This document shows positions 1 to 64,000 of a stretch of 64,000 bases of DNA, in pieces (the stretch's first letter is position 1; every line of letters starts with the position of its first letter). Under the pieces are notes generated by a model that saw only the letters and a list, made by a program, of their open reading frames with translations, was not told the DNA's origin and ran no database searches. Source of the DNA: an uncultured Lentisphaerota bacterium (GTDB taxonomy: Bacteria; Verrucomicrobiota; Kiritimatiellia; CAIQIC01); the NCBI GenBank assembly GCA_903889245.1, contig CAISWQ010000065.1, forward strand, positions 62,001-126,000, given 5' to 3'. A program made the position numbers and the translations under genes.

Positions 1-346
1 TCGCCACCGTCGGCCGCTTGGGATCAAGCGGGTTGAAGCACGGCACGCCGTTGATGTGGCTGTATTGCCCCGTCAGGATCGTCGCGCGGCTCGGCGTGCA
101 GATGGAGTTCGTCGCGAAGATGCGGTCGCAGCGCAGCCCTTCCTTCGCGAGCCGGTCCATGCTCGGCGTCTGGATCAGTTTGTCGTTGTAGGCGCTGATC
201 GCCTGTGCCGCGTGATCGTCGGACATGATGTAGATGATGTTCGGCCGGTCCTTCTTTGCCGCCGCCCGCGCCCACGGCGGCGCCGCCAGCGCCGCCACAC
301 CCAACGCCGCCACCCGCAGGAAATCCCGCCGCGTAGTCTGGTTCAT
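1..346 (-). CDS. Sulfatase, Tat-exported (N-terminal part; gene cut by window edge)
   Basis: The window holds about the first 115 codons and the gene runs off the left edge. The ATG at 346 has an AGGAG ribosome site eight bases upstream. Residues 5-22 form a Tat-type signal (TRRDFLRV followed by an Ala/Leu/Val stretch), so export to the periplasm is expected. The mature part begins with the metal-binding Asp pair of the sulfatase fold ([10 protein letters not shown]43-D44) and carries C-T-P-S-R at residues 83-87. This is the type I sulfatase signature, whose Cys is oxidised to formylglycine by the anaerobic or aerobic maturase. Sulfatases of this type hydrolyse sulfate esters of polysaccharides. 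The substrate cannot be read from this fragment, and no maturase gene is visible in the window. Confidence 0.93.
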
Positions 347-457
347 GCTTGTGCTCCTGTTGCCCGCTGACGATGGCGCGGAAAATAAACTCCCGCCGTC
401 ACGGACTCAATCCCTTTTCCGCTGGCTTCCGGCGGCGCGCTGTGCAATCAAGGGCGC

Positions 458-1096
458 GTGCCACCGCATCACGCAGCCGCGGAGTTCAAGCCCGACCTGA
501 CGCACGAGCAGGTCATGGCGCTGCCGCTCTTCCGCTACGACGGACCCCTGCACCTCGTCCGCTCGCCCGCCGAGCTGGCCGAGGCGCTGCCGGCGCTCGC
601 GGGGGAACGCGTGCTGGGGTTCGATACCGAAACGCGCGCCGCGTTCCGCAAGGGCGAAGCCTATCCGCCCGCGCTGATCCAGCTTGCGACCGCGCACGCA
701 GTCTGGCTGCTCCAGTTGCGCGCGCTGCCGACGCTCGGCGGGCTGGCCGACCTGCTCGGCAGCGCTCACCATTTGAAGGCGGGCGTCGGTCTCGATTACG
801 ATCTGCGCAAGCTGCGCGAAAGCTACGCGTTCAAGCCGGCGGGTTTCGTGGACCTCGCGAAGATGTCGGACGCGGCGGGCTTCCGCGCGAACGGGCTGCG
901 CGGGCTGGCGGCGCACGTGCTTGGCCTGCGCGTGGCCAAGCAGGCGCAGTGCACCAACTGGGCGCGCGCCGACCTGACCGACCAGCAACTGCGCTATGCC
1001 GCCACCGACGCGTGGATCTCGCGCGAGATTTTTCTCGCCTTGGAAAAGCTTTTACCGCAAAACCCGCCGCACCATGAGCCACACACCAGCCGATGA
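458..1096 (+). CDS. RNase D-like 3'-5' exonuclease domain protein
   Basis: A single DEDD exonuclease domain of 212 residues without the HRDC domains of full RNase D. Visible catalytic positions are D56 and E58 (GFDTET), the GLDYDLRKL Asp near residue 113, and the final YAATDAW motif (Tyr and Asp near 183-187), which makes it DEDDy type. Such proteins trim RNA 3' ends or act on DNA. The start used is GTG at 458, preceded by AAGGG. ATG at 514 is an alternative that would still keep the whole fold. The 3' end overlaps the start of the transporter gene by 23 bp, so the two are probably co-transcribed. The last codons contain GCCTTGGAAAA, a half-copy of the palindrome that is repeated elsewhere in the window. 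Confidence 0.85.
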   Translation: MPPHHAAAEFKPDLTHEQVMALPLFRYDGPLHLVRSPAELAEALPALAGERVLGFDTETRAAFRKGEAYPPALIQLATAHAVWLLQLRALPTLGGLADLLGSAHHLKAGVGLDYDLRKLRESYAFKPAGFVDLAKMSDAAGFRANGLRGLAAHVLGLRVAKQAQCTNWARADLTDQQLRYAATDAWISREIFLALEKLLPQNPPHHEPHTSR

Positions 1097-2666
1097 ACCG
1101 ACCCGGGTCGTCCGCGACGAGGTCACCGAGCCGCCGGCCGACGCGACGACGCTCTCCGATGTGAAACAACTCGGCCTCTGGGCTTCCATCGCAAGCTTGA
1201 GCTACGTCTTCTGGATCGTCGGCGGCATGGAGATGGTCGAGCGCCTCGCCTACTATGGCGTTCGTTCCGTTGCCACACTCTACGCAACCAATCCCGTTTC
1301 GGAACATGGCCTTGGCGTGACGATGACCACCTTCGGCACGCTGATGTTTTGTTGGAATTTGCTGCAATCGCTAATCCCCATTCTCACCGGCGGGCTCGCC
1401 GACCGCTATGGCTACAAGCTGACGATTGCCATCTCCACTGCGGTCAAGATTTTTGCCTATTTGCTGATGGCGTGGCTGCCGACCTACTGGGGCTTTTTCC
1501 TCGGCGCGATGTTTCTGGCTGCCGGCACCGCGGTATTCAAACCCGGCATCCAGGGCACGCTGATCCGTTCCACCAGCCGACGCAACAGCTCGATGGCGTG
1601 GGGCATTTTCTACCAGACGGTCAACATCGGCGGCTGGATCGGCCCGCTGATCGCGCTGCACAACCGCGCCAATTATGGCTGGGCGCCCGTCTTCTATACC
1701 AACGCTGCAATCATCTGCCTCAACTTTGTCCTGCTGCTGACCTACCGCGAGCCCGGCAAGGAGGAGCGCCTCGCCCGCCAGCAGCGCATCCGCGATGGAC
1801 TCGAACCGCGGCGCTCGCTCGTCCTCGAGTCGTTAGCCGAGCTCAAAAAGCCGCACCTGACTCTTTACCTGCTCATTTTCTCCCTCTGGTGGATGATGTT
1901 CCCAATGCTCTGGGATGTGCTGCCCCGCTATATTGCGGATTGGGTCAACACTGTGCCCATGGTCCACCGCCTCTTTGGTCCCGAGGGAACAAGCAATCCC
2001 GTCTGGAAATTCCTGCTCGGTATGGACGCGCAGGGCCAGAGCATCCAGGCCGAAGGCATCGTCAACATCAACGCCGGCATGATCATGTTCACCTGTTTCC
2101 TGTTTGCCGCGTTCGGTGCGAAGCTGCGCGCGACCACCAGCCTCTGCCTCGGCACCGTGCTGATCGTGCTGGCGCTTGCGCTCTTCGGCTGCAGTCGCGG
2201 TGTCGGCATCGCGATGCTGGCGATGGTCATCTTCAGCGCCGGCGAAATGCTTGCCAGCCCCAAGTTCCACGAGTTCCTCGGCAACATCGCACCGCCCGAC
2301 AAGAAGGCGATGTGGATCGGATTCTCACATACGCCCATACTTATCGGCTGGGCCACCGAGGGCAAGCTTGGCCCCTTCCTCTACCATGTCTTCTCCTCGA
2401 AAGATGCCTTCGCGCGCCAGATGCTCGTCGAGCGCGGGCTGACGCCGGAGCAGGTCACCGAAAAAGCGCTGCCCATCGGCGAGGCGTTCAAGAAACTCGT
2501 CGCCGTCACCGGCGAGAGCCCGGAGCAGCTCACGCAGCAGCTCTACCAGGCGCACCACGTCGGCATGACGTGGTACATCTTCGCCGCCATCGGCGTCTGC
2601 GCTGCGCTCATGATCTGGCAGTACGGCCGCTGGATCCGCCGCCTCGCCGCCCAACCCGCTGTGTAA
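1074..2666 (+). CDS. POT/PTR2-like major facilitator transporter
   Basis: A 530-residue inner-membrane transporter with about 12-14 hydrophobic segments. The GGLADRYG motif in the loop after the second or third helix is the major-facilitator signature, and FYQTVNIGGWIGPL resembles the motif of proton-coupled oligopeptide transporters (POT family). Family knowledge therefore suggests proton-driven uptake of di- or tripeptides, but the substrate is not proven. The start chosen is ATG 1074 (MSHTPADE), which gives a short hydrophilic N-terminus and overlaps the exonuclease gene by 23 bp. A long extra segment between helices (about residues 440-500, rich in Glu and Gln) is predicted outside the membrane. 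Transcription converges on the minus-strand gene at 2926, with a palindrome array in the gap. Confidence 0.85.
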   Translation: MSHTPADEPTRVVRDEVTEPPADATTLSDVKQLGLWASIASLSYVFWIVGGMEMVERLAYYGVRSVATLYATNPVSEHGLGVTMTTFGTLMFCWNLLQSLIPILTGGLADRYGYKLTIAISTAVKIFAYLLMAWLPTYWGFFLGAMFLAAGTAVFKPGIQGTLIRSTSRRNSSMAWGIFYQTVNIGGWIGPLIALHNRANYGWAPVFYTNAAIICLNFVLLLTYREPGKEERLARQQRIRDGLEPRRSLVLESLAELKKPHLTLYLLIFSLWWMMFPMLWDVLPRYIADWVNTVPMVHRLFGPEGTSNPVWKFLLGMDAQGQSIQAEGIVNINAGMIMFTCFLFAAFGAKLRATTSLCLGTVLIVLALALFGCSRGVGIAMLAMVIFSAGEMLASPKFHEFLGNIAPPDKKAMWIGFSHTPILIGWATEGKLGPFLYHVFSSKDAFARQMLVERGLTPEQVTEKALPIGEAFKKLVAVTGESPEQLTQQLYQAHHVGMTWYIFAAIGVCAALMIWQYGRWIRRLAAQPAV

Positions 2667-2689
2667 TTGTCCAAGCTTTGGAGGGCGCA

Positions 2690-2746
2690 GGGTGGAGCGT
2701 GACCTCCGGGCACGCTTCGAACGCGCCCGGAGGTCGCGTTCCACCC
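2690..2746. repeat. Large inverted repeat (family with 4645 copy)
   Basis: Two arms of about 26 bp (GGGTGGAGCGTGACCTCCGG... and its near-complement) are separated by a short TTCGA loop. The structure lies between convergent genes, so its RNA could act as a bidirectional terminator. A second copy of one arm with one mismatch sits at 4645-4671, which shows that this is a dispersed repeat and not only a local hairpin. Confidence 0.8.
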
Positions 2747-2752
2747 TTCAGG

Positions 2753-2892
2753 TTCCAAGCATTGGAAACCGGCGGGGTGATTCTTCCAAGGATTGGAAAA
2801 ATCCGGCTTCCGCTTTTCCAGGCCTGGGAAAAGTACGCGACAAAATTTCCAAGCCTTGGGAAAAATCAGCCCCCGTTTTCCAAGGCTTGGAA
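2753..2892. repeat. Phased palindrome array, 5 units
   Basis: Five copies of the TTCCAAGSCTTGGAA palindrome start at 2753, 2784, 2816, 2847 and 2878, giving intervals of 31, 32, 31 and 31 bp. The third unit is TTCCAGGCCTGGGAA. Spacers of about 16 bp differ from one another. A degenerate extra copy (TGTCCAAGCTTTGGA) lies at 2669-2683. The array fills the gap between two convergent genes. Confidence 0.9.
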
Positions 2893-2925
2893 CATCCTGC
2901 TTGAAGGACTGTTGGTCGCTGGCCT

Positions 2926-4599
2926 TCACCGCGCTGGCGCGGGCGGCAGCAGATGGCCGGCGGGGTCGGCAAGATAGGCGGGGCCGTCGCAGGGCAACGC
3001 GTGCACGGCACCATCGCGCCGGAAGAGGAGATACGGGCCGTAGATCGGATGCTCGCGCCAGGCAGCGCGGGGCGCGATTTTTTCCGGCCACGCGGGATTG
3101 AGGTTGGCCCAGCGCCGTGAAACCAGCCAGAGCGCGTCGCCCGGTCCAAGGTTCCAGATATAGACCGCATCGAAGGAGGACGGTACGGGCAGTTCGCGCC
3201 GCATGATGTGCTCGGCGATCACTTCGGGATCATCGCGCAAGGGTAGCAGACGGTAGAGCGTGGCCGCGGCGCGGGTTTGGCGCTGCTCCTGCCGCGCCAG
3301 GTTGCGCGTCAGACCGGCGTGGTGATGCCAGCCGGCGAGCAGCAGGCTGGCGACGAGGCCGGCGAGCAACAGGTTGCGCCGCACCGGCGCCGCCGGAGCG
3401 AGCAGCAAAAACCACAGTGGGGCCAGCAGCCACGTGGCATAACGCCAGGCGCCCACCTGATCCGAATGGAAGTTGGCCGTCATCGTGGCCAGCCAGGTGG
3501 CGCAGAGCACGGCGCTCAACGCGACGATCAACATCGGCCAGTCGCGGCGGCCGATGACCGCGGGCAGCAGCAGGAAACACAGCGGGTAATACCACAGTGC
3601 GCCGATCAGGGGCCCCAGGAACACCGCGGTGACGCTGGCCCACGAGGCATAGTCCCAGCGCGCCAGGCCCGCGCCGGTGATGATGTTGAAAACGCCGCAG
3701 TGATGCCGCGTCCAGAGCAACGCCCCGGCGATGAGGAGCACGGCGGGGAGATATGAAACCGCCCACAGCGCGAGCTGCCGCCGGGTGAGCGGCCAGCGTC
3801 GCTGCAGCGCCACCAGCGCGTGCAGCGGGAAGCAGAGCAGCAGCGGCGGATTTTGCGCCGCCGCCACGGCCAGCAGGCACGCGGACAGCAGATGGACGCG
3901 CGGCCGGCCGGCGAGCAACAGGGACGAGGTCGTAAGGCCAAAACAGAACAATTCCGGGTGCGACCAGCTCACGTAGGCCGGCAGTGGCGTCGCCAGCGCC
4001 ACCAGGCTGACCGCCAGCACCGCCCAGGTCCGCGTCAGCCGCCACGCCAGTACAAAGGGCCCCAGCAGAAAGAACAGGTTCATCCAGCGGAACGCCTGAT
4101 ACTCCACGCCGCCGCCGCACAGATGCAGCAGACCGTAGAGCGGCGCGACCGCCAGCGAGTAGCCCCAGAAATGGCAGTAGCGATAGTTGCCGGACCGGTC
4201 CGGATAGAGCCCGCCGAAACCGCCGCCCGCCTGATGGGCCTCGCACAGCTCGCGCGCCGGCGGGCGCGTCGCGCCCAGTTCCACCCCGAACGGATTGGTT
4301 TGGTTCCAGTAGGCGCGCGCCGCCGCCGGCTCGACGCGCAGTTCGCCGCGCAGCGCGAGGGCCTGCGTTTGCAGGATGTATTCCCGTCCATCGCCGCGCA
4401 GTTGCGGTGGCTCGCGCGTGGCCAGCCAGAGGGCGAAGAGCAGCCAGCCGAGGAACAGCCAGCGCGGTGGTTGGTGCCCAAAGTGCACGCGCCTTGATAA
4501 CAGATGGAGGGGGCCATGACCAGCCCGCGCCCGCCCTTCATTTTTCTGCTCCTGCCTGGCTGCCGTCCCCTTCTTTTTTGTCTTTGTTTTTCGGTCCAC
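2926..4599 (-). CDS. Polytopic membrane protein, possible GT-C type glycosyltransferase
   Basis: A 557-residue protein with a basic Lys/Arg-rich N-terminus, a first hydrophobic helix near residues 47-62, and roughly ten more hydrophobic segments up to about residue 420. A soluble C-terminal part follows. After helix 1 comes an acidic element, RGDGREY, in the position where GT-C glycosyltransferases (mannosyltransferase/ArnT-like) carry their catalytic Asp in the first outer loop. That topology is the only basis for the functional suggestion, and no family was recognised with certainty. The start at 4599 is uncertain. Internal Met codons are scarce, and the Lys-rich start before a transmembrane helix is plausible. 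The gene ends opposite the convergent transporter gene. Confidence 0.6.
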   Translation of the reverse strand: MDRKTKTKKKGTAARQEQKNEGRARAGHGPLHLLSRRVHFGHQPPRWLFLGWLLFALWLATREPPQLRGDGREYILQTQALALRGELRVEPAAARAYWNQTNPFGVELGATRPPARELCEAHQAGGGFGGLYPDRSGNYRYCHFWGYSLAVAPLYGLLHLCGGGVEYQAFRWMNLFFLLGPFVLAWRLTRTWAVLAVSLVALATPLPAYVSWSHPELFCFGLTTSSLLLAGRPRVHLLSACLLAVAAAQNPPLLLCFPLHALVALQRRWPLTRRQLALWAVSYLPAVLLIAGALLWTRHHCGVFNIITGAGLARWDYASWASVTAVFLGPLIGALWYYPLCFLLLPAVIGRRDWPMLIVALSAVLCATWLATMTANFHSDQVGAWRYATWLLAPLWFLLLAPAAPVRRNLLLAGLVASLLLAGWHHHAGLTRNLARQEQRQTRAAATLYRLLPLRDDPEVIAEHIMRRELPVPSSFDAVYIWNLGPGDALWLVSRRWANLNPAWPEKIAPRAAWREHPIYGPYLLFRRDGAVHALPCDGPAYLADPAGHLLPPAPAR

Positions 4600-4644
4600 T
4601 CATCCAAGCGCCGTGGCCTTCGCATACATGAGCGATACAGGCCA

Positions 4645-4671
4645 GCGTGCCCGGAGGTCACGCCCCACCCT
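4645..4671. repeat. Copy of the 2690-2746 repeat arm
   Basis: The 27 bp beginning GCGTGCCCGGAGGTCACG match the complement of the first arm of the 2690-2746 inverted repeat with a single difference. It lies between the membrane-protein gene and the promoter of the next gene. Confidence 0.75.
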
Positions 4672-4681
4672 GCGGCAAGAC

Positions 4682-4710
4682 TCGACACCGCGGGGCGCGC
4701 GGGCTATAAG
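4682..4710 (+). promoter_or_regulatory. Sigma70-like promoter of the TIM-barrel gene, predicted leaderless
   Basis: TCGACA (4682-4687) and TATAAG (4705-4710) are separated by 17 bp. The ATG at 4718 begins seven bases after the -10 box, so transcription should start at or next to the start codon and give a leaderless mRNA. No ribosome site is visible. Confidence 0.65.
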
Positions 4711-4717
4711 CCGCGCC

Positions 4718-5602
4718 ATGAACACTTCCACGCAGACCATCGGGACGGCGCTCTCCCGCCGTCAGTTCCTCCAAAGTTCCGTGCTCGCCGCGGCCGCGCT
4801 CGGTTTGCAGCCGTGGCGCGGCGCCTCCGCCGCCGGCCGCGAAATTCCGATCGCGCTCCAGCTCTATTCCATCCGCGGCGACTGCGGCAAGGACTTCAAC
4901 GCCGCGCTCGCGTGGTGCGCCAAGCAGGGCTTCGCGGGCGTCGAGTTCGCCGGCTACCACAGCTATGGCGGCAAGGCGAAGGAGCTGCGCCAGAAGCTCG
5001 ATGACCTCGGCCTCAAGGCCGCCGGCACGCACATCGGCACCGGCAGCTTCCGTGGCGACGCGCTCCAGAAGACCATCGAGTTCCACCAGACCCTCGGCTG
5101 CAAATTCCTGATCGTCCCCGGCGACAGGGACTTCAGCCATCCCGAAAAGAGCAAGCCGCTCGCCGAGCTGTTCACCAAGACCGCCGCGACGCTCAAGCCG
5201 CTCGGCCTCTGGTGCGGCTACCACAACCACACGCACGAGTTCGATAAGGACCCCAGCGGCAAGACCTACTTCGACCTCTTCGCCGAGCGCACCAGCCAGG
5301 ACGTCGTGCTGCAACAGGACTGCGGCTGGACCGCCGCCGCCGGCTATGACCCAGTGGAGCTGATGAAGCGCTATCCCGGCCGCATGAAGATCACGCACTT
5401 CAAGCCCACCGTCGTGAAGAACGAAGCCGGCAAGAAGGGCCTCCTCGGGCAGGACAGCGTCAACTGGCCCGCGGTGCTCGCCGCGTGCCGCGAGGTCGGC
5501 GGCACCGAGTGGATCACGCTCGAACAGGAAGCCTATCCCGACAAGAAGACGCCGATGGAGTGCAGCGCCCTCTCCTTCGCCGCGCTGAAGAAAATCCTGT
5601 AA
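4718..5602 (+). CDS. Tat-exported sugar phosphate isomerase/epimerase-like TIM barrel
   Basis: A 294-residue protein with a twin-arginine signal (LSRRQFLQ then a hydrophobic Ala/Leu stretch, about residues 12-35) and an AP-endonuclease-2-type TIM barrel typical of xylose isomerase-like enzymes. Visible barrel elements are ALQLYSIR, GFAGVEFAGY, GYHNHTHEFD (metal-binding His/Glu strand), QQDCGWTAAAG, and the closing ITLEQEAYP. Proteins of this type are common in Verrucomicrobiota and Planctomycetota, where they act on exported sugar acids or ketoses. The precise substrate is unknown. The start at 4718 is supported by the promoter immediately upstream; a start further upstream would lie within or before the -10 box. 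Confidence 0.85.
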   Translation: MNTSTQTIGTALSRRQFLQSSVLAAAALGLQPWRGASAAGREIPIALQLYSIRGDCGKDFNAALAWCAKQGFAGVEFAGYHSYGGKAKELRQKLDDLGLKAAGTHIGTGSFRGDALQKTIEFHQTLGCKFLIVPGDRDFSHPEKSKPLAELFTKTAATLKPLGLWCGYHNHTHEFDKDPSGKTYFDLFAERTSQDVVLQQDCGWTAAAGYDPVELMKRYPGRMKITHFKPTVVKNEAGKKGLLGQDSVNWPAVLAACREVGGTEWITLEQEAYPDKKTPMECSALSFAALKKIL

Positions 5603-5710
5603 GCCCACCCGGCAACGCAGATGGCTCGCCAGCAGGCTCTCCCCACCATGCTTCCGGCACGGGGGGGGCGAACGTACCCGCGAGCCGTTTTCTATTAGGC
5701 ACTCATGAAG

Positions 5711-5735
5711 GCAGGAACAGAACTTCCGTTCCTGC
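5711..5735. terminator. Bidirectional hairpin between convergent genes
   Basis: GCAGGAAC and GTTCCTGC form a perfect eight-base-pair stem around a nine-base loop, followed on the plus strand by TTTA. It lies between the stop codons at 5602 (+) and 5741 (-). The U tract is weak, so intrinsic termination is only likely. Confidence 0.5.
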
Positions 5736-5740
5736 TTTAC

Positions 5741-7603
5741 CTAACGCCCTGCAGCTTTCAGCTTCCAGCCGCCGGTGGGCCACCAGTAGCTGGCGGCGCG
5801 GTAGGTGCCGTTGCTGTTCATGAACCAGCCGCCGGTACGGGTGTCGGGCGTCTGCCAGAGGAGGTCGCTGACTCCGTCGGCATCCACGTCAGTCACGCCG
5901 CACAAGGCCCATTCGCCGGTGTTGAAGGCAACGACGGAGCGGATGGAACCGCCGGGGCCGTCATGGAACCAGATGGCGACGTCGCCGGCGGCGTTTTGCC
6001 AGAAGAGTTCGGCCTTGTGGTCGCCATCCACGTCGCCGGCACCGCGCAGTTTCCACGCGCCCATGTTGCCGATGACGACAGCGGCGATGAAGTTGCCGTT
6101 GGTTTCGAGCCGCCAGTAGGCGGTGTCGCCGAGGGCGGTCTGGAAGAAGACTTGGGCGCGGCCGAGGCCTTCATAGTCGCCGGCGGCCTTGATTTCCCAG
6201 CCGCCGATGTTCCACCAGAAGCGCTGGTCGCGAGCGGAGCCGTCGGCGTTCATGAACCAGCCGCCGGTATCGCTGGCGGTGTTCTGGAAGAGGAGGTCGC
6301 TGACGGTGTCGCCATCAATGTCGCCGGCGGCCTTCAGGGCCCAGCCGCCGGTGTTGGCGAGGATGCGGGCGAACTGGAAGGCACCCGTGCTGTTGACGAT
6401 CCAGCTTGCGACCATGCCGGCGGGTTCCTGGAAGAAAAGCTGCGGGACGTGCGTGGCGTAGGGGCAGGGCAGCCATGTGACCTGATCCACCCAGCCGGCG
6501 TCGCTGCCGGCGATGGTGGCGCTGGCTTTGTTATAGACCCAGGTCAGTTGCACCTGATTGGAGGTGCCGATGAAGGTGATGTATTGGTTCCAGTCCACGG
6601 TGCCGGAAATCTGGCTGACCAACTGCGTGCCGATGAAGAACTGGAGGTAGTTGTCGGCGGCCGAGGAGACTTTCCACCAGAACATCAGGGAGCCGGGCCC
6701 GTTGGTCGTCACCTGGATATAGCTGTACTGGCTGGCGGAGAGCGCGCTGCTTTGCGCGGCGGAGGGGGTGCCGTGGACCACCGCGGTCTGGCTGTACCAA
6801 GCGGCGTTGCCGCCGAGCGACCAGAGGAGGTTGGTGGCGTCCACCGCAACCGCGATGTTCGAGGGCGAGCCGAGGATGGCGGTGTAGGCCAGGCCGCCCG
6901 ACGGCATCGCCACGGTGCGCGCGGTATTGGTCACACCATCGTTCCAGCAGAGGAACTGCCAGCCGGCGTTGGGCGTGGCCGAGAAGGTGGCATTGCTGCC
7001 GACCACATAGGAGCCGGCGCCGGCCAGCGCGGCCGAACCGGCCGGGCTGGCCGCCAGCGTCAGCACCGAGGGCGGATACACCAGGATGTTGTTGGTCGCG
7101 TACGCGCCCAGATAGGCGCCGGAGAACTGGCCCGTCGTGTTGGTCGGCACCACCGAGAGCGTGGCCACGCCACTGGTGCTGATGGAGGCCAGCGGATAGG
7201 CCGGCGCGCCCCACGCCACGTCGGTGCCGGGGAGCAACGTGCGCGTACCATCGAGCATGACGGCCACGCCGCTCAACTGGCTCGTGCTGGAACCGCCCGC
7301 CGCCGCGGGCGTACACAACACCGCGAGCGACGCCGGATCCACCAGCGTGCCGGGATAGCCGGGCAGGTTGGTGTAGGTCCCGCCCGTCACCAGCCCGCCG
7401 CCAACGCCGCCAAGACTCGCCTCCACCGTGTACGTGGTGCTGGTGGCGCGCCCACCGCCCGCATCCAGCCCCATCGTCACCCGGCTGGCGGCATGAGCCG
7501 CCAGCACACTCACCCCCCAAGCGACCAGCAGGGCCAGCCAGGGGCGGAAGACCTGACCGGCCACGGACAGCGGCCGGTTGCTTTTGCGTAGTGCTGCCTT
7601 CAT
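5741..7603 (-). CDS. Secreted protein with C-terminal FG-GAP/VCBS-like repeats
   Basis: A 620-residue protein with a Sec-type signal (basic MKAALRKSN start, hydrophobic core around residues 20-36, cleavage likely near AAHA). A middle segment (GWQFLCWNDGVTNTARTV, about residue 220) resembles the InlB-type bacterial repeat. From about residue 410 to the end there are four to five repeats of about 45-50 residues with calcium-binding loops such as GDIDGDTVSDLLFQ, GDVDGDHKAELFWQ and DVDADGVSDLLWQ. These are FG-GAP/VCBS-like blades that form beta-propellers on cell-surface proteins. The gene's ATG overlaps the stop of the upstream YadA-like gene by 4 bp, so the two proteins are made from one operon and probably act together at the cell surface. 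No enzymatic motif was seen. Confidence 0.82.
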   Translation of the reverse strand: MKAALRKSNRPLSVAGQVFRPWLALLVAWGVSVLAAHAASRVTMGLDAGGGRATSTTYTVEASLGGVGGGLVTGGTYTNLPGYPGTLVDPASLAVLCTPAAAGGSSTSQLSGVAVMLDGTRTLLPGTDVAWGAPAYPLASISTSGVATLSVVPTNTTGQFSGAYLGAYATNNILVYPPSVLTLAASPAGSAALAGAGSYVVGSNATFSATPNAGWQFLCWNDGVTNTARTVAMPSGGLAYTAILGSPSNIAVAVDATNLLWSLGGNAAWYSQTAVVHGTPSAAQSSALSASQYSYIQVTTNGPGSLMFWWKVSSAADNYLQFFIGTQLVSQISGTVDWNQYITFIGTSNQVQLTWVYNKASATIAGSDAGWVDQVTWLPCPYATHVPQLFFQEPAGMVASWIVNSTGAFQFARILANTGGWALKAAGDIDGDTVSDLLFQNTASDTGGWFMNADGSARDQRFWWNIGGWEIKAAGDYEGLGRAQVFFQTALGDTAYWRLETNGNFIAAVVIGNMGAWKLRGAGDVDGDHKAELFWQNAAGDVAIWFHDGPGGSIRSVVAFNTGEWALCGVTDVDADGVSDLLWQTPDTRTGGWFMNSNGTYRAASYWWPTGGWKLKAAGR

Positions 7604-9717
7604 GGCTCGTCTCTTCCGGCTATGGCCGGCGACTTCAATTGCCGTTCCAATTCCGCCAGCCGTTTTTCCAGCGCGGCGTTGCGCGCCTTCGCGTCCTGTA
7701 ATTCTTGGTAGAGACCTTGAATCGCGGCCAGTGTGACGCCATCGGCGTCGAGCGTGTTGATGCGCTTATCGTCACGGCCGAGGCCAAAGGCCGCGTGGAA
7801 ATCCTGCGCCATCGGGCCGATGTAACGGCGGTGGTCGGGATCAGCCTTGTAGCTCCACTTTGTCACCGGCATGGCGACGAGGCTGGCGAGGATCGCGCGC
7901 GCATCAATCGCCTCGATGTTTTCCTTGGCGGCGCGATCGCTCAAGGTGCTCCAAGCCGTGGCGTTGTTGGTGAGCTGCACGCCCAGAGTGGCGGCGGCGT
8001 TGGAGAAAAACCGCACCCCACCGGAGGCGCGCACGGTGAACTGCTTGTTGGTGGTGGAGTAGAGATCTGTTCCTTGACTATCGTTCCAGACGAACGCGCC
8101 GTCGTTGGTCGCCTTCGCCTGACGACCGCCTGCAAAACTAAACTGGCCGGAGGCCAGATTTTGGCTACCCCCGAGAACCATGGCGTAATCGGCGCTGGCG
8201 GTGTTGGCGTTACCACCGGCAACAACGGAATAGGTGCCATCAGCATGATTCCCTATTCCGCCTGCCACTGCCGCATAGTTGGTGCCGGCCACATTATTAA
8301 AGCCACCACCAACAAACGTATTAGAACCAGAGGCAGCGTTATCATAGCCGCCGCAGATCACAGCCCGATACCCGTCTGCAGCTCCACTCCAGCCACCCAA
8401 GATGGCCGCATTATATCCACTGGCGATATTGTATGCGCCCCCACCAATTATGGCGTATGAGCCACTGGCGATGTTGGAGTAACCGCCGCCAACCGTTGCG
8501 TTGGCACCCACGGCCCAATTCTTCTGGCCACCAGCCACGCTCGTATAGTTATTGGTGGCCATGTTGAAGATGCCGCCGCCAACGACCGAGGCCGCGCCGC
8601 TGGCCACGTTACTGCCATAGAATCCATCGTATCCGCCACCGCCAACAAAGGCACCGAGGCCACTGGCCATATTTTTGAAGCCGCCGCTCACCATCGCATA
8701 GTTTCCGCTGGCGGCGTTATATAGGCCACCGCCCACCAAGGAACCATAACCGCTCGCAGAGTTCGAATAACCGCCACCCACCATGGCATAGTCACCGTCC
8801 GCCGTGTTGAGCTGACCACCGCAGATGGCCGAGACCCAACCGCTGGCGGTGTTTGACCAACCACCGCCTATGATGGTGTAGCCGTCTGTGGCGTTGTTTT
8901 TGTAGCCACCGCCCACGACGGCCCGCAAACCGCTGGCGGTGTTCCGTTCGCCGCCGCCCACCATTGCACACAAATCGCTGGCGGTGTTGAGGAGGCCACC
9001 ACCGATGACTGCGGCCGAGCCGCTGGCCACATTACTGCCGTAGGTTGTGCCATCGTAACCGCCGCCGCCTACGAAAGAACCTAGACCGCTGGCTCTGTTA
9101 TGGTAACCACCGGCCACCGTCGTAGCGTATCCCAAGGCGAAGTTGCCCAACCCGCCACCTATCGTTGCACACGTCCCACTGGCCGCATTGGATTGGCCAC
9201 CGGCAATGGTCGCGGCTGTCCCGCTCAAGGTGTTGCCACTGCCAATATTCAAGCGCGCCGCGGTCAGATCACTCGCCGCGGCATAGCCGGCGGCCACCGT
9301 CGCCGTCTGCGCGTTCAGGGCGGCGAAGGCATACCCCGCCGCCGCCAGGCGCTGATCGGGTGACAACAACTGGGCGCCACTGACGCCATCGTTGAACCAC
9401 ACGCGTAACCTCACGTCGGAGTTGGTGAACACCCTCGCCGGCAGCGCGGCCATGTTGACCAGCGAGGTGTCGCCGAGCAGCACGGCATAGAGACCCTTGT
9501 TCACGGCGACCGACACACTGCTCGCGCCGTTGCTCCAGTAGGTCGCCGCCGCACCGCTGTTCACCAGGGCGAACTGGAATTGTCCCGTACCAGTGAAGTT
9601 TGTACCCGCCACCGCCAGCCGCCCCTGATAGTTGAGCAGTTGGGGCACTTGGGCCGAAACGAGTTGCCCCAACGTCATCATTACACCCAGGCATAGTCCA
9701 AGGCTCTGCTTAGTCAT
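7600..9717 (-). CDS. YadA-head-like repeat protein with C-terminal S74 chaperone/peptidase domain
   Basis: A 705-residue exported protein. The start at 9717 has a clear AAGGAG ribosome site and opens a Sec signal ending near LVSAQ. About residues 160-560 consist of many 14-16-residue repeats of the form GGGxxNxASGxxA, as in the left-handed beta-roll head of YadA-type trimeric adhesins. Near residue 593 the motif SDRAAKENI begins a Peptidase_S74 domain (intramolecular chaperone of endosialidases and tail fibres), continuing with IGPMAQDF and ending in a coiled coil (ELQDAKARNAALEKRLAELE). The S74 Ser and Lys would cleave the chaperone off after trimer assembly. No YadA membrane anchor is present, so the protein is probably released or attached by another route. 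It is the first gene of an operon with the FG-GAP protein. Confidence 0.87.
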   Translation of the reverse strand: MTKQSLGLCLGVMMTLGQLVSAQVPQLLNYQGRLAVAGTNFTGTGQFQFALVNSGAAATYWSNGASSVSVAVNKGLYAVLLGDTSLVNMAALPARVFTNSDVRLRVWFNDGVSGAQLLSPDQRLAAAGYAFAALNAQTATVAAGYAAASDLTAARLNIGSGNTLSGTAATIAGGQSNAASGTCATIGGGLGNFALGYATTVAGGYHNRASGLGSFVGGGGYDGTTYGSNVASGSAAVIGGGLLNTASDLCAMVGGGERNTASGLRAVVGGGYKNNATDGYTIIGGGWSNTASGWVSAICGGQLNTADGDYAMVGGGYSNSASGYGSLVGGGLYNAASGNYAMVSGGFKNMASGLGAFVGGGGYDGFYGSNVASGAASVVGGGIFNMATNNYTSVAGGQKNWAVGANATVGGGYSNIASGSYAIIGGGAYNIASGYNAAILGGWSGAADGYRAVICGGYDNAASGSNTFVGGGFNNVAGTNYAAVAGGIGNHADGTYSVVAGGNANTASADYAMVLGGSQNLASGQFSFAGGRQAKATNDGAFVWNDSQGTDLYSTTNKQFTVRASGGVRFFSNAAATLGVQLTNNATAWSTLSDRAAKENIEAIDARAILASLVAMPVTKWSYKADPDHRRYIGPMAQDFHAAFGLGRDDKRINTLDADGVTLAAIQGLYQELQDAKARNAALEKRLAELERQLKSPAIAGRDEP

Positions 9718-9874
9718 GGATAGCTTCTCCTTTTCGTAAACCATAGTCAGCTTTCTGCCCGCCGTACTCCCATTTGCCGATAGCACCCGTTACTTGGAGG
9801 GCAGCACCATGTAACGGCACATATCGTAAGCACAGCAGCACCAGAAGCAAGAAAAACCTGTCTCAAAATAGCGC

Positions 9875-9902
9875 TTGCGCGCGGGAGGTTCGCTGCTATA
9901 GT
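9875..9902 (+). promoter_or_regulatory. Promoter of rpsB-tsf
   Basis: TTGCGC (9875-9880) and TATAGT (9897-9902) with a 16 bp spacer lie about 110 bp before the rpsB start. The resulting leader contains a TTCCCAGATGGGAA palindrome near 9913-9926, which could fold. Ribosomal protein operons are often autoregulated through such leaders, but no known S2-binding structure was recognised. Confidence 0.6.
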
Positions 9903-10014
9903 CCGCGCCCAGTTTCCCAGATGGGAAGCGGAAGCGAGTGCGGCCCGGCCTCTCGGGTCCGCCAAAGCGGATTGAGCCAGGCATGGTGCCCGGCTCCAAC
10001 AACAGAGGAACAAC

Positions 10015-10947
10015 ATGGCTACGACAACCGCGGGCCAAGCCCGCCTGACAGTCAACGTGCAGGACCTGATGGATGCGGGCCTGCATTTCGGTCACCAGAC
10101 CAAGCGGTGGAATCCCAAGATGAAGCGCTACATTTTCGGCGCGCGCGGCGGGATTTACATCGTGGACCTCGATAAAACCCTCGACTGCATGCGCACCGCG
10201 CTGCAGTTCCTGTTCGAGACCATCGCCCGCGGCCGCCAGGTGCTGCTCGTCGGCACCAAGCGCAACGCGCAGGACCCGGTCAAGGCGCTCGCCGAGCGAG
10301 TCAAGATGCCCTACGTCACCACGCGCTGGCTCGGCGGCACGCTGACCAACGCCGCCACGGTGCGCCGCAGCGTCGTGCGCATGCGCGAAATCCTCAAGAT
10401 GGAAGAGACTGGCTCCATCAACAAGCTGCCCAAGAAGGAAATCTCCAAGATCCGCCACGAGCTGGAGAAGATGAAGTTCAACCTCACCGGCATCGCGAAC
10501 ATGGAGAAGCTCCCCGGCGCGATCTTCATCATTGACGTCACCTGCGAGGCCAACGCCGTGAACGAGGCCAACCGCCTGAAGATTCCCGTCGTCGCCGTCG
10601 TGGATACCAACTGCGATCCCGACCCGATTGACTACCCGATCCCCGGCAACGATGACAGCATCCGCTCGATCCAGCTCACGCTCGACGTCGTCGGGCAGGC
10701 GATCGAGCAGGCGCAGGCCGAGTACAGCCGCCTCGCCGCCGACGAGCAGCGCAAGCGCGCCGCCGCCGACGCCAAGGCGAGGGCCGAGGAAGAAGAGCGC
10801 AAGGCCAAGCAGGCCGCCGCGCGCAAGGCGAAGGCCGATGCCGCCAAGGCCGCGATGAAGGCCGCCGCCCCCGCCGCCGAGAAGAAGGCCGCCAAGGCCG
10901 AGGCGAAACCCGAAGAGAAGCCCGCCGCCGAAGCCGCGCAGGGCTGA
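10015..10947 (+). CDS. rpsB: 30S ribosomal protein S2
   Basis: S2 binds the back of the 30S head and is needed for S1 recruitment. Family motifs are clear: [19 protein letters not shown] at the N-terminus, [20 protein letters not shown], the [10 protein letters not shown] core, and [18 protein letters not shown] near residue 200. The protein is 310 residues against about 240 in Escherichia coli. The surplus is an Ala/Lys/Glu-rich low-complexity tail from about residue 240 (repeated [21 protein letters not shown]). Such tails occur in several phyla and probably contact rRNA. It is followed after 25 bp by tsf, the usual operon order. Confidence 0.98.
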
Positions 10948-10972
10948 ACCACCGCACAGCGAAAGAACAAAC

Positions 10973-11809
10973 ATGGAAATCACAGCAGCATTGGTGAAGG
11001 AACTGCGCGACGAGACCAACGTCGGCATGATGGAGTGCAAGAAGGCCCTCGTCGAGGCCGGCGGCGACAAGGAGAAGGCCGTCAAGCTTCTCCGCGAACG
11101 CGGCCTGGCCATCGCCGGCAAGAAGGCTTCGCGCGTCGCCAAGGAAGGCAACGTCGCCGCGGAAATTTTCAACGGCGGCAAGTCGGGCGTCCTGATCGAG
11201 GCCAACTGCGAGACCGACTTCGTCACGCGCAACGAGAGCTTCAAGGACCTCGTCGTCCAGCTCATCGGCATCGCGAAGGGCATTCAGGGCTCGCTCGCCG
11301 AGGCCGCGAAGGACCTCGTCGTCGCCAAGATCGCCTCGATCGGCGAGAACATCATCGTCCGCCGCAACGTCCGCTACGACGCGCAGGGCGAGGGCATCAT
11401 CGCCGCCTACATCCACCTCGGTGGCAAGGTCGGCGTGCTCGTCGAGGTCGGCTGCGGCCAGGCCGCGACCGCGGCGAACCCGGCGTTCAAGGAACTGGTC
11501 AAGGACATCACGCTGCACATCGCCGCGTGCAATCCCGGCTACCTCGTCCGTAAGGACGTGCCCGAGACCGTGCTCGCCTCCGAGAAGGACATCTACGCCA
11601 AGCAGGTCACCGGCAAGCCCGCGAACATTGTCGAGAAGATCGTGCTCGGCAAGCTGGAGAAGTTCTACAGCCAGACCTGCCTCGTCGAGCAGGCGTTCGT
11701 GAAGGACCCGGAGCAGAGCGTCACCGACCTCCTCGCCAACAAGGGCAAGGACTTCGGCGACGTGCTCGCCATCCGCCGCTTCACCCGCTTCCAGGTCGGC
11801 GTGGAGTAA
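10973..11809 (+). CDS. tsf: Elongation factor Ts
   Basis: EF-Ts exchanges GDP for GTP on EF-Tu. The N-terminal UBA-like domain with LRDETNVGMMECKKAL and LRERGLAIAGKKASR is diagnostic, followed by the core with ANCETDFVTRNESF near residue 75, which contacts EF-Tu. The length of 278 residues matches the family. It lies 25 bp after rpsB and probably shares its transcript. The gap after tsf holds two palindrome units before the next gene. Confidence 0.98.
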   Translation: MEITAALVKELRDETNVGMMECKKALVEAGGDKEKAVKLLRERGLAIAGKKASRVAKEGNVAAEIFNGGKSGVLIEANCETDFVTRNESFKDLVVQLIGIAKGIQGSLAEAAKDLVVAKIASIGENIIVRRNVRYDAQGEGIIAAYIHLGGKVGVLVEVGCGQAATAANPAFKELVKDITLHIAACNPGYLVRKDVPETVLASEKDIYAKQVTGKPANIVEKIVLGKLEKFYSQTCLVEQAFVKDPEQSVTDLLANKGKDFGDVLAIRRFTRFQVGVE

Positions 11810-11838
11810 GACCGCGGTGCGGCAGACGGCGGCCGGTT

Positions 11839-11884
11839 TTCCAAGCCTTGGAAACGGCCGCCGTACTTTTTCCAAGCCTTGGAA
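11839..11884. repeat. Phased palindrome array, 2 units
   Basis: Units start at 11839 and 11870 (31 bp apart), both with the core TTCCAAGCCTTGGAA. The first is embedded in a longer inverted repeat (ACGGCGGCCGG ... CGGCCGCCGT). It lies between tsf and the HAD gene, ending 16 bp before the latter's start codon. Confidence 0.9.
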
Positions 11885-11900
11885 AACTTCAGGTGCAGAC

Positions 11901-12557
11901 ATGAAGCATATCGGCGCGATTTTTGATTGGGACGGCGTGGTGGTGGATTCCGCGCGGCTGCACGTGGAAAGCTGGCGGCAGCTCGCCGACGAGGAAGGCC
12001 ATCCGCCGCCCGCCGTCCCCGGCCTCGGCGGGCTCGGGCTGAAGAACGAGATCGTCATCGGCAAACTGCTCGGCTGGACGCAGGATCCCGCCGAGATGCG
12101 GCGTCTGATGCATCGCAAGGAAATCCTGTTTCGCGAGCGCCTCGCGCGCGGCGGCATTGAAGCGATCCCCGGCGTCGTGGCTTTTCTGCGCCAACTCAAG
12201 GCCGCCGGCATCCCCGCCGCCATCGGCTCCTCCGCGCCGCGCGCCAACGTCGTGGCGTGTATCGAGTCGCTTGGACTGCACGGCCTGTTCGCCGCCAGCG
12301 TCACCGCCGAGGATGTCGCGCACGGCAAACCCGACCCGGAAGTTTTCCTGAAATGCGCCGCCGCGCTCGGTCTGCCGCCGGGTGATTGCGTGGTGTTCGA
12401 GGACGCGCCCGCCGGCGTCGAGGCCGCGCGCGCCGGCGGCATCAAGGTTATCGGCGTGCTTTCCACCCGCACACTCGAACAGCTCCCCGGCGCCGTCCGC
12501 TACATCCACTCCTTCGCGGAGATTTCCCCGGCGACCTTACGGGAAGTATTGGGCTGA
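11901..12557 (+). CDS. HAD-superfamily phosphatase/phosphoglucomutase-like hydrolase
   Basis: A 218-residue subfamily IA HAD hydrolase. The nucleophile motif FDWDGVVVDS puts the catalytic Asp at residue 9 and the acid/base Asp at 11. The other motifs are IGSSAPRANV (motif II Ser), GKPDPEVFL (motif III Lys) and VFEDAPAGVEAARAGG (motif IV acidic pair). The cap domain and the Ser-Ser motif resemble beta-phosphoglucomutase and related sugar-phosphate phosphatases, but the substrate is not determined. The start at 11901 follows an AGGTG site; an upstream in-frame extension would only translate the palindrome array and is rejected. It converges on topA, with a nested hairpin between them. Confidence 0.9.
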   Translation: MKHIGAIFDWDGVVVDSARLHVESWRQLADEEGHPPPAVPGLGGLGLKNEIVIGKLLGWTQDPAEMRRLMHRKEILFRERLARGGIEAIPGVVAFLRQLKAAGIPAAIGSSAPRANVVACIESLGLHGLFAASVTAEDVAHGKPDPEVFLKCAAALGLPPGDCVVFEDAPAGVEAARAGGIKVIGVLSTRTLEQLPGAVRYIHSFAEISPATLREVLG

Positions 12558-12571
12558 TGCGCCGGTGAATT

Positions 12572-12628
12572 GTAGGCCGCGTGACCTCACGCGGCGCAAA
12601 GGGCGCCGGGTCAGGTGACCCGGCCTAC
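12572..12628. repeat. Nested palindrome between convergent genes (GTAGGCCG family), possible bidirectional terminator
   Basis: GTAGGCCGCGTGACCTCACG and its partner ending TGACCCGGCCTAC form a long inverted repeat around CAAAGG. Each arm is itself palindromic (GCGTGACCTCACGC and GGGTCAGGTGACCC). The arms differ only by paired G/C exchanges. The element lies between the stop codons of the HAD gene and topA and could terminate both transcripts. Confidence 0.7.
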
Positions 12629-12647
12629 AGAAGATCCCGGATAGGCC

Positions 12648-15269
12648 CTAAAACGGCTCTTCGCCGGCGGGTTCGCTGGCGATATCCGCCGGCGGTGCGG
12701 GGACGGTTTCGGTCGCGGCCTCGCCGCGCTTCGCCTTGGGCGGCGGGATAAGCTCCTTGGCCTCCGGCGGCAACTGGTCGGCGTACTTCTTGATCATCTT
12801 CTTCAGCGCCGCCTGCTGGCGCGGCGAGAGCTGCTTGCGCTGGCCGAACTGGCGCGCGAGCGAGTGGAAAAATTCCTTGTCGTCCCACGTGCGTCGCCCG
12901 CGCTGGACCGGCTCGCGCCATTCCTTGACCTGGCGGAACCAGCCGATCAGCTTCTCCGCCTCGGCAATCTCGGCAGGCGACGCCGTCATCACCTGCGCCC
13001 CCACACCCAGTTCTTGCGCGACGGCCGCGAAGTTTGGAATCTGCTCGTGATATTTGTTCAGGAAGCGGTCCAGCACGGCGATCTGTTTCTCCGAGAGCCC
13101 GCGCCCGTCGCTGGCCTGCTTGCTCAAGGATTCATAGAAAACCTTGTCATCGAACACGCGCTTGCCGAACTTGCGCGGCTCGCCGAACTGCACGCCCTTG
13201 AGCAGCTCCAGTTTCTTCAACGTCGCCGGGCTCGCCGGCTCGGCCGGGCGTGCCATCGCCGCGCGCGCGGCGAGGATGCCGAGTTCCTCCGCGCCCGCCT
13301 TCAAAGCGGGGACTTGTTCCAGATAGTCGTGCGCCATGCGCTGGAGCGCGGACCACTGGCGGTCGGAGACGGGCTTGTTCTCAACCATCTGGTCGCGGAT
13401 CGAGGTGTAGAGTTCCTCATCGCTATAGGTGCGCTTGCCCACCTGGCGCGGGGCGGCCCACGTCTGCACCTGGCCGAGCAGCTCGATCACGCGCTTCACC
13501 TTCTCCGGCTCGACGCCGTGCGTCTTGGCCGCGGCCAGCCACTCGACGAGCTGCTTGTAGAACTCGTCCATCATGCCGTGCCACTCGACCTTGCCTGCCT
13601 CGATCTCGTCGAGCTTCTCCTCCATGCCGGCGGTGAACTTCACATCGAACAGCGCGTCGAGGTGCTTCACAAGGAAGTCGTTCGTCTGCCGCCCCATCGG
13701 CGTCGGCGCGAGCGCGCGCTTTTCCTTCGTGACGTAATGGCGGTTGAGCAGCGTGGCGATGATGCTGGCGTAGGTGCTCGGCCGGCCGACGCCGTTTTCC
13801 TCGAGCGCCTTGACCAGCGACGCCTCGGAATAACGCGACGGCGGCTGCGTGAATTTTTGCTGCGTCAGCCATTCGAGCAGGTCGAGCAGCTCGCCTTGCG
13901 CGAGCGGCGGCAGGCGGTCCACCTCGGCGCCATCCTCCTCGCTCTCGATGCTTTTCTTCGCGCGCTCCTCGCTGATGCCGGTCGCCTTCATGTAGCCGGG
14001 GAAGGTCACCTCGGAGGCGGTCGCGCGGAACAAATAGGTACTCGTCTGGCCGGCGTGTGGCGGCGCCTCGATCTCCACCGTGCGCTGCGCGATCTTCGCC
14101 GCGGCCATCTGGCTGGCGACGAAGCGCGCCCAGATCAGGCGATAGAGCTTGGCCTCGTCGGGTGGGAGTACGGCGGCGACCGCGTCCGGCGTGCGATGCA
14201 CGTTCGTCGGCCGGATACACTCGTGCGCCTCCTGCGCGCTCGCGCGGCTCTTGAAGACCGGCGGCCGGTCGGGCAGGAAAGCGACGCCGAACGTCTGCGC
14301 GATCAGCTCGCGGCAAGCCTCCTGCGCCTCGCGCGCGACGGCGAACGAATCCGTACGCATGTAGGTGATCAAACCCACGTGCTCGCCGTTGGGCAAATCC
14401 ACGCCCTCATAAAGTTTCTGCGCGATCTTCATCGTGATCGCCGGCGAGAGCCCGTACACACTCGAACCCGCCTGTTGCAGGCTGCTGGTGATGAACGGCG
14501 GCGGCGCGCGCTTGGCGATCTCGCGGTTGACGATCTGCGCGACGCGCAGCTTGCGCCCCTCGAGCTCGGCCTGGATCGCCTGCGCCTGCGCGCTGCTCTT
14601 GATCTCCGCCTTCGCGTCGTTGATCTTGGCCAGCCGGATCTCGAACGGGTCGAGCGGCTCGGCCTGCTTGCGGACCCTGGCGCCCAGCAGCCAGAACTCC
14701 TCCGGCTTGAAATTCTCGATGGCGGCCTCGCGCTCGCACACGAGCCGCAGCGCCACCGACTGCACGCGCCCGGCGCTCGTCGCGCCGCGGATGCGCCGCC
14801 ACAACAGCGGGCTGACCTTGTAGCCCACCAGCCGGTCCAACACGCGCCGCGCCTGCTGCGAGTCCACGCGGTTCTCGTCAATTTTGCTCGGATGCTCCAG
14901 CGCCTTGCGGATCGCGCGCTCGGTGATCTCGTTGTAGGTGACGCGCAGGAAATTTTCCGCCGGCACCGCCTTCTTCAGCAGCGCCATCAGGTGCCACGCA
15001 ATCGCCTCGCCCTCACGGTCGGGATCGGGCGCGAGATAGATGCGCTCCACGCCCTTGGCCGCCGCCTGCAGCTCGGCGATCACCTTGGCGCGCGTCTTGA
15101 TCGGGACGTACTTGGGTTGGAACTTTTTCTCGACATCAATGCCGAGTTCCTTTTCTGGCAGGTCGCGGACGTGGCCCATCGAGGCCTTGACCAGGAAATC
15201 CTTGCCCAGGAACCGGTTGATGGTCTTCGCCTTCGCCGGCGATTCCACGATGACGAGATTTTTGCTCAT
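12648..15269 (-). CDS. topA: DNA topoisomerase I with an atypical triplicated C-terminal domain
   Basis: Type IA topoisomerase that relaxes negative supercoils. The 873-residue protein opens with the TOPRIM domain (LVIVESPAKAKTI; APDPDREGEAIAWH). It has the SAGRVQSVALR motif and the active-site Tyr in ITYMRTDS (about residue 303), and PSRYSEASLVKALEENGVGRPSTY near 505. The usual C-terminal zinc ribbons are absent: no Cys pairs occur after the core. Instead residues of about 596-830 hold three related segments of about 75-85 residues, each with a basic/aromatic element (GKRTYSDEELY, GKRVFDDKVFY, GRRTWDDKEFF) and a Y-x-x-Q-[IVL]-P end. The start at 15269 is the Met of MSKNLVIVES; an upstream extension would translate the palindrome array. 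Likely co-transcribed with dprA. Confidence 0.96.
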   Translation of the reverse strand: MSKNLVIVESPAKAKTINRFLGKDFLVKASMGHVRDLPEKELGIDVEKKFQPKYVPIKTRAKVIAELQAAAKGVERIYLAPDPDREGEAIAWHLMALLKKAVPAENFLRVTYNEITERAIRKALEHPSKIDENRVDSQQARRVLDRLVGYKVSPLLWRRIRGATSAGRVQSVALRLVCEREAAIENFKPEEFWLLGARVRKQAEPLDPFEIRLAKINDAKAEIKSSAQAQAIQAELEGRKLRVAQIVNREIAKRAPPPFITSSLQQAGSSVYGLSPAITMKIAQKLYEGVDLPNGEHVGLITYMRTDSFAVAREAQEACRELIAQTFGVAFLPDRPPVFKSRASAQEAHECIRPTNVHRTPDAVAAVLPPDEAKLYRLIWARFVASQMAAAKIAQRTVEIEAPPHAGQTSTYLFRATASEVTFPGYMKATGISEERAKKSIESEEDGAEVDRLPPLAQGELLDLLEWLTQQKFTQPPSRYSEASLVKALEENGVGRPSTYASIIATLLNRHYVTKEKRALAPTPMGRQTNDFLVKHLDALFDVKFTAGMEEKLDEIEAGKVEWHGMMDEFYKQLVEWLAAAKTHGVEPEKVKRVIELLGQVQTWAAPRQVGKRTYSDEELYTSIRDQMVENKPVSDRQWSALQRMAHDYLEQVPALKAGAEELGILAARAAMARPAEPASPATLKKLELLKGVQFGEPRKFGKRVFDDKVFYESLSKQASDGRGLSEKQIAVLDRFLNKYHEQIPNFAAVAQELGVGAQVMTASPAEIAEAEKLIGWFRQVKEWREPVQRGRRTWDDKEFFHSLARQFGQRKQLSPRQQAALKKMIKKYADQLPPEAKELIPPPKAKRGEAATETVPAPPADIASEPAGEEPF

Positions 15270-15293
15270 GACGCTCTTTTCATGTCGCCGGAT

Positions 15294-15402
15294 TTCCAAG
15301 CCTTGGAAACCCCGGCACCCATTCTTTCCAAGCCTTGGAAAATTTAACAAACACTTTTCCAAGCCCCGGAAGATTCCGTCCCTACTTTTCCAGCCCTGAA
15401 AA
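15294..15402. repeat. Phased palindrome array, 4 units
   Basis: Units start at 15294, 15326, 15357 and 15388 (32, 31 and 31 bp). Cores are TTCCAAGCCTTGGAA twice, TTCCAAGCCCCGGAA, and a decayed TTCCAGCCCTGAAAA. It fills the dprA-topA gap within a presumed operon, ending three bases before the dprA stop codon. Confidence 0.9.
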
Positions 15403-15405
15403 AGC

Positions 15406-16539
15406 CTACTTGCGCGGCGCCGCCAGTTCGCGCACCCCATCGGCCAGCGCCACCAAACGGCCGGGCAGCATACGTATCACCCGCTTCATTTCAAGTCCCA
15501 ACAACATCGCGGCCAGTTTCTGCATCGGCAGATTCGTGCGCCGCGCGAGGCTGTCCACGTCGAGTGGCTCCTCGAACAGCGCCTGCACCACCGCCTGCTC
15601 GTCGGGCGAGAGCTGGACGCGCGGTAGGCTGTCGAGCTCGGCCGCCTTGCGCAGCGGGTCGGCCGGCAGCAGCATCTCGAACTCCTGCAAAATGTCGTCA
15701 ATATCCTCGACCAGTCGCGCGCCGCCGCGGATCAGTTTGTGCGGGCCGTGCGCGCCGGGCTGATCAATCCGGCCGGGCACGGCGAAGACCGAGCGGCCTT
15801 GGTCGAGCGCGGCGTCGGCGGTCATCATCGCGCCGCTCTTCACGTCGGCCTCGACGATCACCGCGCCCATGCTCATGCCGCTGATGATGCGGTTGCGATA
15901 GGGGAACGTCGTGCGGTCCGCCTCGCGGCCGAGCGTGTACTCGCTGATGACCGCGCCCTGCCTGGCGATCTTGCGCGCGAGGTCGGCATTCTCCGGCGGA
16001 TAGAGCGTGTCGAGCGCGTTGCCGAGCACGGCGATGGTGCGGCCGCCGCCCTTGAGCGCGCCCTGGTGCGCCGCGGAGTCAATCCCGCGCGCCAACCCGC
16101 TGACGACGACCAGCCCGCACTTGGCGAGCTGGTAGCCGAGGCGGTCGGCGACGCTCAAGCCGTAGTGCGAAGCCTGCCGCGTGCCGACGATGGCGACCGC
16201 CTGCTTGTCCTTTTTCTCCAGCGTGCCCTGGACGTAGAGCGCAAGCGGCGGATCATGGATCTGCTTGAGCAGTACGGGATAGTCGTTGTCCACGAACGTG
16301 ACGAGGCGCGCGTCGAGCTTGGCGGCTTTGGCTTCCTCGGCGGCGGGATCCACCTGTTCACGTTGCGCAATGATGCTCTGCGCCAGCTCCGGCCCGATGC
16401 CCTTGACGCGCACGAGGTCGGAGAGCGAGGCCGTGAACACGCCCGCCGGTTCGCCCAGCGCCTCGACCAGCGCCCGGACCTTCACCGGCCCGATGCCGTC
16501 AATCATGTTCAGAGCAATGTATGCCTCACGCGAAGTCAC
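15406..16539 (-). CDS. dprA: DNA-processing protein DprA
   Basis: DprA binds incoming single-stranded DNA and loads RecA during natural transformation. The N-terminus has helix-hairpin-helix-like elements (GIGPVKVRALVEALG, VKGIGPELAQSI). The Rossmann core follows with VAIVGTRQASHYG, VSGLARGIDSAAHQGAL, the nucleotide-binding TFPYRNRIISGMS, and SGAMMTADAALDQGR. A winged-helix-like C-terminal part ends at residue 377. The start chosen is GTG 16539 because GGAGG lies five bases upstream. A TTG at 16551 would place that site inside the gene. It follows the unknown gene at 16606 after 66 bp and precedes topA, a neighbourhood also seen in other phyla. Transformability itself cannot be inferred from dprA alone. 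Confidence 0.96.
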   Translation of the reverse strand: MTSREAYIALNMIDGIGPVKVRALVEALGEPAGVFTASLSDLVRVKGIGPELAQSIIAQREQVDPAAEEAKAAKLDARLVTFVDNDYPVLLKQIHDPPLALYVQGTLEKKDKQAVAIVGTRQASHYGLSVADRLGYQLAKCGLVVVSGLARGIDSAAHQGALKGGGRTIAVLGNALDTLYPPENADLARKIARQGAVISEYTLGREADRTTFPYRNRIISGMSMGAVIVEADVKSGAMMTADAALDQGRSVFAVPGRIDQPGAHGPHKLIRGGARLVEDIDDILQEFEMLLPADPLRKAAELDSLPRVQLSPDEQAVVQALFEEPLDVDSLARRTNLPMQKLAAMLLGLEMKRVIRMLPGRLVALADGVRELAAPRK

Positions 16540-16595
16540 ACTCGCCTCCAACTTCAGACACCCGAACCTTCCACAGCAAACCGTGCGGTGAGGGA

Positions 16596-16622
16596 TGTTC
16601 GCTGTTCAGTGTTCGGTGTTCG
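16596..16622. repeat. TGTTCGG/TGTTCAG heptad-type repeat
   Basis: Four near-tandem TGTTC units (TGTTCGC, TGTTCAG, TGTTCGG, TGTTCG) overlap the 3' end of the gene at 16606. A closely related block occurs at 55955-55977, next to another gene end. Confidence 0.6.
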
Positions 16623-17271
16623 CCTGGCCGGGGTCCGCTGTCGCCTCGGCCTGCCTGGCGCCTGGGCGGTTTGCCCCCGGTTTCTTCTTCCGCAAGCGGA
16701 ACAAATCAAGCTGGGCATCCTTGAGCAGATCGTGCGCCTTGAGGATGCGCAAGGTCTGGAGCAGATCGGAACGCTCGTAATTCTTCTGCGAGTCCACGCT
16801 GCGCACGAGGTCGAGCAGCATCGGACGGAACAGCACGATGCCATCAATGCCGCCGGCCTTGAGCATATCGAGCGACTTGGTGCGCATCAGGCCCACCGAC
16901 GGCAAATCGGGCAGGCAGAGGATTTTGGCGACCGGGCCGGCGCCAAGCTGGCGATGCGCCTTCTGCATCACCACGCCATCGGCCAGCCGGAACAGCTCCT
17001 TCTCCACCGTCAGCTTGGCCGGGCTGAACCGCTCGCTATGCCAGCCGCGGACGCCGACGACCGCGCGCGAAATCCGCCGCAGCTCCGGCGTACCCCAGAG
17101 GCCGAACTCCGGCAGCTCCGCCGCCGTGCCCTGCGGATTGAAGATGACGAAGTCCACTTCCTCCTCCGCCTGCTTCGCGCGCGCCATCACCTGGTATTTG
17201 CGCGGCTGGTTGACCAGGAAGCCGAGCGACTCGAAAAACTCGCGGACGATTTCTTCATTCACCGAGGCCAT
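16606..17271 (-). CDS. Hypothetical protein, 221 aa, possible restriction-endonuclease-like fold
   Basis: Not recognised as a named family. The N-terminal half has the pattern of a PD-(D/E)xK nuclease: a helix with Glu residues (NEEIVREFFESLGF), then a strand with EEEVDFVIFNP. The rest is mixed alpha/beta (VVGVRGWHSERFSP, AKILCLPDLPSVGL), and the end is basic (LRKKKPGANR). The final residues are encoded by a TGTTC-rich heptad repeat that also occurs at 55955, so the C-terminus may have been replaced by repeat DNA. An AGAGGTGG ribosome site precedes the ATG. It sits 12 bp after the YgiT-type gene in a minus-strand operon with aroB, so co-expression is likely. Function unknown. Confidence 0.65.
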   Translation of the reverse strand: MASVNEEIVREFFESLGFLVNQPRKYQVMARAKQAEEEVDFVIFNPQGTAAELPEFGLWGTPELRRISRAVVGVRGWHSERFSPAKLTVEKELFRLADGVVMQKAHRQLGAGPVAKILCLPDLPSVGLMRTKSLDMLKAGGIDGIVLFRPMLLDLVRSVDSQKNYERSDLLQTLRILKAHDLLKDAQLDLFRLRKKKPGANRPGARQAEATADPGQANTEH

Positions 17272-17283
17272 GCGCCACCTCTT

Positions 17284-17529
17284 TCATGCAAAACTTTCCA
17301 CCGGCACCAGGATCTCGGCGGGCGCCTTGCGGCGCTTGGTTTGCAACGCCTGGAAATCCGCCTCGATCTTTTGCAGCACCCCCGCCGGGAAATACTGCTC
17401 GCCGCAGAACTCGCACTGCTCGCAAGGCACATCGTTCACGATCAGGAATTTTCCATCGTGCCGATAGATGTACTGCACCCGTGCGTCCTTGAAGTTTTTG
17501 TTCCCGCAAAAATTGCAGACCTTGTTCAT
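17284..17529 (-). CDS. YgiT-type zinc-finger protein (antitoxin-like)
   Basis: A small 81-residue protein with two CxxC pairs (C5/C8 in NKVCNFCGNK and CEQCEFCGEQYF), the zinc-binding form of the YgiT/MqsA N-terminal domain. The rest is a short helix (GVLQKIEADFQAL) and a basic linker. There is no helix-turn-helix DNA-binding domain as in full MqsA, so autoregulation would need another factor. Its ATG overlaps the stop of the upstream DUF4258 gene by 4 bp. That order and the pairing are typical of DUF4258/YgiT toxin-antitoxin-like modules, in which the zinc protein is the candidate antitoxin. The assignment comes from fold pattern and context; no activity can be shown here. Confidence 0.8.
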   Translation of the reverse strand: MNKVCNFCGNKNFKDARVQYIYRHDGKFLIVNDVPCEQCEFCGEQYFPAGVLQKIEADFQALQTKRRKAPAEILVPVESFA

Positions 17530-17840
17530 GGTGCCGGTCCTCTCTCGTAGGGCGTTTTGAATTTCGGTGGCCGCGGAATATACACCGTAATCAGCACGAG
17601 CGCGTCGCCGCGCCGCCCACAGACCAAGTGTACCGGTTTTCCCGTGGCTGTGAAGCCTGCGACCAGACAGCTTTCGCCACGCCCGGTGTCGGGATAGCTC
17701 TCTAAGATCAAGCCCCGCGCCAGCGCCTCCTCCACCTCCGCCACGGTCAGGTTGTCATGCTGCCGCTCTTCGTCACCATGGCGCGAAAAATAGAAACGAC
17801 CCGCGCGCGCCTGTTCTTTGATCCATGACTCCTGAATCAC
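17526..17840 (-). CDS. DUF4258-domain protein (MqsR/RelE-like candidate toxin)
   Basis: A 104-residue protein with the DUF4258 pattern: FYFSRHGDEERQHDNLT near the start, VEEALARGLILESYPDTGRGESCLVAGF in the middle, then PVHLVCG and LVLITVYIPRP strands. DUF4258 proteins are distant relatives of RelE-fold mRNA interferases and usually pair with a YgiT zinc finger, as here. The start is set at GTG 17840 because AAGGGAG lies five bases upstream and just after the aroB stop. Earlier Met codons lie within the aroB coding end and lack a site. The pair therefore follows aroB by 10 bp and is probably transcribed with it, an unusual place for a toxin-antitoxin-like pair. Confidence 0.8.
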   Translation of the reverse strand: MIQESWIKEQARAGRFYFSRHGDEERQHDNLTVAEVEEALARGLILESYPDTGRGESCLVAGFTATGKPVHLVCGRRGDALVLITVYIPRPPKFKTPYERGPAP

Positions 17841-17850
17841 TTGCGCTCCC

Positions 17851-18972
17851 TTACGCCGCTGATCCATCCAACTCTGTTCCGGCGGCCTGCAAGACCTCCT
17901 CCGGCACAACGCAGCCGCTGATGGCTTCGCCCAGCTTCTTCAGCAGCACGAAGCGCGGCACGCCGCCCTGCGCTTTTTTGTCGAGCGTCATCGCCGCCTT
18001 CAGCTCCGGCCAGGCGAGCGCCTGCGCGCGGACCGGCAGTCCGAGTTGCATGAGCAGTTGCTCGATGCGCGCGGCCTCGGCGGCGGACAGGCCGGAGAGA
18101 CGAACCGAGAGCTGCGCCGCCTTGACCATGCCGATGGCAACGGCCTCGCCGTGTAGGACCGCGCCATAGCCGGTCGCCGTCTCGATCGCGTGGCCGAGCG
18201 TATGGCCGAAGTTCAGGAGCGCGCGCAGGCCGGATTCCTCGCGCTCGTCGCCGGCGACGACCTGCGCCTTGAGCTCGCAGCAGCGCGCGATGACCTGCGC
18301 GAACAGCTCGCGCTCGTCCGCCGCGAGGTTTTTCCAAGGCTTGGAAAAAAGCGCCGCGTGCTTTTCCAAGGTTTGGAAAAACTGTGCGTCGCTGATGCAG
18401 CCATATTTGACGACCTCGGCCAGGCCGGCGCGCGTCTCGCGCGGCGGCAACGTGGCGAAGGTTTCGAGATCGGCGACGACCAGCGCAGGCTGATGAAACG
18501 CGCCGACCAGGTTTTTCCCGGACGGCAGATTGATGCCGGTCTTGCCGCCGACGGAGCTGTCCACCATCGCCAGCAGCGTCGTCGGCACCTGTACGAAGGC
18601 GATGCCGCGCAGCCACGAGGCCGCGAGGTAGCCGGCGAGGTCGCCGACCACGCCGCCGCCGAGCGCGACGACGATGCCGGCACGGTCCAGCCCCGCCTGT
18701 TTGGCTGCCTCGTAGAGCGCAAAAAGCTGTTCACCGCATTTGGAAGCTTCGCCCGCCGGCACCACCGAGTGGGCCACCTTGAAGCCGGCGGCGCGCAGGC
18801 TCGCAGCGACGGTTTCGCCGAAGAGCGGATGCACATGGCTATCGCTGACCAGCAGCGCGTTCCGGCCACGCAGCAGCGGCGCCGCCAGCGCACCGAGCTG
18901 CGGCAGCAGCCCCGCGCCGATGTGAATCGGATAGGACCGCGCGCCCAACTGCACTTTGATCACGTTCGGCAT
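17851..18972 (-). CDS. aroB: 3-dehydroquinate synthase with two in-frame palindromes
   Basis: Second step of the shikimate pathway (DAHP to 3-dehydroquinate, NAD and zinc dependent). The 373-residue protein has the NAD motif VALGGGVVGDLAGY, the phosphate-binding VPTTLLAMVDSSVGGKTG, NLVGAFHQP, GLAEVVKYG, and the zinc ligands in LNFGHTLGHAIE and LHGEAVAIG. Residues of about 199-214 (FFQTLEKHAALFSKPWKN) are encoded by two palindrome units 32 bp apart, read in two different frames. The first fits the conserved FFxxLE position. The second adds about seven residues compared with the EboD paralogue in this window. The insert lies in a surface helix region, so activity is probably kept. The promoter predicts a leaderless mRNA from the ATG at 18972. 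Confidence 0.96.
   Translation of the reverse strand: MPNVIKVQLGARSYPIHIGAGLLPQLGALAAPLLRGRNALLVSDSHVHPLFGETVAASLRAAGFKVAHSVVPAGEASKCGEQLFALYEAAKQAGLDRAGIVVALGGGVVGDLAGYLAASWLRGIAFVQVPTTLLAMVDSSVGGKTGINLPSGKNLVGAFHQPALVVADLETFATLPPRETRAGLAEVVKYGCISDAQFFQTLEKHAALFSKPWKNLAADERELFAQVIARCCELKAQVVAGDEREESGLRALLNFGHTLGHAIETATGYGAVLHGEAVAIGMVKAAQLSVRLSGLSAAEAARIEQLLMQLGLPVRAQALAWPELKAAMTLDKKAQGGVPRFVLLKKLGEAISGCVVPEEVLQAAGTELDGSAA
18332..18378. repeat. Phased palindrome pair inside aroB
   Basis: Units start at 18332 (TTCCAAGGCTTGGAA) and 18364 (TTCCAAGGTTTGGAA), 32 bp apart, inside the aroB reading frame. On the coding strand they are read as FSKPWK and FQTLEK. The palindrome has no stop codon in any of its six frames, which lets it be tolerated within genes. 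Confidence 0.92.
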
Positions 18973-18980
18973 GGATGGAG

Positions 18981-19009
18981 GAAATAGGCCCCGCCGCCGG
19001 GGAAGTCAA
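18981..19009 (-). promoter_or_regulatory. Promoter of aroB, predicted leaderless
   Basis: On the minus strand TTGACT (19009-19004) and TATTTC (18986-18981) are 17 bp apart, and the aroB ATG begins eight bases after the -10 box. No ribosome site precedes the ATG. Confidence 0.6.
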
Positions 19010-19034
19010 GATTTCGCTTTATGCCGGACTTCGG

Positions 19035-20876
19035 TCACTTTTTATCAGCCCAGACGGCGTTTTGCCAGACGCGGACGTAGTCCACGAGGAAGTAGGCGGG
19101 CAGCTTGGCGTCATCAATGTTGCCGTAGGTGCCCCAGCCGCCGGTCGGCAGCGTGAACATCAGGTAGCCAGGCACGCTGCCGACGCGCTCGTTCTGCCAG
19201 ATGCCGACGATGGCGCCGTTGCAGTAGAACGTCAGCTTGCCCGGTTCCCACAGCAGACCGGTGGTGACGAAGCCATCCTTGTCGGGCATGCAATAGACGT
19301 GCTCGGTGCCGAGGGACTTGTGGTCCTTCTGGTAGCCATCCCAGTGCGCGGCGATGTTGTAGCGGTAGGGGCCGAAGCGGGCGAGCTGCTCCATGATGTC
19401 AATTTCCATTCCGCCGTGCTTCGTGTCCTGCCGGCCCCAATAGTCGCCGTTGCCCTGGCCGCGGTCGGGCATCATCCAGAACGCGGGCCACATGCCCAGC
19501 ACGTCCGGCACCTTCGTGCGCGCCTCGAAGTAGCCGTAGCGCTGCGCGAACTTGTCGAAGGTCGTCACCACCGTGCTCACGTACTTGCGCGCCTTCAGCT
19601 TCGGATCGCTCACCTCGACCTGCGCGGGCTTCTCGCACTTCAGATAGAGGCAGCCGTTGGTGAGGCCCGCGTTGCGCGCCACATTGATGCCGTTGCCGTC
19701 CCAGATGCTCGCGATGTCCTTCTCCGGCAGCGTCCAGCGCGTCAGGTCGAGCGTCGCGCCGTCAAAATGGTCCTCGAAGGTCTTGGTCCAGTTCCCCTCG
19801 ACCGGTGGCCGCTGGCCCACCCACGCGGGCAGCACCGTCGCGGGGCCGACCGTGGCCTTGATGCTCTTCACCACCAGCACCTGCTCCGCCGTGGCTTGTT
19901 CCACGCCGACGGAAACGCCGAACACATCGTCGCTGCCAAATTTCTCGCCCGACTTTTTATCGCTGCCGTCCCAGACCGCGCCGGTCCGGAACGGGACGAT
20001 CACAACCTGTTCCGCGCCCGCGGCGAGCGTCGCCCCGGCGCTGACGCAATTGGCGTCCTTGCGCGCCCACTTGTTTTCCACGCGGCAGAGCACGCGCACC
20101 GGCTGCGCGCCCGGGTTGCGCAGCACGAACTCCGCCTGCGTGTAAGCGGAGAGGTCGGTGAGCGTCCCCTCCTTGCATTTGAACAGGACGCCCTGTTCCT
20201 TGCCACCCGCCGGGAAGACCAGTTGCATGCCGCCGTCCGCCTTCGTTGCCTGCGCGCCACGCGCCTCGACCGGCGTCACGCCCGGCTCCAGCAGCACCCC
20301 GCCCGCCGGCTTGACCCGGTCCACCATACCCGCGGGCTTGTCGCCCGTCTGGCCCGCGCCGCGCACGGCCTCGATGCGGAACTTGACCGGCTGCTTCGGC
20401 TTCTCGGTAAAGACCAGCACCTGCGAAATCTTCGCCGGATCGAGCTTGTAGCCGCGATTGCCAAACGAGTAGCCGAAGAAGACGCGCACCGTCGCGGTCG
20501 TCCCGGCGGGGATATAGGCGTTCTCCGCGTTCCACGCGTTGAGCTGCCAGTCGCCCTCGTTATCCACGCGCAGGCAGATTGTCAGCTTGTTCTCGCTCAA
20601 GTTGGTGACCTCGGCCTCGACCTTGCCGCAGTCGGCGAGATTCCACGGCCCCGCCACCGGCTTGAGCGTGACGCCGGGGAAATGGTTGCCCGACGGCGTA
20701 CAGGTGACTTCCAGCGCCTTGCCGCGCGGGCCAGTCACCACCTGATAGCTCACGCCATCCTTGCCGTTGGGGATGATCTGCGCCGCCACATTTGCCGCGC
20801 CGAAATCCAGCAACGGCTTTTCCGCCGCGCCGGCGGCGAACGCCAAAACCAAAAGCGAACCGAGCATTTTCTTCAT
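19035..20876 (-). CDS. Secreted glycoside hydrolase family 16 protein
   Basis: A 613-residue exported enzyme. The start at 20876 has an AGGA site and gives a Sec signal (MKKMLGSLLVLAFAAGAAE). Residues of about 20-330 form beta-sandwich modules that look carbohydrate-binding (repeats of RVFFGYSFGNRGYK and EFVLRNPGAQPVRV type). The C-terminal GH16 domain begins around KTFEDHFDGATLDLTRW. It carries the catalytic motif EIDIME (GGMEIDIMEQ, about residue 490), where the first Glu is the nucleophile and the last the acid/base. Upstream MWPAFWMMPD and downstream HWDGYQKDH line the cleft. GH16 enzymes hydrolyse beta-1,3/1,4-glucans, agars, carrageenans or porphyrans, and the exact glycan is not clear. 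It is divergent from the SGNH hydrolase gene, with palindromes between. Confidence 0.93.
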   Translation of the reverse strand: MKKMLGSLLVLAFAAGAAEKPLLDFGAANVAAQIIPNGKDGVSYQVVTGPRGKALEVTCTPSGNHFPGVTLKPVAGPWNLADCGKVEAEVTNLSENKLTICLRVDNEGDWQLNAWNAENAYIPAGTTATVRVFFGYSFGNRGYKLDPAKISQVLVFTEKPKQPVKFRIEAVRGAGQTGDKPAGMVDRVKPAGGVLLEPGVTPVEARGAQATKADGGMQLVFPAGGKEQGVLFKCKEGTLTDLSAYTQAEFVLRNPGAQPVRVLCRVENKWARKDANCVSAGATLAAGAEQVVIVPFRTGAVWDGSDKKSGEKFGSDDVFGVSVGVEQATAEQVLVVKSIKATVGPATVLPAWVGQRPPVEGNWTKTFEDHFDGATLDLTRWTLPEKDIASIWDGNGINVARNAGLTNGCLYLKCEKPAQVEVSDPKLKARKYVSTVVTTFDKFAQRYGYFEARTKVPDVLGMWPAFWMMPDRGQGNGDYWGRQDTKHGGMEIDIMEQLARFGPYRYNIAAHWDGYQKDHKSLGTEHVYCMPDKDGFVTTGLLWEPGKLTFYCNGAIVGIWQNERVGSVPGYLMFTLPTGGWGTYGNIDDAKLPAYFLVDYVRVWQNAVWADKK

Positions 20877-20946
20877 GTTGATCCTCACACGCGCTTGTGC
20901 GCGCACCCAAAATGCCTGTTCCACCGCCGCGACGCAACGCCAACTT

Positions 20947-20992
20947 TTCCAAGGCTTGGAAAATTTCCCCGCTGATGTTCCAAGCCTTGGAA
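20947..20992. repeat. Phased palindrome pair in a divergent promoter region
   Basis: Units at 20947 (TTCCAAGGCTTGGAA) and 20978 (TTCCAAGCCTTGGAA), 31 bp apart, lie between divergent genes. The right half of the second unit, TTGGAA, doubles as a candidate -35 element of the SGNH gene. Confidence 0.9.
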
Positions 20993-21014
20993 AATGGCGG
21001 CGGGCGGCTATGCT
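20987..21014 (+). promoter_or_regulatory. Promoter of SGNH hydrolase using a palindrome half as -35, predicted leaderless
   Basis: TTGGAA (20987-20992, part of the palindrome) and TATGCT (21009-21014) are 16 bp apart. The ATG at 21021 begins six bases after the -10 box and no ribosome site is present. Confidence 0.55.
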
Positions 21015-21020
21015 GCGCAC

Positions 21021-21761
21021 ATGAAAATTTTCCTGCTGCTGGCGTGCCTGGCGCTGGTCGCGCGGGCCAGGGCCGGCGACCTGAAAATCCTGTGGATCGG
21101 CAACAGCTACACGGCCCCGGTCTGGCAGCTCGTCAGCGACGTGGTCACCAAGTCGGGCGGCGCCAAGGTGAAGGCGGAGGCGCTGACGCCGGGCGGGTTC
21201 ATGTGGGCGCGGCATTTCGGCGACGGCAACACGGAGGCGGTGCAGAAGATCCGCAGCGGCAAATTCAAGTACGTGGTGTTGCAGGACCAGAGCCAGGCGG
21301 CGTTCGCGCTACAGGCGGAGATGAAGACCTATGGCGCGAAGTTTGTGCAGGAAATCCGCGCCGCGGGCGCGGAGCCGATTTTTTACTGCACGTGGGCGGG
21401 CGACCCGAAGACCGAGGCGGGCAAGCTGCGCTGGCCGCAGGCGCCAATCACCGAGGCCTATTGGGCGCTGGCGCAGGAACACAAGGCCCTGTTCGCGCCG
21501 GTCGGCCCGGCGTGGGAGCTGGCGCTCAAGACGCAGCCCAAACTCAAGCTGCACCTCAACGATGGCTCGCACCCGAACAGCGAGGGCCGCTACCTGACGC
21601 TGTGCGTGTTCTATGCGCTGCTGACCGGCAAGAGCCCCGTCGGCCTGCCGCCGCAGGCGGCCGTGGCGCCCGCGGCCGTGCGGCCGTTGCAGGAGGCGGC
21701 GTGGAAGACGCATCAGGAATGGCGCAAGAAAATGCAGAACGCCGGCCTCAAGCTGCCGTAA
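21021..21761 (+). CDS. Secreted SGNH/GDSL-type hydrolase
   Basis: A 246-residue exported protein with a Sec signal (MKIFLLLACLALVARARA). The SGNH block I motif ILWIGNSYT puts the nucleophile at Ser29, VVLQDQSQA corresponds to block III, and DGSHPNSEG near residue 180 supplies the catalytic Asp-x-x-His. Family members are esterases, often acetyl- or carbohydrate-esterases. Next to the divergent GH16 gene it may remove acyl groups from the same polysaccharide, but that is inference. The start at 21021 is fixed by the promoter; longer reading frames begin before the -10 box. Confidence 0.85.
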   Translation: MKIFLLLACLALVARARAGDLKILWIGNSYTAPVWQLVSDVVTKSGGAKVKAEALTPGGFMWARHFGDGNTEAVQKIRSGKFKYVVLQDQSQAAFALQAEMKTYGAKFVQEIRAAGAEPIFYCTWAGDPKTEAGKLRWPQAPITEAYWALAQEHKALFAPVGPAWELALKTQPKLKLHLNDGSHPNSEGRYLTLCVFYALLTGKSPVGLPPQAAVAPAAVRPLQEAAWKTHQEWRKKMQNAGLKLP

Positions 21762-21835
21762 TTTCCTGCGTCCCTCCAGGGCGCGGTCCCCGTTGTCCGG
21801 CACAGAGTCCCAACGCCTGGTCGTTTCTTTCCGCG

Positions 21836-21896
21836 CTGTAGCGGCGGCCTATGGCCGCCGAGGAAACAGGACGGCGCGCATAGCGCGCCGCTACAG
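21836..21896. repeat. Nested palindrome, GTAGCGGCGG family
   Basis: CTGTAGCGGCGGCC...GCCGCTACAG forms a long inverted repeat whose arms are themselves palindromic (CGGCGGCCTATGGCCGCCG and GGCGCGCATAGCGCGCC). A second member lies at 55741-55791. It occupies the gap between the convergent SGNH and metallo-hydrolase genes and may act as a terminator. Confidence 0.75.
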
Positions 21897-21941
21897 GGGA
21901 AGCACACGGCCAGTCCGTCATGCGCACGACTCCCGCCAACA

Positions 21942-22724
21942 TCAGCCACTGGTCCAGATGTCGCTGATCTGGTCGCGGTAGCTCATGCTGACGCGGATGT
22001 GGCGGTGGCCGAGTTTTTCGAGGCGCTGCACAGCGGTGCTCAAGGCCAGCTCGGCGCGGTTGCATTCCGCGCTCACATGCGCGAGGAAAATCTGCTCCAG
22101 CCCCGGCCCGGCCAGCTCGGCGATCAGGTCGGCGGCGGTTTCGTTGGAGAGGTGCCCCTGCCGGCCGAGGATGCGTTGCTTGAGCTGCCACGGCCGGTCG
22201 GAGTCCTGCAGCATATCCACGTCGTGATTCGCCTCGAGCACGATGGCGCGGCACGGGCGCAGCCGCTCGCGGATCAGGTGCGTCACGCAGCCCATGTCCG
22301 TGGCGATGCCGACGCGCGTGGCGCCATCGCCGACGATGAAGCCGACCGGTTCGTTGGCGTCGTGCGGGACGAGGAACGGCTCGACGCGCAGGCTGCCGAC
22401 GGTGAACGCGCAGCCGGTGGTGAACACCTGCCACTGCAAACTGGCCACCTCGGCGGGATCCAGGCCCTCGATCGTGCCGCAGTTGGCGAACAGCGGGATG
22501 CCGTGGCGCCGCTGGAGCACGCGGATGCCGTTGACGTGGTCGCTGTGCTCGTGGCTGATGCAGATGCCCTTGATCTGGTCGAGCTGGACGCCGACCGCCT
22601 CCAAGCGCTTGCCGGTTTCGCGCGCGCTCAAGCCGGCATCAATGAGCAGCGCGGTGTCGCCCGACTGCACGAGGGTGCAGTTGCCGCTGCTGCCGCTGGC
22701 GAGGACACAGATTTGCAGTCCCAT
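21942..22724 (-). CDS. MBL-fold metallo-hydrolase (YycJ/WalJ-like)
   Basis: A 260-residue metallo-beta-lactamase-fold protein. The opening ICVLASGSSGNCTLVQSG is diagnostic of the YycJ/WalJ subgroup. It is followed by LLIDAGLSARET, the di-metal motif SHEHSDH (about residues 57-63), VPHDANEPVG, GIATDMG and the final HVSAECN/MSYRD elements. WalJ is proposed to be a 5'-3' exonuclease linked to DNA replication and cell-wall control. The start at 22724 is the Met directly before the conserved strand; a longer N-terminus would read through the promoter region. It is transcribed divergently from bcp. Confidence 0.9.
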   Translation of the reverse strand: MGLQICVLASGSSGNCTLVQSGDTALLIDAGLSARETGKRLEAVGVQLDQIKGICISHEHSDHVNGIRVLQRRHGIPLFANCGTIEGLDPAEVASLQWQVFTTGCAFTVGSLRVEPFLVPHDANEPVGFIVGDGATRVGIATDMGCVTHLIRERLRPCRAIVLEANHDVDMLQDSDRPWQLKQRILGRQGHLSNETAADLIAELAGPGLEQIFLAHVSAECNRAELALSTAVQRLEKLGHRHIRVSMSYRDQISDIWTSG

Positions 22725-22759
22725 ACTGGAAAATTCCCGCGCCGGTTGGGCGCGGGGCG

Positions 22760-22788
22760 AATCTAGCACGCGGCCCCCACCCCCGCAA
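22760..22788 (-). promoter_or_regulatory. Promoter of the YycJ-like gene
   Basis: On the minus strand TTGCGG (22788-22783) and TAGATT (22765-22760) are 17 bp apart, 35 bp before the start codon. On the plus strand a weaker CTGGCG (22797-22802) with TATGGT (22820-22825), also 17 bp apart, could serve bcp. Confidence 0.5.
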
Positions 22789-22846
22789 CGCGGCGACTGG
22801 CGCGCGCGGGAAAAAGCGTTATGGTTGCTCGAAAGGAAAACACACG

Positions 22847-23323
22847 ATGAGCACACTGGAAGGGAAGTTGGCGCCGCGCTTCGAGCTGACCGGTTCCGAT
22901 GGACAGGTTTATTCCAACGCCAGCCTGAAAGGGAAAACGGTCGTCCTCTATTTCTACCCGAAAGACGACACGCCGGGCTGCACGAAGGAGGCCTGCGGGT
23001 TTCGCGATCTGAATGCCGAGATCGCCAAAACCGGCGCGGTCGTGCTTGGCGTCAGCCGCGACAGCGGCGAGACGCACCTGCAGTTCCAGGAGAAATACAA
23101 GCTGCCCTTCGTGCTCCTGACCGATGCCGGGGCGAGCGTGCATCACGCCTTCGGAGCGTGGGGCAAAAAGATCAGCTACGGGAAGGAAACCGAGGGCGTC
23201 ATCCGCTCCACTGTGCTCATCGGGCCGGACGGCGTGGTGCGCAAGCACTGGCCGGCCGTGAAGAGTGCCGAAGAGCATCCCGCGGAGGTGCTCGCCGAGT
23301 TGAAGCAGATGGAGAATGGCTGA
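22847..23323 (+). CDS. bcp: Thiol peroxidase, Bcp/PrxQ type
   Basis: A 158-residue peroxiredoxin that reduces hydrogen peroxide and organic hydroperoxides in the cytoplasm. The motif YPKDDTPGCTKEACGF gives the peroxidatic Cys45 and the resolving Cys50 five residues later, as in Escherichia coli Bcp. GVSRDS and the Arg in VIRSTVLIGPDG complete the active site. An AAAGGA site precedes the ATG. The last codons and stop overlap a short ATGGCxxA repeat block (23310-23340). Confidence 0.96.
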   Translation: MSTLEGKLAPRFELTGSDGQVYSNASLKGKTVVLYFYPKDDTPGCTKEACGFRDLNAEIAKTGAVVLGVSRDSGETHLQFQEKYKLPFVLLTDAGASVHHAFGAWGKKISYGKETEGVIRSTVLIGPDGVVRKHWPAVKSAEEHPAEVLAELKQMENG

Positions 23324-23340
23324 TGGCAAATGGCTAATGG
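23310..23340. repeat. ATGGC-type microrepeat at the bcp stop
   Basis: Four imperfect units (ATGGAGA, ATGGCTG, ATGGCAA, ATGGCTA) run across the bcp stop codon. A partly complementary stretch (CACCATCAACCATCC) follows at about 23372-23390, so the RNA may form an imperfect hairpin after bcp. Confidence 0.45.
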
Positions 23341-23462
23341 CGGAAAGACGAAAAGCCGTTCCGCCTGGCTCATCCACCATCAACCATCCTCCTTGCTTCC
23401 CGGCTGGACAGCCGCCGGCCGCGGGTGCATCATGCGGTCGGGAAAAAACAGGAGATGCAGCC

Positions 23463-24305
23463 ATGATTAAAAGCATTCTGGTTTGCACCGATGGCTCCGC
23501 CTATGGCGATGTCGCCAGCGAGTATGCCATCCATCTCGCCACGCGCCTGAAAGCGCAGGTCGTGGGCTTGCACGTGCTCGACTCCCGGATGCTGGAAGGG
23601 CCGATGCTCTCCGACATCTCCGGGATGCTGGGCGCGGAACCGTTCAGCGCGCAGCTCGAGCAATTCCGCGCGATCATGGAAACCAAGGGCGAGGCGGTCA
23701 TCAAGGCGCTCGGCGAGTGTGCCGGCCGCGCGGGCGCGGACCTCGAATCGCGCGTCCGCATGGGCCATCCCGCGCGCGTCATCCTCGAAGAGGAGGTGGG
23801 CGCGGAACTGGTGATCCTCGGCCAGAAGGGCGAACACGCCGAACTGATCGGCGACCTGCTCGGCTCCAACGTCGAGCGCATCGTCCGCCGTTCCTGCAAG
23901 CCCTGCCTCGTCACGCCGGCCGCCTTTGCGCCGGTGACGAAAATCCTGGCCGCGTTCGATGGCAGCGCGATTTCCAGCAAGGCGCTGCACGAGGGTATCG
24001 AGCTGGCCCAGGCGCTGGATGTGCCGCTGCTCATCCTCACCGTCCGCGCGCACGCCTCCGACCGCTACGCCGAGGACATCGCCGAGACCGGCATGAAGCT
24101 GGCGCGCGCGCACGGCTGCCCCGCCGCGCGTATCGTCGTGGATGGCCGGCCCTCGGAGGAAATCCTGGAGGTCGCGCACCAGCAGGGCTGCGACCTGATC
24201 GTCATTGGCGCCTACGGCCACAGCGCCGTTCGCGAGTGGATCATCGGCAGCACCACCGCCCACCTGATTCATCAAACCGATCTGCCGGTGATGCTGGTGC
24301 GCTGA
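23463..24305 (+). CDS. Universal stress protein, two UspA domains
   Basis: A 280-residue tandem UspA protein. Domain 1 (ILVCTDGSAYGDVASEYA, residues 3-20) ends with VILGQKGEHAELIG...GSNVERI, and domain 2 (ILAAFDGSAISSKAL) ends with VIGAYGHSAVREWIIGSTT. Both carry the G-2x-G-9x-G-S/T pattern of ATP-binding Usp domains, though the first domain has a Gln-Lys variant. Usp proteins help survival under starvation or oxidative stress. A CAGGAG site precedes ATG 23463. The stop overlaps the rmuC start (TGATG), so the two are co-transcribed. Confidence 0.93.
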   Translation: MIKSILVCTDGSAYGDVASEYAIHLATRLKAQVVGLHVLDSRMLEGPMLSDISGMLGAEPFSAQLEQFRAIMETKGEAVIKALGECAGRAGADLESRVRMGHPARVILEEEVGAELVILGQKGEHAELIGDLLGSNVERIVRRSCKPCLVTPAAFAPVTKILAAFDGSAISSKALHEGIELAQALDVPLLILTVRAHASDRYAEDIAETGMKLARAHGCPAARIVVDGRPSEEILEVAHQQGCDLIVIGAYGHSAVREWIIGSTTAHLIHQTDLPVMLVR

Positions 24306-25378
24306 TGCTCGAAACGGCCATCACCATCGCGGCCCTGCTGCTCGGCCTCGCCGGCCTCGGCTGGTTCCTCCACCGCAGTCTGCAGGCCGCGCTGACCCAG
24401 CGGCGCGACGACCAGGCGCTGACGCTCCTCCAAAACCAGGTGCAGGCCACCGTTGCGCAGGTCGGCCAGGTACGCGACAGCGTCCAGCAGATCGCCGGGC
24501 AGATGAACGCCTCGCTCGCCGAGACGCGCAAGGCGATGGATACGCGGCTCGACAATGCCGCGCGCGTCGTCGGCGATGTCTCCAAGCACCTCGGCCAGCT
24601 CGATGAGTCCGCCAAGCGCATCTTCGATGTCGGCCGCGACATCGCGGGGTTGCAGGACATCCTGCGCGCGCCCAAGCTGCGCGGTGGCCTCGGCGAATTG
24701 TTCCTGGGCGACCTGCTCGCGCAGATTCTCCCGCCGGACCACTTCGCGTTGCAGCACGGTTTCCAGGGCGGCGAGAAGGTGGATGCCGTCATCCGCCTCA
24801 AGGCCGGGCTCGTGCCGGTGGACGCCAAGTTCCCGCTCGAAAACTTCCAGCGCCTCCTCCGCGCCGCGAGCGACGACGAGCGCGCCACCGCCCGCCGCGT
24901 CTTCGTCAAGGACGTGCAGACGCACATTGACGCCATCGCCAAGAAATACATCCGGCCCGACGAGGACACCTTCGACTTCGCGCTGATGTACATCCCGGCG
25001 GAGAATGTCTACTACGAAGTCATCGTCAAGGACGACGAGTTCGGCGGCGAGTCCAAGCTCTTCAACTACGCGCTCGCGCGCCGCGTGATCCCCGTTTCGC
25101 CGAACAGCTTCTATGCCTATCTGCAAACGATTCTGCTCGGTCTCAAGGGCCTGCGCGTCGAGGAGAGCGCGCGGCAGATCATGGGCCACCTCGCACGCCT
25201 GCAGAAGGACTTCGCCGGTTTCGGCGAGAGCTTCGAACTCGTCGGCCAGCACCTGGCCAATGCGCAGAAGAAATTCGAGGAAGCCGACAAGCGCTTCGAC
25301 AAGGTCGCCGCGAAGCTCGAACAGATTTCCGGCGCCGCCGCCGAGACCACCACCGCCCTGCCCCCGCCAGCAGCCTGA
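24305..25378 (+). CDS. rmuC: DNA recombination protein RmuC
   Basis: A 357-residue protein with an N-terminal membrane helix (about residues 3-21), a long coiled coil (about 30-110) and the RmuC domain. Family motifs are GGLGELFLGDLLAQILP, VDAVIRLKAGLVPVDAKFPLENF, KDVQTHIDAIAKKYI and the Asp/Glu cluster in FALMYIPAENVYYE. The domain is a predicted restriction-endonuclease-like fold that limits DNA inversions and rearrangements. In a genome packed with inverted repeats this is a noteworthy neighbour. The start ATG shares a base with the usp stop codon. Confidence 0.93.
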   Translation: MLETAITIAALLLGLAGLGWFLHRSLQAALTQRRDDQALTLLQNQVQATVAQVGQVRDSVQQIAGQMNASLAETRKAMDTRLDNAARVVGDVSKHLGQLDESAKRIFDVGRDIAGLQDILRAPKLRGGLGELFLGDLLAQILPPDHFALQHGFQGGEKVDAVIRLKAGLVPVDAKFPLENFQRLLRAASDDERATARRVFVKDVQTHIDAIAKKYIRPDEDTFDFALMYIPAENVYYEVIVKDDEFGGESKLFNYALARRVIPVSPNSFYAYLQTILLGLKGLRVEESARQIMGHLARLQKDFAGFGESFELVGQHLANAQKKFEEADKRFDKVAAKLEQISGAAAETTTALPPPAA

Positions 25379-25382
25379 CGTT

Positions 25383-25431
25383 TTCCAAGGGGGTCTGGAA
25401 AACTTCCGCGCCGGATTTCCAAGGTTTGGGA
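25383..25431. repeat. Phased palindrome pair before parA
   Basis: Units start at 25383 and 25417. The interval is 34 bp because the first core carries three extra bases (TTCCAAGGGGGTCTGGAA); without them it would be 31. The second is TTCCAAGGTTTGGGAA. They lie between rmuC and the parA promoter. Confidence 0.85.
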
Positions 25432-25441
25432 AAGTTGCCGC

Positions 25442-25471
25442 TTGAATCCGGCGCGGCGCGCGGGCTATGCT
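25442..25471 (+). promoter_or_regulatory. Promoter of parA-like gene
   Basis: TTGAAT (25442-25447) and TATGCT (25466-25471) with an 18 bp spacer, 23 bp before the ATG. The predicted leader is about 17 nt and has no clear ribosome site. Confidence 0.5.
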
Positions 25472-25494
25472 CCGCGCGCTTTTCGGACGCACGC

Positions 25495-26412
25495 ATGGCG
25501 CACAACCGGGTCATTTCGATCGCCAATCAGAAGGGCGGCGTGGGTAAGACCACGACGTCGGTCAACCTTGCCGCCTGCCTCGCCGAGCGACGGCAGCAGG
25601 TGCTGCTGATTGATCTGGACCCGCAGGCCAACGCGACCAGCGGCATCGGCGTTGGGCAGCGGGAGGGCGGCAGCATCTACCGCGCGCTGCTCGGTGACAC
25701 CCATGTAAAGGAATTGGTGGTGCCCACCGCGATCGAGCACCTTGACCTGATCCCCTCGGAGGTGGACCTCGCCGGCGCAGAGATTGATGTGGCCCGCGCC
25801 GACCGTTACCTGCACCGTTTCGCCGAGGCGCTCGCACCGTTGCGCGCAGCGGCGCACTATGACTTCATCCTCGTGGACTGCCCGCCCTCGCTGGGCATCC
25901 TGACCATGAACGCGCTCTGCGGCTCGGACTCGATCCTGATCCCAATCCAGAGCGAGTACTACGCGCTCGAGGGCCTGACCGTGATCGAGCGCGTCATCAG
26001 CCAACTGCGCGCGAGCGGCGCCAACCCGCGACTGGAGATCGAAGGTATCGTGATGACGATGTATGACGGCCGCACGAACCTCGCGCAACAAGTGGTCGCC
26101 GAAGTCGTGAAGCATTTTGGCGAGAAGGTGTTCGAGACCTTGATCCCCCGCAGCGTACGTTTGAGCGAAGCCCCGAGCTACGGCCAGCCGATCATCGTCT
26201 ATGACAAGCATTGCACCGGTACTGCCGCCTATCGCCAGCTCGCGCGCGAGTTTCTCAAGCGACGCAAGGCGGAAGACACCCCGCCGATCGTGACCGCGGA
26301 CGTCACGGAAGCCGCGCCACAACCGGCGGTTGAGCCGCAACCTGACGCAACAGCCGAAGCACAGACAGCGCCGGTGGCTGCGGCAGCGAGCCTCCCGCCG
26401 GCCCCCGCCTGA
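25495..26412 (+). CDS. parA: ParA/Soj-family ATPase
   Basis: A 305-residue deviant-Walker ATPase. The motif SIANQKGGVGKTTTSVNLA has the signature Lys of ParA/MinD proteins. FILVDCPPSLGILTMNAL is Walker B, and the chromosomal Soj motifs SEYYALEGL and IPRSVRLSEAPSYGQPI are present. It lacks the N-terminal helix-turn-helix of plasmid ParA, so it is of the chromosomal Soj type. No parB lies beside it: the next gene is the convergent eboE. The C-terminal 40 residues are a Pro/Ala/Gln-rich tail not found in typical Soj. The start at 25495 is consistent with the promoter. Confidence 0.94.
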   Translation: MAHNRVISIANQKGGVGKTTTSVNLAACLAERRQQVLLIDLDPQANATSGIGVGQREGGSIYRALLGDTHVKELVVPTAIEHLDLIPSEVDLAGAEIDVARADRYLHRFAEALAPLRAAAHYDFILVDCPPSLGILTMNALCGSDSILIPIQSEYYALEGLTVIERVISQLRASGANPRLEIEGIVMTMYDGRTNLAQQVVAEVVKHFGEKVFETLIPRSVRLSEAPSYGQPIIVYDKHCTGTAAYRQLAREFLKRRKAEDTPPIVTADVTEAAPQPAVEPQPDATAEAQTAPVAAAASLPPAPA

Positions 26413-26421
26413 TGCTTGTGA

Positions 26422-27606
26422 TTAGAGGCGTTGTTGGACCCAGGCCAGCTCGCGACTGATACATTCAACCACGCCGCCGGCGCGCAAGGCCTCCGGCAAA
26501 ACGGAAAAGGTGTAGGTCTCGACCTCCAGGTGCTCCGTCGCCGCGCACGCCTCACGGAAAAATTCCGCATCGAGCAACGCGGCCGTCGAGCGCAGCGCCG
26601 CCCCACCCTCCCAGAACAGCGGCACATGGAAATGCACGCGCACCGTTTCCAGCGCAGCAGTCTGCGCCATGGCCGGCAGCGCCTCGGTCAGATCGGGCCA
26701 CGCCCGCAGCTCGCCACTCTTCAACCGCGCCTTGGTCTGGTGCAGATAGACCGGCTCATCAAACGGCTGCAATGCGTCCAGTTCCTGTGGGCGGGAGCTA
26801 CAGCTCCCGCGCGCAGCAGCACAAGCCAGCTCCAGCGCCGCGCTGATTTGAATCTTGGGAACGCGGATACCGGCGGCGCGGTAGCGGCGCAACGCCTCCA
26901 GCGGCGACTCGAATTGCAAGGCGACGTGGCAGGTGTCGAGGCAGACGCCGAGGTGCCGCCGCACCGCCGCGCGTTCGGCGGCATCGGCGCACGCGGCGGC
27001 GAGCGGGCCGGCAAAAAAATGCAGCACTTCGGCGGTCGTCTCCAGCGCGCAGTACGGCTCCGGCTCCAGCCCCACCTGAATTTCGCGCCCGGTTTTGTCG
27101 CGCAGCGCCGCGAGATGCCGCGCGCAGGCGACGAGATTTTCCGCCATCACGCTGATGTCCGCCTCCGTCAGGATCCACGGCTTGAACGAGCCTGGCAGCG
27201 TGCTGATGCTGCCGCTGACACCCTCCGGCAAAAGGTCGGCGAGGATGTCGGCCAGCAGGCGGGTGTAGTCGAGGCGCTCACGCGTGCGCCAGTCGGGCGC
27301 ATAGACTTTTTCCTTCACGCGCGCGCCATGGAACCGGCCGAAGGGAAAACCGTTGAGCGTGAAGACGTAGAGGCCGAGCGCCTCCAGCTCGGCGCGCAGC
27401 GCCCGGCGCGCCGCCGGCGCGCGCAGCTCCTCCGCGGCCGTCGCGCCGAGCCGCAGCCCCAACCCGAACGGCGCCGACGGAGAAAGCCGTTGCTGCACCG
27501 CGACCGCGTGCTGCCGGATAGCCGCCAAATTTTCCGCGAGCGTCTCGCCCGGATGAATATTTAGGCAGTAGGTCAGGTGCAACGGCGGATGGTGGCGAAG
27601 TTGCAT
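26422..27606 (-). CDS. eboE: EboE-like TIM-barrel protein (metabolite traffic cluster)
   Basis: A 394-residue xylose isomerase-like barrel with the EboE hallmarks: LTYCLNIHPGETLAENL at the start, GLYVFTLNGFPFGRFHG, VYAPDWRTRERLDYT and SGSISTLPGSFK. Metal-type residues lie in VGLEPEPYCALE and CLDTCHVAL. The ebo genes (eboA-F) are known from cyanobacteria and other bacteria, where they are linked to export of a metabolite precursor to the periplasm. EboE itself has no proven reaction. Residues of about 266-273 (ARGSCSSRPQ) are encoded by a copy of the GCGGGAGCTACAGCTCCCGC repeat inserted in frame. It is the last gene of the eboC-F-D-E operon and converges on parA. Confidence 0.88.
   Translation of the reverse strand: MQLRHHPPLHLTYCLNIHPGETLAENLAAIRQHAVAVQQRLSPSAPFGLGLRLGATAAEELRAPAARRALRAELEALGLYVFTLNGFPFGRFHGARVKEKVYAPDWRTRERLDYTRLLADILADLLPEGVSGSISTLPGSFKPWILTEADISVMAENLVACARHLAALRDKTGREIQVGLEPEPYCALETTAEVLHFFAGPLAAACADAAERAAVRRHLGVCLDTCHVALQFESPLEALRRYRAAGIRVPKIQISAALELACAAARGSCSSRPQELDALQPFDEPVYLHQTKARLKSGELRAWPDLTEALPAMAQTAALETVRVHFHVPLFWEGGAALRSTAALLDAEFFREACAATEHLEVETYTFSVLPEALRAGGVVECISRELAWVQQRL
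26787..26810. repeat. GGGAGCTACAGCTCCC repeat inserted in frame in eboE
   Basis: A near-perfect palindrome, GCGGGAGCTACAGCTCCCGC, preceded by GTGG, lies in the eboE coding region. The same GTGGGCGGGAGCTACAGCTC occurs outside genes at 52055-52132, showing that it is a dispersed element. Confidence 0.85.
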
Positions 27607-27617
27607 GGAAGATTCTT

Positions 27618-27690
27618 ATCCACAGATTACACGGATTTCACGGATTTTTTCGCATGTTCCCCATCGGTGAAAGCTGTGCAATCTGTGGAT
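27618..27690. repeat. ATCCACAGATTACAC-type inverted repeat at the 3' end of eboD
   Basis: ATCCACAGATTACAC (27618-27632) and its near-complement GTGCAATCTGTGGAT (27676-27690) flank ACGGATTTCACGGATTTTT. Similar ATCCACAGATTACACGGATT elements recur in many environmental genomes. Here the element supplies the last 20 or so codons and the stop codon of eboD. Confidence 0.7.
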
Positions 27691-28847
27691 GAATTTATCT
27701 GTTTCAATTCATTTGCGCAGGCGGCCATCACGCGTTGATCCACCGCATGGATTTCTTTTTTGCGGCCAACGCCCTGCGGCAGCGTAAGGGCGAGTTCGCC
27801 TCCGAGATGTTCGCGGAAGTCTGCCAAGCCTTGGAAAAGCGCCAGATGGCCGGCGCGGTCGCGCCGCGCGAGTTCGGGATACCAGACCGGCAGGCCGGCC
27901 TGCATCAGGCCGCGCACCAGCGCGCGGAAAGCTTTGGCCGCCAGTTGGCCGAGCCGTACGGCGTAGGCGGCGTCGAGCGCAATGCCGGCGGCGACCGCCT
28001 GGCCGTGGCCAATACGGTAGCGCGACAGTACCTCCAGCCGATGCGCCGACCAGTGGCCGAAATCCAGCGGGCGCGCGCGACCCATCTCGAAGGGGTCGCC
28101 ACCGCGCGCGATGTGGTCGAGGTGCAGTTCGGCGCAGCGCGTAATCAGCCGCGCCATCGCCTGCGGCTCGCGTTGCCGCAGCGCCGGCGCGTTCCGGCAG
28201 AGCCAGCGGAAAAACTTCGCGTCCTTGATCAGCGCGACCTTGAACGCCTCCGCGACGCCGCCGCGCCAGTCGCGGTCGGACAGGGTCCCGAGCAACGCAA
28301 AATCGTTGACGACCGCGAAGGGCGGGGCAAAGGTGCCGACCAGGTTCTTCGCCGCGCCGAAATTCACGGCGGTCTTGACGCCAACGCCGGAATCGCACTG
28401 GGCCAGCACCGTGGTCGGCAGCCGCACCACGCGCAAGCCGCGATGCACCAGCGAGGCCGCGAACCCGACCACGTCCAACACCGCGCCACCACCAATAATG
28501 ACGACGTAGGCATGGCGATCGAGATGATGGGCAAGCAAAACGCGCACGATCCGCTGCGCCGACTGGAAGGAGTGCTTTGCGGCTTCGCCGCCGCGCACAA
28601 GCTGCGGCGGCGCGACGAGCGCGAGGCGGTGGCGATAGTGGCGGAAATATTGCTCCACCCGGCCGGGCAACTCCGGGCGGGCGTGCGCCAGCCCGGAATC
28701 CACAAACACCAGTGCACGCCGACGGTCGGGTTCCTTCAACCGGTCCAGCGCCCAGCCGAGCGCGAGGTTGTGCGTGTCGAACGCGTCATGGGTGAACACC
28801 ACCGGGAAATCGAAGGCCACAGCCAGTTTCTGCTCCACGAGCTTCAT
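27627..28847 (-). CDS. eboD: EboD-like sugar phosphate cyclase / 3-dehydroquinate synthase homologue
   Basis: A 406-residue AroB-fold cyclase distinct from the real aroB of this window. The NAD motif is IIGGGAVLDVVGF, the phosphate loop is LPTTVLAQCDSGVGVKTAVNFG, then NLVGTFAPP, GGVAEAFKVALIKD, and zinc ligands in LDFGHWSAHRLE and IGHGQAVAAG. The Ser-Ser-Val-Gly-Gly-Lys of AroB is changed to Asp-Ser-Gly-Val-Gly-Val-Lys, a hallmark of EboD proteins. They are thought to make a cyclic product from a sugar phosphate, but substrate and product are unproven. The start at 28847 overlaps the eboF stop by 4 bp. The C-terminal 20 residues come from a dispersed repeat, so the native end is probably lost or extended. 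Confidence 0.88.
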   Translation of the reverse strand: MKLVEQKLAVAFDFPVVFTHDAFDTHNLALGWALDRLKEPDRRRALVFVDSGLAHARPELPGRVEQYFRHYRHRLALVAPPQLVRGGEAAKHSFQSAQRIVRVLLAHHLDRHAYVVIIGGGAVLDVVGFAASLVHRGLRVVRLPTTVLAQCDSGVGVKTAVNFGAAKNLVGTFAPPFAVVNDFALLGTLSDRDWRGGVAEAFKVALIKDAKFFRWLCRNAPALRQREPQAMARLITRCAELHLDHIARGGDPFEMGRARPLDFGHWSAHRLEVLSRYRIGHGQAVAAGIALDAAYAVRLGQLAAKAFRALVRGLMQAGLPVWYPELARRDRAGHLALFQGLADFREHLGGELALTLPQGVGRKKEIHAVDQRVMAACANELKQINSSTDCTAFTDGEHAKKSVKSV

Positions 28848-30106
28848 AGGTGCGCCAGATGTTGCTTCAACTGTCGCGCCAAGTCGAGCAAGGAGGTCGC
28901 CTGCTCCAGCGGCAGCGAGGCGGCGAGCGCGACCTCGCGGCCGGGTCCGGCGAGGCCGTGCGTGCCGCGGATGCGCGCCGCGTCCTGGCTGACCGAGCCG
29001 GGCGGCCAGCCCCAGAGCAACTCGCACGGGTCGTAGCCGGGTTTGTTGTGGATGTCCACGTGCCCGGCGAAATCCGGCGCCTCGCGTTTCTCACTCCACC
29101 ACGGATAGGCGAACCAGCGGCCCGGCTGCGCGGCCACCAGAATATCGCCGCCGCGCTCGTGGAGGGCGCCGACGCCATCCAGTTTTTCCAACACGTGACG
29201 CACCTCGGCGCGGCGCGACGCCTCGAGCACGCTCACCAGCGCGACCTGATGATCGCACATGGCGAACGCGGGGCTGGCAAAGAAATCCGGATAGGCGCGG
29301 CCGGCGATGATGCGCGGCTGGAAGAGCCCGGCCGCGCGCAGGGCGCGGTTGGGGAACACGGGCGCGCCGGTGACGCGTTCGATCGCGTAGTCGCCACAGA
29401 TGAGGATGTGGTAGCCGGTGGCGGCGGCGGTTTTCCAAAGCTTGGAAAGCCAGGCATAGGTTTTTTCCAAGGCTTGGAAAACCTTGTCGTGACCGGGACC
29501 GTGGCGCTGCAGGTCGTAGTCGAGATGCGGCAGGTACGTGAGCAGCAGGTCGGGCACAAGGCCCGGCGCGGACATCACGGCGCAGGTCGCCTCTACAATC
29601 CAGTCGGTGGCGCGGTGCGAGGCGAACGGGCCCCAGTAGTGCAGCAGGTTGAACGGCCGGCCGAGCTCGGCGCAGAGGCGCGCGTAGAGGTCGTGCGGCT
29701 GCGAGTAGCAATCCTGGAGCATCCCGCCGTGGTGCTTGTGCACCGGCTTGGGCGAGAGGATGAAATCGGCCTGTTCGCCGAGGCTCTGCTGCCAGAACAG
29801 CAGGCCGACTTTTTTCCCGCGCGCGCGGAAATTATTCCAGATACGCTCGCCGGGGACGAGGTGGGCGGACTGCTCCCAGAAGGAAACCTTGCGGAGCTGG
29901 CGCAGGAAGAGGCCGTTGGCTTCCAGGCCGCCTTCGGCCGGTGTCAGCGAGGTGCGCAGTGCCGCCTGCACGGGACAGGTGAGGGCGGGGAAAACCGTTT
30001 CCAGTTTTTGGAACGTGAGCGGCGCGGGCGGCGGCCGCTGCTGCACGAGCGACCAGCCGAGCGCGGCGACATCCACCAGCAGGATTTTGTTTTTCGCCAC
30101 GCTCAT
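28844..30106 (-). CDS. eboF: EboF-like alkaline phosphatase/phosphodiesterase-superfamily protein with in-frame palindromes
   Basis: A 420-residue type I phosphodiesterase/nucleotide pyrophosphatase-fold protein. KILLVDVAALG gives the first metal Asp. TVFPALTCPVQAALRTSL holds the nucleophile Thr. YLPHLDYDLQRHGP, ICGDYAIERV and the late His in VDIHNKPGYDP supply the other metal ligands. This is the expected partner in ebo clusters. Residues of about 210-225 (FQALEKTYAWLSKLWK) are encoded by two palindrome units 32 bp apart, in the helix that normally precedes the ICGDYAI strand. Length is not visibly increased, so the palindromes may have replaced native sequence. It is 3 bp after eboC and overlaps eboD. 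Confidence 0.86.
   Translation of the reverse strand: MSVAKNKILLVDVAALGWSLVQQRPPPAPLTFQKLETVFPALTCPVQAALRTSLTPAEGGLEANGLFLRQLRKVSFWEQSAHLVPGERIWNNFRARGKKVGLLFWQQSLGEQADFILSPKPVHKHHGGMLQDCYSQPHDLYARLCAELGRPFNLLHYWGPFASHRATDWIVEATCAVMSAPGLVPDLLLTYLPHLDYDLQRHGPGHDKVFQALEKTYAWLSKLWKTAAATGYHILICGDYAIERVTGAPVFPNRALRAAGLFQPRIIAGRAYPDFFASPAFAMCDHQVALVSVLEASRRAEVRHVLEKLDGVGALHERGGDILVAAQPGRWFAYPWWSEKREAPDFAGHVDIHNKPGYDPCELLWGWPPGSVSQDAARIRGTHGLAGPGREVALAASLPLEQATSLLDLARQLKQHLAHL
29433..29479. repeat. Phased palindrome pair inside eboF
   Basis: Units at 29433 (TTCCAAAGCTTGGAA) and 29465 (TTCCAAGGCTTGGAA), 32 bp apart, in the reading frame of eboF. A weaker TTCCAGTTTTTGGAA at 29999 in the same gene may be chance. 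Confidence 0.9.
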
Positions 30107-30109
30107 CGT

Positions 30110-30886
30110 TCAACTCATATAGAACCGTTTTGCAAGCCAGCCGCTGACCGGCCAGAGCACCAGCAGCGCGGCGGCGACAAACCAGCCCGCCGCGCCCGCG
30201 CCGAGCCAGAGACTGGCCGCAAGGCAGAACGCCGCTTGCAGCGGCAGCAGCCCGCGCAGCAGTGCGCCAATCAGCCGCGCGCGGCCGGTCTGCACTTCCC
30301 GTTGCGCGAGCAGCGACACCGCCGCGATATACACCAGCAGTATGACCGCCGCCGCGCCCAGGCCGACCATGTGGTCGAAGGGGACGCCACGCAAACCGCT
30401 GGGCAGAACGCGGGTGGAAGCGGCGGCGCCGAGCAAAAGGTTCAATCCGCGGCACAGGCCGAGCGCCAGCGGCCCCACCACCGGCGAGGCTTTCATCATG
30501 GTGTTATAAAACGTGATGACCAGGAACAGCAGCACCGCGACGTTCAGCGCCTCGCCGCCGGCCAGCCACGCGAGTACAGGCGCAACACACGCCAGCGCCA
30601 GGGCCACGGTGACCGCGCGGATGGGCGCGATCCGCCGGGAGGGTAGTGGCCGCTGCGGCCGCTCACGGGCATCCACCTTGAAGTCCGCGATGTCGTTGGA
30701 GAGCAGGCCGAACGCGTAAAGGCAGAGGCTGGCCAGCACGGCGAGCAGCAGCGCCGGATGCCAGACGCCGCCGACCACCAGCAACCAGCCGGCGAGCACG
30801 TCGCCGGGCACGGTCAGCAGATTCGGCACGCGCAACAATTCCAGCCACGCCCGCCCTGCACCGGCCTCTTCAACCTTGGTCTCCAT
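30110..30886 (-). CDS. eboC: EboC-like UbiA-family prenyltransferase
   Basis: A 258-residue integral membrane protein with about seven to nine helices. The UbiA signature is visible in two places: a modified first aspartate motif (LSNDIADFKVDARERPQRPLPSRRI, about residues 60-85, with the N-D-x-x-D and R-P-x-R-P-L-P-S pattern) and a reduced second motif. Members attach or process isoprenoid groups, and in ebo clusters the protein is the presumed membrane component. The start at 30886 is chosen because TATAGT ends seven bases upstream; a Met at 30934 lies upstream of the -10 box. It is the first gene of eboC-F-D-E. eboA and the TatD-like eboB are not present in this window. Confidence 0.88.
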   Translation of the reverse strand: METKVEEAGAGRAWLELLRVPNLLTVPGDVLAGWLLVVGGVWHPALLLAVLASLCLYAFGLLSNDIADFKVDARERPQRPLPSRRIAPIRAVTVALALACVAPVLAWLAGGEALNVAVLLFLVITFYNTMMKASPVVGPLALGLCRGLNLLLGAAASTRVLPSGLRGVPFDHMVGLGAAAVILLVYIAAVSLLAQREVQTGRARLIGALLRGLLPLQAAFCLAASLWLGAGAAGWFVAAALLVLWPVSGWLAKRFYMS

Positions 30887-30893
30887 GGCGGCG

Positions 30894-30922
30894 ACTATAG
30901 TCCGCCACACCCGGCCGGGCAA
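30894..30922 (-). promoter_or_regulatory. Promoter of the ebo operon, predicted leaderless
   Basis: On the minus strand TTGCCC (30922-30917) and TATAGT (30899-30894) are 17 bp apart, and the eboC ATG starts seven bases after the -10 box. The -35 lies only 26 bp from the -35 of the divergent nfnA promoter. Confidence 0.65.
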
Positions 30923-30948
30923 CTTGGAAGCCATACACGGGAAACGGC

Positions 30949-30977
30949 TTGACGCTCACGGAGGCAATCGCTATAGC
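30949..30977 (+). promoter_or_regulatory. Promoter of nfnAB
   Basis: TTGACG (30949-30954) and TATAGC (30972-30977) with a 17 bp spacer, about 43 bp before the nfnA ATG. It argues against a start codon at 30949. Confidence 0.65.
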
Positions 30978-31020
30978 ACGCGCGCCCGATGAGATCACAA
31001 CTTTGCAACGAGATCGCGCC

Positions 31021-31884
31021 ATGAATACAATCTTGAAGAAAACGCAGCTCTCCGATGATGTCGTCCAACTGCGCGTGGCCGCCCCGCTGATCGCGGAGGA
31101 GCGCAAGCCGGGCCAGTTCGTCATCGTCCAGGTGGATAGCGATTTCGGCGAGCGTATCCCGCTGACGATTGCCGATGCGGACGCCAGGGAGGGCTCGATC
31201 ACGCTCATCTTCCAAGTCGTCGGCAAGACGACGATGCGGATGGCGGCGCTGAAGGAAGGCGACGTGATCGAGAACATCCTCGGCCCGCTCGGCCGGCCGA
31301 CGCATATCGAGAAGCTCGGCACGGTGGTCTGCGTCGGCGGCGGCATCGGCGTCGCGCCGTTGCACCCGATCGCGCAAGGCTTCAAGCAGGCGGGCAACAA
31401 GGTCATCATCATCCTCGGCGCGCGCAACCAGAAGCTGCTGATCCTCGAAAAGGAAATGCGCGCGATTGCCGATGAACTGATCATCTGCACCGACGACGGC
31501 TCCTACGGCCGCAAGGCCCTCGTCACCGAGCCGCTCAAGGAACTCTGCCAGCAGGCGCCGAAGCCGGACTTCGTCGTCGCCATCGGCCCGCCGATCATGA
31601 TGAAGTTCTGCGCCGAGACGACGCGCCCGTTCGCGGTGCCCACGTTTGTCTCGCTCAACACGATCATGGTGGATGGCACCGGCATGTGCGGCGGCTGCCG
31701 CGTCACGGTCGGCGACGAGACCAAGTTTGTCTGCGTGGATGGTCCGGAGTTCGACGGCCACAAGGTGGACTTCGACAACATGATGAAGCGCCTGCGCGCC
31801 TACAAGACGCTCGAAGACCAGGCGCGCCACACCTGCAAGCTCCAGCAGGAGATCGCCCGCAAAGAGAGCGAGATGAAGCCATGA
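31021..31884 (+). CDS. nfnA: NfnA-like (sulfide dehydrogenase beta) FAD/NAD-binding subunit
   Basis: A 287-residue ferredoxin-NADP reductase-type subunit. GQFVIVQVDSDFGERIPLTI binds FAD and VVCVGGGIGVAPLHPIA binds the dinucleotide. The C-terminal DGTGMCGGCRVTV (Cys about 223 and 226, further Cys in FVCVDGPEF) holds a [2Fe-2S] cluster. Together with the next gene it forms NfnAB, an electron-bifurcating NADH-dependent ferredoxin:NADP oxidoreductase of anaerobes (also named sulfide dehydrogenase SudBA). This suggests an anaerobic or facultative lifestyle. The start at 31021 is downstream of a good promoter, and the stop overlaps nfnB by 4 bp. Confidence 0.92.
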   Translation: MNTILKKTQLSDDVVQLRVAAPLIAEERKPGQFVIVQVDSDFGERIPLTIADADAREGSITLIFQVVGKTTMRMAALKEGDVIENILGPLGRPTHIEKLGTVVCVGGGIGVAPLHPIAQGFKQAGNKVIIILGARNQKLLILEKEMRAIADELIICTDDGSYGRKALVTEPLKELCQQAPKPDFVVAIGPPIMMKFCAETTRPFAVPTFVSLNTIMVDGTGMCGGCRVTVGDETKFVCVDGPEFDGHKVDFDNMMKRLRAYKTLEDQARHTCKLQQEIARKESEMKP

Positions 31885-33380
31885 GCCACCCCACCCCCGC
31901 ACAACTTGACGCCGCCGCCGTGGATTGCCTGAAAAAGCTGGATCTGGCCGCGCTCAAGGTCAAGGAACGGCTCGCGATTCCGCCGCAGGAGATGCCCTCG
32001 CAGGATCCGGAGGTCCGCCGCCGCAATATCCAGGAAGTCGCGCTCGGCTACACCGCCGCGCAGGCGCAGGCCGAGGCGCTGCGCTGCCTCCAGTGCAAGA
32101 ACAAGCCGTGCGTCGCCGGTTGCCCGGTCGCGATTGATATCCCCGCGTTCATCCAGGCGATTGCCGAGGGCGATTACCAGAAGAGCATAGACATCATCAA
32201 GAAGGACAGCCTGCTGCCCGCCGTCTGCGGCCGCGTTTGCCCGCAGGAGGAGCAGTGCCAGTTGCCCTGCACCGTCGGCAAGGCGCTCAAGGACGTGAAC
32301 AAGTCCGTCTCCATCGGCCGCCTCGAACGCTTTGTGGCCGACTGGGAGCGCGAGCAGGGCAAGGTCAAGCTGCCGGCGATCAAGCCGGAGACCGGCAAGA
32401 AAGTCGCGATCATCGGCTGCGGCCCCGCGGGCATCACCGTCGCCGCCGACGTGCGCCGCGAAGGCCACGCCGTCACCATCTTCGAGGCGTTCCACAAATC
32501 CGGCGGCGTCATGGTCTATGGCATCCCGGAGTTCCGCCTGCCGAAGGTGATCGTGAAGGAGGAACTCGCGACGCTCGAGAAAATGGGCGTGACGATCCAG
32601 ACCAACTTCGTCGTCGGCCGCACGCGCAAGCTGCTCGACCTGCTCGCGAAGGACGGCTTCGACGCGGTCTTCGTCGGCGTCGGCGCGGGCCTGCCCAAAT
32701 TCATGAACATCCCCGGCGAGAACCTCGTCGGCGTCTTCAGCGCGAACGAGTACCTGACGCGCGCGAACCTGATGCGCGCCTATGACTTCGAGCGCGCCGA
32801 TACCCCGATCTTCCGCTCCCAAAAGGTCGCCGTGCTCGGCGGCGGCAACGTGGCGATGGATGCCGCGCGCATGGCCGTCCGCCTTGGCGCGCAGGAAGTC
32901 CACCTCGTCTATCGCCGCTCGCGCGTCGAGATGCCCGCCCGTATCGAGGAGGTCGCGCACGCCGAGGAAGAAGGCGTGCTCTTCCACCTGCTCGAAAACG
33001 CCAAGCGCATCCTCGGCAACGAACAGGGCCTCGTCACCGGCATGGAGTGCGTCCGCTATGAACTCGGCGAGCCCGACTCCTCCGGCCGCCGCCGCCCCGT
33101 CGAACTCAAGGGCAGTGAGTTCATCATGGACGTGGACACGGTGATCTGCGCCATCGGCAACGAGAGCAACCCGCTCATCCGCCAGACCACGCCCGGCCTC
33201 GACCACAACAAGTGGGGCAACATCATCGCCAACGATCAGCAACTGACCTCGCTCCCCCATGTCTATGCCGGCGGCGACATCGTCCTCGGCGCCGCCACGG
33301 TGATCCTCGCGATGGGCCAAGGCCGCACCGCCGCCGCCGCCATCAACAAGGCGCTGGCAGCACAGCCTGCCGTAACCTGA
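31881..33380 (+). CDS. nfnB: NfnB-like NADPH-dependent glutamate-synthase-type subunit
   Basis: A 499-residue flavoprotein homologous to the small subunit of glutamate synthase. The N-terminus binds two [4Fe-4S] clusters (CLQCKNKPCVAGCP near residue 75 and CGRVCPQEEQCQLPC near 120). The two Rossmann domains follow: VAIIGCGPAGITVAAD for FAD and VAVLGGGNVAMDAARMAV for NADPH, ending with the FAD motif VYAGGDIVLGAATVILAMGQGR. Without a glutamate synthase large subunit in the neighbourhood and paired with nfnA, it is best read as the second subunit of the bifurcating transhydrogenase. ATGA overlap with nfnA indicates translational coupling. Confidence 0.93.
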   Translation: MSHPTPAQLDAAAVDCLKKLDLAALKVKERLAIPPQEMPSQDPEVRRRNIQEVALGYTAAQAQAEALRCLQCKNKPCVAGCPVAIDIPAFIQAIAEGDYQKSIDIIKKDSLLPAVCGRVCPQEEQCQLPCTVGKALKDVNKSVSIGRLERFVADWEREQGKVKLPAIKPETGKKVAIIGCGPAGITVAADVRREGHAVTIFEAFHKSGGVMVYGIPEFRLPKVIVKEELATLEKMGVTIQTNFVVGRTRKLLDLLAKDGFDAVFVGVGAGLPKFMNIPGENLVGVFSANEYLTRANLMRAYDFERADTPIFRSQKVAVLGGGNVAMDAARMAVRLGAQEVHLVYRRSRVEMPARIEEVAHAEEEGVLFHLLENAKRILGNEQGLVTGMECVRYELGEPDSSGRRRPVELKGSEFIMDVDTVICAIGNESNPLIRQTTPGLDHNKWGNIIANDQQLTSLPHVYAGGDIVLGAATVILAMGQGRTAAAAINKALAAQPAVT

Positions 33381-33393
33381 TTTTTATTCTGTC

Positions 33394-34278
33394 ATGATGC
33401 AGAGCTGTAACCATAGTCGCCCCATAAAAGCCCACACGGCGAAATTGTTCGTATGTTTCGCCGCCATGGGTTTCTATCCATGGAGTGACTTGCAAGCGAC
33501 GGAGACAAAGGACGCTCAAGTCATCAATGGCGTAGTGATTGATGGACTGGGGCGTCCTGTTGATCAGGCCGAGTTGAGCTTTGATCCTTTGCTATACCTA
33601 CGCTCCCATTCTGACGGAACGTTCTCGGGTGAGATTAAAGACAAAATCAACACCCTTTGCGTTTCAGTCCGGAAGGATGGTTACGTACCGTATCGTGTTG
33701 ATTTCGGTCCACGTTGGCAAGAGTGCCATCCGGGAAATTTACAACTGGTGCTTCGTAAGGCGACAACTCTTGCCCAAGTTGAACAGCTTGCCAGGCTTAA
33801 CGGCGACGAGTTGAAGGCAGGCGTCCGGGGATTGCTTGGTTCGTCATGGGGCGAAGCGCCCCTTTTGGACAATAAAGATAGCGCGAAGATCATGGACGCT
33901 CTGTTCCAGATGGAGCATCACATCAGGCCAACACTCAAGACCCTCGTACCGGATGAGCGCGTTGGGAAATCCGCCACATGCTTGTTGCAGTTCATCGCCG
34001 ACGACGATGATGCTGATCTATGCGGCAAAGATAATCCATTCAAACCATTGAGGCCCATTGCGGCCAAGACTCCGGAAGCAGCGATCACTGAACTGGGAAG
34101 AGGAAATTCGTATTTGAGCGATGCCCGTATCCTGGGCAAGCAACTCAACCAAGATGGGACCAAGGCGCTGGTTCATTGTAATTTTGGTGGCGCATGTGGC
34201 GAGTGGTATATCTTCTGTTTCCACAAAAAGAAAACGCAATGGATCTTGAAATCCATGCGATGCACCGCTAAGGGGTAA
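33394..34278 (+). CDS. Hypothetical secreted protein with carboxypeptidase-regulatory-like domain
   Basis: A 294-residue protein of unknown function. A hydrophobic stretch near residues 17-30 (AKLFVCFAAMGFYPW) may be a signal. Residues of about 43-120 look like a carboxypeptidase-regulatory-like beta-sandwich (VINGVVIDGLGRPVDQAEL, LYLRSHSDGTFSGEI, VSVRKDGYVPYRVDFG). The C-terminal half has no recognised domain but ends in several Cys residues. Its codons are clearly richer in A and T than all neighbours, which suggests horizontal acquisition. Two adjacent ATGs (33394 and 33397) precede it and no ribosome site is seen, so the start is uncertain. It ends before a decayed region. Confidence 0.6.
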   Translation: MMQSCNHSRPIKAHTAKLFVCFAAMGFYPWSDLQATETKDAQVINGVVIDGLGRPVDQAELSFDPLLYLRSHSDGTFSGEIKDKINTLCVSVRKDGYVPYRVDFGPRWQECHPGNLQLVLRKATTLAQVEQLARLNGDELKAGVRGLLGSSWGEAPLLDNKDSAKIMDALFQMEHHIRPTLKTLVPDERVGKSATCLLQFIADDDDADLCGKDNPFKPLRPIAAKTPEAAITELGRGNSYLSDARILGKQLNQDGTKALVHCNFGGACGEWYIFCFHKKKTQWILKSMRCTAKG

Positions 34279-34314
34279 GTACACTTTTCCCGCTGAGTAA
34301 CGACCCGCACGGTT

Positions 34315-34678
34315 GCGTACCACGGCGGCGGGTGGCCAGCTTCGGCTGTCGGGGGTGGTCGGGATCGCGGCTTTTGTCCTGCTTTGTGGCCAAGGGGTGG
34401 CCGCGCGCGCGTCGCGAGCCCTACTCCTTCGGTAAGCAGTGGTCAGGATTCCAGCCTTTGTCCAGCTCTCTGGGTTCAGGGTGGTCAGGCCCGAAGCTAT
34501 TGTCCTGCTCCCTCCTTTTGGGGTGCTCAAGACGGAATTTTTTGTCCAGTTTCTCCCGTTCGTGGTACTCGCGCCGCCGGCGCGACCACTGCTCACGCAG
34601 TTGGCAGACCTCGCGACGCCGTCGTGATTCCTCCGAACGCAGTGAGTACCCCTCGCGCCGTCGTCGTGAGCATCTCTA
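34315..34678 (-). pseudogene. Decayed gene built of 42-bp (14-residue) tandem repeats, Arg/Glu-rich
   Basis: A period of exactly 42 bp is visible: TTTTGTCC-like anchors recur at 34372, 34456, 34498 and 34540, and units can be followed from about 34315 to 34678. On the minus strand the best frame runs from a stop at 34678 to a stop at 34421 and reads SRRRREVCQLREQW, SRRRREYHEREKLD, then KKFRLEHPKRREQD and PREL-DKGWNPDHCLPKE. A related unit (KQDKSRDPDHPRQP) follows past the stop in another frame. There is no start codon in the main frame. This looks like the remnant of a basic repeat protein broken by stops and shifts. Arg-rich proteins of this style accompany transposases in some PVC genomes, but that link is only recollection of family style. 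The plus strand is also open here (34332-34679). Confidence 0.4.
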
Positions 34679-34697
34679 ACGGCAAAAGCTGGGAAGG

Positions 34698-34729
34698 ATT
34701 TACGATTTTCCTAAGGAAAACGCAAATCG
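34698..34729. terminator. Imperfect hairpin with TTTTCCTAAGGAAAA core
   Basis: GATTTACGA and CGCAAATC flank a nearly perfect TTTTCCTAAGGAAAA palindrome. It resembles a shortened form of the phased palindrome in which the AAGSCTT centre is replaced by TA. It could end transcription coming from either side. Confidence 0.4.
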
Positions 34730-34860
34730 GGCGGGCGAGTGACGGGGCTGATGGATGGCCTCTGCAGCCCTGACCGCATGTTCCGGCACGTGTCATATCG
34801 CCCTGCCAGACGCGGCCTCGCCGCGTGGTGACAGGGCCCACGCCCTGACGCGCGGGCCGT

Positions 34861-34937
34861 TCCGGGCTTTGGAAAAAGCCGGCCTCCTTTTTCCAAGGCC
34901 CGGAACATTTCCGGCGCGATTTTCCAAGCCCCGGAAA
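34861..34937. repeat. Phased palindrome array, 3 units
   Basis: Units at 34861 (TTCCGGGCTTTGGAA), 34892 (TTCCAAGGCCCGGAA) and 34923 (TTCCAAGCCCCGGAA), spaced 31 and 31 bp. The last one, its left flank and the following kinase end are part of a 79 bp block identical to 40412-40490. Confidence 0.88.
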
Positions 34938-34938
34938 C

Positions 34939-37900
34939 TCACGCGTGCGCTGCCGGGCGGGCATCGAGGATGGCGCGGATGGCCTGCAAGAGCGCGGCGG
35001 AGGGGTAGGGTTTTTGCAGGAAGTGATAACGTTGCTGTTCGATGATGGTCCAACGGGCGCGTTCATCGGTGTAACCGCTACAGAGCAAGACCGGCAAGTT
35101 GGGCTGCTGGGCTTGTAACTGTTCGGCAATGGTGATACCGCTCTGATCCGGCAGGACCACATCACTGAAGAGCAGATCAAACCCGCCGTTTTCCTGCTGG
35201 AACAAGGTGAGGGCCTCCACGGCCCGGCCCGCCACCCGCACTTCATAACCGGCCGCTTTCAGGATACGCAAAGCCAGGTTGCGGACTTCAGGTTCGTCCT
35301 CGACCAGCAGGATGCGCTCCCCGTGGCCGCGCGGCGGCAACTCCGGCGTCATGGCGGGAGCGGCCGGCGCGGAGACTTCAGCGGGACAGGCCGGCAGATA
35401 TAGCCTGAACGTGGAGCCGTGGCCTTCCTGGCTGTAGACATTGATCCAGCCTTGATGCTGCTGGGCAATGCCGTAGATGACGGAGAGCCCGAGGCCGGTT
35501 CCTTTTCCCAGCCCCTTGGTGCTGAAAAAGGGCTCGAAGATGCGCTCCATGACTTCCTTGCTCATCCCCACACCCGTATCGGAAACCGCCAGGCAAACAT
35601 AGCGCCCCGGCCTTGCATCCAACACCACGCTCGCGTCCTGTTCATCAAATTCCACCACGTCGGTATGGATGGATAAGCGGCCGCCGTGCGGCATGGCGTC
35701 GCGTGCATTGACCGCGAGATTGATGAGCACCTGCTGGATCTGGCTCGTATCGGCCTGGACCAGTGGCAGCTTGGGCGCGAGGTTGGTTTGAATCCGGATG
35801 TCCTCGCCAATCAGGCGCTGGATCATTTTCTGGGTATCCCCCACCACATCGTTGAGTTGCATGGGCCGCAGGCTGATCATCTGCTTGCGGCTGAAGGCGA
35901 GCAGTTGACGGGTTAAGTCAGCGGCGTGGGTGGCGGCCTTCTGGATTTCCAGCAGGTCGGCGTGTTTCGCATCCACCTTGGGGATCCCGGCCAGCAGCTC
36001 CTCGGTATAGCCAAGAATGGCCTGCAGACTGTTGTTGAAGTCGTGGGCCACACCACCGGCGAGCCGGCCCACCGATTCCATCTTCTGGGCATGCTGGATT
36101 TGTTCCTCCAACTGCCGTTCACGGGTGACATCCAGTTTGATGGCCACGTAATTGGTGATCACGCCGGCCGCATTGCGGATCGGGGAGATGGTCGCCTCCT
36201 CCTCATAGATGGTCCCGTCTTTACGCTTGTTGCTGAAGTTGCCATGCCACGTTTCGCCACGCAGCAACGTCGCCCAGAGTTGCTGATAGAACGCCGCCGC
36301 CTGCTTGCCGCTCTTGAGAATGCGCGGATTCTGGCCGATGGCCTCCTGCCGGGCATAACCGGTGGACGTCTCAAAGGCCGGATTGACGTAGAGTATCGTA
36401 CCTTGAGGATCGGTTATGACCATCGTCTCGGCGGCCTGATCCACCGCCATGGCCAGCCGTTGTTTTTCCGCCTCCGCCCGTTTGCGTTCTGAAATATCAC
36501 GGGCAAAGCCGCAGCTATATTCCCGCCCGCCAAAACATATCAGGGCCGTGGTGATCTCCACCGGGAATTCACTGCCATCCTTGCGCCGATGCACAGATTC
36601 GGAGGTGTAATGATGGGTGGCCCGCAGTTTTTCCCAAACCGACCTTAACCGCTCCGGGGAGGCATGGGGCGCATAGGCCGCCATGGGCAAACCGAACAGC
36701 TCTTCACGTGCATAGCCAAGGGCCTGGCAACCGGCGTCATTGACGTAAATAAGCTTGTTAGCGCTATCGAACCAATACACACCGTCCTTGGTGGTATCAA
36801 TGGAATGCTTGAAGAGCGCCAGTTGCTCCTCCACTCGTTTCCGGTCGGTAATATCCAGCGAAACGCCACCGAGCAGAACGGCGCCACCTTCAATGCGGAC
36901 CGGGAACTTAACCGTTTCGAAGATATGCGCGATACCGCGACTATCCTGCAGGCCTTCTTCAACCTTGATGGGACCCTGCGTCAACGCCCGGCGATCATCC
37001 TCCGCCATCTGTTGCCCTGTTTCGCCCGGCAGCAGTTCAGGCGTGGTCAAGCCCTGCCACTGCTTCCAGCCCAGCAGATCTGCCAAGTACTGGTTGACAA
37101 ACAGAGTACGCCCGGCCGCATCCTTGATGAAGGCGGCGCCGGGCAGATTGGCCATAAAGGCCTTGAACTGTTCCTGACTCTCCCGCAACGCCGCTTCCGC
37201 CCGCCTGCGCTCGGTGACATCTATCATCAAATTCAACATGCAACGCTCGCCGTTGAGCTCAAAGGTGTCCGCGGAATAGAGCACATCCCGCGGTTTTCCC
37301 CCGCGGGCATAAATAGTCAAATTAAGCCCGCGAAACGCCTGCTTGGATTTCAAGGTCTCGACAATTTTCTGACGTTCTTCCGGGGTGATAACGCCCAGTT
37401 CCAGTGATGTGTGGCCAACCAGTTCAGTCCGCGTGTAATCATACAAACGACAGGCGGCTTCATTCACATCAATAAACCGGCCGTCTTCCATCCGGCTGAT
37501 GACTGTGGCCACAGGGCTGGCACGAAAAGCCTTGGAGAAACGCTCTTCGGACTGCCGCAACGCCGCCTCTGTTAATTCACGCTCGGTAATATCCTTGACC
37601 GTCGCACAACAGGCCACGGCACAGCCTGCATGGTCACGGATCAATGCTGGCGAGACGATGACAGGGAAACGCTCCCCATTCTTGCGCTGGAAGGTTAGCT
37701 CCAATTCGCAGGACTCACCGTGCAACGCACGCTCCAACGCAGCCTGTATGGTGGCAATGGCATCAGAGGCCCAATAGGGATGCGGAGCACCGACCCCCAG
37801 GAGTTCTGCGCGACTGAAACCGGTCATCTGGCAAAAGGCGTCATTAACCTCCACATGCACACCGTTCATATCCACCACCGAGAGGCCGTCTTTCAGGGCC

Positions 37901-40257
37901 AAAAACACTGATTGTTTGAAGGCCTCGCTCGTCCGCAGCGCATCTTCCGCCTGCTTGCGCTGTGTGACATCGCGGACCATGCCGCGGTAGCCCTTAAACG
38001 CTCCTTGCGCATCCCGGATGGGAACCCCGCTGACTTCCAGAATGACCTCATGTCCATCCTTGTGACGCTTGGTGATCTCAAGGTGGTCGAGGGCCTCTGC
38101 TCGCGCAGCCATTTGACTGAACTGGGCGCCAACACGCCGGGCTTCGGCTTCCGCCATGAAGTCGAAGGGTGTGCGACCCAAAACCTCGGCCGGCGTATAG
38201 CCCAACAGGCTCTGTATTTGTGGACTGCAATAGGTGTAGCGTGCGGCAGCGTCAATTTCCCAAATCCAGTCGAAGGAGGTTTCCACCAAGCTGCGATAGC
38301 GCTCCTCACTATTGCGCAGCTGTTGCTCCATGCGTTTGCGTTCGGTGATGTCGCGGCACACCGAAAGGATCCGGGCATCATCACCACACCCCACAACCGT
38401 GGCGTTAATTTCGACGGGAGTGATGTGCCCTTCCGGACCAATGTAATCAACTTCCAGATTCCTGACGAAGCCTTGCCGGACGCATTTTTCAACCTCGACG
38501 GCATTCCTCGCCAGATCGTGGGGGGCGGTCCAGTCTGTGACGGTGCGCCCAATAATCGCCTCCAGTGTACGATGGCCTGTAAGCCGGACGTATTCTTGAT
38601 TCGCATCAACAACCTTGCCGCGCGCATCCAGAATAAGAAAGCCGGTGTTGGTTGTCTCAACCAAAGCCCGGTATTTTTCCTCACTCTGCTGTAACGCTTC
38701 CTGTGCCTGCCGGCGCTCGGTAATGTCGCGGCAGACACAAAAGATTAATTTCTGTCCCCCCAACACAGCCCCGTTGGTGCTGACCTCCACGTCCAAGGCG
38801 GTGCCATCCTTGCGCCGATGCCGTGTTTCAAAATGAGCGCCCTTGGCATCCACGAGACGGAGCATCTCTTGTAATTGCGCGCGGCTCCATTGCAAATCCC
38901 AATCCCAGACATACAGTTGCCGGATTTCCTCGGGTGTATAGCCCAGCATCTCTGCGTAGCGCTGATTGGCCTCAAAGACCTTGCCCTCCTGATCAAGGAC
39001 AACGATGCCGTCCCGCGATTGTTCAACCAGAATACGCCGCCGGACGGTTTCCGCCATCAAGGCCGTTTCCGCCTGTTTGCGCGTGGTAACATCCCGGAAA
39101 CTCCACACGCGCCCCACCGCGACTTCGCCAAGGCGCTGCGGCCGGGAATAGCGTTCAAAAATACGGCCATCCTTGAACCGCAACTCATCCCACGAACTGC
39201 TCTCCGGTGTGTGATAAAGGTCCTGAACCTTGGCGAGAAACGCCTCCGGTTCCTGTAACTGCTCCAGCACAAACTGGAGCAAGCGGGCGTCATCCCGCGT
39301 ATCCGCCAGAGCTTGAGGGATGCGCCATAGTTCAAGAAATCGCTGGTTGAAACTGGTCACCTTGCCGGCGGTATCCACCACCAACAGGCCATCGGCCGTG
39401 GATTCCAGCGCCGCTGTCAGTAACGAATGCGAGCGTTGTAATTCCTGCTCGTTCTGCTTGCGGATGGTGATATCACGGGCGACACCCAGAAGGGCAAACG
39501 GCTGTCCATCGCGATAGACAAGCGAAGCCAGGGTCTCAATGGATACCGTCGTGCCATCTTTGCGGCGCACACAAAACTCTGTCGGTTTGTTTTGGGCACC
39601 GTTGGTGCGCACTTCCATCACGGCCTGTAGCGCCCGCGGGAGCTGGTCTATGGATAAAAGCGAGGCAAAGGACAGCTTGGCGATCTCGTCGCGCTGATAC
39701 CCCATCAAGTCCAGTGCGGCCTGGTTGGCGTCCAGAAAGTGCCCCTGAAAATCCGCCAGGAAGACACTGTCGCGGGAGCGTTCAAACAAGGCCCGGTAGT
39801 GCTCTTCGCTCTCCTTGAGCGCGTGTGTCCGTTGAGCAAGGAGCCCTTCCAATTTCTCCCGTTGCGTTTCTTCCGCCTCCCACCAACGGAACAGGGCCTT
39901 GATCTGCAACACCAGTTCGGCCGGCTCGAAAGGCTTGAGCAGATAATTATCGGCCCCACTCTCAATGCCGCGGATACGATCCTTCGCCTCCATCCACACT
40001 CCAGAAACCATCAGGATGTGAGTATTGGCTGTGGCCGCTTCGGCGCGAATACGGCGGCAGACCTCAAAGCCATTCAGGTCCGGAAGCTTGACGTCCAACA
40101 CCACCACCCCGGGCTTCTCGGATTGTGCGAGGCGCAGACCGCGTTCCCCATCGAGCGCTGTAACCACCCGGACTTCCGGCAGACTGTGCCGGCAAATCGA
40201 AGCAATCAAACCCACCATCCGCTCATCATCATCAATCACCAGCAAAACCCGTTTCAT
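34939..40257 (-). CDS. Giant hybrid histidine kinase: REC, ten PAS domains, HisKA, HATPase, REC
   Basis: A 1772-residue cytoplasmic signalling protein without membrane helices. Residues 1-125 are a receiver domain ([11 protein letters not shown]; phospho-acceptor Asp about 53 in [10 protein letters not shown]). About residues 150-1390 hold ten PAS/PAC units, each ending in a DITERK-type motif. The dimerisation domain has the phospho-acceptor His near 1405 ([12 protein letters not shown]). The ATPase domain carries NARDAMP, DTGVGM and [13 protein letters not shown], and a C-terminal receiver has Asp near 1699 ([12 protein letters not shown]). The ligands of the PAS domains are unknown and no output domain is present, so a separate response regulator or phosphorelay is expected. 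The start at 40257 has an AGAGGGCGA site. It lies downstream of the second kinase in the same direction. Confidence 0.93.
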
Positions 40258-40391
40258 GGTTCGCCCTCTGTCCTGCTCTTTCACCAAAGCAAGATTAGAA
40301 CCAATTCCTGCCGACGAAAAGGAATTTCTGCCCCACCCTGGCCCACGGATCAACCTGCTCTACGTACGAGCCCCCAGTCGCAGGAACTGTT

Positions 40392-40437
40392 TCCCAAGGC
40401 TTGGAAAATTCCCGGCGCGATTTTCCAAGCCCCGGAA
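40392..40437. repeat. Phased palindrome pair between the two kinase genes
   Basis: Units at 40392 (TCCCAAGGCTTGGAA) and 40423 (TTCCAAGCCCCGGAA), 31 bp apart. The second unit, with its left flank, is identical to the one after the other kinase gene at 34923. Confidence 0.88.
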
Positions 40438-40439
40438 AC

Positions 40440-43181
40440 TCACGCGTGCGCTGCCGGGCGGGCATCGAGGATGGCGCGGATGGCCTGCAAAAGTTCGGCG
40501 GCGGGATAGGGCTTTTGCAGGAAGCGGTATTTCTTGTCGGCGATGACTTGCCAGCGGGAGCGTTCGTCGGTGTAGCCGCTGCACAGCAGCACGGCGAGGC
40601 CGGGTTTTTGCTGGAGCAGTTGCTCCACGCTGGTGATGCCGTTCTGGTCGGGCAGGACCACGTCGCTGAAGACAAGCTCAAAGCGGCCTTCCTCCTGCGC
40701 GAAGAGGGCGCGGCCCTCGCCGGCGGTGGCGGCGGCGCGCACCACATAGCCGGCGGCGCGCAACACGTGCTCGGCCAGCCGGCGGACTTCGGGTTCATCC
40801 TCGATCAGCAGGATGCGTTCGCCGTGGCCGCGCGGCGGCGGCGGCGTGGGCGGCGGCACAGCGGGACGTTCCCCCGCCTCGGTGCAGAGGGGCAGATAGA
40901 GTTTGAAGGCGGAGCCGTGCCCGAGCTGGCTATAGACATTGATCCAGCCGTTGTGCTGCTGGGCGATGCCGTAGATCACCGAGAGGCCCAGCCCCGTGCC
41001 CTGGCCCGGTCCCTTCGTGCTGAAAAACGGCTCGAAGATGCGCGGCAGCACAGCGGGCGCGATGCCCGTGCCGGTGTCGGCCACCGTCAGGCGGACAAAC
41101 CGGCCGGCCCGCGCGTCGGGGATATACGGGACATCCTCCGCCATCAGCGTGACACCGGCGGTGGTGATGGTGATGCGGCCACCCTGCGGCATCGCATCGC
41201 GCGCGTTCACCGCGAGGTTCATGATGATCTGTTCGATCTGCCCGGAGTCGGCCTTGACGCGCGGCAGGTCGGCGCCCAATTCGGTGACCAACTGGATGTC
41301 CTCCCCCAGCAGGCGGTGGAGCATCTTGTGCATGTTGCTGACGACCTCGTTGAGGTCGAGCACGGTGGGCTGGATCATCTGGCGGCGGCTGAAGGCGAGC
41401 AACTGGCGCGTCAGGCCCGCCGCGCGTTCGGCGGCCTTCTGGATCTCCAGCAACTCACCATGATGCCGGCTGGCGCCGGGCGTATCGCCCAACAGGATTT
41501 CCGTGAAACCGAGAATGGACTGCAGGATGTTGTTGAAATCGTGCGCCACGCCGCCGGCGAGCTGGCCCACGGCTTCCATTTTCTGCGCCTGTTGCACCTG
41601 CGACTCCAGCCGCTTGCGCTCGGTGACGTTGCGCAGTACGCCCTCGGTCGCCACCAGCCGCTCGCCTTCATAGACGGCAATCCAGTGGTCCTCCATGCAC
41701 AGCAGCGTCCCATCCTGTGCGCGCCACCAAGCCTCCCAGCGGTCGGTCAGGTTGAGGTTGTGCGGCGACTGCAACGCGTCCATGAATTTTTCCTGCTCGG
41801 CGAACTGGTTGTCCTGAATCACCTGGGCGAGAAACGCGCGCCGCCCGCCCCCGCGCCGGACATCCGCCAGCGTATAGCCCAGCAGTTGCTGGAACGCCGG
41901 GCTGACGTAGAGGAATTCCCGCGTCTGCGCGTCCACGCTGTAGAGGATGTCGTCAATATTCGCGGCGATGCGCCGGAATTTTTCCTCGCTCGCGCGCAAC
42001 GCCTGTTCGGCGAGTTTGCGCTCGGTGATGTCCACCGCCACCCCCAACACCGCGCGCTCCGTCGCGCCCGGCGGAGTAAAAGCCGCCTTGTAGGTTTGCA
42101 GCCAGTGTACGCTGCCATCCGCATAGGTGAGGGGTTCCTCGGCGATGAACTTCGGCTGCCCCGTGGCGAGGACCTCCTGGTCATCCTTGAGGAAGGCGCG
42201 CGTGTGCTCCTGGTTGGGCGCGATCTCCAGTTCCAGGCGCCCCACCAAGTCGCGTGGTTCCCGGCGGTAGCAGGCCGCGGCGGCGCGGTTGACAAAGAGA
42301 TAACGGCCCTCGCGATCCTTGGCAAAGATGTGGTGCGGCACCAGGTCCATCACCTCGCGCAGCAACTGCTCGTTCTCGCGCAACGCCTTTTCCGCCTGCC
42401 GGCGCGCGGTGATGTCGTGCGACCAGATCACCAGCCGTTGCAACTCCCCCGCCGGCCCCATGAGCGGCTTGGCTCGCGCCTCGAGCCAGAGCCAGCGCCC
42501 ATCCTTGCAGCGTATGCGATGTTCCAGCAACGTCGTCTGCCCCACCCGGTTGGACGCGCGCGCCGCCTGGATCGCCGGCCGGTCATCCGGGTGCAACCGC
42601 GCGTCCCACGGGCTGTGCTCCAAGTCCGCCGGCGTCCAGCCGGTCGCGCGATAGTAGGACGGGCTGATGAACAGCCGGCGTTCCTCCGCGTCGTGGACCG
42701 ACACAAAATCCTCGGTGTGTTCCGCGAGCAACCGGTAGTGTTCCTCGGTGAGGCGTAACACCGCCGCGGCTTCCTCGCGTTCCATCAACGTGCGCTCCAG
42801 CCGCCGCCGCGCGCGGTGCAGCCCCTCCACCAACACGCTGAGCGCCAGCCCGCTCGCCAGCAGCATCGTCCACTGAAACACATCATGCTCCTGGGCAATA
42901 CCCAGGCCCGGCGGTGGCACCAGAAAATAATCCGCACTCAAGGCGGCCAGCAAGGTCGCCAGCAGCCCCGGCCCCAAGCCGCCGAGGTAGGCGCTCAAGA
43001 TGATGGGCAGCACAAAGAGAATCAACAGCGGCCGCTCGCCAAACACCACGCCCAGTTGCAGCCGCAACCAGAGGGTGAACAGCACGGCCACCACGGCCAC
43101 CGCATAGGGCCAGGTGCGCGACCGCGCAATGAACCCGGCAGGCATCCCCGCGTCATCAGAGGTTGGCCGTCCACTGTGCAT
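40440..43181 (-). CDS. Membrane-anchored hybrid histidine kinase: DUF4118-like TM, three PAS, HisKA, HATPase, REC
   Basis: A 913-residue sensor kinase. Residues of about 24-120 form four membrane helices of the KdpD/DUF4118 type (LRLQLGVVFG...LILFVLPIILSAYLGGLGP). Three PAS/PAC units follow (about 145-270, 272-398, 400-535). The phospho-acceptor His is near 547 ([12 protein letters not shown]), the ATPase has NARDAMPQGG, DTGTGI and [13 protein letters not shown], and the C-terminal receiver has Asp near 839 ([12 protein letters not shown]). The kinase core and receiver are closely related to the other kinase downstream. The start at 43181 is preceded by TGGAG and a promoter; a longer reading frame reaching the next gene is rejected. 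Confidence 0.93.
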   Translation of the reverse strand: MHSGRPTSDDAGMPAGFIARSRTWPYAVAVVAVLFTLWLRLQLGVVFGERPLLILFVLPIILSAYLGGLGPGLLATLLAALSADYFLVPPPGLGIAQEHDVFQWTMLLASGLALSVLVEGLHRARRRLERTLMEREEAAAVLRLTEEHYRLLAEHTEDFVSVHDAEERRLFISPSYYRATGWTPADLEHSPWDARLHPDDRPAIQAARASNRVGQTTLLEHRIRCKDGRWLWLEARAKPLMGPAGELQRLVIWSHDITARRQAEKALRENEQLLREVMDLVPHHIFAKDREGRYLFVNRAAAACYRREPRDLVGRLELEIAPNQEHTRAFLKDDQEVLATGQPKFIAEEPLTYADGSVHWLQTYKAAFTPPGATERAVLGVAVDITERKLAEQALRASEEKFRRIAANIDDILYSVDAQTREFLYVSPAFQQLLGYTLADVRRGGGRRAFLAQVIQDNQFAEQEKFMDALQSPHNLNLTDRWEAWWRAQDGTLLCMEDHWIAVYEGERLVATEGVLRNVTERKRLESQVQQAQKMEAVGQLAGGVAHDFNNILQSILGFTEILLGDTPGASRHHGELLEIQKAAERAAGLTRQLLAFSRRQMIQPTVLDLNEVVSNMHKMLHRLLGEDIQLVTELGADLPRVKADSGQIEQIIMNLAVNARDAMPQGGRITITTAGVTLMAEDVPYIPDARAGRFVRLTVADTGTGIAPAVLPRIFEPFFSTKGPGQGTGLGLSVIYGIAQQHNGWINVYSQLGHGSAFKLYLPLCTEAGERPAVPPPTPPPPRGHGERILLIEDEPEVRRLAEHVLRAAGYVVRAAATAGEGRALFAQEEGRFELVFSDVVLPDQNGITSVEQLLQQKPGLAVLLCSGYTDERSRWQVIADKKYRFLQKPYPAAELLQAIRAILDARPAAHA

Positions 43182-43212
43182 CGAGACTCCAGTCCACACG
43201 TGACCGCGCGGC

Positions 43213-43241
43213 ACTCTAGTCCCGCCGTACAGCCAGCGCAA
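43213..43241 (-). promoter_or_regulatory. Promoter of the membrane kinase gene
   Basis: On the minus strand TTGCGC (43241-43236) and TAGAGT (43218-43213) are 17 bp apart, 31 bp before the start codon. Confidence 0.55.
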
Positions 43242-43330
43242 CGCTGTAATCCCAACAGGCTTTCTTCCGGGCATGGCCACTGCTTCAAGCATCACGGGTG
43301 CGCCACAGCTCGCCGCGCGAGGACGAAACG

Positions 43331-43612
43331 ATGCAACAAGATGTGTTGAGAGAGGCCCGAACGGCCACAACCCAATGTCCCAACGCCTGCGCCTGCCTGG
43401 AGACCGGACGCTGCGGCCAGCAGCCCCTCTGCGCGGGTGATCGCCTGCTCTCGGATCGGGTGCTGTGTATCCATGCGGAAGCGAAACGCGCCTGTCCCTA
43501 TCAACTACACTTCCCCTATGCGCAGTTTTGCATCTGTCCCCTGCGCGTGGCGCTCTGGCGGGAATTCGGCAACCACTGGCTCGGGACCAGGCTGCCCCAC
43601 GAGCGACGCTAG
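43331..43612 (+). CDS. Small cysteine-rich protein, unknown function
   Basis: A 93-residue protein starting at ATG 43331 with a GAGGA ribosome site seven bases upstream. It contains eleven Cys residues in a spaced pattern: CPNACACLETGRC, then PLCAGD, VLCIHAEAKRAC and FCICPLRVALWREF. Such spacing suggests metal binding (zinc or an iron-sulfur cluster). No family was recognised. It lies alone between the divergent kinase gene and the convergent PEP-CTERM gene, so its partners are unknown. The good ribosome site and the ordered Cys pattern argue that it is real despite its size. Confidence 0.55.
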   Translation: MQQDVLREARTATTQCPNACACLETGRCGQQPLCAGDRLLSDRVLCIHAEAKRACPYQLHFPYAQFCICPLRVALWREFGNHWLGTRLPHERR

Positions 43613-43626
43613 GCCGTCCCTCCGGC

Positions 43627-44298
43627 TCATTGCCAGCGCGCCGGCTGGGCACTGCGGGCCAGACGGCTCCACTTCCGGTAATACCAAGCCAGCGCCACCG
43701 CCAACAGAAACAAACCCAGTATGTGGGGCTCCGGGACCACCGTGACCTCGGCCAGTTCAAACGAGGTTCCATAGTGGCCAGCCCACCCCCGGTTGTCCTG
43801 GCCGCCGTCCGTATAGACAACATAGCGGACCCCGGACGCATAATCGCTGAACGTGGTACCGACCCAGTCATAGTTCCAGTTGAAACTGGAACCTTCAACG
43901 ATGGGATCGGACTGCGAGCCAAGCTGGAAGTTGGTGATGACGGTGTGCCCGGCATCCTGCAAGGAGACGTCCAGAAAATACAGCCCACCCCAATACGTGT
44001 TCTTGTACACGCCAACCCGGATGTCGGGCGAGGCCTCCAATTCGGCAGTTGTGAGCCCCTTGGCCAGCAAATCCACGGTCTGTGACCGGATATCCCACTC
44101 ATGGGACGTGTAGAAAACACCTGCATTGACCGCCCAACCGTCGCCGCCATTGGCGGTCACCGTCCAACCGTTCATATTGGAGGCCGTCAGGTCCGAGTTG
44201 GTCAGCAGGTTCACGCCGATCACATCGGCGCGAGAGGCCGTCAGCCCTCCCCACCACGCCAGCAGACCTGCGACTATGATAGGGCTGCGTATGTTCAT
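43627..44298 (-). CDS. PEP-CTERM protein with an F-box-associated (FBA)-like domain
   Basis: A 223-residue exported protein. The start at 44298 has an AAAGGAA site and a Sec signal ending near SRADV. Residues of about 30-185 match the beta-sandwich of the FBA region known from eukaryotic glycoprotein-binding F-box proteins: NLLTNSDL...MNGWTVTANGGDGW, then EWDIRSQTVDLLAKGL, GGLYFLDVSLQD and VRYVVYTDGGQDNRGW-AGHYG. The C-terminus is the sorting signal VVPEPHILGLFLLAVALAWYY followed by basic residues, recognised by an exosortase that would anchor or release it at the cell surface. No exosortase gene lies in the window. A glycan-binding surface role is inference. Confidence 0.85.
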   Translation of the reverse strand: MNIRSPIIVAGLLAWWGGLTASRADVIGVNLLTNSDLTASNMNGWTVTANGGDGWAVNAGVFYTSHEWDIRSQTVDLLAKGLTTAELEASPDIRVGVYKNTYWGGLYFLDVSLQDAGHTVITNFQLGSQSDPIVEGSSFNWNYDWVGTTFSDYASGVRYVVYTDGGQDNRGWAGHYGTSFELAEVTVVPEPHILGLFLLAVALAWYYRKWSRLARSAQPARWQ

Positions 44299-44517
44299 GT
44301 GCGTTCCTTTTGGTTGTCTGCAAAGTTGGCCTGCCACGCTGAAGCAACCGCGAAACACGCCCACTCTGCCGTCCCACATCTATACCTTTCCGATGCACGC
44401 ACTCTGACAAGCAGTTGCTTTGGGAGCAAGGCCGCATCTACCAATCCACGGGATGAAGTATACGAAGCGGCAGGAAAGGCCGGTGAAAAGAGCCCTGGCC
44501 CAAACACCGGGCCGGCT

Positions 44518-44593
44518 TTCCAAGGCTTGGGGGAGACGTGCAGATTTTCCAACCCTTGGGAAAACCGGGCCGATCCTCTTCCAATCCTTGGAA
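44518..44593. repeat. Phased palindrome array, 3 units, downstream of gyrA
   Basis: Units at 44518 (TTCCAAGGCTTGGGG), 44547 (TTCCAACCCTTGGGA) and 44579 (TTCCAATCCTTGGAA); intervals 29 and 32 bp. The order of variants and the second spacer resemble the array upstream of gyrB. It ends three bases before the gyrA stop codon. Confidence 0.88.
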
Positions 44594-44595
44594 AG

Positions 44596-47088
<2,493 letters not shown>

Positions 47089-47111
47089 GATGTGAAATTC
47101 CGGGTGTCTGA

Positions 47112-49688
<2,577 letters not shown>

Positions 49689-49709
49689 TCAAGGCGTAAC
49701 GCGTTATAT

Positions 49710-49788
49710 TTCCAAGGCTTGGAAAAGCGTCCGCAAGTATTTTCCAAGCCTTGGGAAAACCGTGCCGCCGGGCTTCCAATCCTTGGAA
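49710..49788. repeat. Phased palindrome array, 3 units, between gyrB and gluQ
   Basis: Units at 49710 (TTCCAAGGCTTGGAA), 49742 (TTCCAAGCCTTGGGA) and 49774 (TTCCAATCCTTGGAA), spaced 32 and 32 bp. The array lies between divergent promoters, 40 bp upstream of the gyrB -35. Confidence 0.92.
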
Positions 49789-49869
49789 AAGCGCTCCTCT
49801 TCCAGCGCCATATATTGTGGCCCGACCGAGCCTCCACCACAAGCCGGGTGCGCCGCTTTTTTGCGGACT

Positions 49870-49897
49870 TTTGCAACTGATTTTTACCCGTTATAGT
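49870..49897 (+). promoter_or_regulatory. Promoter of gluQ, predicted leaderless
   Basis: TATAGT (49892-49897) ends seven bases before the ATG at 49905. A TTTGCA at 49870-49875 is a -35 candidate with 16 bp spacing. No ribosome site precedes the ATG. Confidence 0.6.
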
Positions 49898-49904
49898 GCA
49901 CCCC

Positions 49905-50765
49905 ATGACGACCATCGGATGCGAAAAAACTTATCGCGGCCGGCTCGCGCCGACGCCAACCGGCTGCCTGCATCTCGGTCACGCGCGGACTTTTTGGATC
50001 GCCCAGCAACGGGCTCGCGAAGCCGGTGGCAAGTTGGTTTTGCGGATCGAAGACATTGATCTCGCGCGTTGTAAACCGGCGTTCGCCAGCGCCCTGATCG
50101 AAGACCTGCGCTGGTTTGGTTTCGCGTGGGACGAGGGTCCGGATGTGGGCGGGCCGTTTGGCTCCTACACGCAGAGCGAGCGCCGGAATTTTCATCTCGA
50201 GATCTGGCGGCATCTGCTGGAAGAAAAATGGACTTATCCTTCCGCGCATTCGCGCAAGGATCTCGAACATGCGCCACGCGCTCCGCACGAAGGCGAGGCG
50301 GAAACGATTTTCCCCTCGCATTGGCGGCCCGCGCCGGATTCCTGGACGCCGCCTGCTACCCCCGACGGCATCAACTGGCGCTTCCGCGTGCCGGATGGCG
50401 AGCGCATCGAATTTGTGGATGGACGCTGCGGCCCGCAGGTGTTTGAAGCCGGGCGCGACTTCGGTGACTTCGTCATCTGGCGGCGCGACGGCGTGCCCGC
50501 CTATGAGTTCGTGGTCGCTGCCGATGATCACGCGATGGGGGTCACCGAGGTTGTGCGCGGCGAAGATCTGCTGCTCTCGACCGCGCGGCAAATTCTGATC
50601 TACCGCGCACTCGGCTGGACGCCGCCGGCTTGGTTCCACTGTCCTTTGCTGCGCGATGCCAATGGACAGCGCCTCGCCAAGCGCACCGCCGGCCTCGCCC
50701 TGCGCGAACTCCGCGCCGCCGGCCGGACACCGGAGCAGTTGCGCGCCGCATGGCCCACTACTTGA
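49905..50765 (+). CDS. gluQ: Glutamyl-Q tRNA(Asp) synthetase-like protein
   Basis: A 286-residue truncated glutamyl-tRNA synthetase consisting of the catalytic domain only. The class I motif HLGH is at residues 23-26 (RLAPTPTGCLHLGHARTFW), followed by LVLRIEDIDLARCKPAF, and the KMSKS-like element is QRLAKRTAGLALR. GluQ enzymes attach glutamate to queuosine in tRNA(Asp). The zinc-binding Cys cluster of the Escherichia coli enzyme is missing: the equivalent stretch reads YPSAHSRKDLEH. The start at 49905 follows from the promoter; a GTG at 49896 lies inside the -10 box. It is followed after 46 bp by the adenosine deaminase gene. Confidence 0.9.
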   Translation: MTTIGCEKTYRGRLAPTPTGCLHLGHARTFWIAQQRAREAGGKLVLRIEDIDLARCKPAFASALIEDLRWFGFAWDEGPDVGGPFGSYTQSERRNFHLEIWRHLLEEKWTYPSAHSRKDLEHAPRAPHEGEAETIFPSHWRPAPDSWTPPATPDGINWRFRVPDGERIEFVDGRCGPQVFEAGRDFGDFVIWRRDGVPAYEFVVAADDHAMGVTEVVRGEDLLLSTARQILIYRALGWTPPAWFHCPLLRDANGQRLAKRTAGLALRELRAAGRTPEQLRAAWPTT

Positions 50766-50811
50766 CATCGCCCGCAATTCAGCGCAGCTTTGCACCAAAC
50801 AAAGGCAAGCC

Positions 50812-52038
50812 ATGAACGCAGGTATCACGAAGGAATTCATCCGGCGCATCCCCAAGACGGACTTGCATCTCCATCTCGATGGCTCGCTGCGTCTGCCGAC
50901 GCTCATCGAGCTGGCGAAGAAGGCGCGGGTCAAGCTGCCCTCGCAAACCGGAGACGGGCTCTGCCAGTTGGTGTTCAAGAAAAACTATCGCAACCTTGGC
51001 GAATACCTGCGCGGCTTTGGCCTGACCTGTGCGGTGTTGCAGGCACCCGGGAATCTCGAGCGCGTCGCGTTTGAGCTGGCGGAGGACTGCCTGGCAGAGG
51101 GCGTGCGCTATATCGAGGTCCGTTTTGCGCCGCAATTGCACTGCCACGACAAGCTGACGATCGAGGGCGCGGTCGCCGCCGTCTGCCGTGGGCTGGAACG
51201 CGCCCAGCGCAGTCACAATCGCAGCCGCATGGTGAAGCTCGGCGAGGACCTGCCCTTCCACTTCGGCGTCATCCTCTGCGCCTTGCGCGCGTTTACCGCC
51301 ACCACTGCGCCTTACTATGCGCGGCTGTTCAACGTCATGGCTTACGCGCCGCGGCGGCAGGTCTTTGCCGCCGCCTCGCTGGAGATTGCGCGCGCCGCCG
51401 CCGAGCTCGCGCACGAGCGCGGACTGCCGGTCGTCGGCTTCGATCTCGCGGGCGAGGAGTCCGGCTATCCCGCCGAGCACCACGCCGCCGCCTACCAGCT
51501 CGCGCACCGGCACTTCATCCGCAAGACCGTCCACGCCGGCGAAGCCTATGGCCCGGAATCCATCTTCCAGGCGATCACCGAGTGCCACGCCAACCGCATC
51601 GGCCACGGCACCTTCCTGTTCGCCGCCGACATGATCCGCAATCCCGCGGCCGGCGATCCGCAGACCTACGTCAAGCACCTTGCCGAATACATCGCCAGCC
51701 AGCGCATCAACATCGAAGTCTGCCTGACCAGCAACCTGCAGACCGTGCCGCAGATGAAGCGGTTCCGCGACCACCCGCTCAAGCAGATGCTCGCGCACAG
51801 CCTCTCGGTCAGCATCAACACCGATAACCGGCTGGTCAGCCACACCACCATCTGCCGAGAACTGGAACTGGCGGCGACGCATTTCGGCATCCAGCGCCAC
51901 GAGTTCCGCAACCTCGTCATCGCCGGCTTCAAGGGCAGCTTCTTCCCCGGCACCTACACCGAGAAGCGCGCCTACGTCCGCCGCGTCATTGACCGCTACG
52001 AGGCACTCGAACGCGAGCTCCTCCCGCTGGCGATGTGA
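50812..52038 (+). CDS. add: Adenosine deaminase-family amidohydrolase
   Basis: A 408-residue TIM-barrel deaminase. Zinc ligands are H19 and H21 (TDLHLHLDGSLR), His in KTVHAGEAYG with the catalytic Glu, and Asp in SINTDNRLVSH. The motif AGEESGYP and the NRIGHGTFL strand are typical of adenosine deaminases, which convert adenosine to inosine. Related deaminases act on aminofutalosine or on adenine, so the exact substrate is likely but not certain. The start at 50812 keeps the canonical N-terminus close to the first zinc motif. It probably shares the gluQ transcript. Its 3' flank carries a nested palindrome. Confidence 0.9.
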   Translation: MNAGITKEFIRRIPKTDLHLHLDGSLRLPTLIELAKKARVKLPSQTGDGLCQLVFKKNYRNLGEYLRGFGLTCAVLQAPGNLERVAFELAEDCLAEGVRYIEVRFAPQLHCHDKLTIEGAVAAVCRGLERAQRSHNRSRMVKLGEDLPFHFGVILCALRAFTATTAPYYARLFNVMAYAPRRQVFAAASLEIARAAAELAHERGLPVVGFDLAGEESGYPAEHHAAAYQLAHRHFIRKTVHAGEAYGPESIFQAITECHANRIGHGTFLFAADMIRNPAAGDPQTYVKHLAEYIASQRINIEVCLTSNLQTVPQMKRFRDHPLKQMLAHSLSVSINTDNRLVSHTTICRELELAATHFGIQRHEFRNLVIAGFKGSFFPGTYTEKRAYVRRVIDRYEALERELLPLAM

Positions 52039-52054
52039 CGCCGCTTCGGGGTTG

Positions 52055-52132
52055 CTTGTGGGCGGGAGCTACAGCTCCCGCGTTTCACACATGGGGCTCG
52101 ATGGCGCGAGAGCTGTAACTCCCGACCACAAG
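52055..52132. repeat. Nested palindrome, GGGAGCTACAGCTCCC family
   Basis: CTTGTGGGCGGGAGCTACAG and, about 50 bp on, the near-complement CTGTAACTCCCGACCACAAG form a long inverted repeat. The first arm is itself the palindrome GCGGGAGCTACAGCTCCCGC that is also found inside eboE (26787). It lies between the convergent adenosine deaminase and URO-D genes. Confidence 0.8.
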
Positions 52133-52143
52133 AGAGGTCACAC

Positions 52144-53169
52144 TCACTCGCGCGCCGCGGCGAGGAAGGCGCGGATGTTCTCCGTGCTGACGTTCGGCGG
52201 CATGCCGCCGCCGCAGGAGAGCATCCAGCGCGTCTGCGTCTGGACCTCGGCGCGCAGCTTGCGTACCGCGGCGCTCACGTCGTCGGGCGTGCCGGCGGCG
52301 AGCACATCGCGCGGCGGGATGTTGCCGAGCAGCGTGATGTTGCCGCCGGCGAGCTGCTGCATCTCGACGAGGGAGAGCTGGATGCCGGGGTTATAGAAGT
52401 TGATGCCCACGTCGGCGTAGTGCGCGAGGCTCGCCGCGCACGGCGCGTCATTATGGAAGAACTTCACGCTCACATCGCTCGCGTAGAGTTCCTTCAGGTA
52501 GGGCTTGCCGAACTCCAGGAAATCCTCCTCGCCGATGAAGCCGACGATGTCGTCGAGCATCATGATCCCGTCAATCGTCGGGATTTTTTCGCGCTGGAGC
52601 GCGTGCCACTGCTTGAGGAAGTCGGTGATGAGCCGGAGCAGCTTGTGCATCGGCTCCGGGTCGGTTTTGAGCGCCATCAGGAATTCCGTCGTGCCCATCA
52701 GGAAGCTGGCGACGTTCAGCGGGCCACGCGAGACGGAGAAGCGAATCTGGTGGCCCATCTCCTCGATACGTGGCCGCGCCCACAGCAGCCGGCGCAGCAT
52801 GAACGGCAGCAATCCATCGTTGGCCGGGTTTGGCAACTTGAGGTCGGCGACCTGCGCGGGGTCAGTGATGATTTTTTCCGCGTACGGAAATTCGTTCGCC
52901 GGGAACGTGCAGCGTGAGCCGAACGCCGAGGGCTCTGTGCACATGCCGAACTCCGACCAGAAGCCGGGCAGGAACGTGACCTCAGGGAACGTCTCGATCG
53001 CCTTGCGGTTGGCCTCGAACCACATGGTCTCGCTGGTGAGGTAGTCGGCGATCTCGAGGCCGTACCACGCCGGCAGCCACGGGCAGTCAATGATGAAGCC
53101 CACCGGCAGCTTCGCGAGTTTTTCGCCGCGGAGCACCGCGAGCAGTTCCGTCCATTGTTGTTGCGTCAT
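52144..53169 (-). CDS. Uroporphyrinogen-decarboxylase-fold protein (methyltransferase-like)
   Basis: A 341-residue URO-D superfamily TIM barrel. Conserved features are PWLPAWYG near the N-terminus, RFSVSRGPLNVASFLMG, DDIVGFIGEEDFLEFGKPYLKEL, the metal-site-like VKFFHNDAPC, and the closing LLGNIPPRDVLAAGTP. It lacks the Arg residues used by true uroporphyrinogen decarboxylase at the N-terminus. Family members of this type include cobamide-dependent methyltransferases (MtaA-like) and many PVC proteins of unknown role. A GAGGTG site precedes the ATG. It is the last gene of a probable operon with the beta-propeller and mannonate dehydratase genes. Confidence 0.8.
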   Translation of the reverse strand: MTQQQWTELLAVLRGEKLAKLPVGFIIDCPWLPAWYGLEIADYLTSETMWFEANRKAIETFPEVTFLPGFWSEFGMCTEPSAFGSRCTFPANEFPYAEKIITDPAQVADLKLPNPANDGLLPFMLRRLLWARPRIEEMGHQIRFSVSRGPLNVASFLMGTTEFLMALKTDPEPMHKLLRLITDFLKQWHALQREKIPTIDGIMMLDDIVGFIGEEDFLEFGKPYLKELYASDVSVKFFHNDAPCAASLAHYADVGINFYNPGIQLSLVEMQQLAGGNITLLGNIPPRDVLAAGTPDDVSAAVRKLRAEVQTQTRWMLSCGGGMPPNVSTENIRAFLAAARE

Positions 53170-53198
53170 CGTTCACCTCGTGTTGAGCGCGGTGAGTT

Positions 53199-53244
53199 TT
53201 CCAAGGTTTGGAAAAAATACCAGCGTTTTTTCCAAGGCTTGGAA
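53199..53244. repeat. Phased palindrome pair before the URO-D-like gene
   Basis: Units at 53199 (TTCCAAGGTTTGGAA) and 53230 (TTCCAAGGCTTGGAA), 31 bp apart, fill the gap between two co-directional genes and end two bases before the stop codon of the upstream gene. Confidence 0.9.
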
Positions 53245-53246
53245 GA

Positions 53247-54614
53247 TCAGACGACGCCGCGGAGGTCGAGCAGGTAGACCTGCCGGCCGCCATGGTGGGG
53301 CGAATCTATCGTCACCCATTTGCCGTCGCGGCTGCAGCGCGGATGCGTGTCGCACCGCCACTCGCCGGTGTACTCCGGCGGCGAGCGGAACTGGCCGAGC
53401 GGGACATACTTCTTTGTCGCCACGTGCAACAGGTAGGGATTCTGGTTGCGGTTCACTTTGCCGGCGTAGGTGTCGCACAAGATCCACTCGTTGCCGGGCA
53501 GATAGGTACAGTGGCCATCCACCGGCAGCATGCCCTCGACCAGTTCGGCCTTGCCGGTGTGGTCCTCGAACAACTGGCAGCGCCACTCCTTGGTGTTGCC
53601 CAGGCCGGCATACGCGAGGATGTGCGTGGGGTCGCACCAGATGAAGTGCGAGACGAGCCCGCTCGCGTTGAGCAGATATAAATCCTTGCCGTCCGCACCA
53701 ACCGTAAACTGGCGCGTCTTCCAGCTCTTGCCCTCGGCCTCGCCGCGCCAGCGGTGCAGGAACTCGAAGCGCGTGCCGTCAGGCGAGACGAGCAGATGGT
53801 TGAACCAGTGTTTCGCGTTTTTCGAAAAGCCGCCGGGCTGCGGGACTTTCGCGAGGTCGGCGAAGGAGAGCAGCAGCGACTGCTTGCCGGTTTCCAGGTC
53901 CATCTTCCAGATGCCCGCATTTTCCGGCGCGAGGACGTTGGCGTTCGGGTCGGGCAAGCCGGCGTAGCCATAGCCAGGCCGGCAGTCGTTGAGGCGGCGG
54001 AAATCCGGCGCGACCGCCCACTTGCCGTCCGGGCTGAGCGCGTAGACCGGCGCGGGCAGCGTACGCTGCTTGCCGGTGTCCACATCGAGCAGATGACAGA
54101 CGAAGCGATCGCCCTCGCGATCGTTCCACACGACGGTGCTTTTCGTGCCGGGCACCCATTGCAGCATGCAACCCTGCTGCCAGTTCCACGCGCGCGAGGT
54201 GCCCAGCTCGATCCACTTATCGCCATCCTGCAAATCCACCATGCCTACGCGGATTACGTCATCAGCGCGCGGCGAGCGACCCTCGAAGTCCACCTCCATC
54301 GCCAGCACCCGGCGGCCGCTGGGATCGAACTCGAACTTGTCGTAGTAGCCGAACCAGTGGAACTTCGGCCCGCGCGTGATCGCGCGCACCGGCACGTTGG
54401 CCGTGAACTCGACCGGCGCGGCCTCCGTCGCCGCCCGCCCCGCCAGCGCGCCGAGCGTCGCCGCGCCCGCCGCCACCAGAAACTCCCGCCGCGACCAGCC
54501 GGCCACGACGGAGCGTGGCCCTCCAGTTGCGTGAGAAATGTTTTGCTTTGCCGATTGGAGGGATGCGCTCGGTCGCGTCCGCTCACTGTCAGCATGACCA
54601 AGGTTGCTGTGCAT
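53247..54614 (-). CDS. Tat-exported TolB-like beta-propeller protein, possibly oligogalacturonate-lyase related
   Basis: A 455-residue exported protein. A twin-arginine signal (SRREFLVAAGAATLGALAG) begins at about residue 41. The rest consists of WD40/TolB-like blades (FEFDPSGRRVLAM, YALSPDGKWAVAPD, LLVSPDGTRFEFL, CSRDGKWVTIDSP). The overall pattern (W-N-W-Q-Q-G near residue 137, H-x-x-x-x-P-D-G) recalls propeller-type oligogalacturonate lyases (PL22), and the mannonate dehydratase next door fits uronate metabolism, but this remains a suggestion. An odd feature is the 40-residue segment before the Tat signal: it contains a dispersed repeat (54501-54524) in frame. The ATG at 54614 has a GAGG site, while a GTG inside the repeat could be an alternative start. 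Confidence 0.75.
   Translation of the reverse strand: MHSNLGHADSERTRPSASLQSAKQNISHATGGPRSVVAGWSRREFLVAAGAATLGALAGRAATEAAPVEFTANVPVRAITRGPKFHWFGYYDKFEFDPSGRRVLAMEVDFEGRSPRADDVIRVGMVDLQDGDKWIELGTSRAWNWQQGCMLQWVPGTKSTVVWNDREGDRFVCHLLDVDTGKQRTLPAPVYALSPDGKWAVAPDFRRLNDCRPGYGYAGLPDPNANVLAPENAGIWKMDLETGKQSLLLSFADLAKVPQPGGFSKNAKHWFNHLLVSPDGTRFEFLHRWRGEAEGKSWKTRQFTVGADGKDLYLLNASGLVSHFIWCDPTHILAYAGLGNTKEWRCQLFEDHTGKAELVEGMLPVDGHCTYLPGNEWILCDTYAGKVNRNQNPYLLHVATKKYVPLGQFRSPPEYTGEWRCDTHPRCSRDGKWVTIDSPHHGGRQVYLLDLRGVV
54501..54524. repeat. GGCCACGACGGAGCGTGGCC repeat in the N-terminus of the propeller gene
   Basis: A 24 bp imperfect palindrome, GGCCACGACGGAGCGTGGCC plus CTCC, lies in frame just before the Tat signal codons. 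An identical 24 bp copy is at 60429-60452. Confidence 0.85.
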
Positions 54615-54646
54615 AGTCGCCTCGCTTCTTCATTTCCGCTACCCGC

Positions 54647-55720
54647 TCATTCTGCCGCGCCGACGGCCTGCAACGCCGCGCGCAGGTAGCCCAGCGCGAA
54701 GGCCATGCCGGCGTGCCACGGCGCGTCACAAGTCATCTGCGGCGCGTGGTCGGGAATGACCACGCCGGTGAAATGGTTTTCCTTCAGGATGCGCAGCACG
54801 CGCAGCACATCCAGATCGCCCTCGTCGATGAACGTCTCGCGGTAGCTCGGCACGCGGCCGCGCACGTTGCGCAGGTGGACGTAGGCCACGCGCTGCTGGC
54901 GGCTGTACTGCTCCACCGCCTCATACACGCCGCCCTCGCTCATCTCCGCGAGCGTGCCGACGCAGAACTCCAGCGCATTGCGCGGGCTGGGTTTCAGCTC
55001 GAGCAGCTTCTGGTAGAGCCGCGGCTGATGGACGAGGCGCGGCTGGCCGCGCATCGTCGGCGTCGGCGGATCATCGGGATGCGCGGCGAGCGTGACGCCC
55101 GCCTCCTCCGCCACCGGCACCACCGCCTCGAGAAAATCCTGCAGCCGACGCCAGAGCTGCTCCGGCGTCGCCGGTGGCACGCTGCCGCCGCGCGCGTTCT
55201 CATCCACGACCATGTTCCACGCCATGCCACGCGGCAGGGGCTCATCCACCGCGCCCTCGATGCCGACGACCTCCGCGCCGCCGCGGCCCCACGGCCCCTT
55301 GATGCGGCCGGCGACCCCGGCGATGGAGAAGTTGTAGGCCATGATCGGGATGCCCGCGCGGCCAAGATTGCGGATGATCGTCTGGCAGTTTTCCAGATGC
55401 CGCTGCTTCTGCGGGCCATCGAGCAGCACGTCGTGCCAGTGGGCGGGATCGAAGTTCTCGATGGCCTCAAGTGCGAGGCCGGCGGCGTTGATTTCCGCCT
55501 TGAGCGCGGCGAGTTCCTCGAAACTCCAGAGCTTGTGCGGATCGCCCGCGACGCCCCAGCCACCGAGCCCGCCGAGCGGCTGATCCACCGGCCGGTTGTC
55601 CTGCCCGCGGTTGAAATAATCGACCAGATGCACAATCACATGCGTGCAGCCGCACTGCCGCGCGAAGCGGTAGTAGTCGCCATTGAGCATGTGCCGATAA
55701 AGCCCGAAGCCCAGTTTCAT
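54647..55720 (-). CDS. uxuA: Mannonate dehydratase-like TIM barrel
   Basis: A 357-residue UxuA-type enzyme converting D-mannonate to 2-keto-3-deoxygluconate in hexuronate breakdown. Typical strands are KLGFGLYRHML, CTHVIVHLVDYF, MAYNFSIAGVAGR, MAWNMVVDENA, VTLAAHPDDPP, EFCVGTLAEM, VAYVHLRNVRG and VVIPDHAPQM, which hold the metal-binding His, Cys and Asp residues of the family. The start is placed at ATG 55720; a TTG at 55732 is an alternative. The SDR gene upstream could supply the preceding fructuronate-reduction step. Four palindromes and another repeat fill the gap to that gene. Confidence 0.88.
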   Translation of the reverse strand: MKLGFGLYRHMLNGDYYRFARQCGCTHVIVHLVDYFNRGQDNRPVDQPLGGLGGWGVAGDPHKLWSFEELAALKAEINAAGLALEAIENFDPAHWHDVLLDGPQKQRHLENCQTIIRNLGRAGIPIMAYNFSIAGVAGRIKGPWGRGGAEVVGIEGAVDEPLPRGMAWNMVVDENARGGSVPPATPEQLWRRLQDFLEAVVPVAEEAGVTLAAHPDDPPTPTMRGQPRLVHQPRLYQKLLELKPSPRNALEFCVGTLAEMSEGGVYEAVEQYSRQQRVAYVHLRNVRGRVPSYRETFIDEGDLDVLRVLRILKENHFTGVVIPDHAPQMTCDAPWHAGMAFALGYLRAALQAVGAAE

Positions 55721-55740
55721 ATTCCAATCCAATCACGCTT

Positions 55741-55791
55741 CTGTAGCGGCGGGCTGCGCCCGCCGTCGGCAGCCATAGGCCGCCGCTACAG
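55741..55791. repeat. Nested palindrome, GTAGCGGCGG family
   Basis: CTGTAGCGGCGGGC...GGCCGCCGCTACAG, with the left arm itself palindromic (GCGGGCTGCGCCCGC). It is related to 21836-21896 and sits 21 bp upstream of the uxuA start. Confidence 0.75.
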
Positions 55792-55815
55792 CCCTGCCCA
55801 AGACCAGCACGTCTT

Positions 55816-55924
55816 TTCCAAGCCTTGGAAAATTTCCACCTGTTTTTTCCAAGGCCCGGAAAACCGCCGCCTTGTTCTTTCCAATCCTTGGAAAAATCAC
55901 CGTTTATTTTTCCAATCCCTGGAA
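55816..55924. repeat. Phased palindrome array, 4 units
   Basis: Units at 55816 (TTCCAAGCCTTGGAA), 55847 (TTCCAAGGCCCGGAA), 55879 (TTCCAATCCTTGGAA) and 55910 (TTCCAATCCCTGGAA); intervals 31, 32 and 31 bp. It lies in the 285 bp gap between the SDR and uxuA genes. A TGTTCGG-type heptad repeat follows at 55955-55977. Confidence 0.92.
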
Positions 55925-55954
55925 CCCGGCTCGCCCTCCAGCAGTCTTCTTCCT

Positions 55955-55977
55955 TCGATGTTCGGTGTTCGATGTTC
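55955..55977. repeat. TGTTCGG heptad-type repeat
   Basis: CGATGTTCGGTGTTCGATGTTC consists of three TGTTC units and matches the block at 16596-16622. It lies 29 bp beyond the SDR stop codon. Confidence 0.55.
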
Positions 55978-56005
55978 TTCGTCTTCCCTCGCCACTCGTC
56001 CCTCT

Positions 56006-56761
56006 TCAGAACCCGATGCTGACGCCGCCATCCACCGGCAGCACGACGCCGGTGATGAACTTGGCGGCGGGCGAGCAGAGGAAGACGGCGGCGCCGGCGA
56101 CATCCTCGGGCTGGCCCATCCGGCCCATCGGCGTGCGCTGGATGATGCGCGCGAGCCGCGCCTTGTCGCTCAAGACCGCGCCGCGCGTGATGTCGGTCTC
56201 GATCCAGCCGGGCGCGATGGCGTTGACGCGGACGCCCTGCGGCGCCCACTCTACCGCCATCGTGCGCATCAGGCCGAGCAGCGCCGACTTCGCCGCGGCA
56301 TAGGCGCCGACCAGCGGCACGCCGAACAGCGACGCCATCGAGGCAATGAAGATGATGCTGCCCTGACCGCGCGGCTTCATCAGCGCGTAGGCGGCGCGGC
56401 TGAGGGCGTGCGCGCCGAGCACGTGGATATCCATCTGGTAGCCGATCTCGTTCTCGGTGACGTCCGCAACCGGCTTCTTCAGGTGGACGCCGGCGTTGTT
56501 GATGAGGATGGAAACGGGGCCGACTGTTTTCTCGACATCGGCCAGCAACGCCGGCGCCTGCGCAAAATCGGCGACGTCGTGCGAGCGATAGGCCGCGGCC
56601 GCGCCCAGTTCCGCGCACGCCGCCTTGAGCGGCTCCTTGCGCCGGCCCACGAGCACGACGCGTGCGCCCGCCTCCACGAACGACCGCGCCATCGCCAGCC
56701 CCAGGCCCGTGCCCCCGCCTGTGATGAGGGCGACTTCATTTTTCAGGGAAAAGTTTTTCAT
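56006..56761 (-). CDS. Short-chain dehydrogenase/reductase
   Basis: A 251-residue classical SDR. The cofactor motif is TGGGTGLGLA (residues 14-23), VGRRKEP suggests NADP preference, ILINNAGVH is the structural Asn motif, and the catalytic set is Ser in IASMAS with Tyr and Lys in YAAAKSALL. PGWIETDIT and PVDGGVSIGF close the fold. Closest styles are gluconate 5-dehydrogenase and fructuronate/keto-acid reductases. Together with uxuA a role in uronate catabolism is plausible but unproven. It heads the minus-strand cluster. Confidence 0.92.
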   Translation of the reverse strand: MKNFSLKNEVALITGGGTGLGLAMARSFVEAGARVVLVGRRKEPLKAACAELGAAAAYRSHDVADFAQAPALLADVEKTVGPVSILINNAGVHLKKPVADVTENEIGYQMDIHVLGAHALSRAAYALMKPRGQGSIIFIASMASLFGVPLVGAYAAAKSALLGLMRTMAVEWAPQGVRVNAIAPGWIETDITRGAVLSDKARLARIIQRTPMGRMGQPEDVAGAAVFLCSPAAKFITGVVLPVDGGVSIGF

Positions 56762-56803
56762 GGCCGGAACATACCACGCCGGCCGGCCGCGCGCAGGCAG
56801 AAA

Positions 56804-57826
56804 TCAGGAGCGCCGTTCCGTGACGGGCAGCGGGTTAGTCCACGCGCGTTTGCCGCTGACCTCCACCACTTCGGCCCGGATCCATTGCGGTTGTTTACGC
56901 GAGCCCGTCAAGTTCCACACGGCCTCGGTGATGGTTTTCCCGCCCTCTGACTGAAACAGCCGGCCGCCACCAGCACCGTTGAAGAAAAAGCGAATCTGCG
57001 CCGCCGGCGAAGTCTTGAGACGGACTGTGCCATTCTCCACACGGAAATCTATGATCGTCGGTCCGCACGAAGCGTAATAGCAACCCTGCCCAAGCGCATC
57101 CATGATGCCGGTTTTGGTGAGTTGCCGGGCGCGGATCATGGTCCAGCCCTGTGCCAGCCACGTGCTTTTGTGTACATCATCCACCGCCAGCAAACCCGGC
57201 AGCAACCCCTTGTTACAGAGCTGGTCCACGTGGACTCCGCTGTGGCCTTTCGCACTGGCCAACTCGCAGTGCGCGTTATACAGCTCGACACCAAGATAGC
57301 CGCTGACCTCCAGCAGTTCCTCGAGGCCATGGGCGGTCCAATAGGGATGCGCGTAGATGACCTTGCCTCCGGCGCGCCTGACCGTGTCTATCAGTTCTTG
57401 TGCCGGCAATTCCTTGGAGAGTTCAAAAGGATGGGGCAGATCCAGACAGACGAAATGATGCGCCGGCGCACCCGAGCCTGTCTTCGGATGCACTTCCATG
57501 CTGTTGATGGCCAGAAAACCATCCTTGGTGAAGGTGGTCAGATCATTTGTCTTCCAGTGATCGGTGATAGCGACCACCTGGAACCCGGCGTCGCGATACT
57601 GTGCGAGCCGGGTCGCCACATCCACGTCGCCATCGGAAGTCTTGGTATGCACGTGCAGCGCGGCTTTGAACCAGCACCCTCCCTGCAAAAAGGGATTAAG
57701 TGGGGCGTCCAGCCTGGCCGCTGGCTGCTTTGTCCGGCTGGCCGGCGCAGCCATGGCAGACGGGGCCAGCCAAGCAGCGCCTGCCGCCGCCAATCCCGAA
57801 CGCTTAAAGAACAGGCGTCGTTTCAT
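56804..57826 (-). CDS. Exported PHP-domain metallophosphoesterase-like protein
   Basis: A 340-residue protein with a signal (MKRRLFFKRSGLAAAGAAWL; the KR pair before a hydrophobic core may be Tat-like) and a PHP domain. Metal motifs are LHVHTKTSDGD (H58, H60, D65), VVAITDHWKTND, a Glu in NSMEVHP, YAHPYW and VELYNAH, then DDVHKS. PHP proteins hydrolyse phosphoesters or phosphonates. Residues of about 265-340 add a small beta-sandwich (FRVENGTVRL, IRFFFNGAGGGRLF). The start at 57826 follows GGGAG closely. No obvious operon partner; the next gene upstream is 50 bp away in the same direction. Confidence 0.85.
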   Translation of the reverse strand: MKRRLFFKRSGLAAAGAAWLAPSAMAAPASRTKQPAARLDAPLNPFLQGGCWFKAALHVHTKTSDGDVDVATRLAQYRDAGFQVVAITDHWKTNDLTTFTKDGFLAINSMEVHPKTGSGAPAHHFVCLDLPHPFELSKELPAQELIDTVRRAGGKVIYAHPYWTAHGLEELLEVSGYLGVELYNAHCELASAKGHSGVHVDQLCNKGLLPGLLAVDDVHKSTWLAQGWTMIRARQLTKTGIMDALGQGCYYASCGPTIIDFRVENGTVRLKTSPAAQIRFFFNGAGGGRLFQSEGGKTITEAVWNLTGSRKQPQWIRAEVVEVSGKRAWTNPLPVTERRS

Positions 57827-57876
57827 AGCTCCCTTCCGCGGTTCAACCACCTGCCAGTACCGATCAAGCTGGACGC

Positions 57877-58758
57877 TTACGCCACGGCCCACTGTTCGCG
57901 GATGAAGGCGCAGGCCTTCGCGGGATCGGTCTCGCCCTTCTTCCAGCCACACTCGAGCGAGAGCAGCCCGCGATAGCCGATGCCCTTGAGCGCCTTGAAG
58001 TAGGGCCGGAAATCCGTGCCGCCGGGCATCGGCGCGATGCGGGTGCCCTTCTGGGCCACGTGGACGTGGAGGATGCGCGCGCCGGCCTTGGTGATCGCGT
58101 CGGGCTGCTCATCCTCCTGCAACATGTGATAGATGTCGGCGTGCAGCTTAAACGCCGGCTGCGCCACCGCATCCACAATCGCCGCGCCCTCGGTGACGGA
58201 ATTGATGAAGTTGGTCTCCTTGCGGTTCAGCGGTTCCAGCACGAGCGTGACGCCCGCCTTCGCCGCCGCCGGCGCGATGCGCTTGGCGAACGCGATGAAC
58301 TGCTCGCGCGCCTTGGCGGCGTCGAAGCCGTCCGGAATCTTCCGCGCGCCGCCGCTGCCGAAGACGATCGTCTTGATATTCGCCACACCGGCACGGCGCA
58401 GCGCGCTCTCGGCATACGTGGCGGCCGCGTCGGGCTTCGCGTCCGGCCCGACGATCTTCATGCTGCTGGGCAAGAAACCATTGACGGCCAGCACGGGGAT
58501 GGCGAGCCCCTTGAGTTGCGCGAGGTTTTTCTCGAAGTCGGCCTCCGGCTTGTCCGGCACGAACAGGCCGCCGACGTTGCCTTCGAGGAAGTCAAAGCCC
58601 GCGGCCTTCATGTCGGCCGCATCCTTGTTGCTTTTGCACACGCCGACCAGTGGCTTGAACTCGTCGGCCGCCGCCGCGCCGCGCAGCAGCGCGACGCCCG
58701 CGCCCGCCACCGCCATCCGCTGCAAGAACTCCCGTCGCGAAACAATCCTGCTGCTCAT
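57877..58758 (-). CDS. Tat-exported TIM-barrel sugar isomerase/epimerase-like protein
   Basis: A 293-residue protein with a twin-arginine signal (SRREFLQRMAVAGAGVALL) and a hydroxypyruvate isomerase-like barrel. Visible strands are LVGVCKSNKD, GFDFLEGNVGG, IPVLAVNGFLP, TIVFGSGGAR, VTLVLEPLNRKETNF (metal Glu), KLHADIYHML (metal Asp/His), HVHVAQKGTR and LLSLECGW. It is a second member of the fold seen at 4718. The start at 58758 has AGGAG at the right distance; a longer frame lacks support. Substrate unknown. Confidence 0.87.
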   Translation of the reverse strand: MSSRIVSRREFLQRMAVAGAGVALLRGAAAADEFKPLVGVCKSNKDAADMKAAGFDFLEGNVGGLFVPDKPEADFEKNLAQLKGLAIPVLAVNGFLPSSMKIVGPDAKPDAAATYAESALRRAGVANIKTIVFGSGGARKIPDGFDAAKAREQFIAFAKRIAPAAAKAGVTLVLEPLNRKETNFINSVTEGAAIVDAVAQPAFKLHADIYHMLQEDEQPDAITKAGARILHVHVAQKGTRIAPMPGGTDFRPYFKALKGIGYRGLLSLECGWKKGETDPAKACAFIREQWAVA

Positions 58759-58922
58759 GTTGTTCTCCTGTTGGTTTTCTGCAATGCCGTCAGTCGTCTG
58801 TTGTGGGTTGTCGGTCAGCCATTTCCTTGGCACCTTCGATGGCGGTTGATTCATTGCCGCGCATGGGCGCGCACTCTGCCGGTGATTCTTTTCGTTTTAC
58901 CCAACGCTTCACTCGCCACCCG

Positions 58923-60203
58923 TCACTTCTGCTCCCGCTGCAGCGCGCGCCAGGCGATGTCCTTGCGGAACTGCATGTTCTGGAACTGAATTTTATCGGT
59001 GGCTTCGTAGGCGTGTTTCACCGCCGCAGCAAGATCGGCACCAACCGCAGTGACGCCGAGTACACGGCCGCCGGTAGTAACCACCGCGCCATCCTTCTGC
59101 GCCGTTCCGGCGTGGAAAACAGTAACGCCCGACAGCGCGTTCGCTACGTCGAGTCCACAGATCGCATCGCCCTTCGCGTAATGACCAGGATAGCCGCCGG
59201 CCGCGAGAACCACGCAGACGCTTGCCTCCGGCCGCCAGCGCACGAGGCTCTCGGTCAGCGTGCCATCAATGCACGCTTCGAGCGCGGGAATCATGTCGCC
59301 GTCCCAGCGGACCAGCACGGCCTGCGTTTCGGGATCGCCGAAGCGGCAGTTGAACTCCAGCACCTTGGGCCCGTTCTTCGTCAACATCAGGCCGGCATAC
59401 AGCAGTCCCTTGTAGGTGATGTTGCGGCGGCGCAACTCGCGCAGCATCCGGCCGAAGACTTCCTCGCGGATGAACGGGAGGAGGTCGGCGGTGACCACCG
59501 GCGCGGGCGAGTAGGCGCCCATGCCGCCGGTGTTCGGGCCGGTATCGCCATCGCCGATGCGCTTGTGATCCTGCGACGAGGCGAGCAGCACGACGTGCTC
59601 GCCATCGAGCAGCGCGAGGATCGAGGCCTCCTCACCGTCGAGGAATTCCTCGACGAGCACCGTGTTGCCGGCGGCGCCGAAGGCGCGCTTCACGAGGGCT
59701 TCATCAATCGCGGCCTCGGCCTCGGCCAGCGTCAGCGCCACCGTCACACCCTTGCCCGCCGCGAGACCATCGGCCTTGACGACGATCGGCACGCCCTGCT
59801 GGCGGACATAATTTTTTGCCGCCGCCGCATCGGTGAACGTCGCCGCCTTCGCGGTCGGCACGCCGGCGGCCTCCATCACCTCCTTGGAAAACTGCTTGCT
59901 GCCCTCGAGCCGCGCCGCGGCCTGGCACGGGCCGAAGACGCGCAACCCCGCCGCCTGAAAGAGATCGGTGACACCGGCGCAGAGCGGGGCCTCCGGTCCG
60001 ACCACCGTCAGGTCGGGCTTGTTCTCCTTGGCCCACGCCAGCAAGCCGGCGAGATCCTCGGCCTTGATGTCGAGGTTGGTGCAGAACAGGGAGGTGCCGC
60101 CGTTACCCGGCGCGCAGAAAAGATCCGGTTGCCGGCTGTCGTTCTTGAGTTTCCACGCGAGCGCGTGCTCGCGTCCACCACCGCCGATGACGAGAATCTT
60201 CAT
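58923..60203 (-). CDS. purD: Phosphoribosylamine-glycine ligase
   Basis: Second step of purine synthesis (phosphoribosylamine plus glycine plus ATP to GAR). The 426-residue ATP-grasp protein starts with MKILVIGGGGREHALAWKL and has VVGPEAPLCAG, FGPCQAAARLEGSK, VVKADGLAAGKGV, LVEEFLDGEEASILAL, QDHKRIGDGDTGPNTGGMGAY, the metal-binding EFNCRFGDPETQ and the C-terminal VLAAGGYPG. The length is normal. The start at 60203 has an AAAGGGA site; TAGAAT (60232-60227 on the minus strand) with a weak TTCGTT 16 bp further may be its promoter. Confidence 0.98.
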   Translation of the reverse strand: MKILVIGGGGREHALAWKLKNDSRQPDLFCAPGNGGTSLFCTNLDIKAEDLAGLLAWAKENKPDLTVVGPEAPLCAGVTDLFQAAGLRVFGPCQAAARLEGSKQFSKEVMEAAGVPTAKAATFTDAAAAKNYVRQQGVPIVVKADGLAAGKGVTVALTLAEAEAAIDEALVKRAFGAAGNTVLVEEFLDGEEASILALLDGEHVVLLASSQDHKRIGDGDTGPNTGGMGAYSPAPVVTADLLPFIREEVFGRMLRELRRRNITYKGLLYAGLMLTKNGPKVLEFNCRFGDPETQAVLVRWDGDMIPALEACIDGTLTESLVRWRPEASVCVVLAAGGYPGHYAKGDAICGLDVANALSGVTVFHAGTAQKDGAVVTTGGRVLGVTAVGADLAAAVKHAYEATDKIQFQNMQFRKDIAWRALQREQK

Positions 60204-60329
60204 GCTGTCCCTTTGCGTGTGCGGTGATTCTATGCGCCGTCCTCCCAAAACGAAGCGCAAAATTACCTGCCGCACGGGGCAGCCGCCCTAACCATCTGTA
60301 ACCTTCAGGCCGAGCCTGGGTCAAAAGAA

Positions 60330-60354
60330 TCGCACACTCTCTTGAGGTGTGCGA
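60330..60354 (-). terminator. Hairpin with T-rich flank on the minus strand
   Basis: TCGCACAC and GTGTGCGA pair around a nine-base loop, and on the minus strand the stem is followed by TTCTTTTG. It could end the alcohol dehydrogenase transcript, though it lies about 400 bp beyond that stop codon. Confidence 0.4.
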
Positions 60355-60428
60355 CTGTGGGCCGAAGACCTTCCCACCAGCGACCTCATTCGCGGCTGTG
60401 GCAGAGCCTTCAGCGGGTGCAGGCAGAC

Positions 60429-60452
60429 GGCCACGACGGAGCGTGGCCCTCC
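60429..60452. repeat. GGCCACGACGGAGCGTGGCC repeat
   Basis: Identical over 24 bp to the copy at 54501-54524 that lies inside a coding sequence. Here it is intergenic. Confidence 0.85.
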
Positions 60453-60759
60453 ATTCGCTCCTATAGGGGCGGGACTCCCCAGCCCTCTGAAAACCGAGGC
60501 CGGCGAAATATTTTCGCTGGCTCCTGAAAATCGCAGCTAGATGAGCGGTTCCGGCAAGCCGGGAGCGGCGGCTTCCCAGCCGCCGCAAGCTCCACCGCAG
60601 CGCGAGCCTTGCAGGCCAAGGCGCAGTACTGGCCGGGGTAATGGCGGTTACCTCGGCCATGAAAATGATCGGTGGCCACGCAGGAGGAGAGGTTGCCTAT
60701 ATGCACACATCTGCACATGGTCGGGGCGGGCGGTCACCGGCGTCCGTAGGATGGCTGGG

Positions 60760-61902
60760 TTATGCGCGCTGGAGCAGGATCGCGGCAGCGGCGGCGGCGT
60801 TGATGTCGCCATGCTCGCCGAAGGCATAGCCATGTTCGGCAAAGCGCGTGGCAACCTTGGCCGCGGCCTCCTTGGCGTCAATGCCGTAGTCGCCGAGCCG
60901 CGTCGGCATGCCGATCGCGTGGAAAAACTTCTCCGTTCGCGCGATGGCCGCCCGGGCATTTTTCACACCCCAGACGCGCTGGCCATACTGCTCCAGCTTG
61001 GCGCGCTTCGCCGCGAACTTGTGCTGCCAGACGCCGGGCATGACGATCGCCAGCGTCTCGGCGTGGTCGAGTCCGTAGAACGCCGTCAGCTCGTGACCGA
61101 TCATGTGCGTTGCCCAATCCTGCGGTACGCCGCAGCCGATCAGTGTGTTCAACGCGAGCGTCGCGCTCCACATGAAACTGGCGCGCGCCTCGTAGTTGCG
61201 CGGCTTGGCCAGCGTGACCGGCGCGACCTCGATCAGCGTCTGCAAGACCGACTCCGAGAGCCGGTCCTGAAGTGGCGCGGCCGAGGGGAAAGTCATGTAC
61301 TGCTCCATCGTGTGGACGAAGGCATCCACAAGGCCGTTACGGACGAATTTCTTTGGTAGCGAGAACGTCGTCACCGGGTCGAGCACCGAGAACACCGGGA
61401 ACGCCAGCGCCGAGGTGAAGTGCAGCTTCTCCTGCGTCGCCGCGCGCGAGATGACGGAGTTGCCGTTGGCCTCCGAGCCGGTCGCGGGCAGCGTCAGCAC
61501 CGTGCCCACAGGCAGCGCGGCGGTGACGCACCCACCATGCGTGCGCAGGATTTCCCACGAGTCACGGCCCTTGAAGACCGCGGCCGCGGCGATGAACTTC
61601 GCCGCATCGAGCACCGAGCCGCCGCCGACTGCGAGGATGAATTTGATCTTCGCCTGCTTCACCAACGCGACGGCCTTGAGGCAGGTCTCGAACAGCGGAT
61701 TCGCCTCGATGCCGCCGAACTCGACGCGGCGGTGCTTTTTCAGCGCCGCCTTGACCTGATCATAGACTCCGTTGCGCTTGATCGAGCCGCCGCCATAGAG
61801 TAGCAGCACCGGTGTCTTGGCCGGCACGCGCGTCGCCAGCTCCGCGATCATCCCCTTGCCGAACAGTATCTCCGTCGGATTTTTATAGCTGAAGTTCTGC
61901 AT
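60760..61902 (-). CDS. Iron-containing alcohol dehydrogenase (YqhD/BDH type)
   Basis: A 380-residue group III alcohol dehydrogenase reducing aldehydes with NAD(P)H. It begins FSYKNPTEILFGKG, has ILAVGGGSVLDAAKFIA for cofactor binding and LTLPATGSEANG. The metal ligands lie in NGLVDAFVHTMEQY (Asp, His) and in ATHMIGHELTAFYGLDHAETLAI (two His). The ends are those of butanol dehydrogenase/YqhD. It follows the FIST gene after 20 bp, so the two may be co-expressed. A fermentative role would fit the anaerobic indication from nfnAB. Confidence 0.95.
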   Translation of the reverse strand: MQNFSYKNPTEILFGKGMIAELATRVPAKTPVLLLYGGGSIKRNGVYDQVKAALKKHRRVEFGGIEANPLFETCLKAVALVKQAKIKFILAVGGGSVLDAAKFIAAAAVFKGRDSWEILRTHGGCVTAALPVGTVLTLPATGSEANGNSVISRAATQEKLHFTSALAFPVFSVLDPVTTFSLPKKFVRNGLVDAFVHTMEQYMTFPSAAPLQDRLSESVLQTLIEVAPVTLAKPRNYEARASFMWSATLALNTLIGCGVPQDWATHMIGHELTAFYGLDHAETLAIVMPGVWQHKFAAKRAKLEQYGQRVWGVKNARAAIARTEKFFHAIGMPTRLGDYGIDAKEAAAKVATRFAEHGYAFGEHGDINAAAAAAILLQRA

Positions 61903-61922
61903 ATTGATCTCCCGGTTTGGCT

Positions 61923-62903
61923 TTATTCCTCAAACAATGCCGCGCTCGCCACAGAAAAACCGACGCCCTTGGCCGGTTCGGCCAAAGCTGCGGTGCCGAT
62001 TTCGCCGCCGCCATAGAAGCCGAACAGCGGAGCCTCCCGCGCGACGGCTGAAATGGTGGCGAATTCATCGGCAAGTTTCTTCTGCTTGAACAGCTCGCCG
62101 CGCCGTCCGCCGCAATCAAAGACAAGGACCAGCGCCGGCTTGCCAGGTTGGGCCTTGACGGCTTTCGTCAGCGACTCATCGGCCTTGGCCACGAGGTCGC
62201 CATTGCCGCCGCACAGGCCGAGGCCCAGTTTGAAGTTGCCGCTGATCAACACCGCCACGTTCGCACCGGTCACCACCTCGCCCTTGACTATCTCTTTGGC
62301 GCTGCCGCCGCCGGCCGCCGCGCCGACCACCGGCACGTTGCCGCCGAGCGCTTTGAGCAGACCCTCCACGAAGGGTTGGTTGGAACCCACGTGCTGGTTA
62401 CCGAAGGTGAAGATCAGCTTGCTGCCCGTCGCCGCGCCCACCGCCGCCTTCAGTTGTTCGCCGAGGCGCTGACCGCACGCCGCGAAGCCGTCCTTGCCAT
62501 CTTCCTTGCGCACAACATCGGCGACAGATTTCACCCCGGCCTGGCCACCGAGCGCCAGCACGCTCACGCCGTTTTTAATCTCGTGGCCCTGATCCGCGAA
62601 ATTGCCCGTCGCCGTCAGCGACGCATAACCTTCGCAGCCGGAGATGAGCGCCTTCTCAAAAACTTCCGCCACACCGCTGACTAGTTCCGGTGTCAGTTGC
62701 TTCCGCGCCGCGAAGACCACGATCAACTTCGGTGCCGTGCCGCCCAGCGCGGCCTTCGCCAGCTTCGCCGCCTCCGCGCCCGCCGCCTTCGCATCGGCCA
62801 GCGTCGAGGCACCCGTGCCCGCTACCAATGCTGGTTCGGCCTGCGCCATCGACGCCACCGCCACCAACGCGCCCAGCAGTCCTGTCCACAATTTCCTGTT
62901 CAT
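61923..62903 (-). CDS. Exported FIST-domain protein
   Basis: A 326-residue protein with a Sec signal (MNRKLWTGLLGALVAVASMAQA) and a FIST-type sensory fold: ASTLADAKAAGAEAAKLAK, KLIVVFAARK, ISGCEGYASLTATG, VSVLALGG, PVVGAAAGGGSAKEIV, GANVAVLISGNFKLGLG, LVLVFDCGGRRGEL and APLFGFYGGGEIG. FIST domains bind small molecules such as amino acids. The usual FIST_N/FIST_C order is recognisable, but the protein stands alone, without a fused kinase or chemoreceptor, and is predicted to be periplasmic. The start at 62903 directly precedes the signal. Confidence 0.82.
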   Translation of the reverse strand: MNRKLWTGLLGALVAVASMAQAEPALVAGTGASTLADAKAAGAEAAKLAKAALGGTAPKLIVVFAARKQLTPELVSGVAEVFEKALISGCEGYASLTATGNFADQGHEIKNGVSVLALGGQAGVKSVADVVRKEDGKDGFAACGQRLGEQLKAAVGAATGSKLIFTFGNQHVGSNQPFVEGLLKALGGNVPVVGAAAGGGSAKEIVKGEVVTGANVAVLISGNFKLGLGLCGGNGDLVAKADESLTKAVKAQPGKPALVLVFDCGGRRGELFKQKKLADEFATISAVAREAPLFGFYGGGEIGTAALAEPAKGVGFSVASAALFEE

Positions 62904-62999
62904 CGTTCTACTTCTCCCGCTGTTCAGAATACTTTTCCGAAATCCCGCACCTGCGGCACGGCACATACCCATGCGCTGGCGGGCGTGCCAGACACAGGC

Positions 63000-63752
63000 C
63001 TAGGTAGGCGCAGTTTTTTCCAGCACTGCACGCTTAAACCAAGCTGGGATCCGATCCGTTTTCAACTCCAGAGTTTTGCCGTCGGTGATTTCAGCCAGCC
63101 ATGTGTGACGGCAGTCGGCGTTGTCGCCGGAGTTATCGAAGATGTAAGCGCGATTCGTGTGCCGGATCGCATCCAGCAACAAGTCCAGCGACCGGTGGTA
63201 GCGTTTTTCAATCCGGTCTTCGGGCACGGCGTGGCCGCCCAGCCGGACCCGATTGCGAACACGCGAGATGTTGATGGCAGGATCATCCGTGGCCACAAAA
63301 TACAAATAGGTCCGGTAGCCGGACGCCTGCGCCTGTGCCAGCCTGGCCACCTTGCCCGGATGCGACATCACCGTCTCGATGGTGAACGAGACCTTTTGCG
63401 TCAACAATTTTTCCTGGAGGAAATCCGCGGCGACAGATGCAAAGTAGGCATTGACGGAGATGCCGCCAAAATCCAGCCGGCCACCTGTGTAGACCAACCG
63501 CTGGGCGTCTGCCGTCAGGCCGGCCACGCGCAGCAAGTCAGAACGATTGAAAAAAGCCAGCACCTCATCGGCGGGTGGGTTGACACCGAACGCGGCCAGA
63601 TCAAGAAAGCCTTGCCGCCGGATGTCGCGCTCAAGTTCGTCCGGGTTGAGAAAGACGCCGAGCAACGTGACCGGCAGCACGGACTTGAGTGTACTCTTCC
63701 CCGAACCATTCGGCCCGGCAAACATTCTCATGCGTGGCGTAGGTGTGCTCAC
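63000..63752 (-). CDS. Zeta-toxin-like P-loop kinase
   Basis: A 250-residue P-loop protein with Walker A FAGPNGSGKST (about residues 11-21). It shows the zeta-toxin pattern: FLNPDELERDI after the P loop, SFTIETVMSHPGK for the substrate-binding strand and helix, GYRTYLYFVATDDPAINI, and RVRLGGHAVPEDRIEKRYHRSL with the catalytic Arg residues of the lid. Zeta toxins phosphorylate UDP-N-acetylglucosamine and block wall synthesis. Many chromosomal relatives of this kind (GAGHAVPEDRI type) are paired with a small upstream gene, as here. The ATG overlaps the stop of that gene by 4 bp. Confidence 0.85.
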   Translation of the reverse strand: MSTPTPRMRMFAGPNGSGKSTLKSVLPVTLLGVFLNPDELERDIRRQGFLDLAAFGVNPPADEVLAFFNRSDLLRVAGLTADAQRLVYTGGRLDFGGISVNAYFASVAADFLQEKLLTQKVSFTIETVMSHPGKVARLAQAQASGYRTYLYFVATDDPAINISRVRNRVRLGGHAVPEDRIEKRYHRSLDLLLDAIRHTNRAYIFDNSGDNADCRHTWLAEITDGKTLELKTDRIPAWFKRAVLEKTAPT

Positions 63753-63970
63753 CGGAGGGTGATGATACTGCCAACCACTACCTGGGTGGGTTGCTCGATG
63801 GTCTTGATGGACACACGCCGGCCGTCAGGAAAGATTTCCAGGATGACACCATCCTGGGATTGCAAAACACTTTGCCCCGACGCAAGCACCTGCGCCCGCG
63901 CCGCGGCAAAGGCAGCGCCCGAAGCGGCGGGAAACTGACTCTCAAGATTTTGGATTTCCTGGTCTGACAT
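63749..63970 (-). CDS. Small protein paired with the zeta-like kinase (candidate antitoxin)
   Basis: A 73-residue protein with a helical N-terminus (EIQNLESQFPAASGAAFAAARAQVLASG) and a beta-rich end (GVILEIFPDGRRVSIKTIEQPTQV). It does not resemble the epsilon antitoxin. It overlaps the zeta-like gene by 4 bp, so they are translationally coupled. A role as antitoxin or regulator is inferred only from this arrangement. A GGAAAG sequence precedes the ATG, and TAGATT near 63990-63995 on the minus strand may be a -10 element. Confidence 0.7.
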   Translation of the reverse strand: MSDQEIQNLESQFPAASGAAFAAARAQVLASGQSVLQSQDGVILEIFPDGRRVSIKTIEQPTQVVVGSIITLR

Positions 63971-64000
63971 GGTGCATCTTTCCGCCGAGAATCTATCTCG

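Follow-up and report, generated by a model that had tools for sequence, protein, structure and literature searches.

In operators of the Lrp/AsnC, NtrC and NrdR type, dimer sites lie about three helical turns apart, which implies cooperative binding on the same face of the DNA, at a limited set of promoters. DNA uptake sequences have an orientation and are not known to be phased. The palindromic repeats called Rickettsia palindromic elements (RPEs) occur as in-frame parts of unrelated metabolic genes (PMC10969869). REPs occur in more than 100 copies per genome, are palindromic, clustered and regularly spaced, and have been suggested to be protein-binding sites; REPs of the RAYT type mostly start with GTAG or GTGG (PMC2817692). 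The high-affinity sites of H-NS are dispersed, and their spatial arrangement directs nucleoprotein assembly (PMC5418058), while uptake sequences of the Pasteurellaceae and Neisseriae number hundreds to thousands of copies and also occur in coding sequence (PMC2346458).

Here we analyze palindromes in a window of 64,000 nt (the whole stretch of DNA under study) from a Kiritimatiellia genome, G000. The window includes aroB (17851..18972, minus strand), which encodes a 3-dehydroquinate synthase of 373 aa, as judged from its translation, its Pfam domains (DHQ_synthase and DHQS_C, PF01761 and PF24621), PDB homologues and an AlphaFold model. This gene hosts two exact copies of TTTTCCA-N5-TGGAAAA, 32 bp apart from start to start, both in the aroB frame and both without mismatch to TTTTCCAANNNTTGGAAAA. 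Site 1, the 5' copy within the gene (18362..18380, TTTTCCAAGGTTTGGAAAA), is read as FQTLEK at residues 199–204 and lies atop a native FFxxLE. Site 2, the 3' copy (18330..18348, TTTTCCAAGGCTTGGAAAA), is read as FSKPWK at residues 209–214, in a family-specific 7-residue loop extension. The 13-bp spacer between them (18349..18361) encodes HAAL and sets the two starts three helical turns apart. The proposal of the initial annotation that palindromes are read as protein inside the essential aroB is thus borne out. In-frame sites inside protein genes (aroB, trpF, Sir2, queA, PNP, namZ and others) are a likeness to RPEs; however, RPEs are inserts of about 100–150 bp with a conserved peptide ORF, whereas here 19 bp are conserved and yield three peptides depending on frame, and the Kiritimatiellia sites are helix-phased, use all three frames and in several cases appear to have arisen without insertion.

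The window holds 34 sites at ≤3 mismatches, compared with 0.04 expected from 100 dinucleotide shuffles. Five of them, spaced 31–32 bp apart, form an array in a convergent intergenic gap (2751..2894), and two more lie 31 bp apart at 11837..11886. A three-site array (32 and 31 bp; 15292..15373) lies between genes 12648-15269 and 15406-16506, and the orthologous gap of the relative G001 also holds an array. Other intergenic arrays comprise two sites (31 bp; 20945..20994), three sites (32 and 32 bp; 49708..49790) and four sites (31, 32 and 31 bp; 55814..55926). Between genes 24305-25378 and 25495-26412 there is a single site (25415..25433), at the place where G001 has a two-site array. Besides aroB, sites lie within the gene for an EboD-like DHQ-synthase paralogue (27627-28847; one site at 27820..27838, read as FQGLAD) and a phosphodiesterase gene (28844-30106; two sites 32 bp apart at 29431..29481, read as FQALEK and SKLWK). 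Four two-site arrays abut minus-strand stop codons exactly: 34889..34938 (gene 34939-40284), 40390..40439 (gene 40440-43100), 44545..44595 (gene 44596-47088) and 53197..53246 (spacing 31 bp; gene 53247-54506).

Across the whole of G000 (5.26 Mb in 125 contigs; 64.5% GC in the sampled part), we counted 531 exact TTTTCCAANNNTTGGAAAA sites and 718 copies of the wider core TTTTCCA-N5-TGGAAAA, and a reversed control motif had 0 copies in this genome. Genome-wide figures for G000 other than these counts are based on 462 kb of sampled sequence, and in-gene site counts depend on gene calls from a simple home-made hexamer caller. The consensus of 249 sites is TTTTCCAAGSCTTGGAAAA, and it has no conserved head. 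Each arm of the symmetrical motif has seven fixed bases, and the 5-bp center varies from genus to genus; this combination of fixed arms and variable center fits what is expected of a dimer site. An earlier claim that the unit has no stop in any of its six frames holds for GCC, GGC, ACC and GGT centers, which are the ones common in this genome, but fails for the TGA and TCA centers common in related genera, in which one frame reads TTC CAA TGA.

In a phylum-wide search of relatives, whose genomes vary in completeness, the core was present in 14 of 14 genomes of the order, G000 included (14 to 718 exact copies), and in several other families of the class. Essentially no core sites were present in further families of the class or in the remainder of the phylum as sampled. 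Among named records, the nearest are MAGs assigned to the Pontiellaceae or Kiritimatiellota. The window's genus has 65–531 exact sites across four genomes. Its sister genus g2, in the same family, has 1 exact site in each of G004 and G005, nearly all sites having been lost there or never been present; with about one site in each of these two genomes the distribution is patchy, and the sites are therefore not essential in the class. Most genera of family f4, in which the center differs (TTTTCCAC/T-N3-A/GTGGAAAA), were initially overlooked. The search for an alternative motif in motif-poor genomes returned, in G011, center variants of the known one (TTTTCCAT-N3-ATGGAAAA); these variants prompted us to widen the core definition. 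Samples of G004 and G037 yielded nothing of the kind. The genome of G016 contains only 14 core sites, compared with 151–234 in three relatives of its genus; those examined lie on very short contigs (C5, C67 and C74), possibly reflecting contamination or loss. Viral spread was rejected, as a two-site array was present on a single IMG/VR contig only. That contig, IMGVR_UViG_3300035698_006241, carries three sites, spaced at 31 bp, within a small-protein gene (L235:3188-3580) whose product resembles an HTH regulator by eye only. A search of the available literature with the exact motif letters returned no paper, and a Pontiella description paper does not mention palindromes or intergenic repeats.

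To follow the aroB sites across relatives, we compared 59 AroB sequences. Most of these read FFxxLE or LFxxLE at the position of site 1, so that the alignment supports the earlier suggestion that this site coincides with a natural FFxxLE. It is palindromic (0–3 mismatches) in members of families f1 (G000, G001 and G002), f3 (G007), f19 and f31, with exact copies also in G001, G007 and G102; motif-free genomes mostly have FA or FE there, at 4–10 mismatches. On the AroB tree, the site-1 label requires 7 state changes, of which supported branches force 5. Judging from these sequences, site 1 appears to have arisen through substitutions over the native FFxxLE codons, without change of length.

The second aroB site takes at least three arrangements. 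In arrangement A it lies at 32 bp in frame 0, is read as FSKPWK and goes with a loop that is 7 residues longer (G000 and G001); this arrangement shows a later loss in G001, where both palindromes are exact and the 8 codons directly after them are gone, and is degenerate in G002 and G003. In arrangement B (G102 and G153) the loop is short and the site, at 31 bp in frame 2, is read as FPNLGK/FPTIGK; in arrangement C (G075 and G177) the loop is long and the site, at 42 bp in frame 1, is read as FFQALENK/FFQCSEK. Since G102 and G075 group as sisters in the AroB tree, turnover of the arrangement is fast. A further site, 429 bp upstream of site 1 and near residue 55, is seen repeatedly in f19 and f31, and close to the 3' end of the G212 aroB there is a third array, which is degenerate. 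For nearly all aroB sites the mismatch count is the minimum that the protein sequence permits. Given protein and codon usage, the chance of a site is mostly 7e-4 to 0.09, values that are illustrative since the sites were noticed as palindromes; the lowest belong to the frame-2 FPNLGK/FPTIGK sites (7e-4 and 4e-3) and, in G002 and G003, to the second site (FSRPWKD; 1e-3 for FSRPWK in G002). Single aroB sites are only modestly unlikely given their protein.

The 7-residue excess that the initial annotation noted in this stretch of AroB is real. It is mostly absent from AroBs outside the family, corresponds to a 7-residue gap in the structures 3zok, 5eks and 6lk2, and is found in family-f1 AroBs including those of G004 and G005, with a remnant in G001. 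The further idea that palindrome 2 is an inserted unit accounting for the extra residues is not supported: G004 and G005 carry the extension, with a PWK/PWG core, on non-palindromic DNA (CTGGCGCGGCCTTGGAAG or CTGGCCCAACCCTGGGGC). On sequence grounds, the extension may either predate the palindrome or descend from a decayed palindrome carrier. In the AlphaFold model (pLDDT 92.5) the stretch lies between helices 195–203 and 217–244, and the part that carries site 2 varies in length, so the extension region is likely a permissive loop.

The trpF gene, encoding phosphoribosylanthranilate isomerase, repeats this pattern. Arrays of two to three sites occupy the same TrpF loop in f1, f2 and f3, with peptides that differ by frame order: FPSLGK/FQALEK/SKLWK in G000 (frames 2-1-0, 32 bp), FQTLEK-type/FPDIGK-type/FSKHWK in G006 and G010 (frames 1-2-0, 31 bp) and FSNDWK/FQSLEK/FPIIGK in G007 (frames 0-1-2, 31 bp). 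Families f19 and f31 have related one- or two-site versions (SNDWK/FQGLE), and the trpF genes of motif-free genomes have none of these peptides. With one loop used in at least five families (loci L264-L290), TrpF is an independent parallel to AroB. Sites have thus been re-created repeatedly in both genes, and because the second site recurs at differing distance, frame, peptide and loop length in aroB, and likewise in trpF, selection appears to act on the DNA.

Other genes of G000 with internal sites encode the DHQ-synthase paralogue, the phosphodiesterase, NamZ, QueA, a purine nucleoside phosphorylase (PNP), a sulfatase and a Sir2-family deacylase. Compared with solved structures, QueA and PNP are unchanged in length at the site. 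The deacylase (L129:14617-15423, contig C102) has four sites in frames 0, 2, 0 and 1 at spacings of 32, 31 and 31 bp, placed right after the first zinc CxxC, and exceeds T. maritima Sir2 by about 24 residues. Substitution and loop growth have therefore both been used. Together with aroB and trpF, these cases agree with the earlier claim that the unit is tolerated in essential and core genes, every frame being used. The site pair of the exo-muramidase gene namZ lies in L118:14057-15166. In G038, despite only 2 exact core sites genome-wide, a near-site (L260:12645) lies just upstream of a NamZ-like gene, which makes this gene a recurrent neighbor.

The 462 kb of G000 contain 100 arrays and 263 sites, with neighbors 31 or 32 bp apart and a few at 62–64 and 94–96 bp. 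Spacers measure 12 to 13 bp; all 95 spacers of 31-bp pairs are distinct, and spacer identity is 0.35 within an array versus 0.32 between arrays. We therefore rejected tandem duplication, since the spacers all differ and are no more alike within than between arrays, the palindrome being all that the copies have in common. As expected of a helix-phased protein-binding array, distances are multiples of the helical repeat: 127 distances in G000 give a best period of 10.55 bp (R = 0.95), and 22 distances in G102, a one-contig relative from another family, give 10.45 bp (R = 0.92). The G102 distances (22, 30–32, 42–43, 52, 63, 83, 116 and 156 bp) are phased with a Rayleigh p of ∼7e-9, or 9e-6 when the 30–33 class is removed, and pairs wholly within genes show the same phasing. 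Other relatives have sites at 31/32 bp (G001, G006 and G007) or at 22 and 30/31 bp (G009). In G000, 85 of 98 arrays are intergenic and use divergent, convergent and tandem gaps about proportionally, without orientation preference, a pattern that fits neither promoters nor terminators alone; in G102, 68 of 106 sites lie inside genes. Within the 462 kb, 12 of 84 flanking 3' ends and 3 of 86 flanking 5' ends lie ≤5 bp from an array.

Same-face binding by interacting proteins is expected to produce helical phasing of this kind; an RNA element or a repeat that inserts at random is not. We infer, with a probability of roughly 70%, that the palindromes are chromosome-wide sites for a dimeric, sequence-specific and cooperative DNA-binding protein with an architectural or global regulatory role in part of the Kiritimatiellia, and that they are overprinted on aroB. 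The predicted dimer would occupy neighboring palindromes cooperatively along one face of the helix and act across the chromosome. In aroB, substitutions in the native FFxxLE codons would have created site 1, and site 2 would have been accommodated in a length-tolerant loop at a distance in phase with the helix. More generally, coding sequence would be colonized wherever the encoded protein tolerates the sites, and the reading frame would matter little because the common centers give no stop in any frame. A bolder form of this proposal, which we advance tentatively and regard as less likely than not, is a class-specific chromosomal scaffold code, in which the putative protein assembles along phased palindromes that span the whole chromosome, are re-created in any frame and reshape loops of essential enzymes (AroB, TrpF and Sir2).

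The alternative that survives best, although we consider it unlikely, is a mobile or selfish palindromic repeat, similar to REP/BIME or Rickettsia elements, whose insertions into genes are tolerated for lack of stop codons. Such a repeat would be consistent with the high copy number, the intergenic preference, the presence in core genes in all frames and the extra residues at some sites (about 24 in Sir2, those in the TrpF of G004 and the seven of AroB). Yet conservation is limited to the 19-bp palindrome, with unrelated spacers and flanks; QueA, PNP and aroB site 1 show no change of length, and the length changes that do occur are lineage-specific (+7, +10 or shorter). Helical spacings of 42, 52, 63, 83 and 116 bp would also be left unexplained. 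REP/BIME elements share the copy number, palindromy, clustering and regular spacing, but the Kiritimatiellia motif lacks the GTAG/GTGG head, is a near-perfect palindrome with AT ends, has unrelated spacers and is substantially present in genes. Nor does a RAYT/Y1 transposase track the motif: PF01797 matches are two and weak in G000 (718 sites) and 21 in G044 (0 sites). Of the earlier notion that the unit spreads into genes, then, the presence in core genes stands, while unrelated spacers and helical spacing point away from mobile spread and toward protein-binding sites.

Less probable is a motif resembling DNA uptake sequences and maintained by biased transformation. Hundreds of copies within and between genes, tolerated in coding sequence, would suit such a motif, as reported for uptake sequences (PMC2346458), but the palindrome is symmetrical and its arrays are helix-phased, in contrast to DUS/USS. 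We regard as similarly improbable an element acting at the RNA level, in which paired palindromes form an mRNA hairpin that serves in termination, pausing or stability. Pairing between the two aroB palindromes is energetically possible (−29.7 kcal/mol, z = −3.06), and arrays are enriched right after stop codons; pairing, however, requires neither helical spacing out to 116 bp nor the frequent single sites, and arrays occupy divergent, convergent and tandem gaps about proportionally. An intrinsic terminator was likewise rejected, given that no T-run was seen downstream of the aroB sites, the arrays have no orientation preference and many sites lie in genes. Ordinary protein conservation, with FQTLEK and FSKPWK as conserved residues and the palindromes as a by-product, is hardly credible and on sequence comparison is largely refuted already by the frame changes: FQTLE and the PWK/PWG core in G004 and G005, and FQTLE in G037, are encoded by non-palindromic DNA, an outcome that the initial annotation had equated with such conservation, but that equation fails because in other families the phased palindrome persists in aroB and trpF although the reading frame, the peptide and the length of the loop differ, and because the AroBs of motif-free genomes mostly have FA or FE at this position.

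Sites for a cooperative dimeric protein therefore remain our preferred reading, and among described systems the repeat-family membership tests that we ran place the motif among neither RPEs nor REP/BIMEs; by analogy, it would work most like a helix-phased operator array at the scale of the chromosome. The likeness is to Lrp/AsnC (FFRP) arrays, with symmetrical sites at about three turns (31/32 bp in most genomes), but about 100 arrays in 462 kb, many within genes, set it apart from helix-phased operators. Dispersed sites are also a likeness to those of nucleoid proteins (H-NS, Fis, MatP at matS, and Noc), although we know of no protein or motif in this class of factors that matches the Kiritimatiellia palindrome, and matS and Noc sites are far fewer than the palindromes of G000.

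Examination of Lrp/AsnC and RAYT proteins yielded no candidate for the binding protein. Nearly every genome of the class encodes one protein of the Lrp/AsnC type, about 160 aa long, whose ligand domain is well conserved and whose recognition helix is strongly variable (L234, contig C71 of G000 and others). Lrp/AsnC was rejected as the binder, as the one conserved orthologue is present in motif-bearing and motif-free genomes alike and its recognition helix varies among the motif-bearing ones. We also considered whether a relic array in g2 might be the binder's own operator, but the only array of G004 lies inside trpF (L203:2858-3574) and the single site of G005 lies elsewhere, with no recognizable regulator adjacent. 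The comparison of g2 with the window's genus offers a natural contrast for locating the binding protein through gene content.

These observations point to an undescribed, abundant and sequence-specific chromosomal protein across much of a bacterial class. They would represent a natural case in which DNA-level selection of the binding-site kind shares coding sequence, with the loop of an essential enzyme recoded in differing frames across lineages while the phasing is kept. The spacing and frame variants of the aroB and trpF loops provide ready quantitative tests. The insert peptides FQxLEK, FSKxWK and FPxxGK in Kiritimatiellia proteins would accordingly represent DNA sites that are read through, rather than protein motifs.
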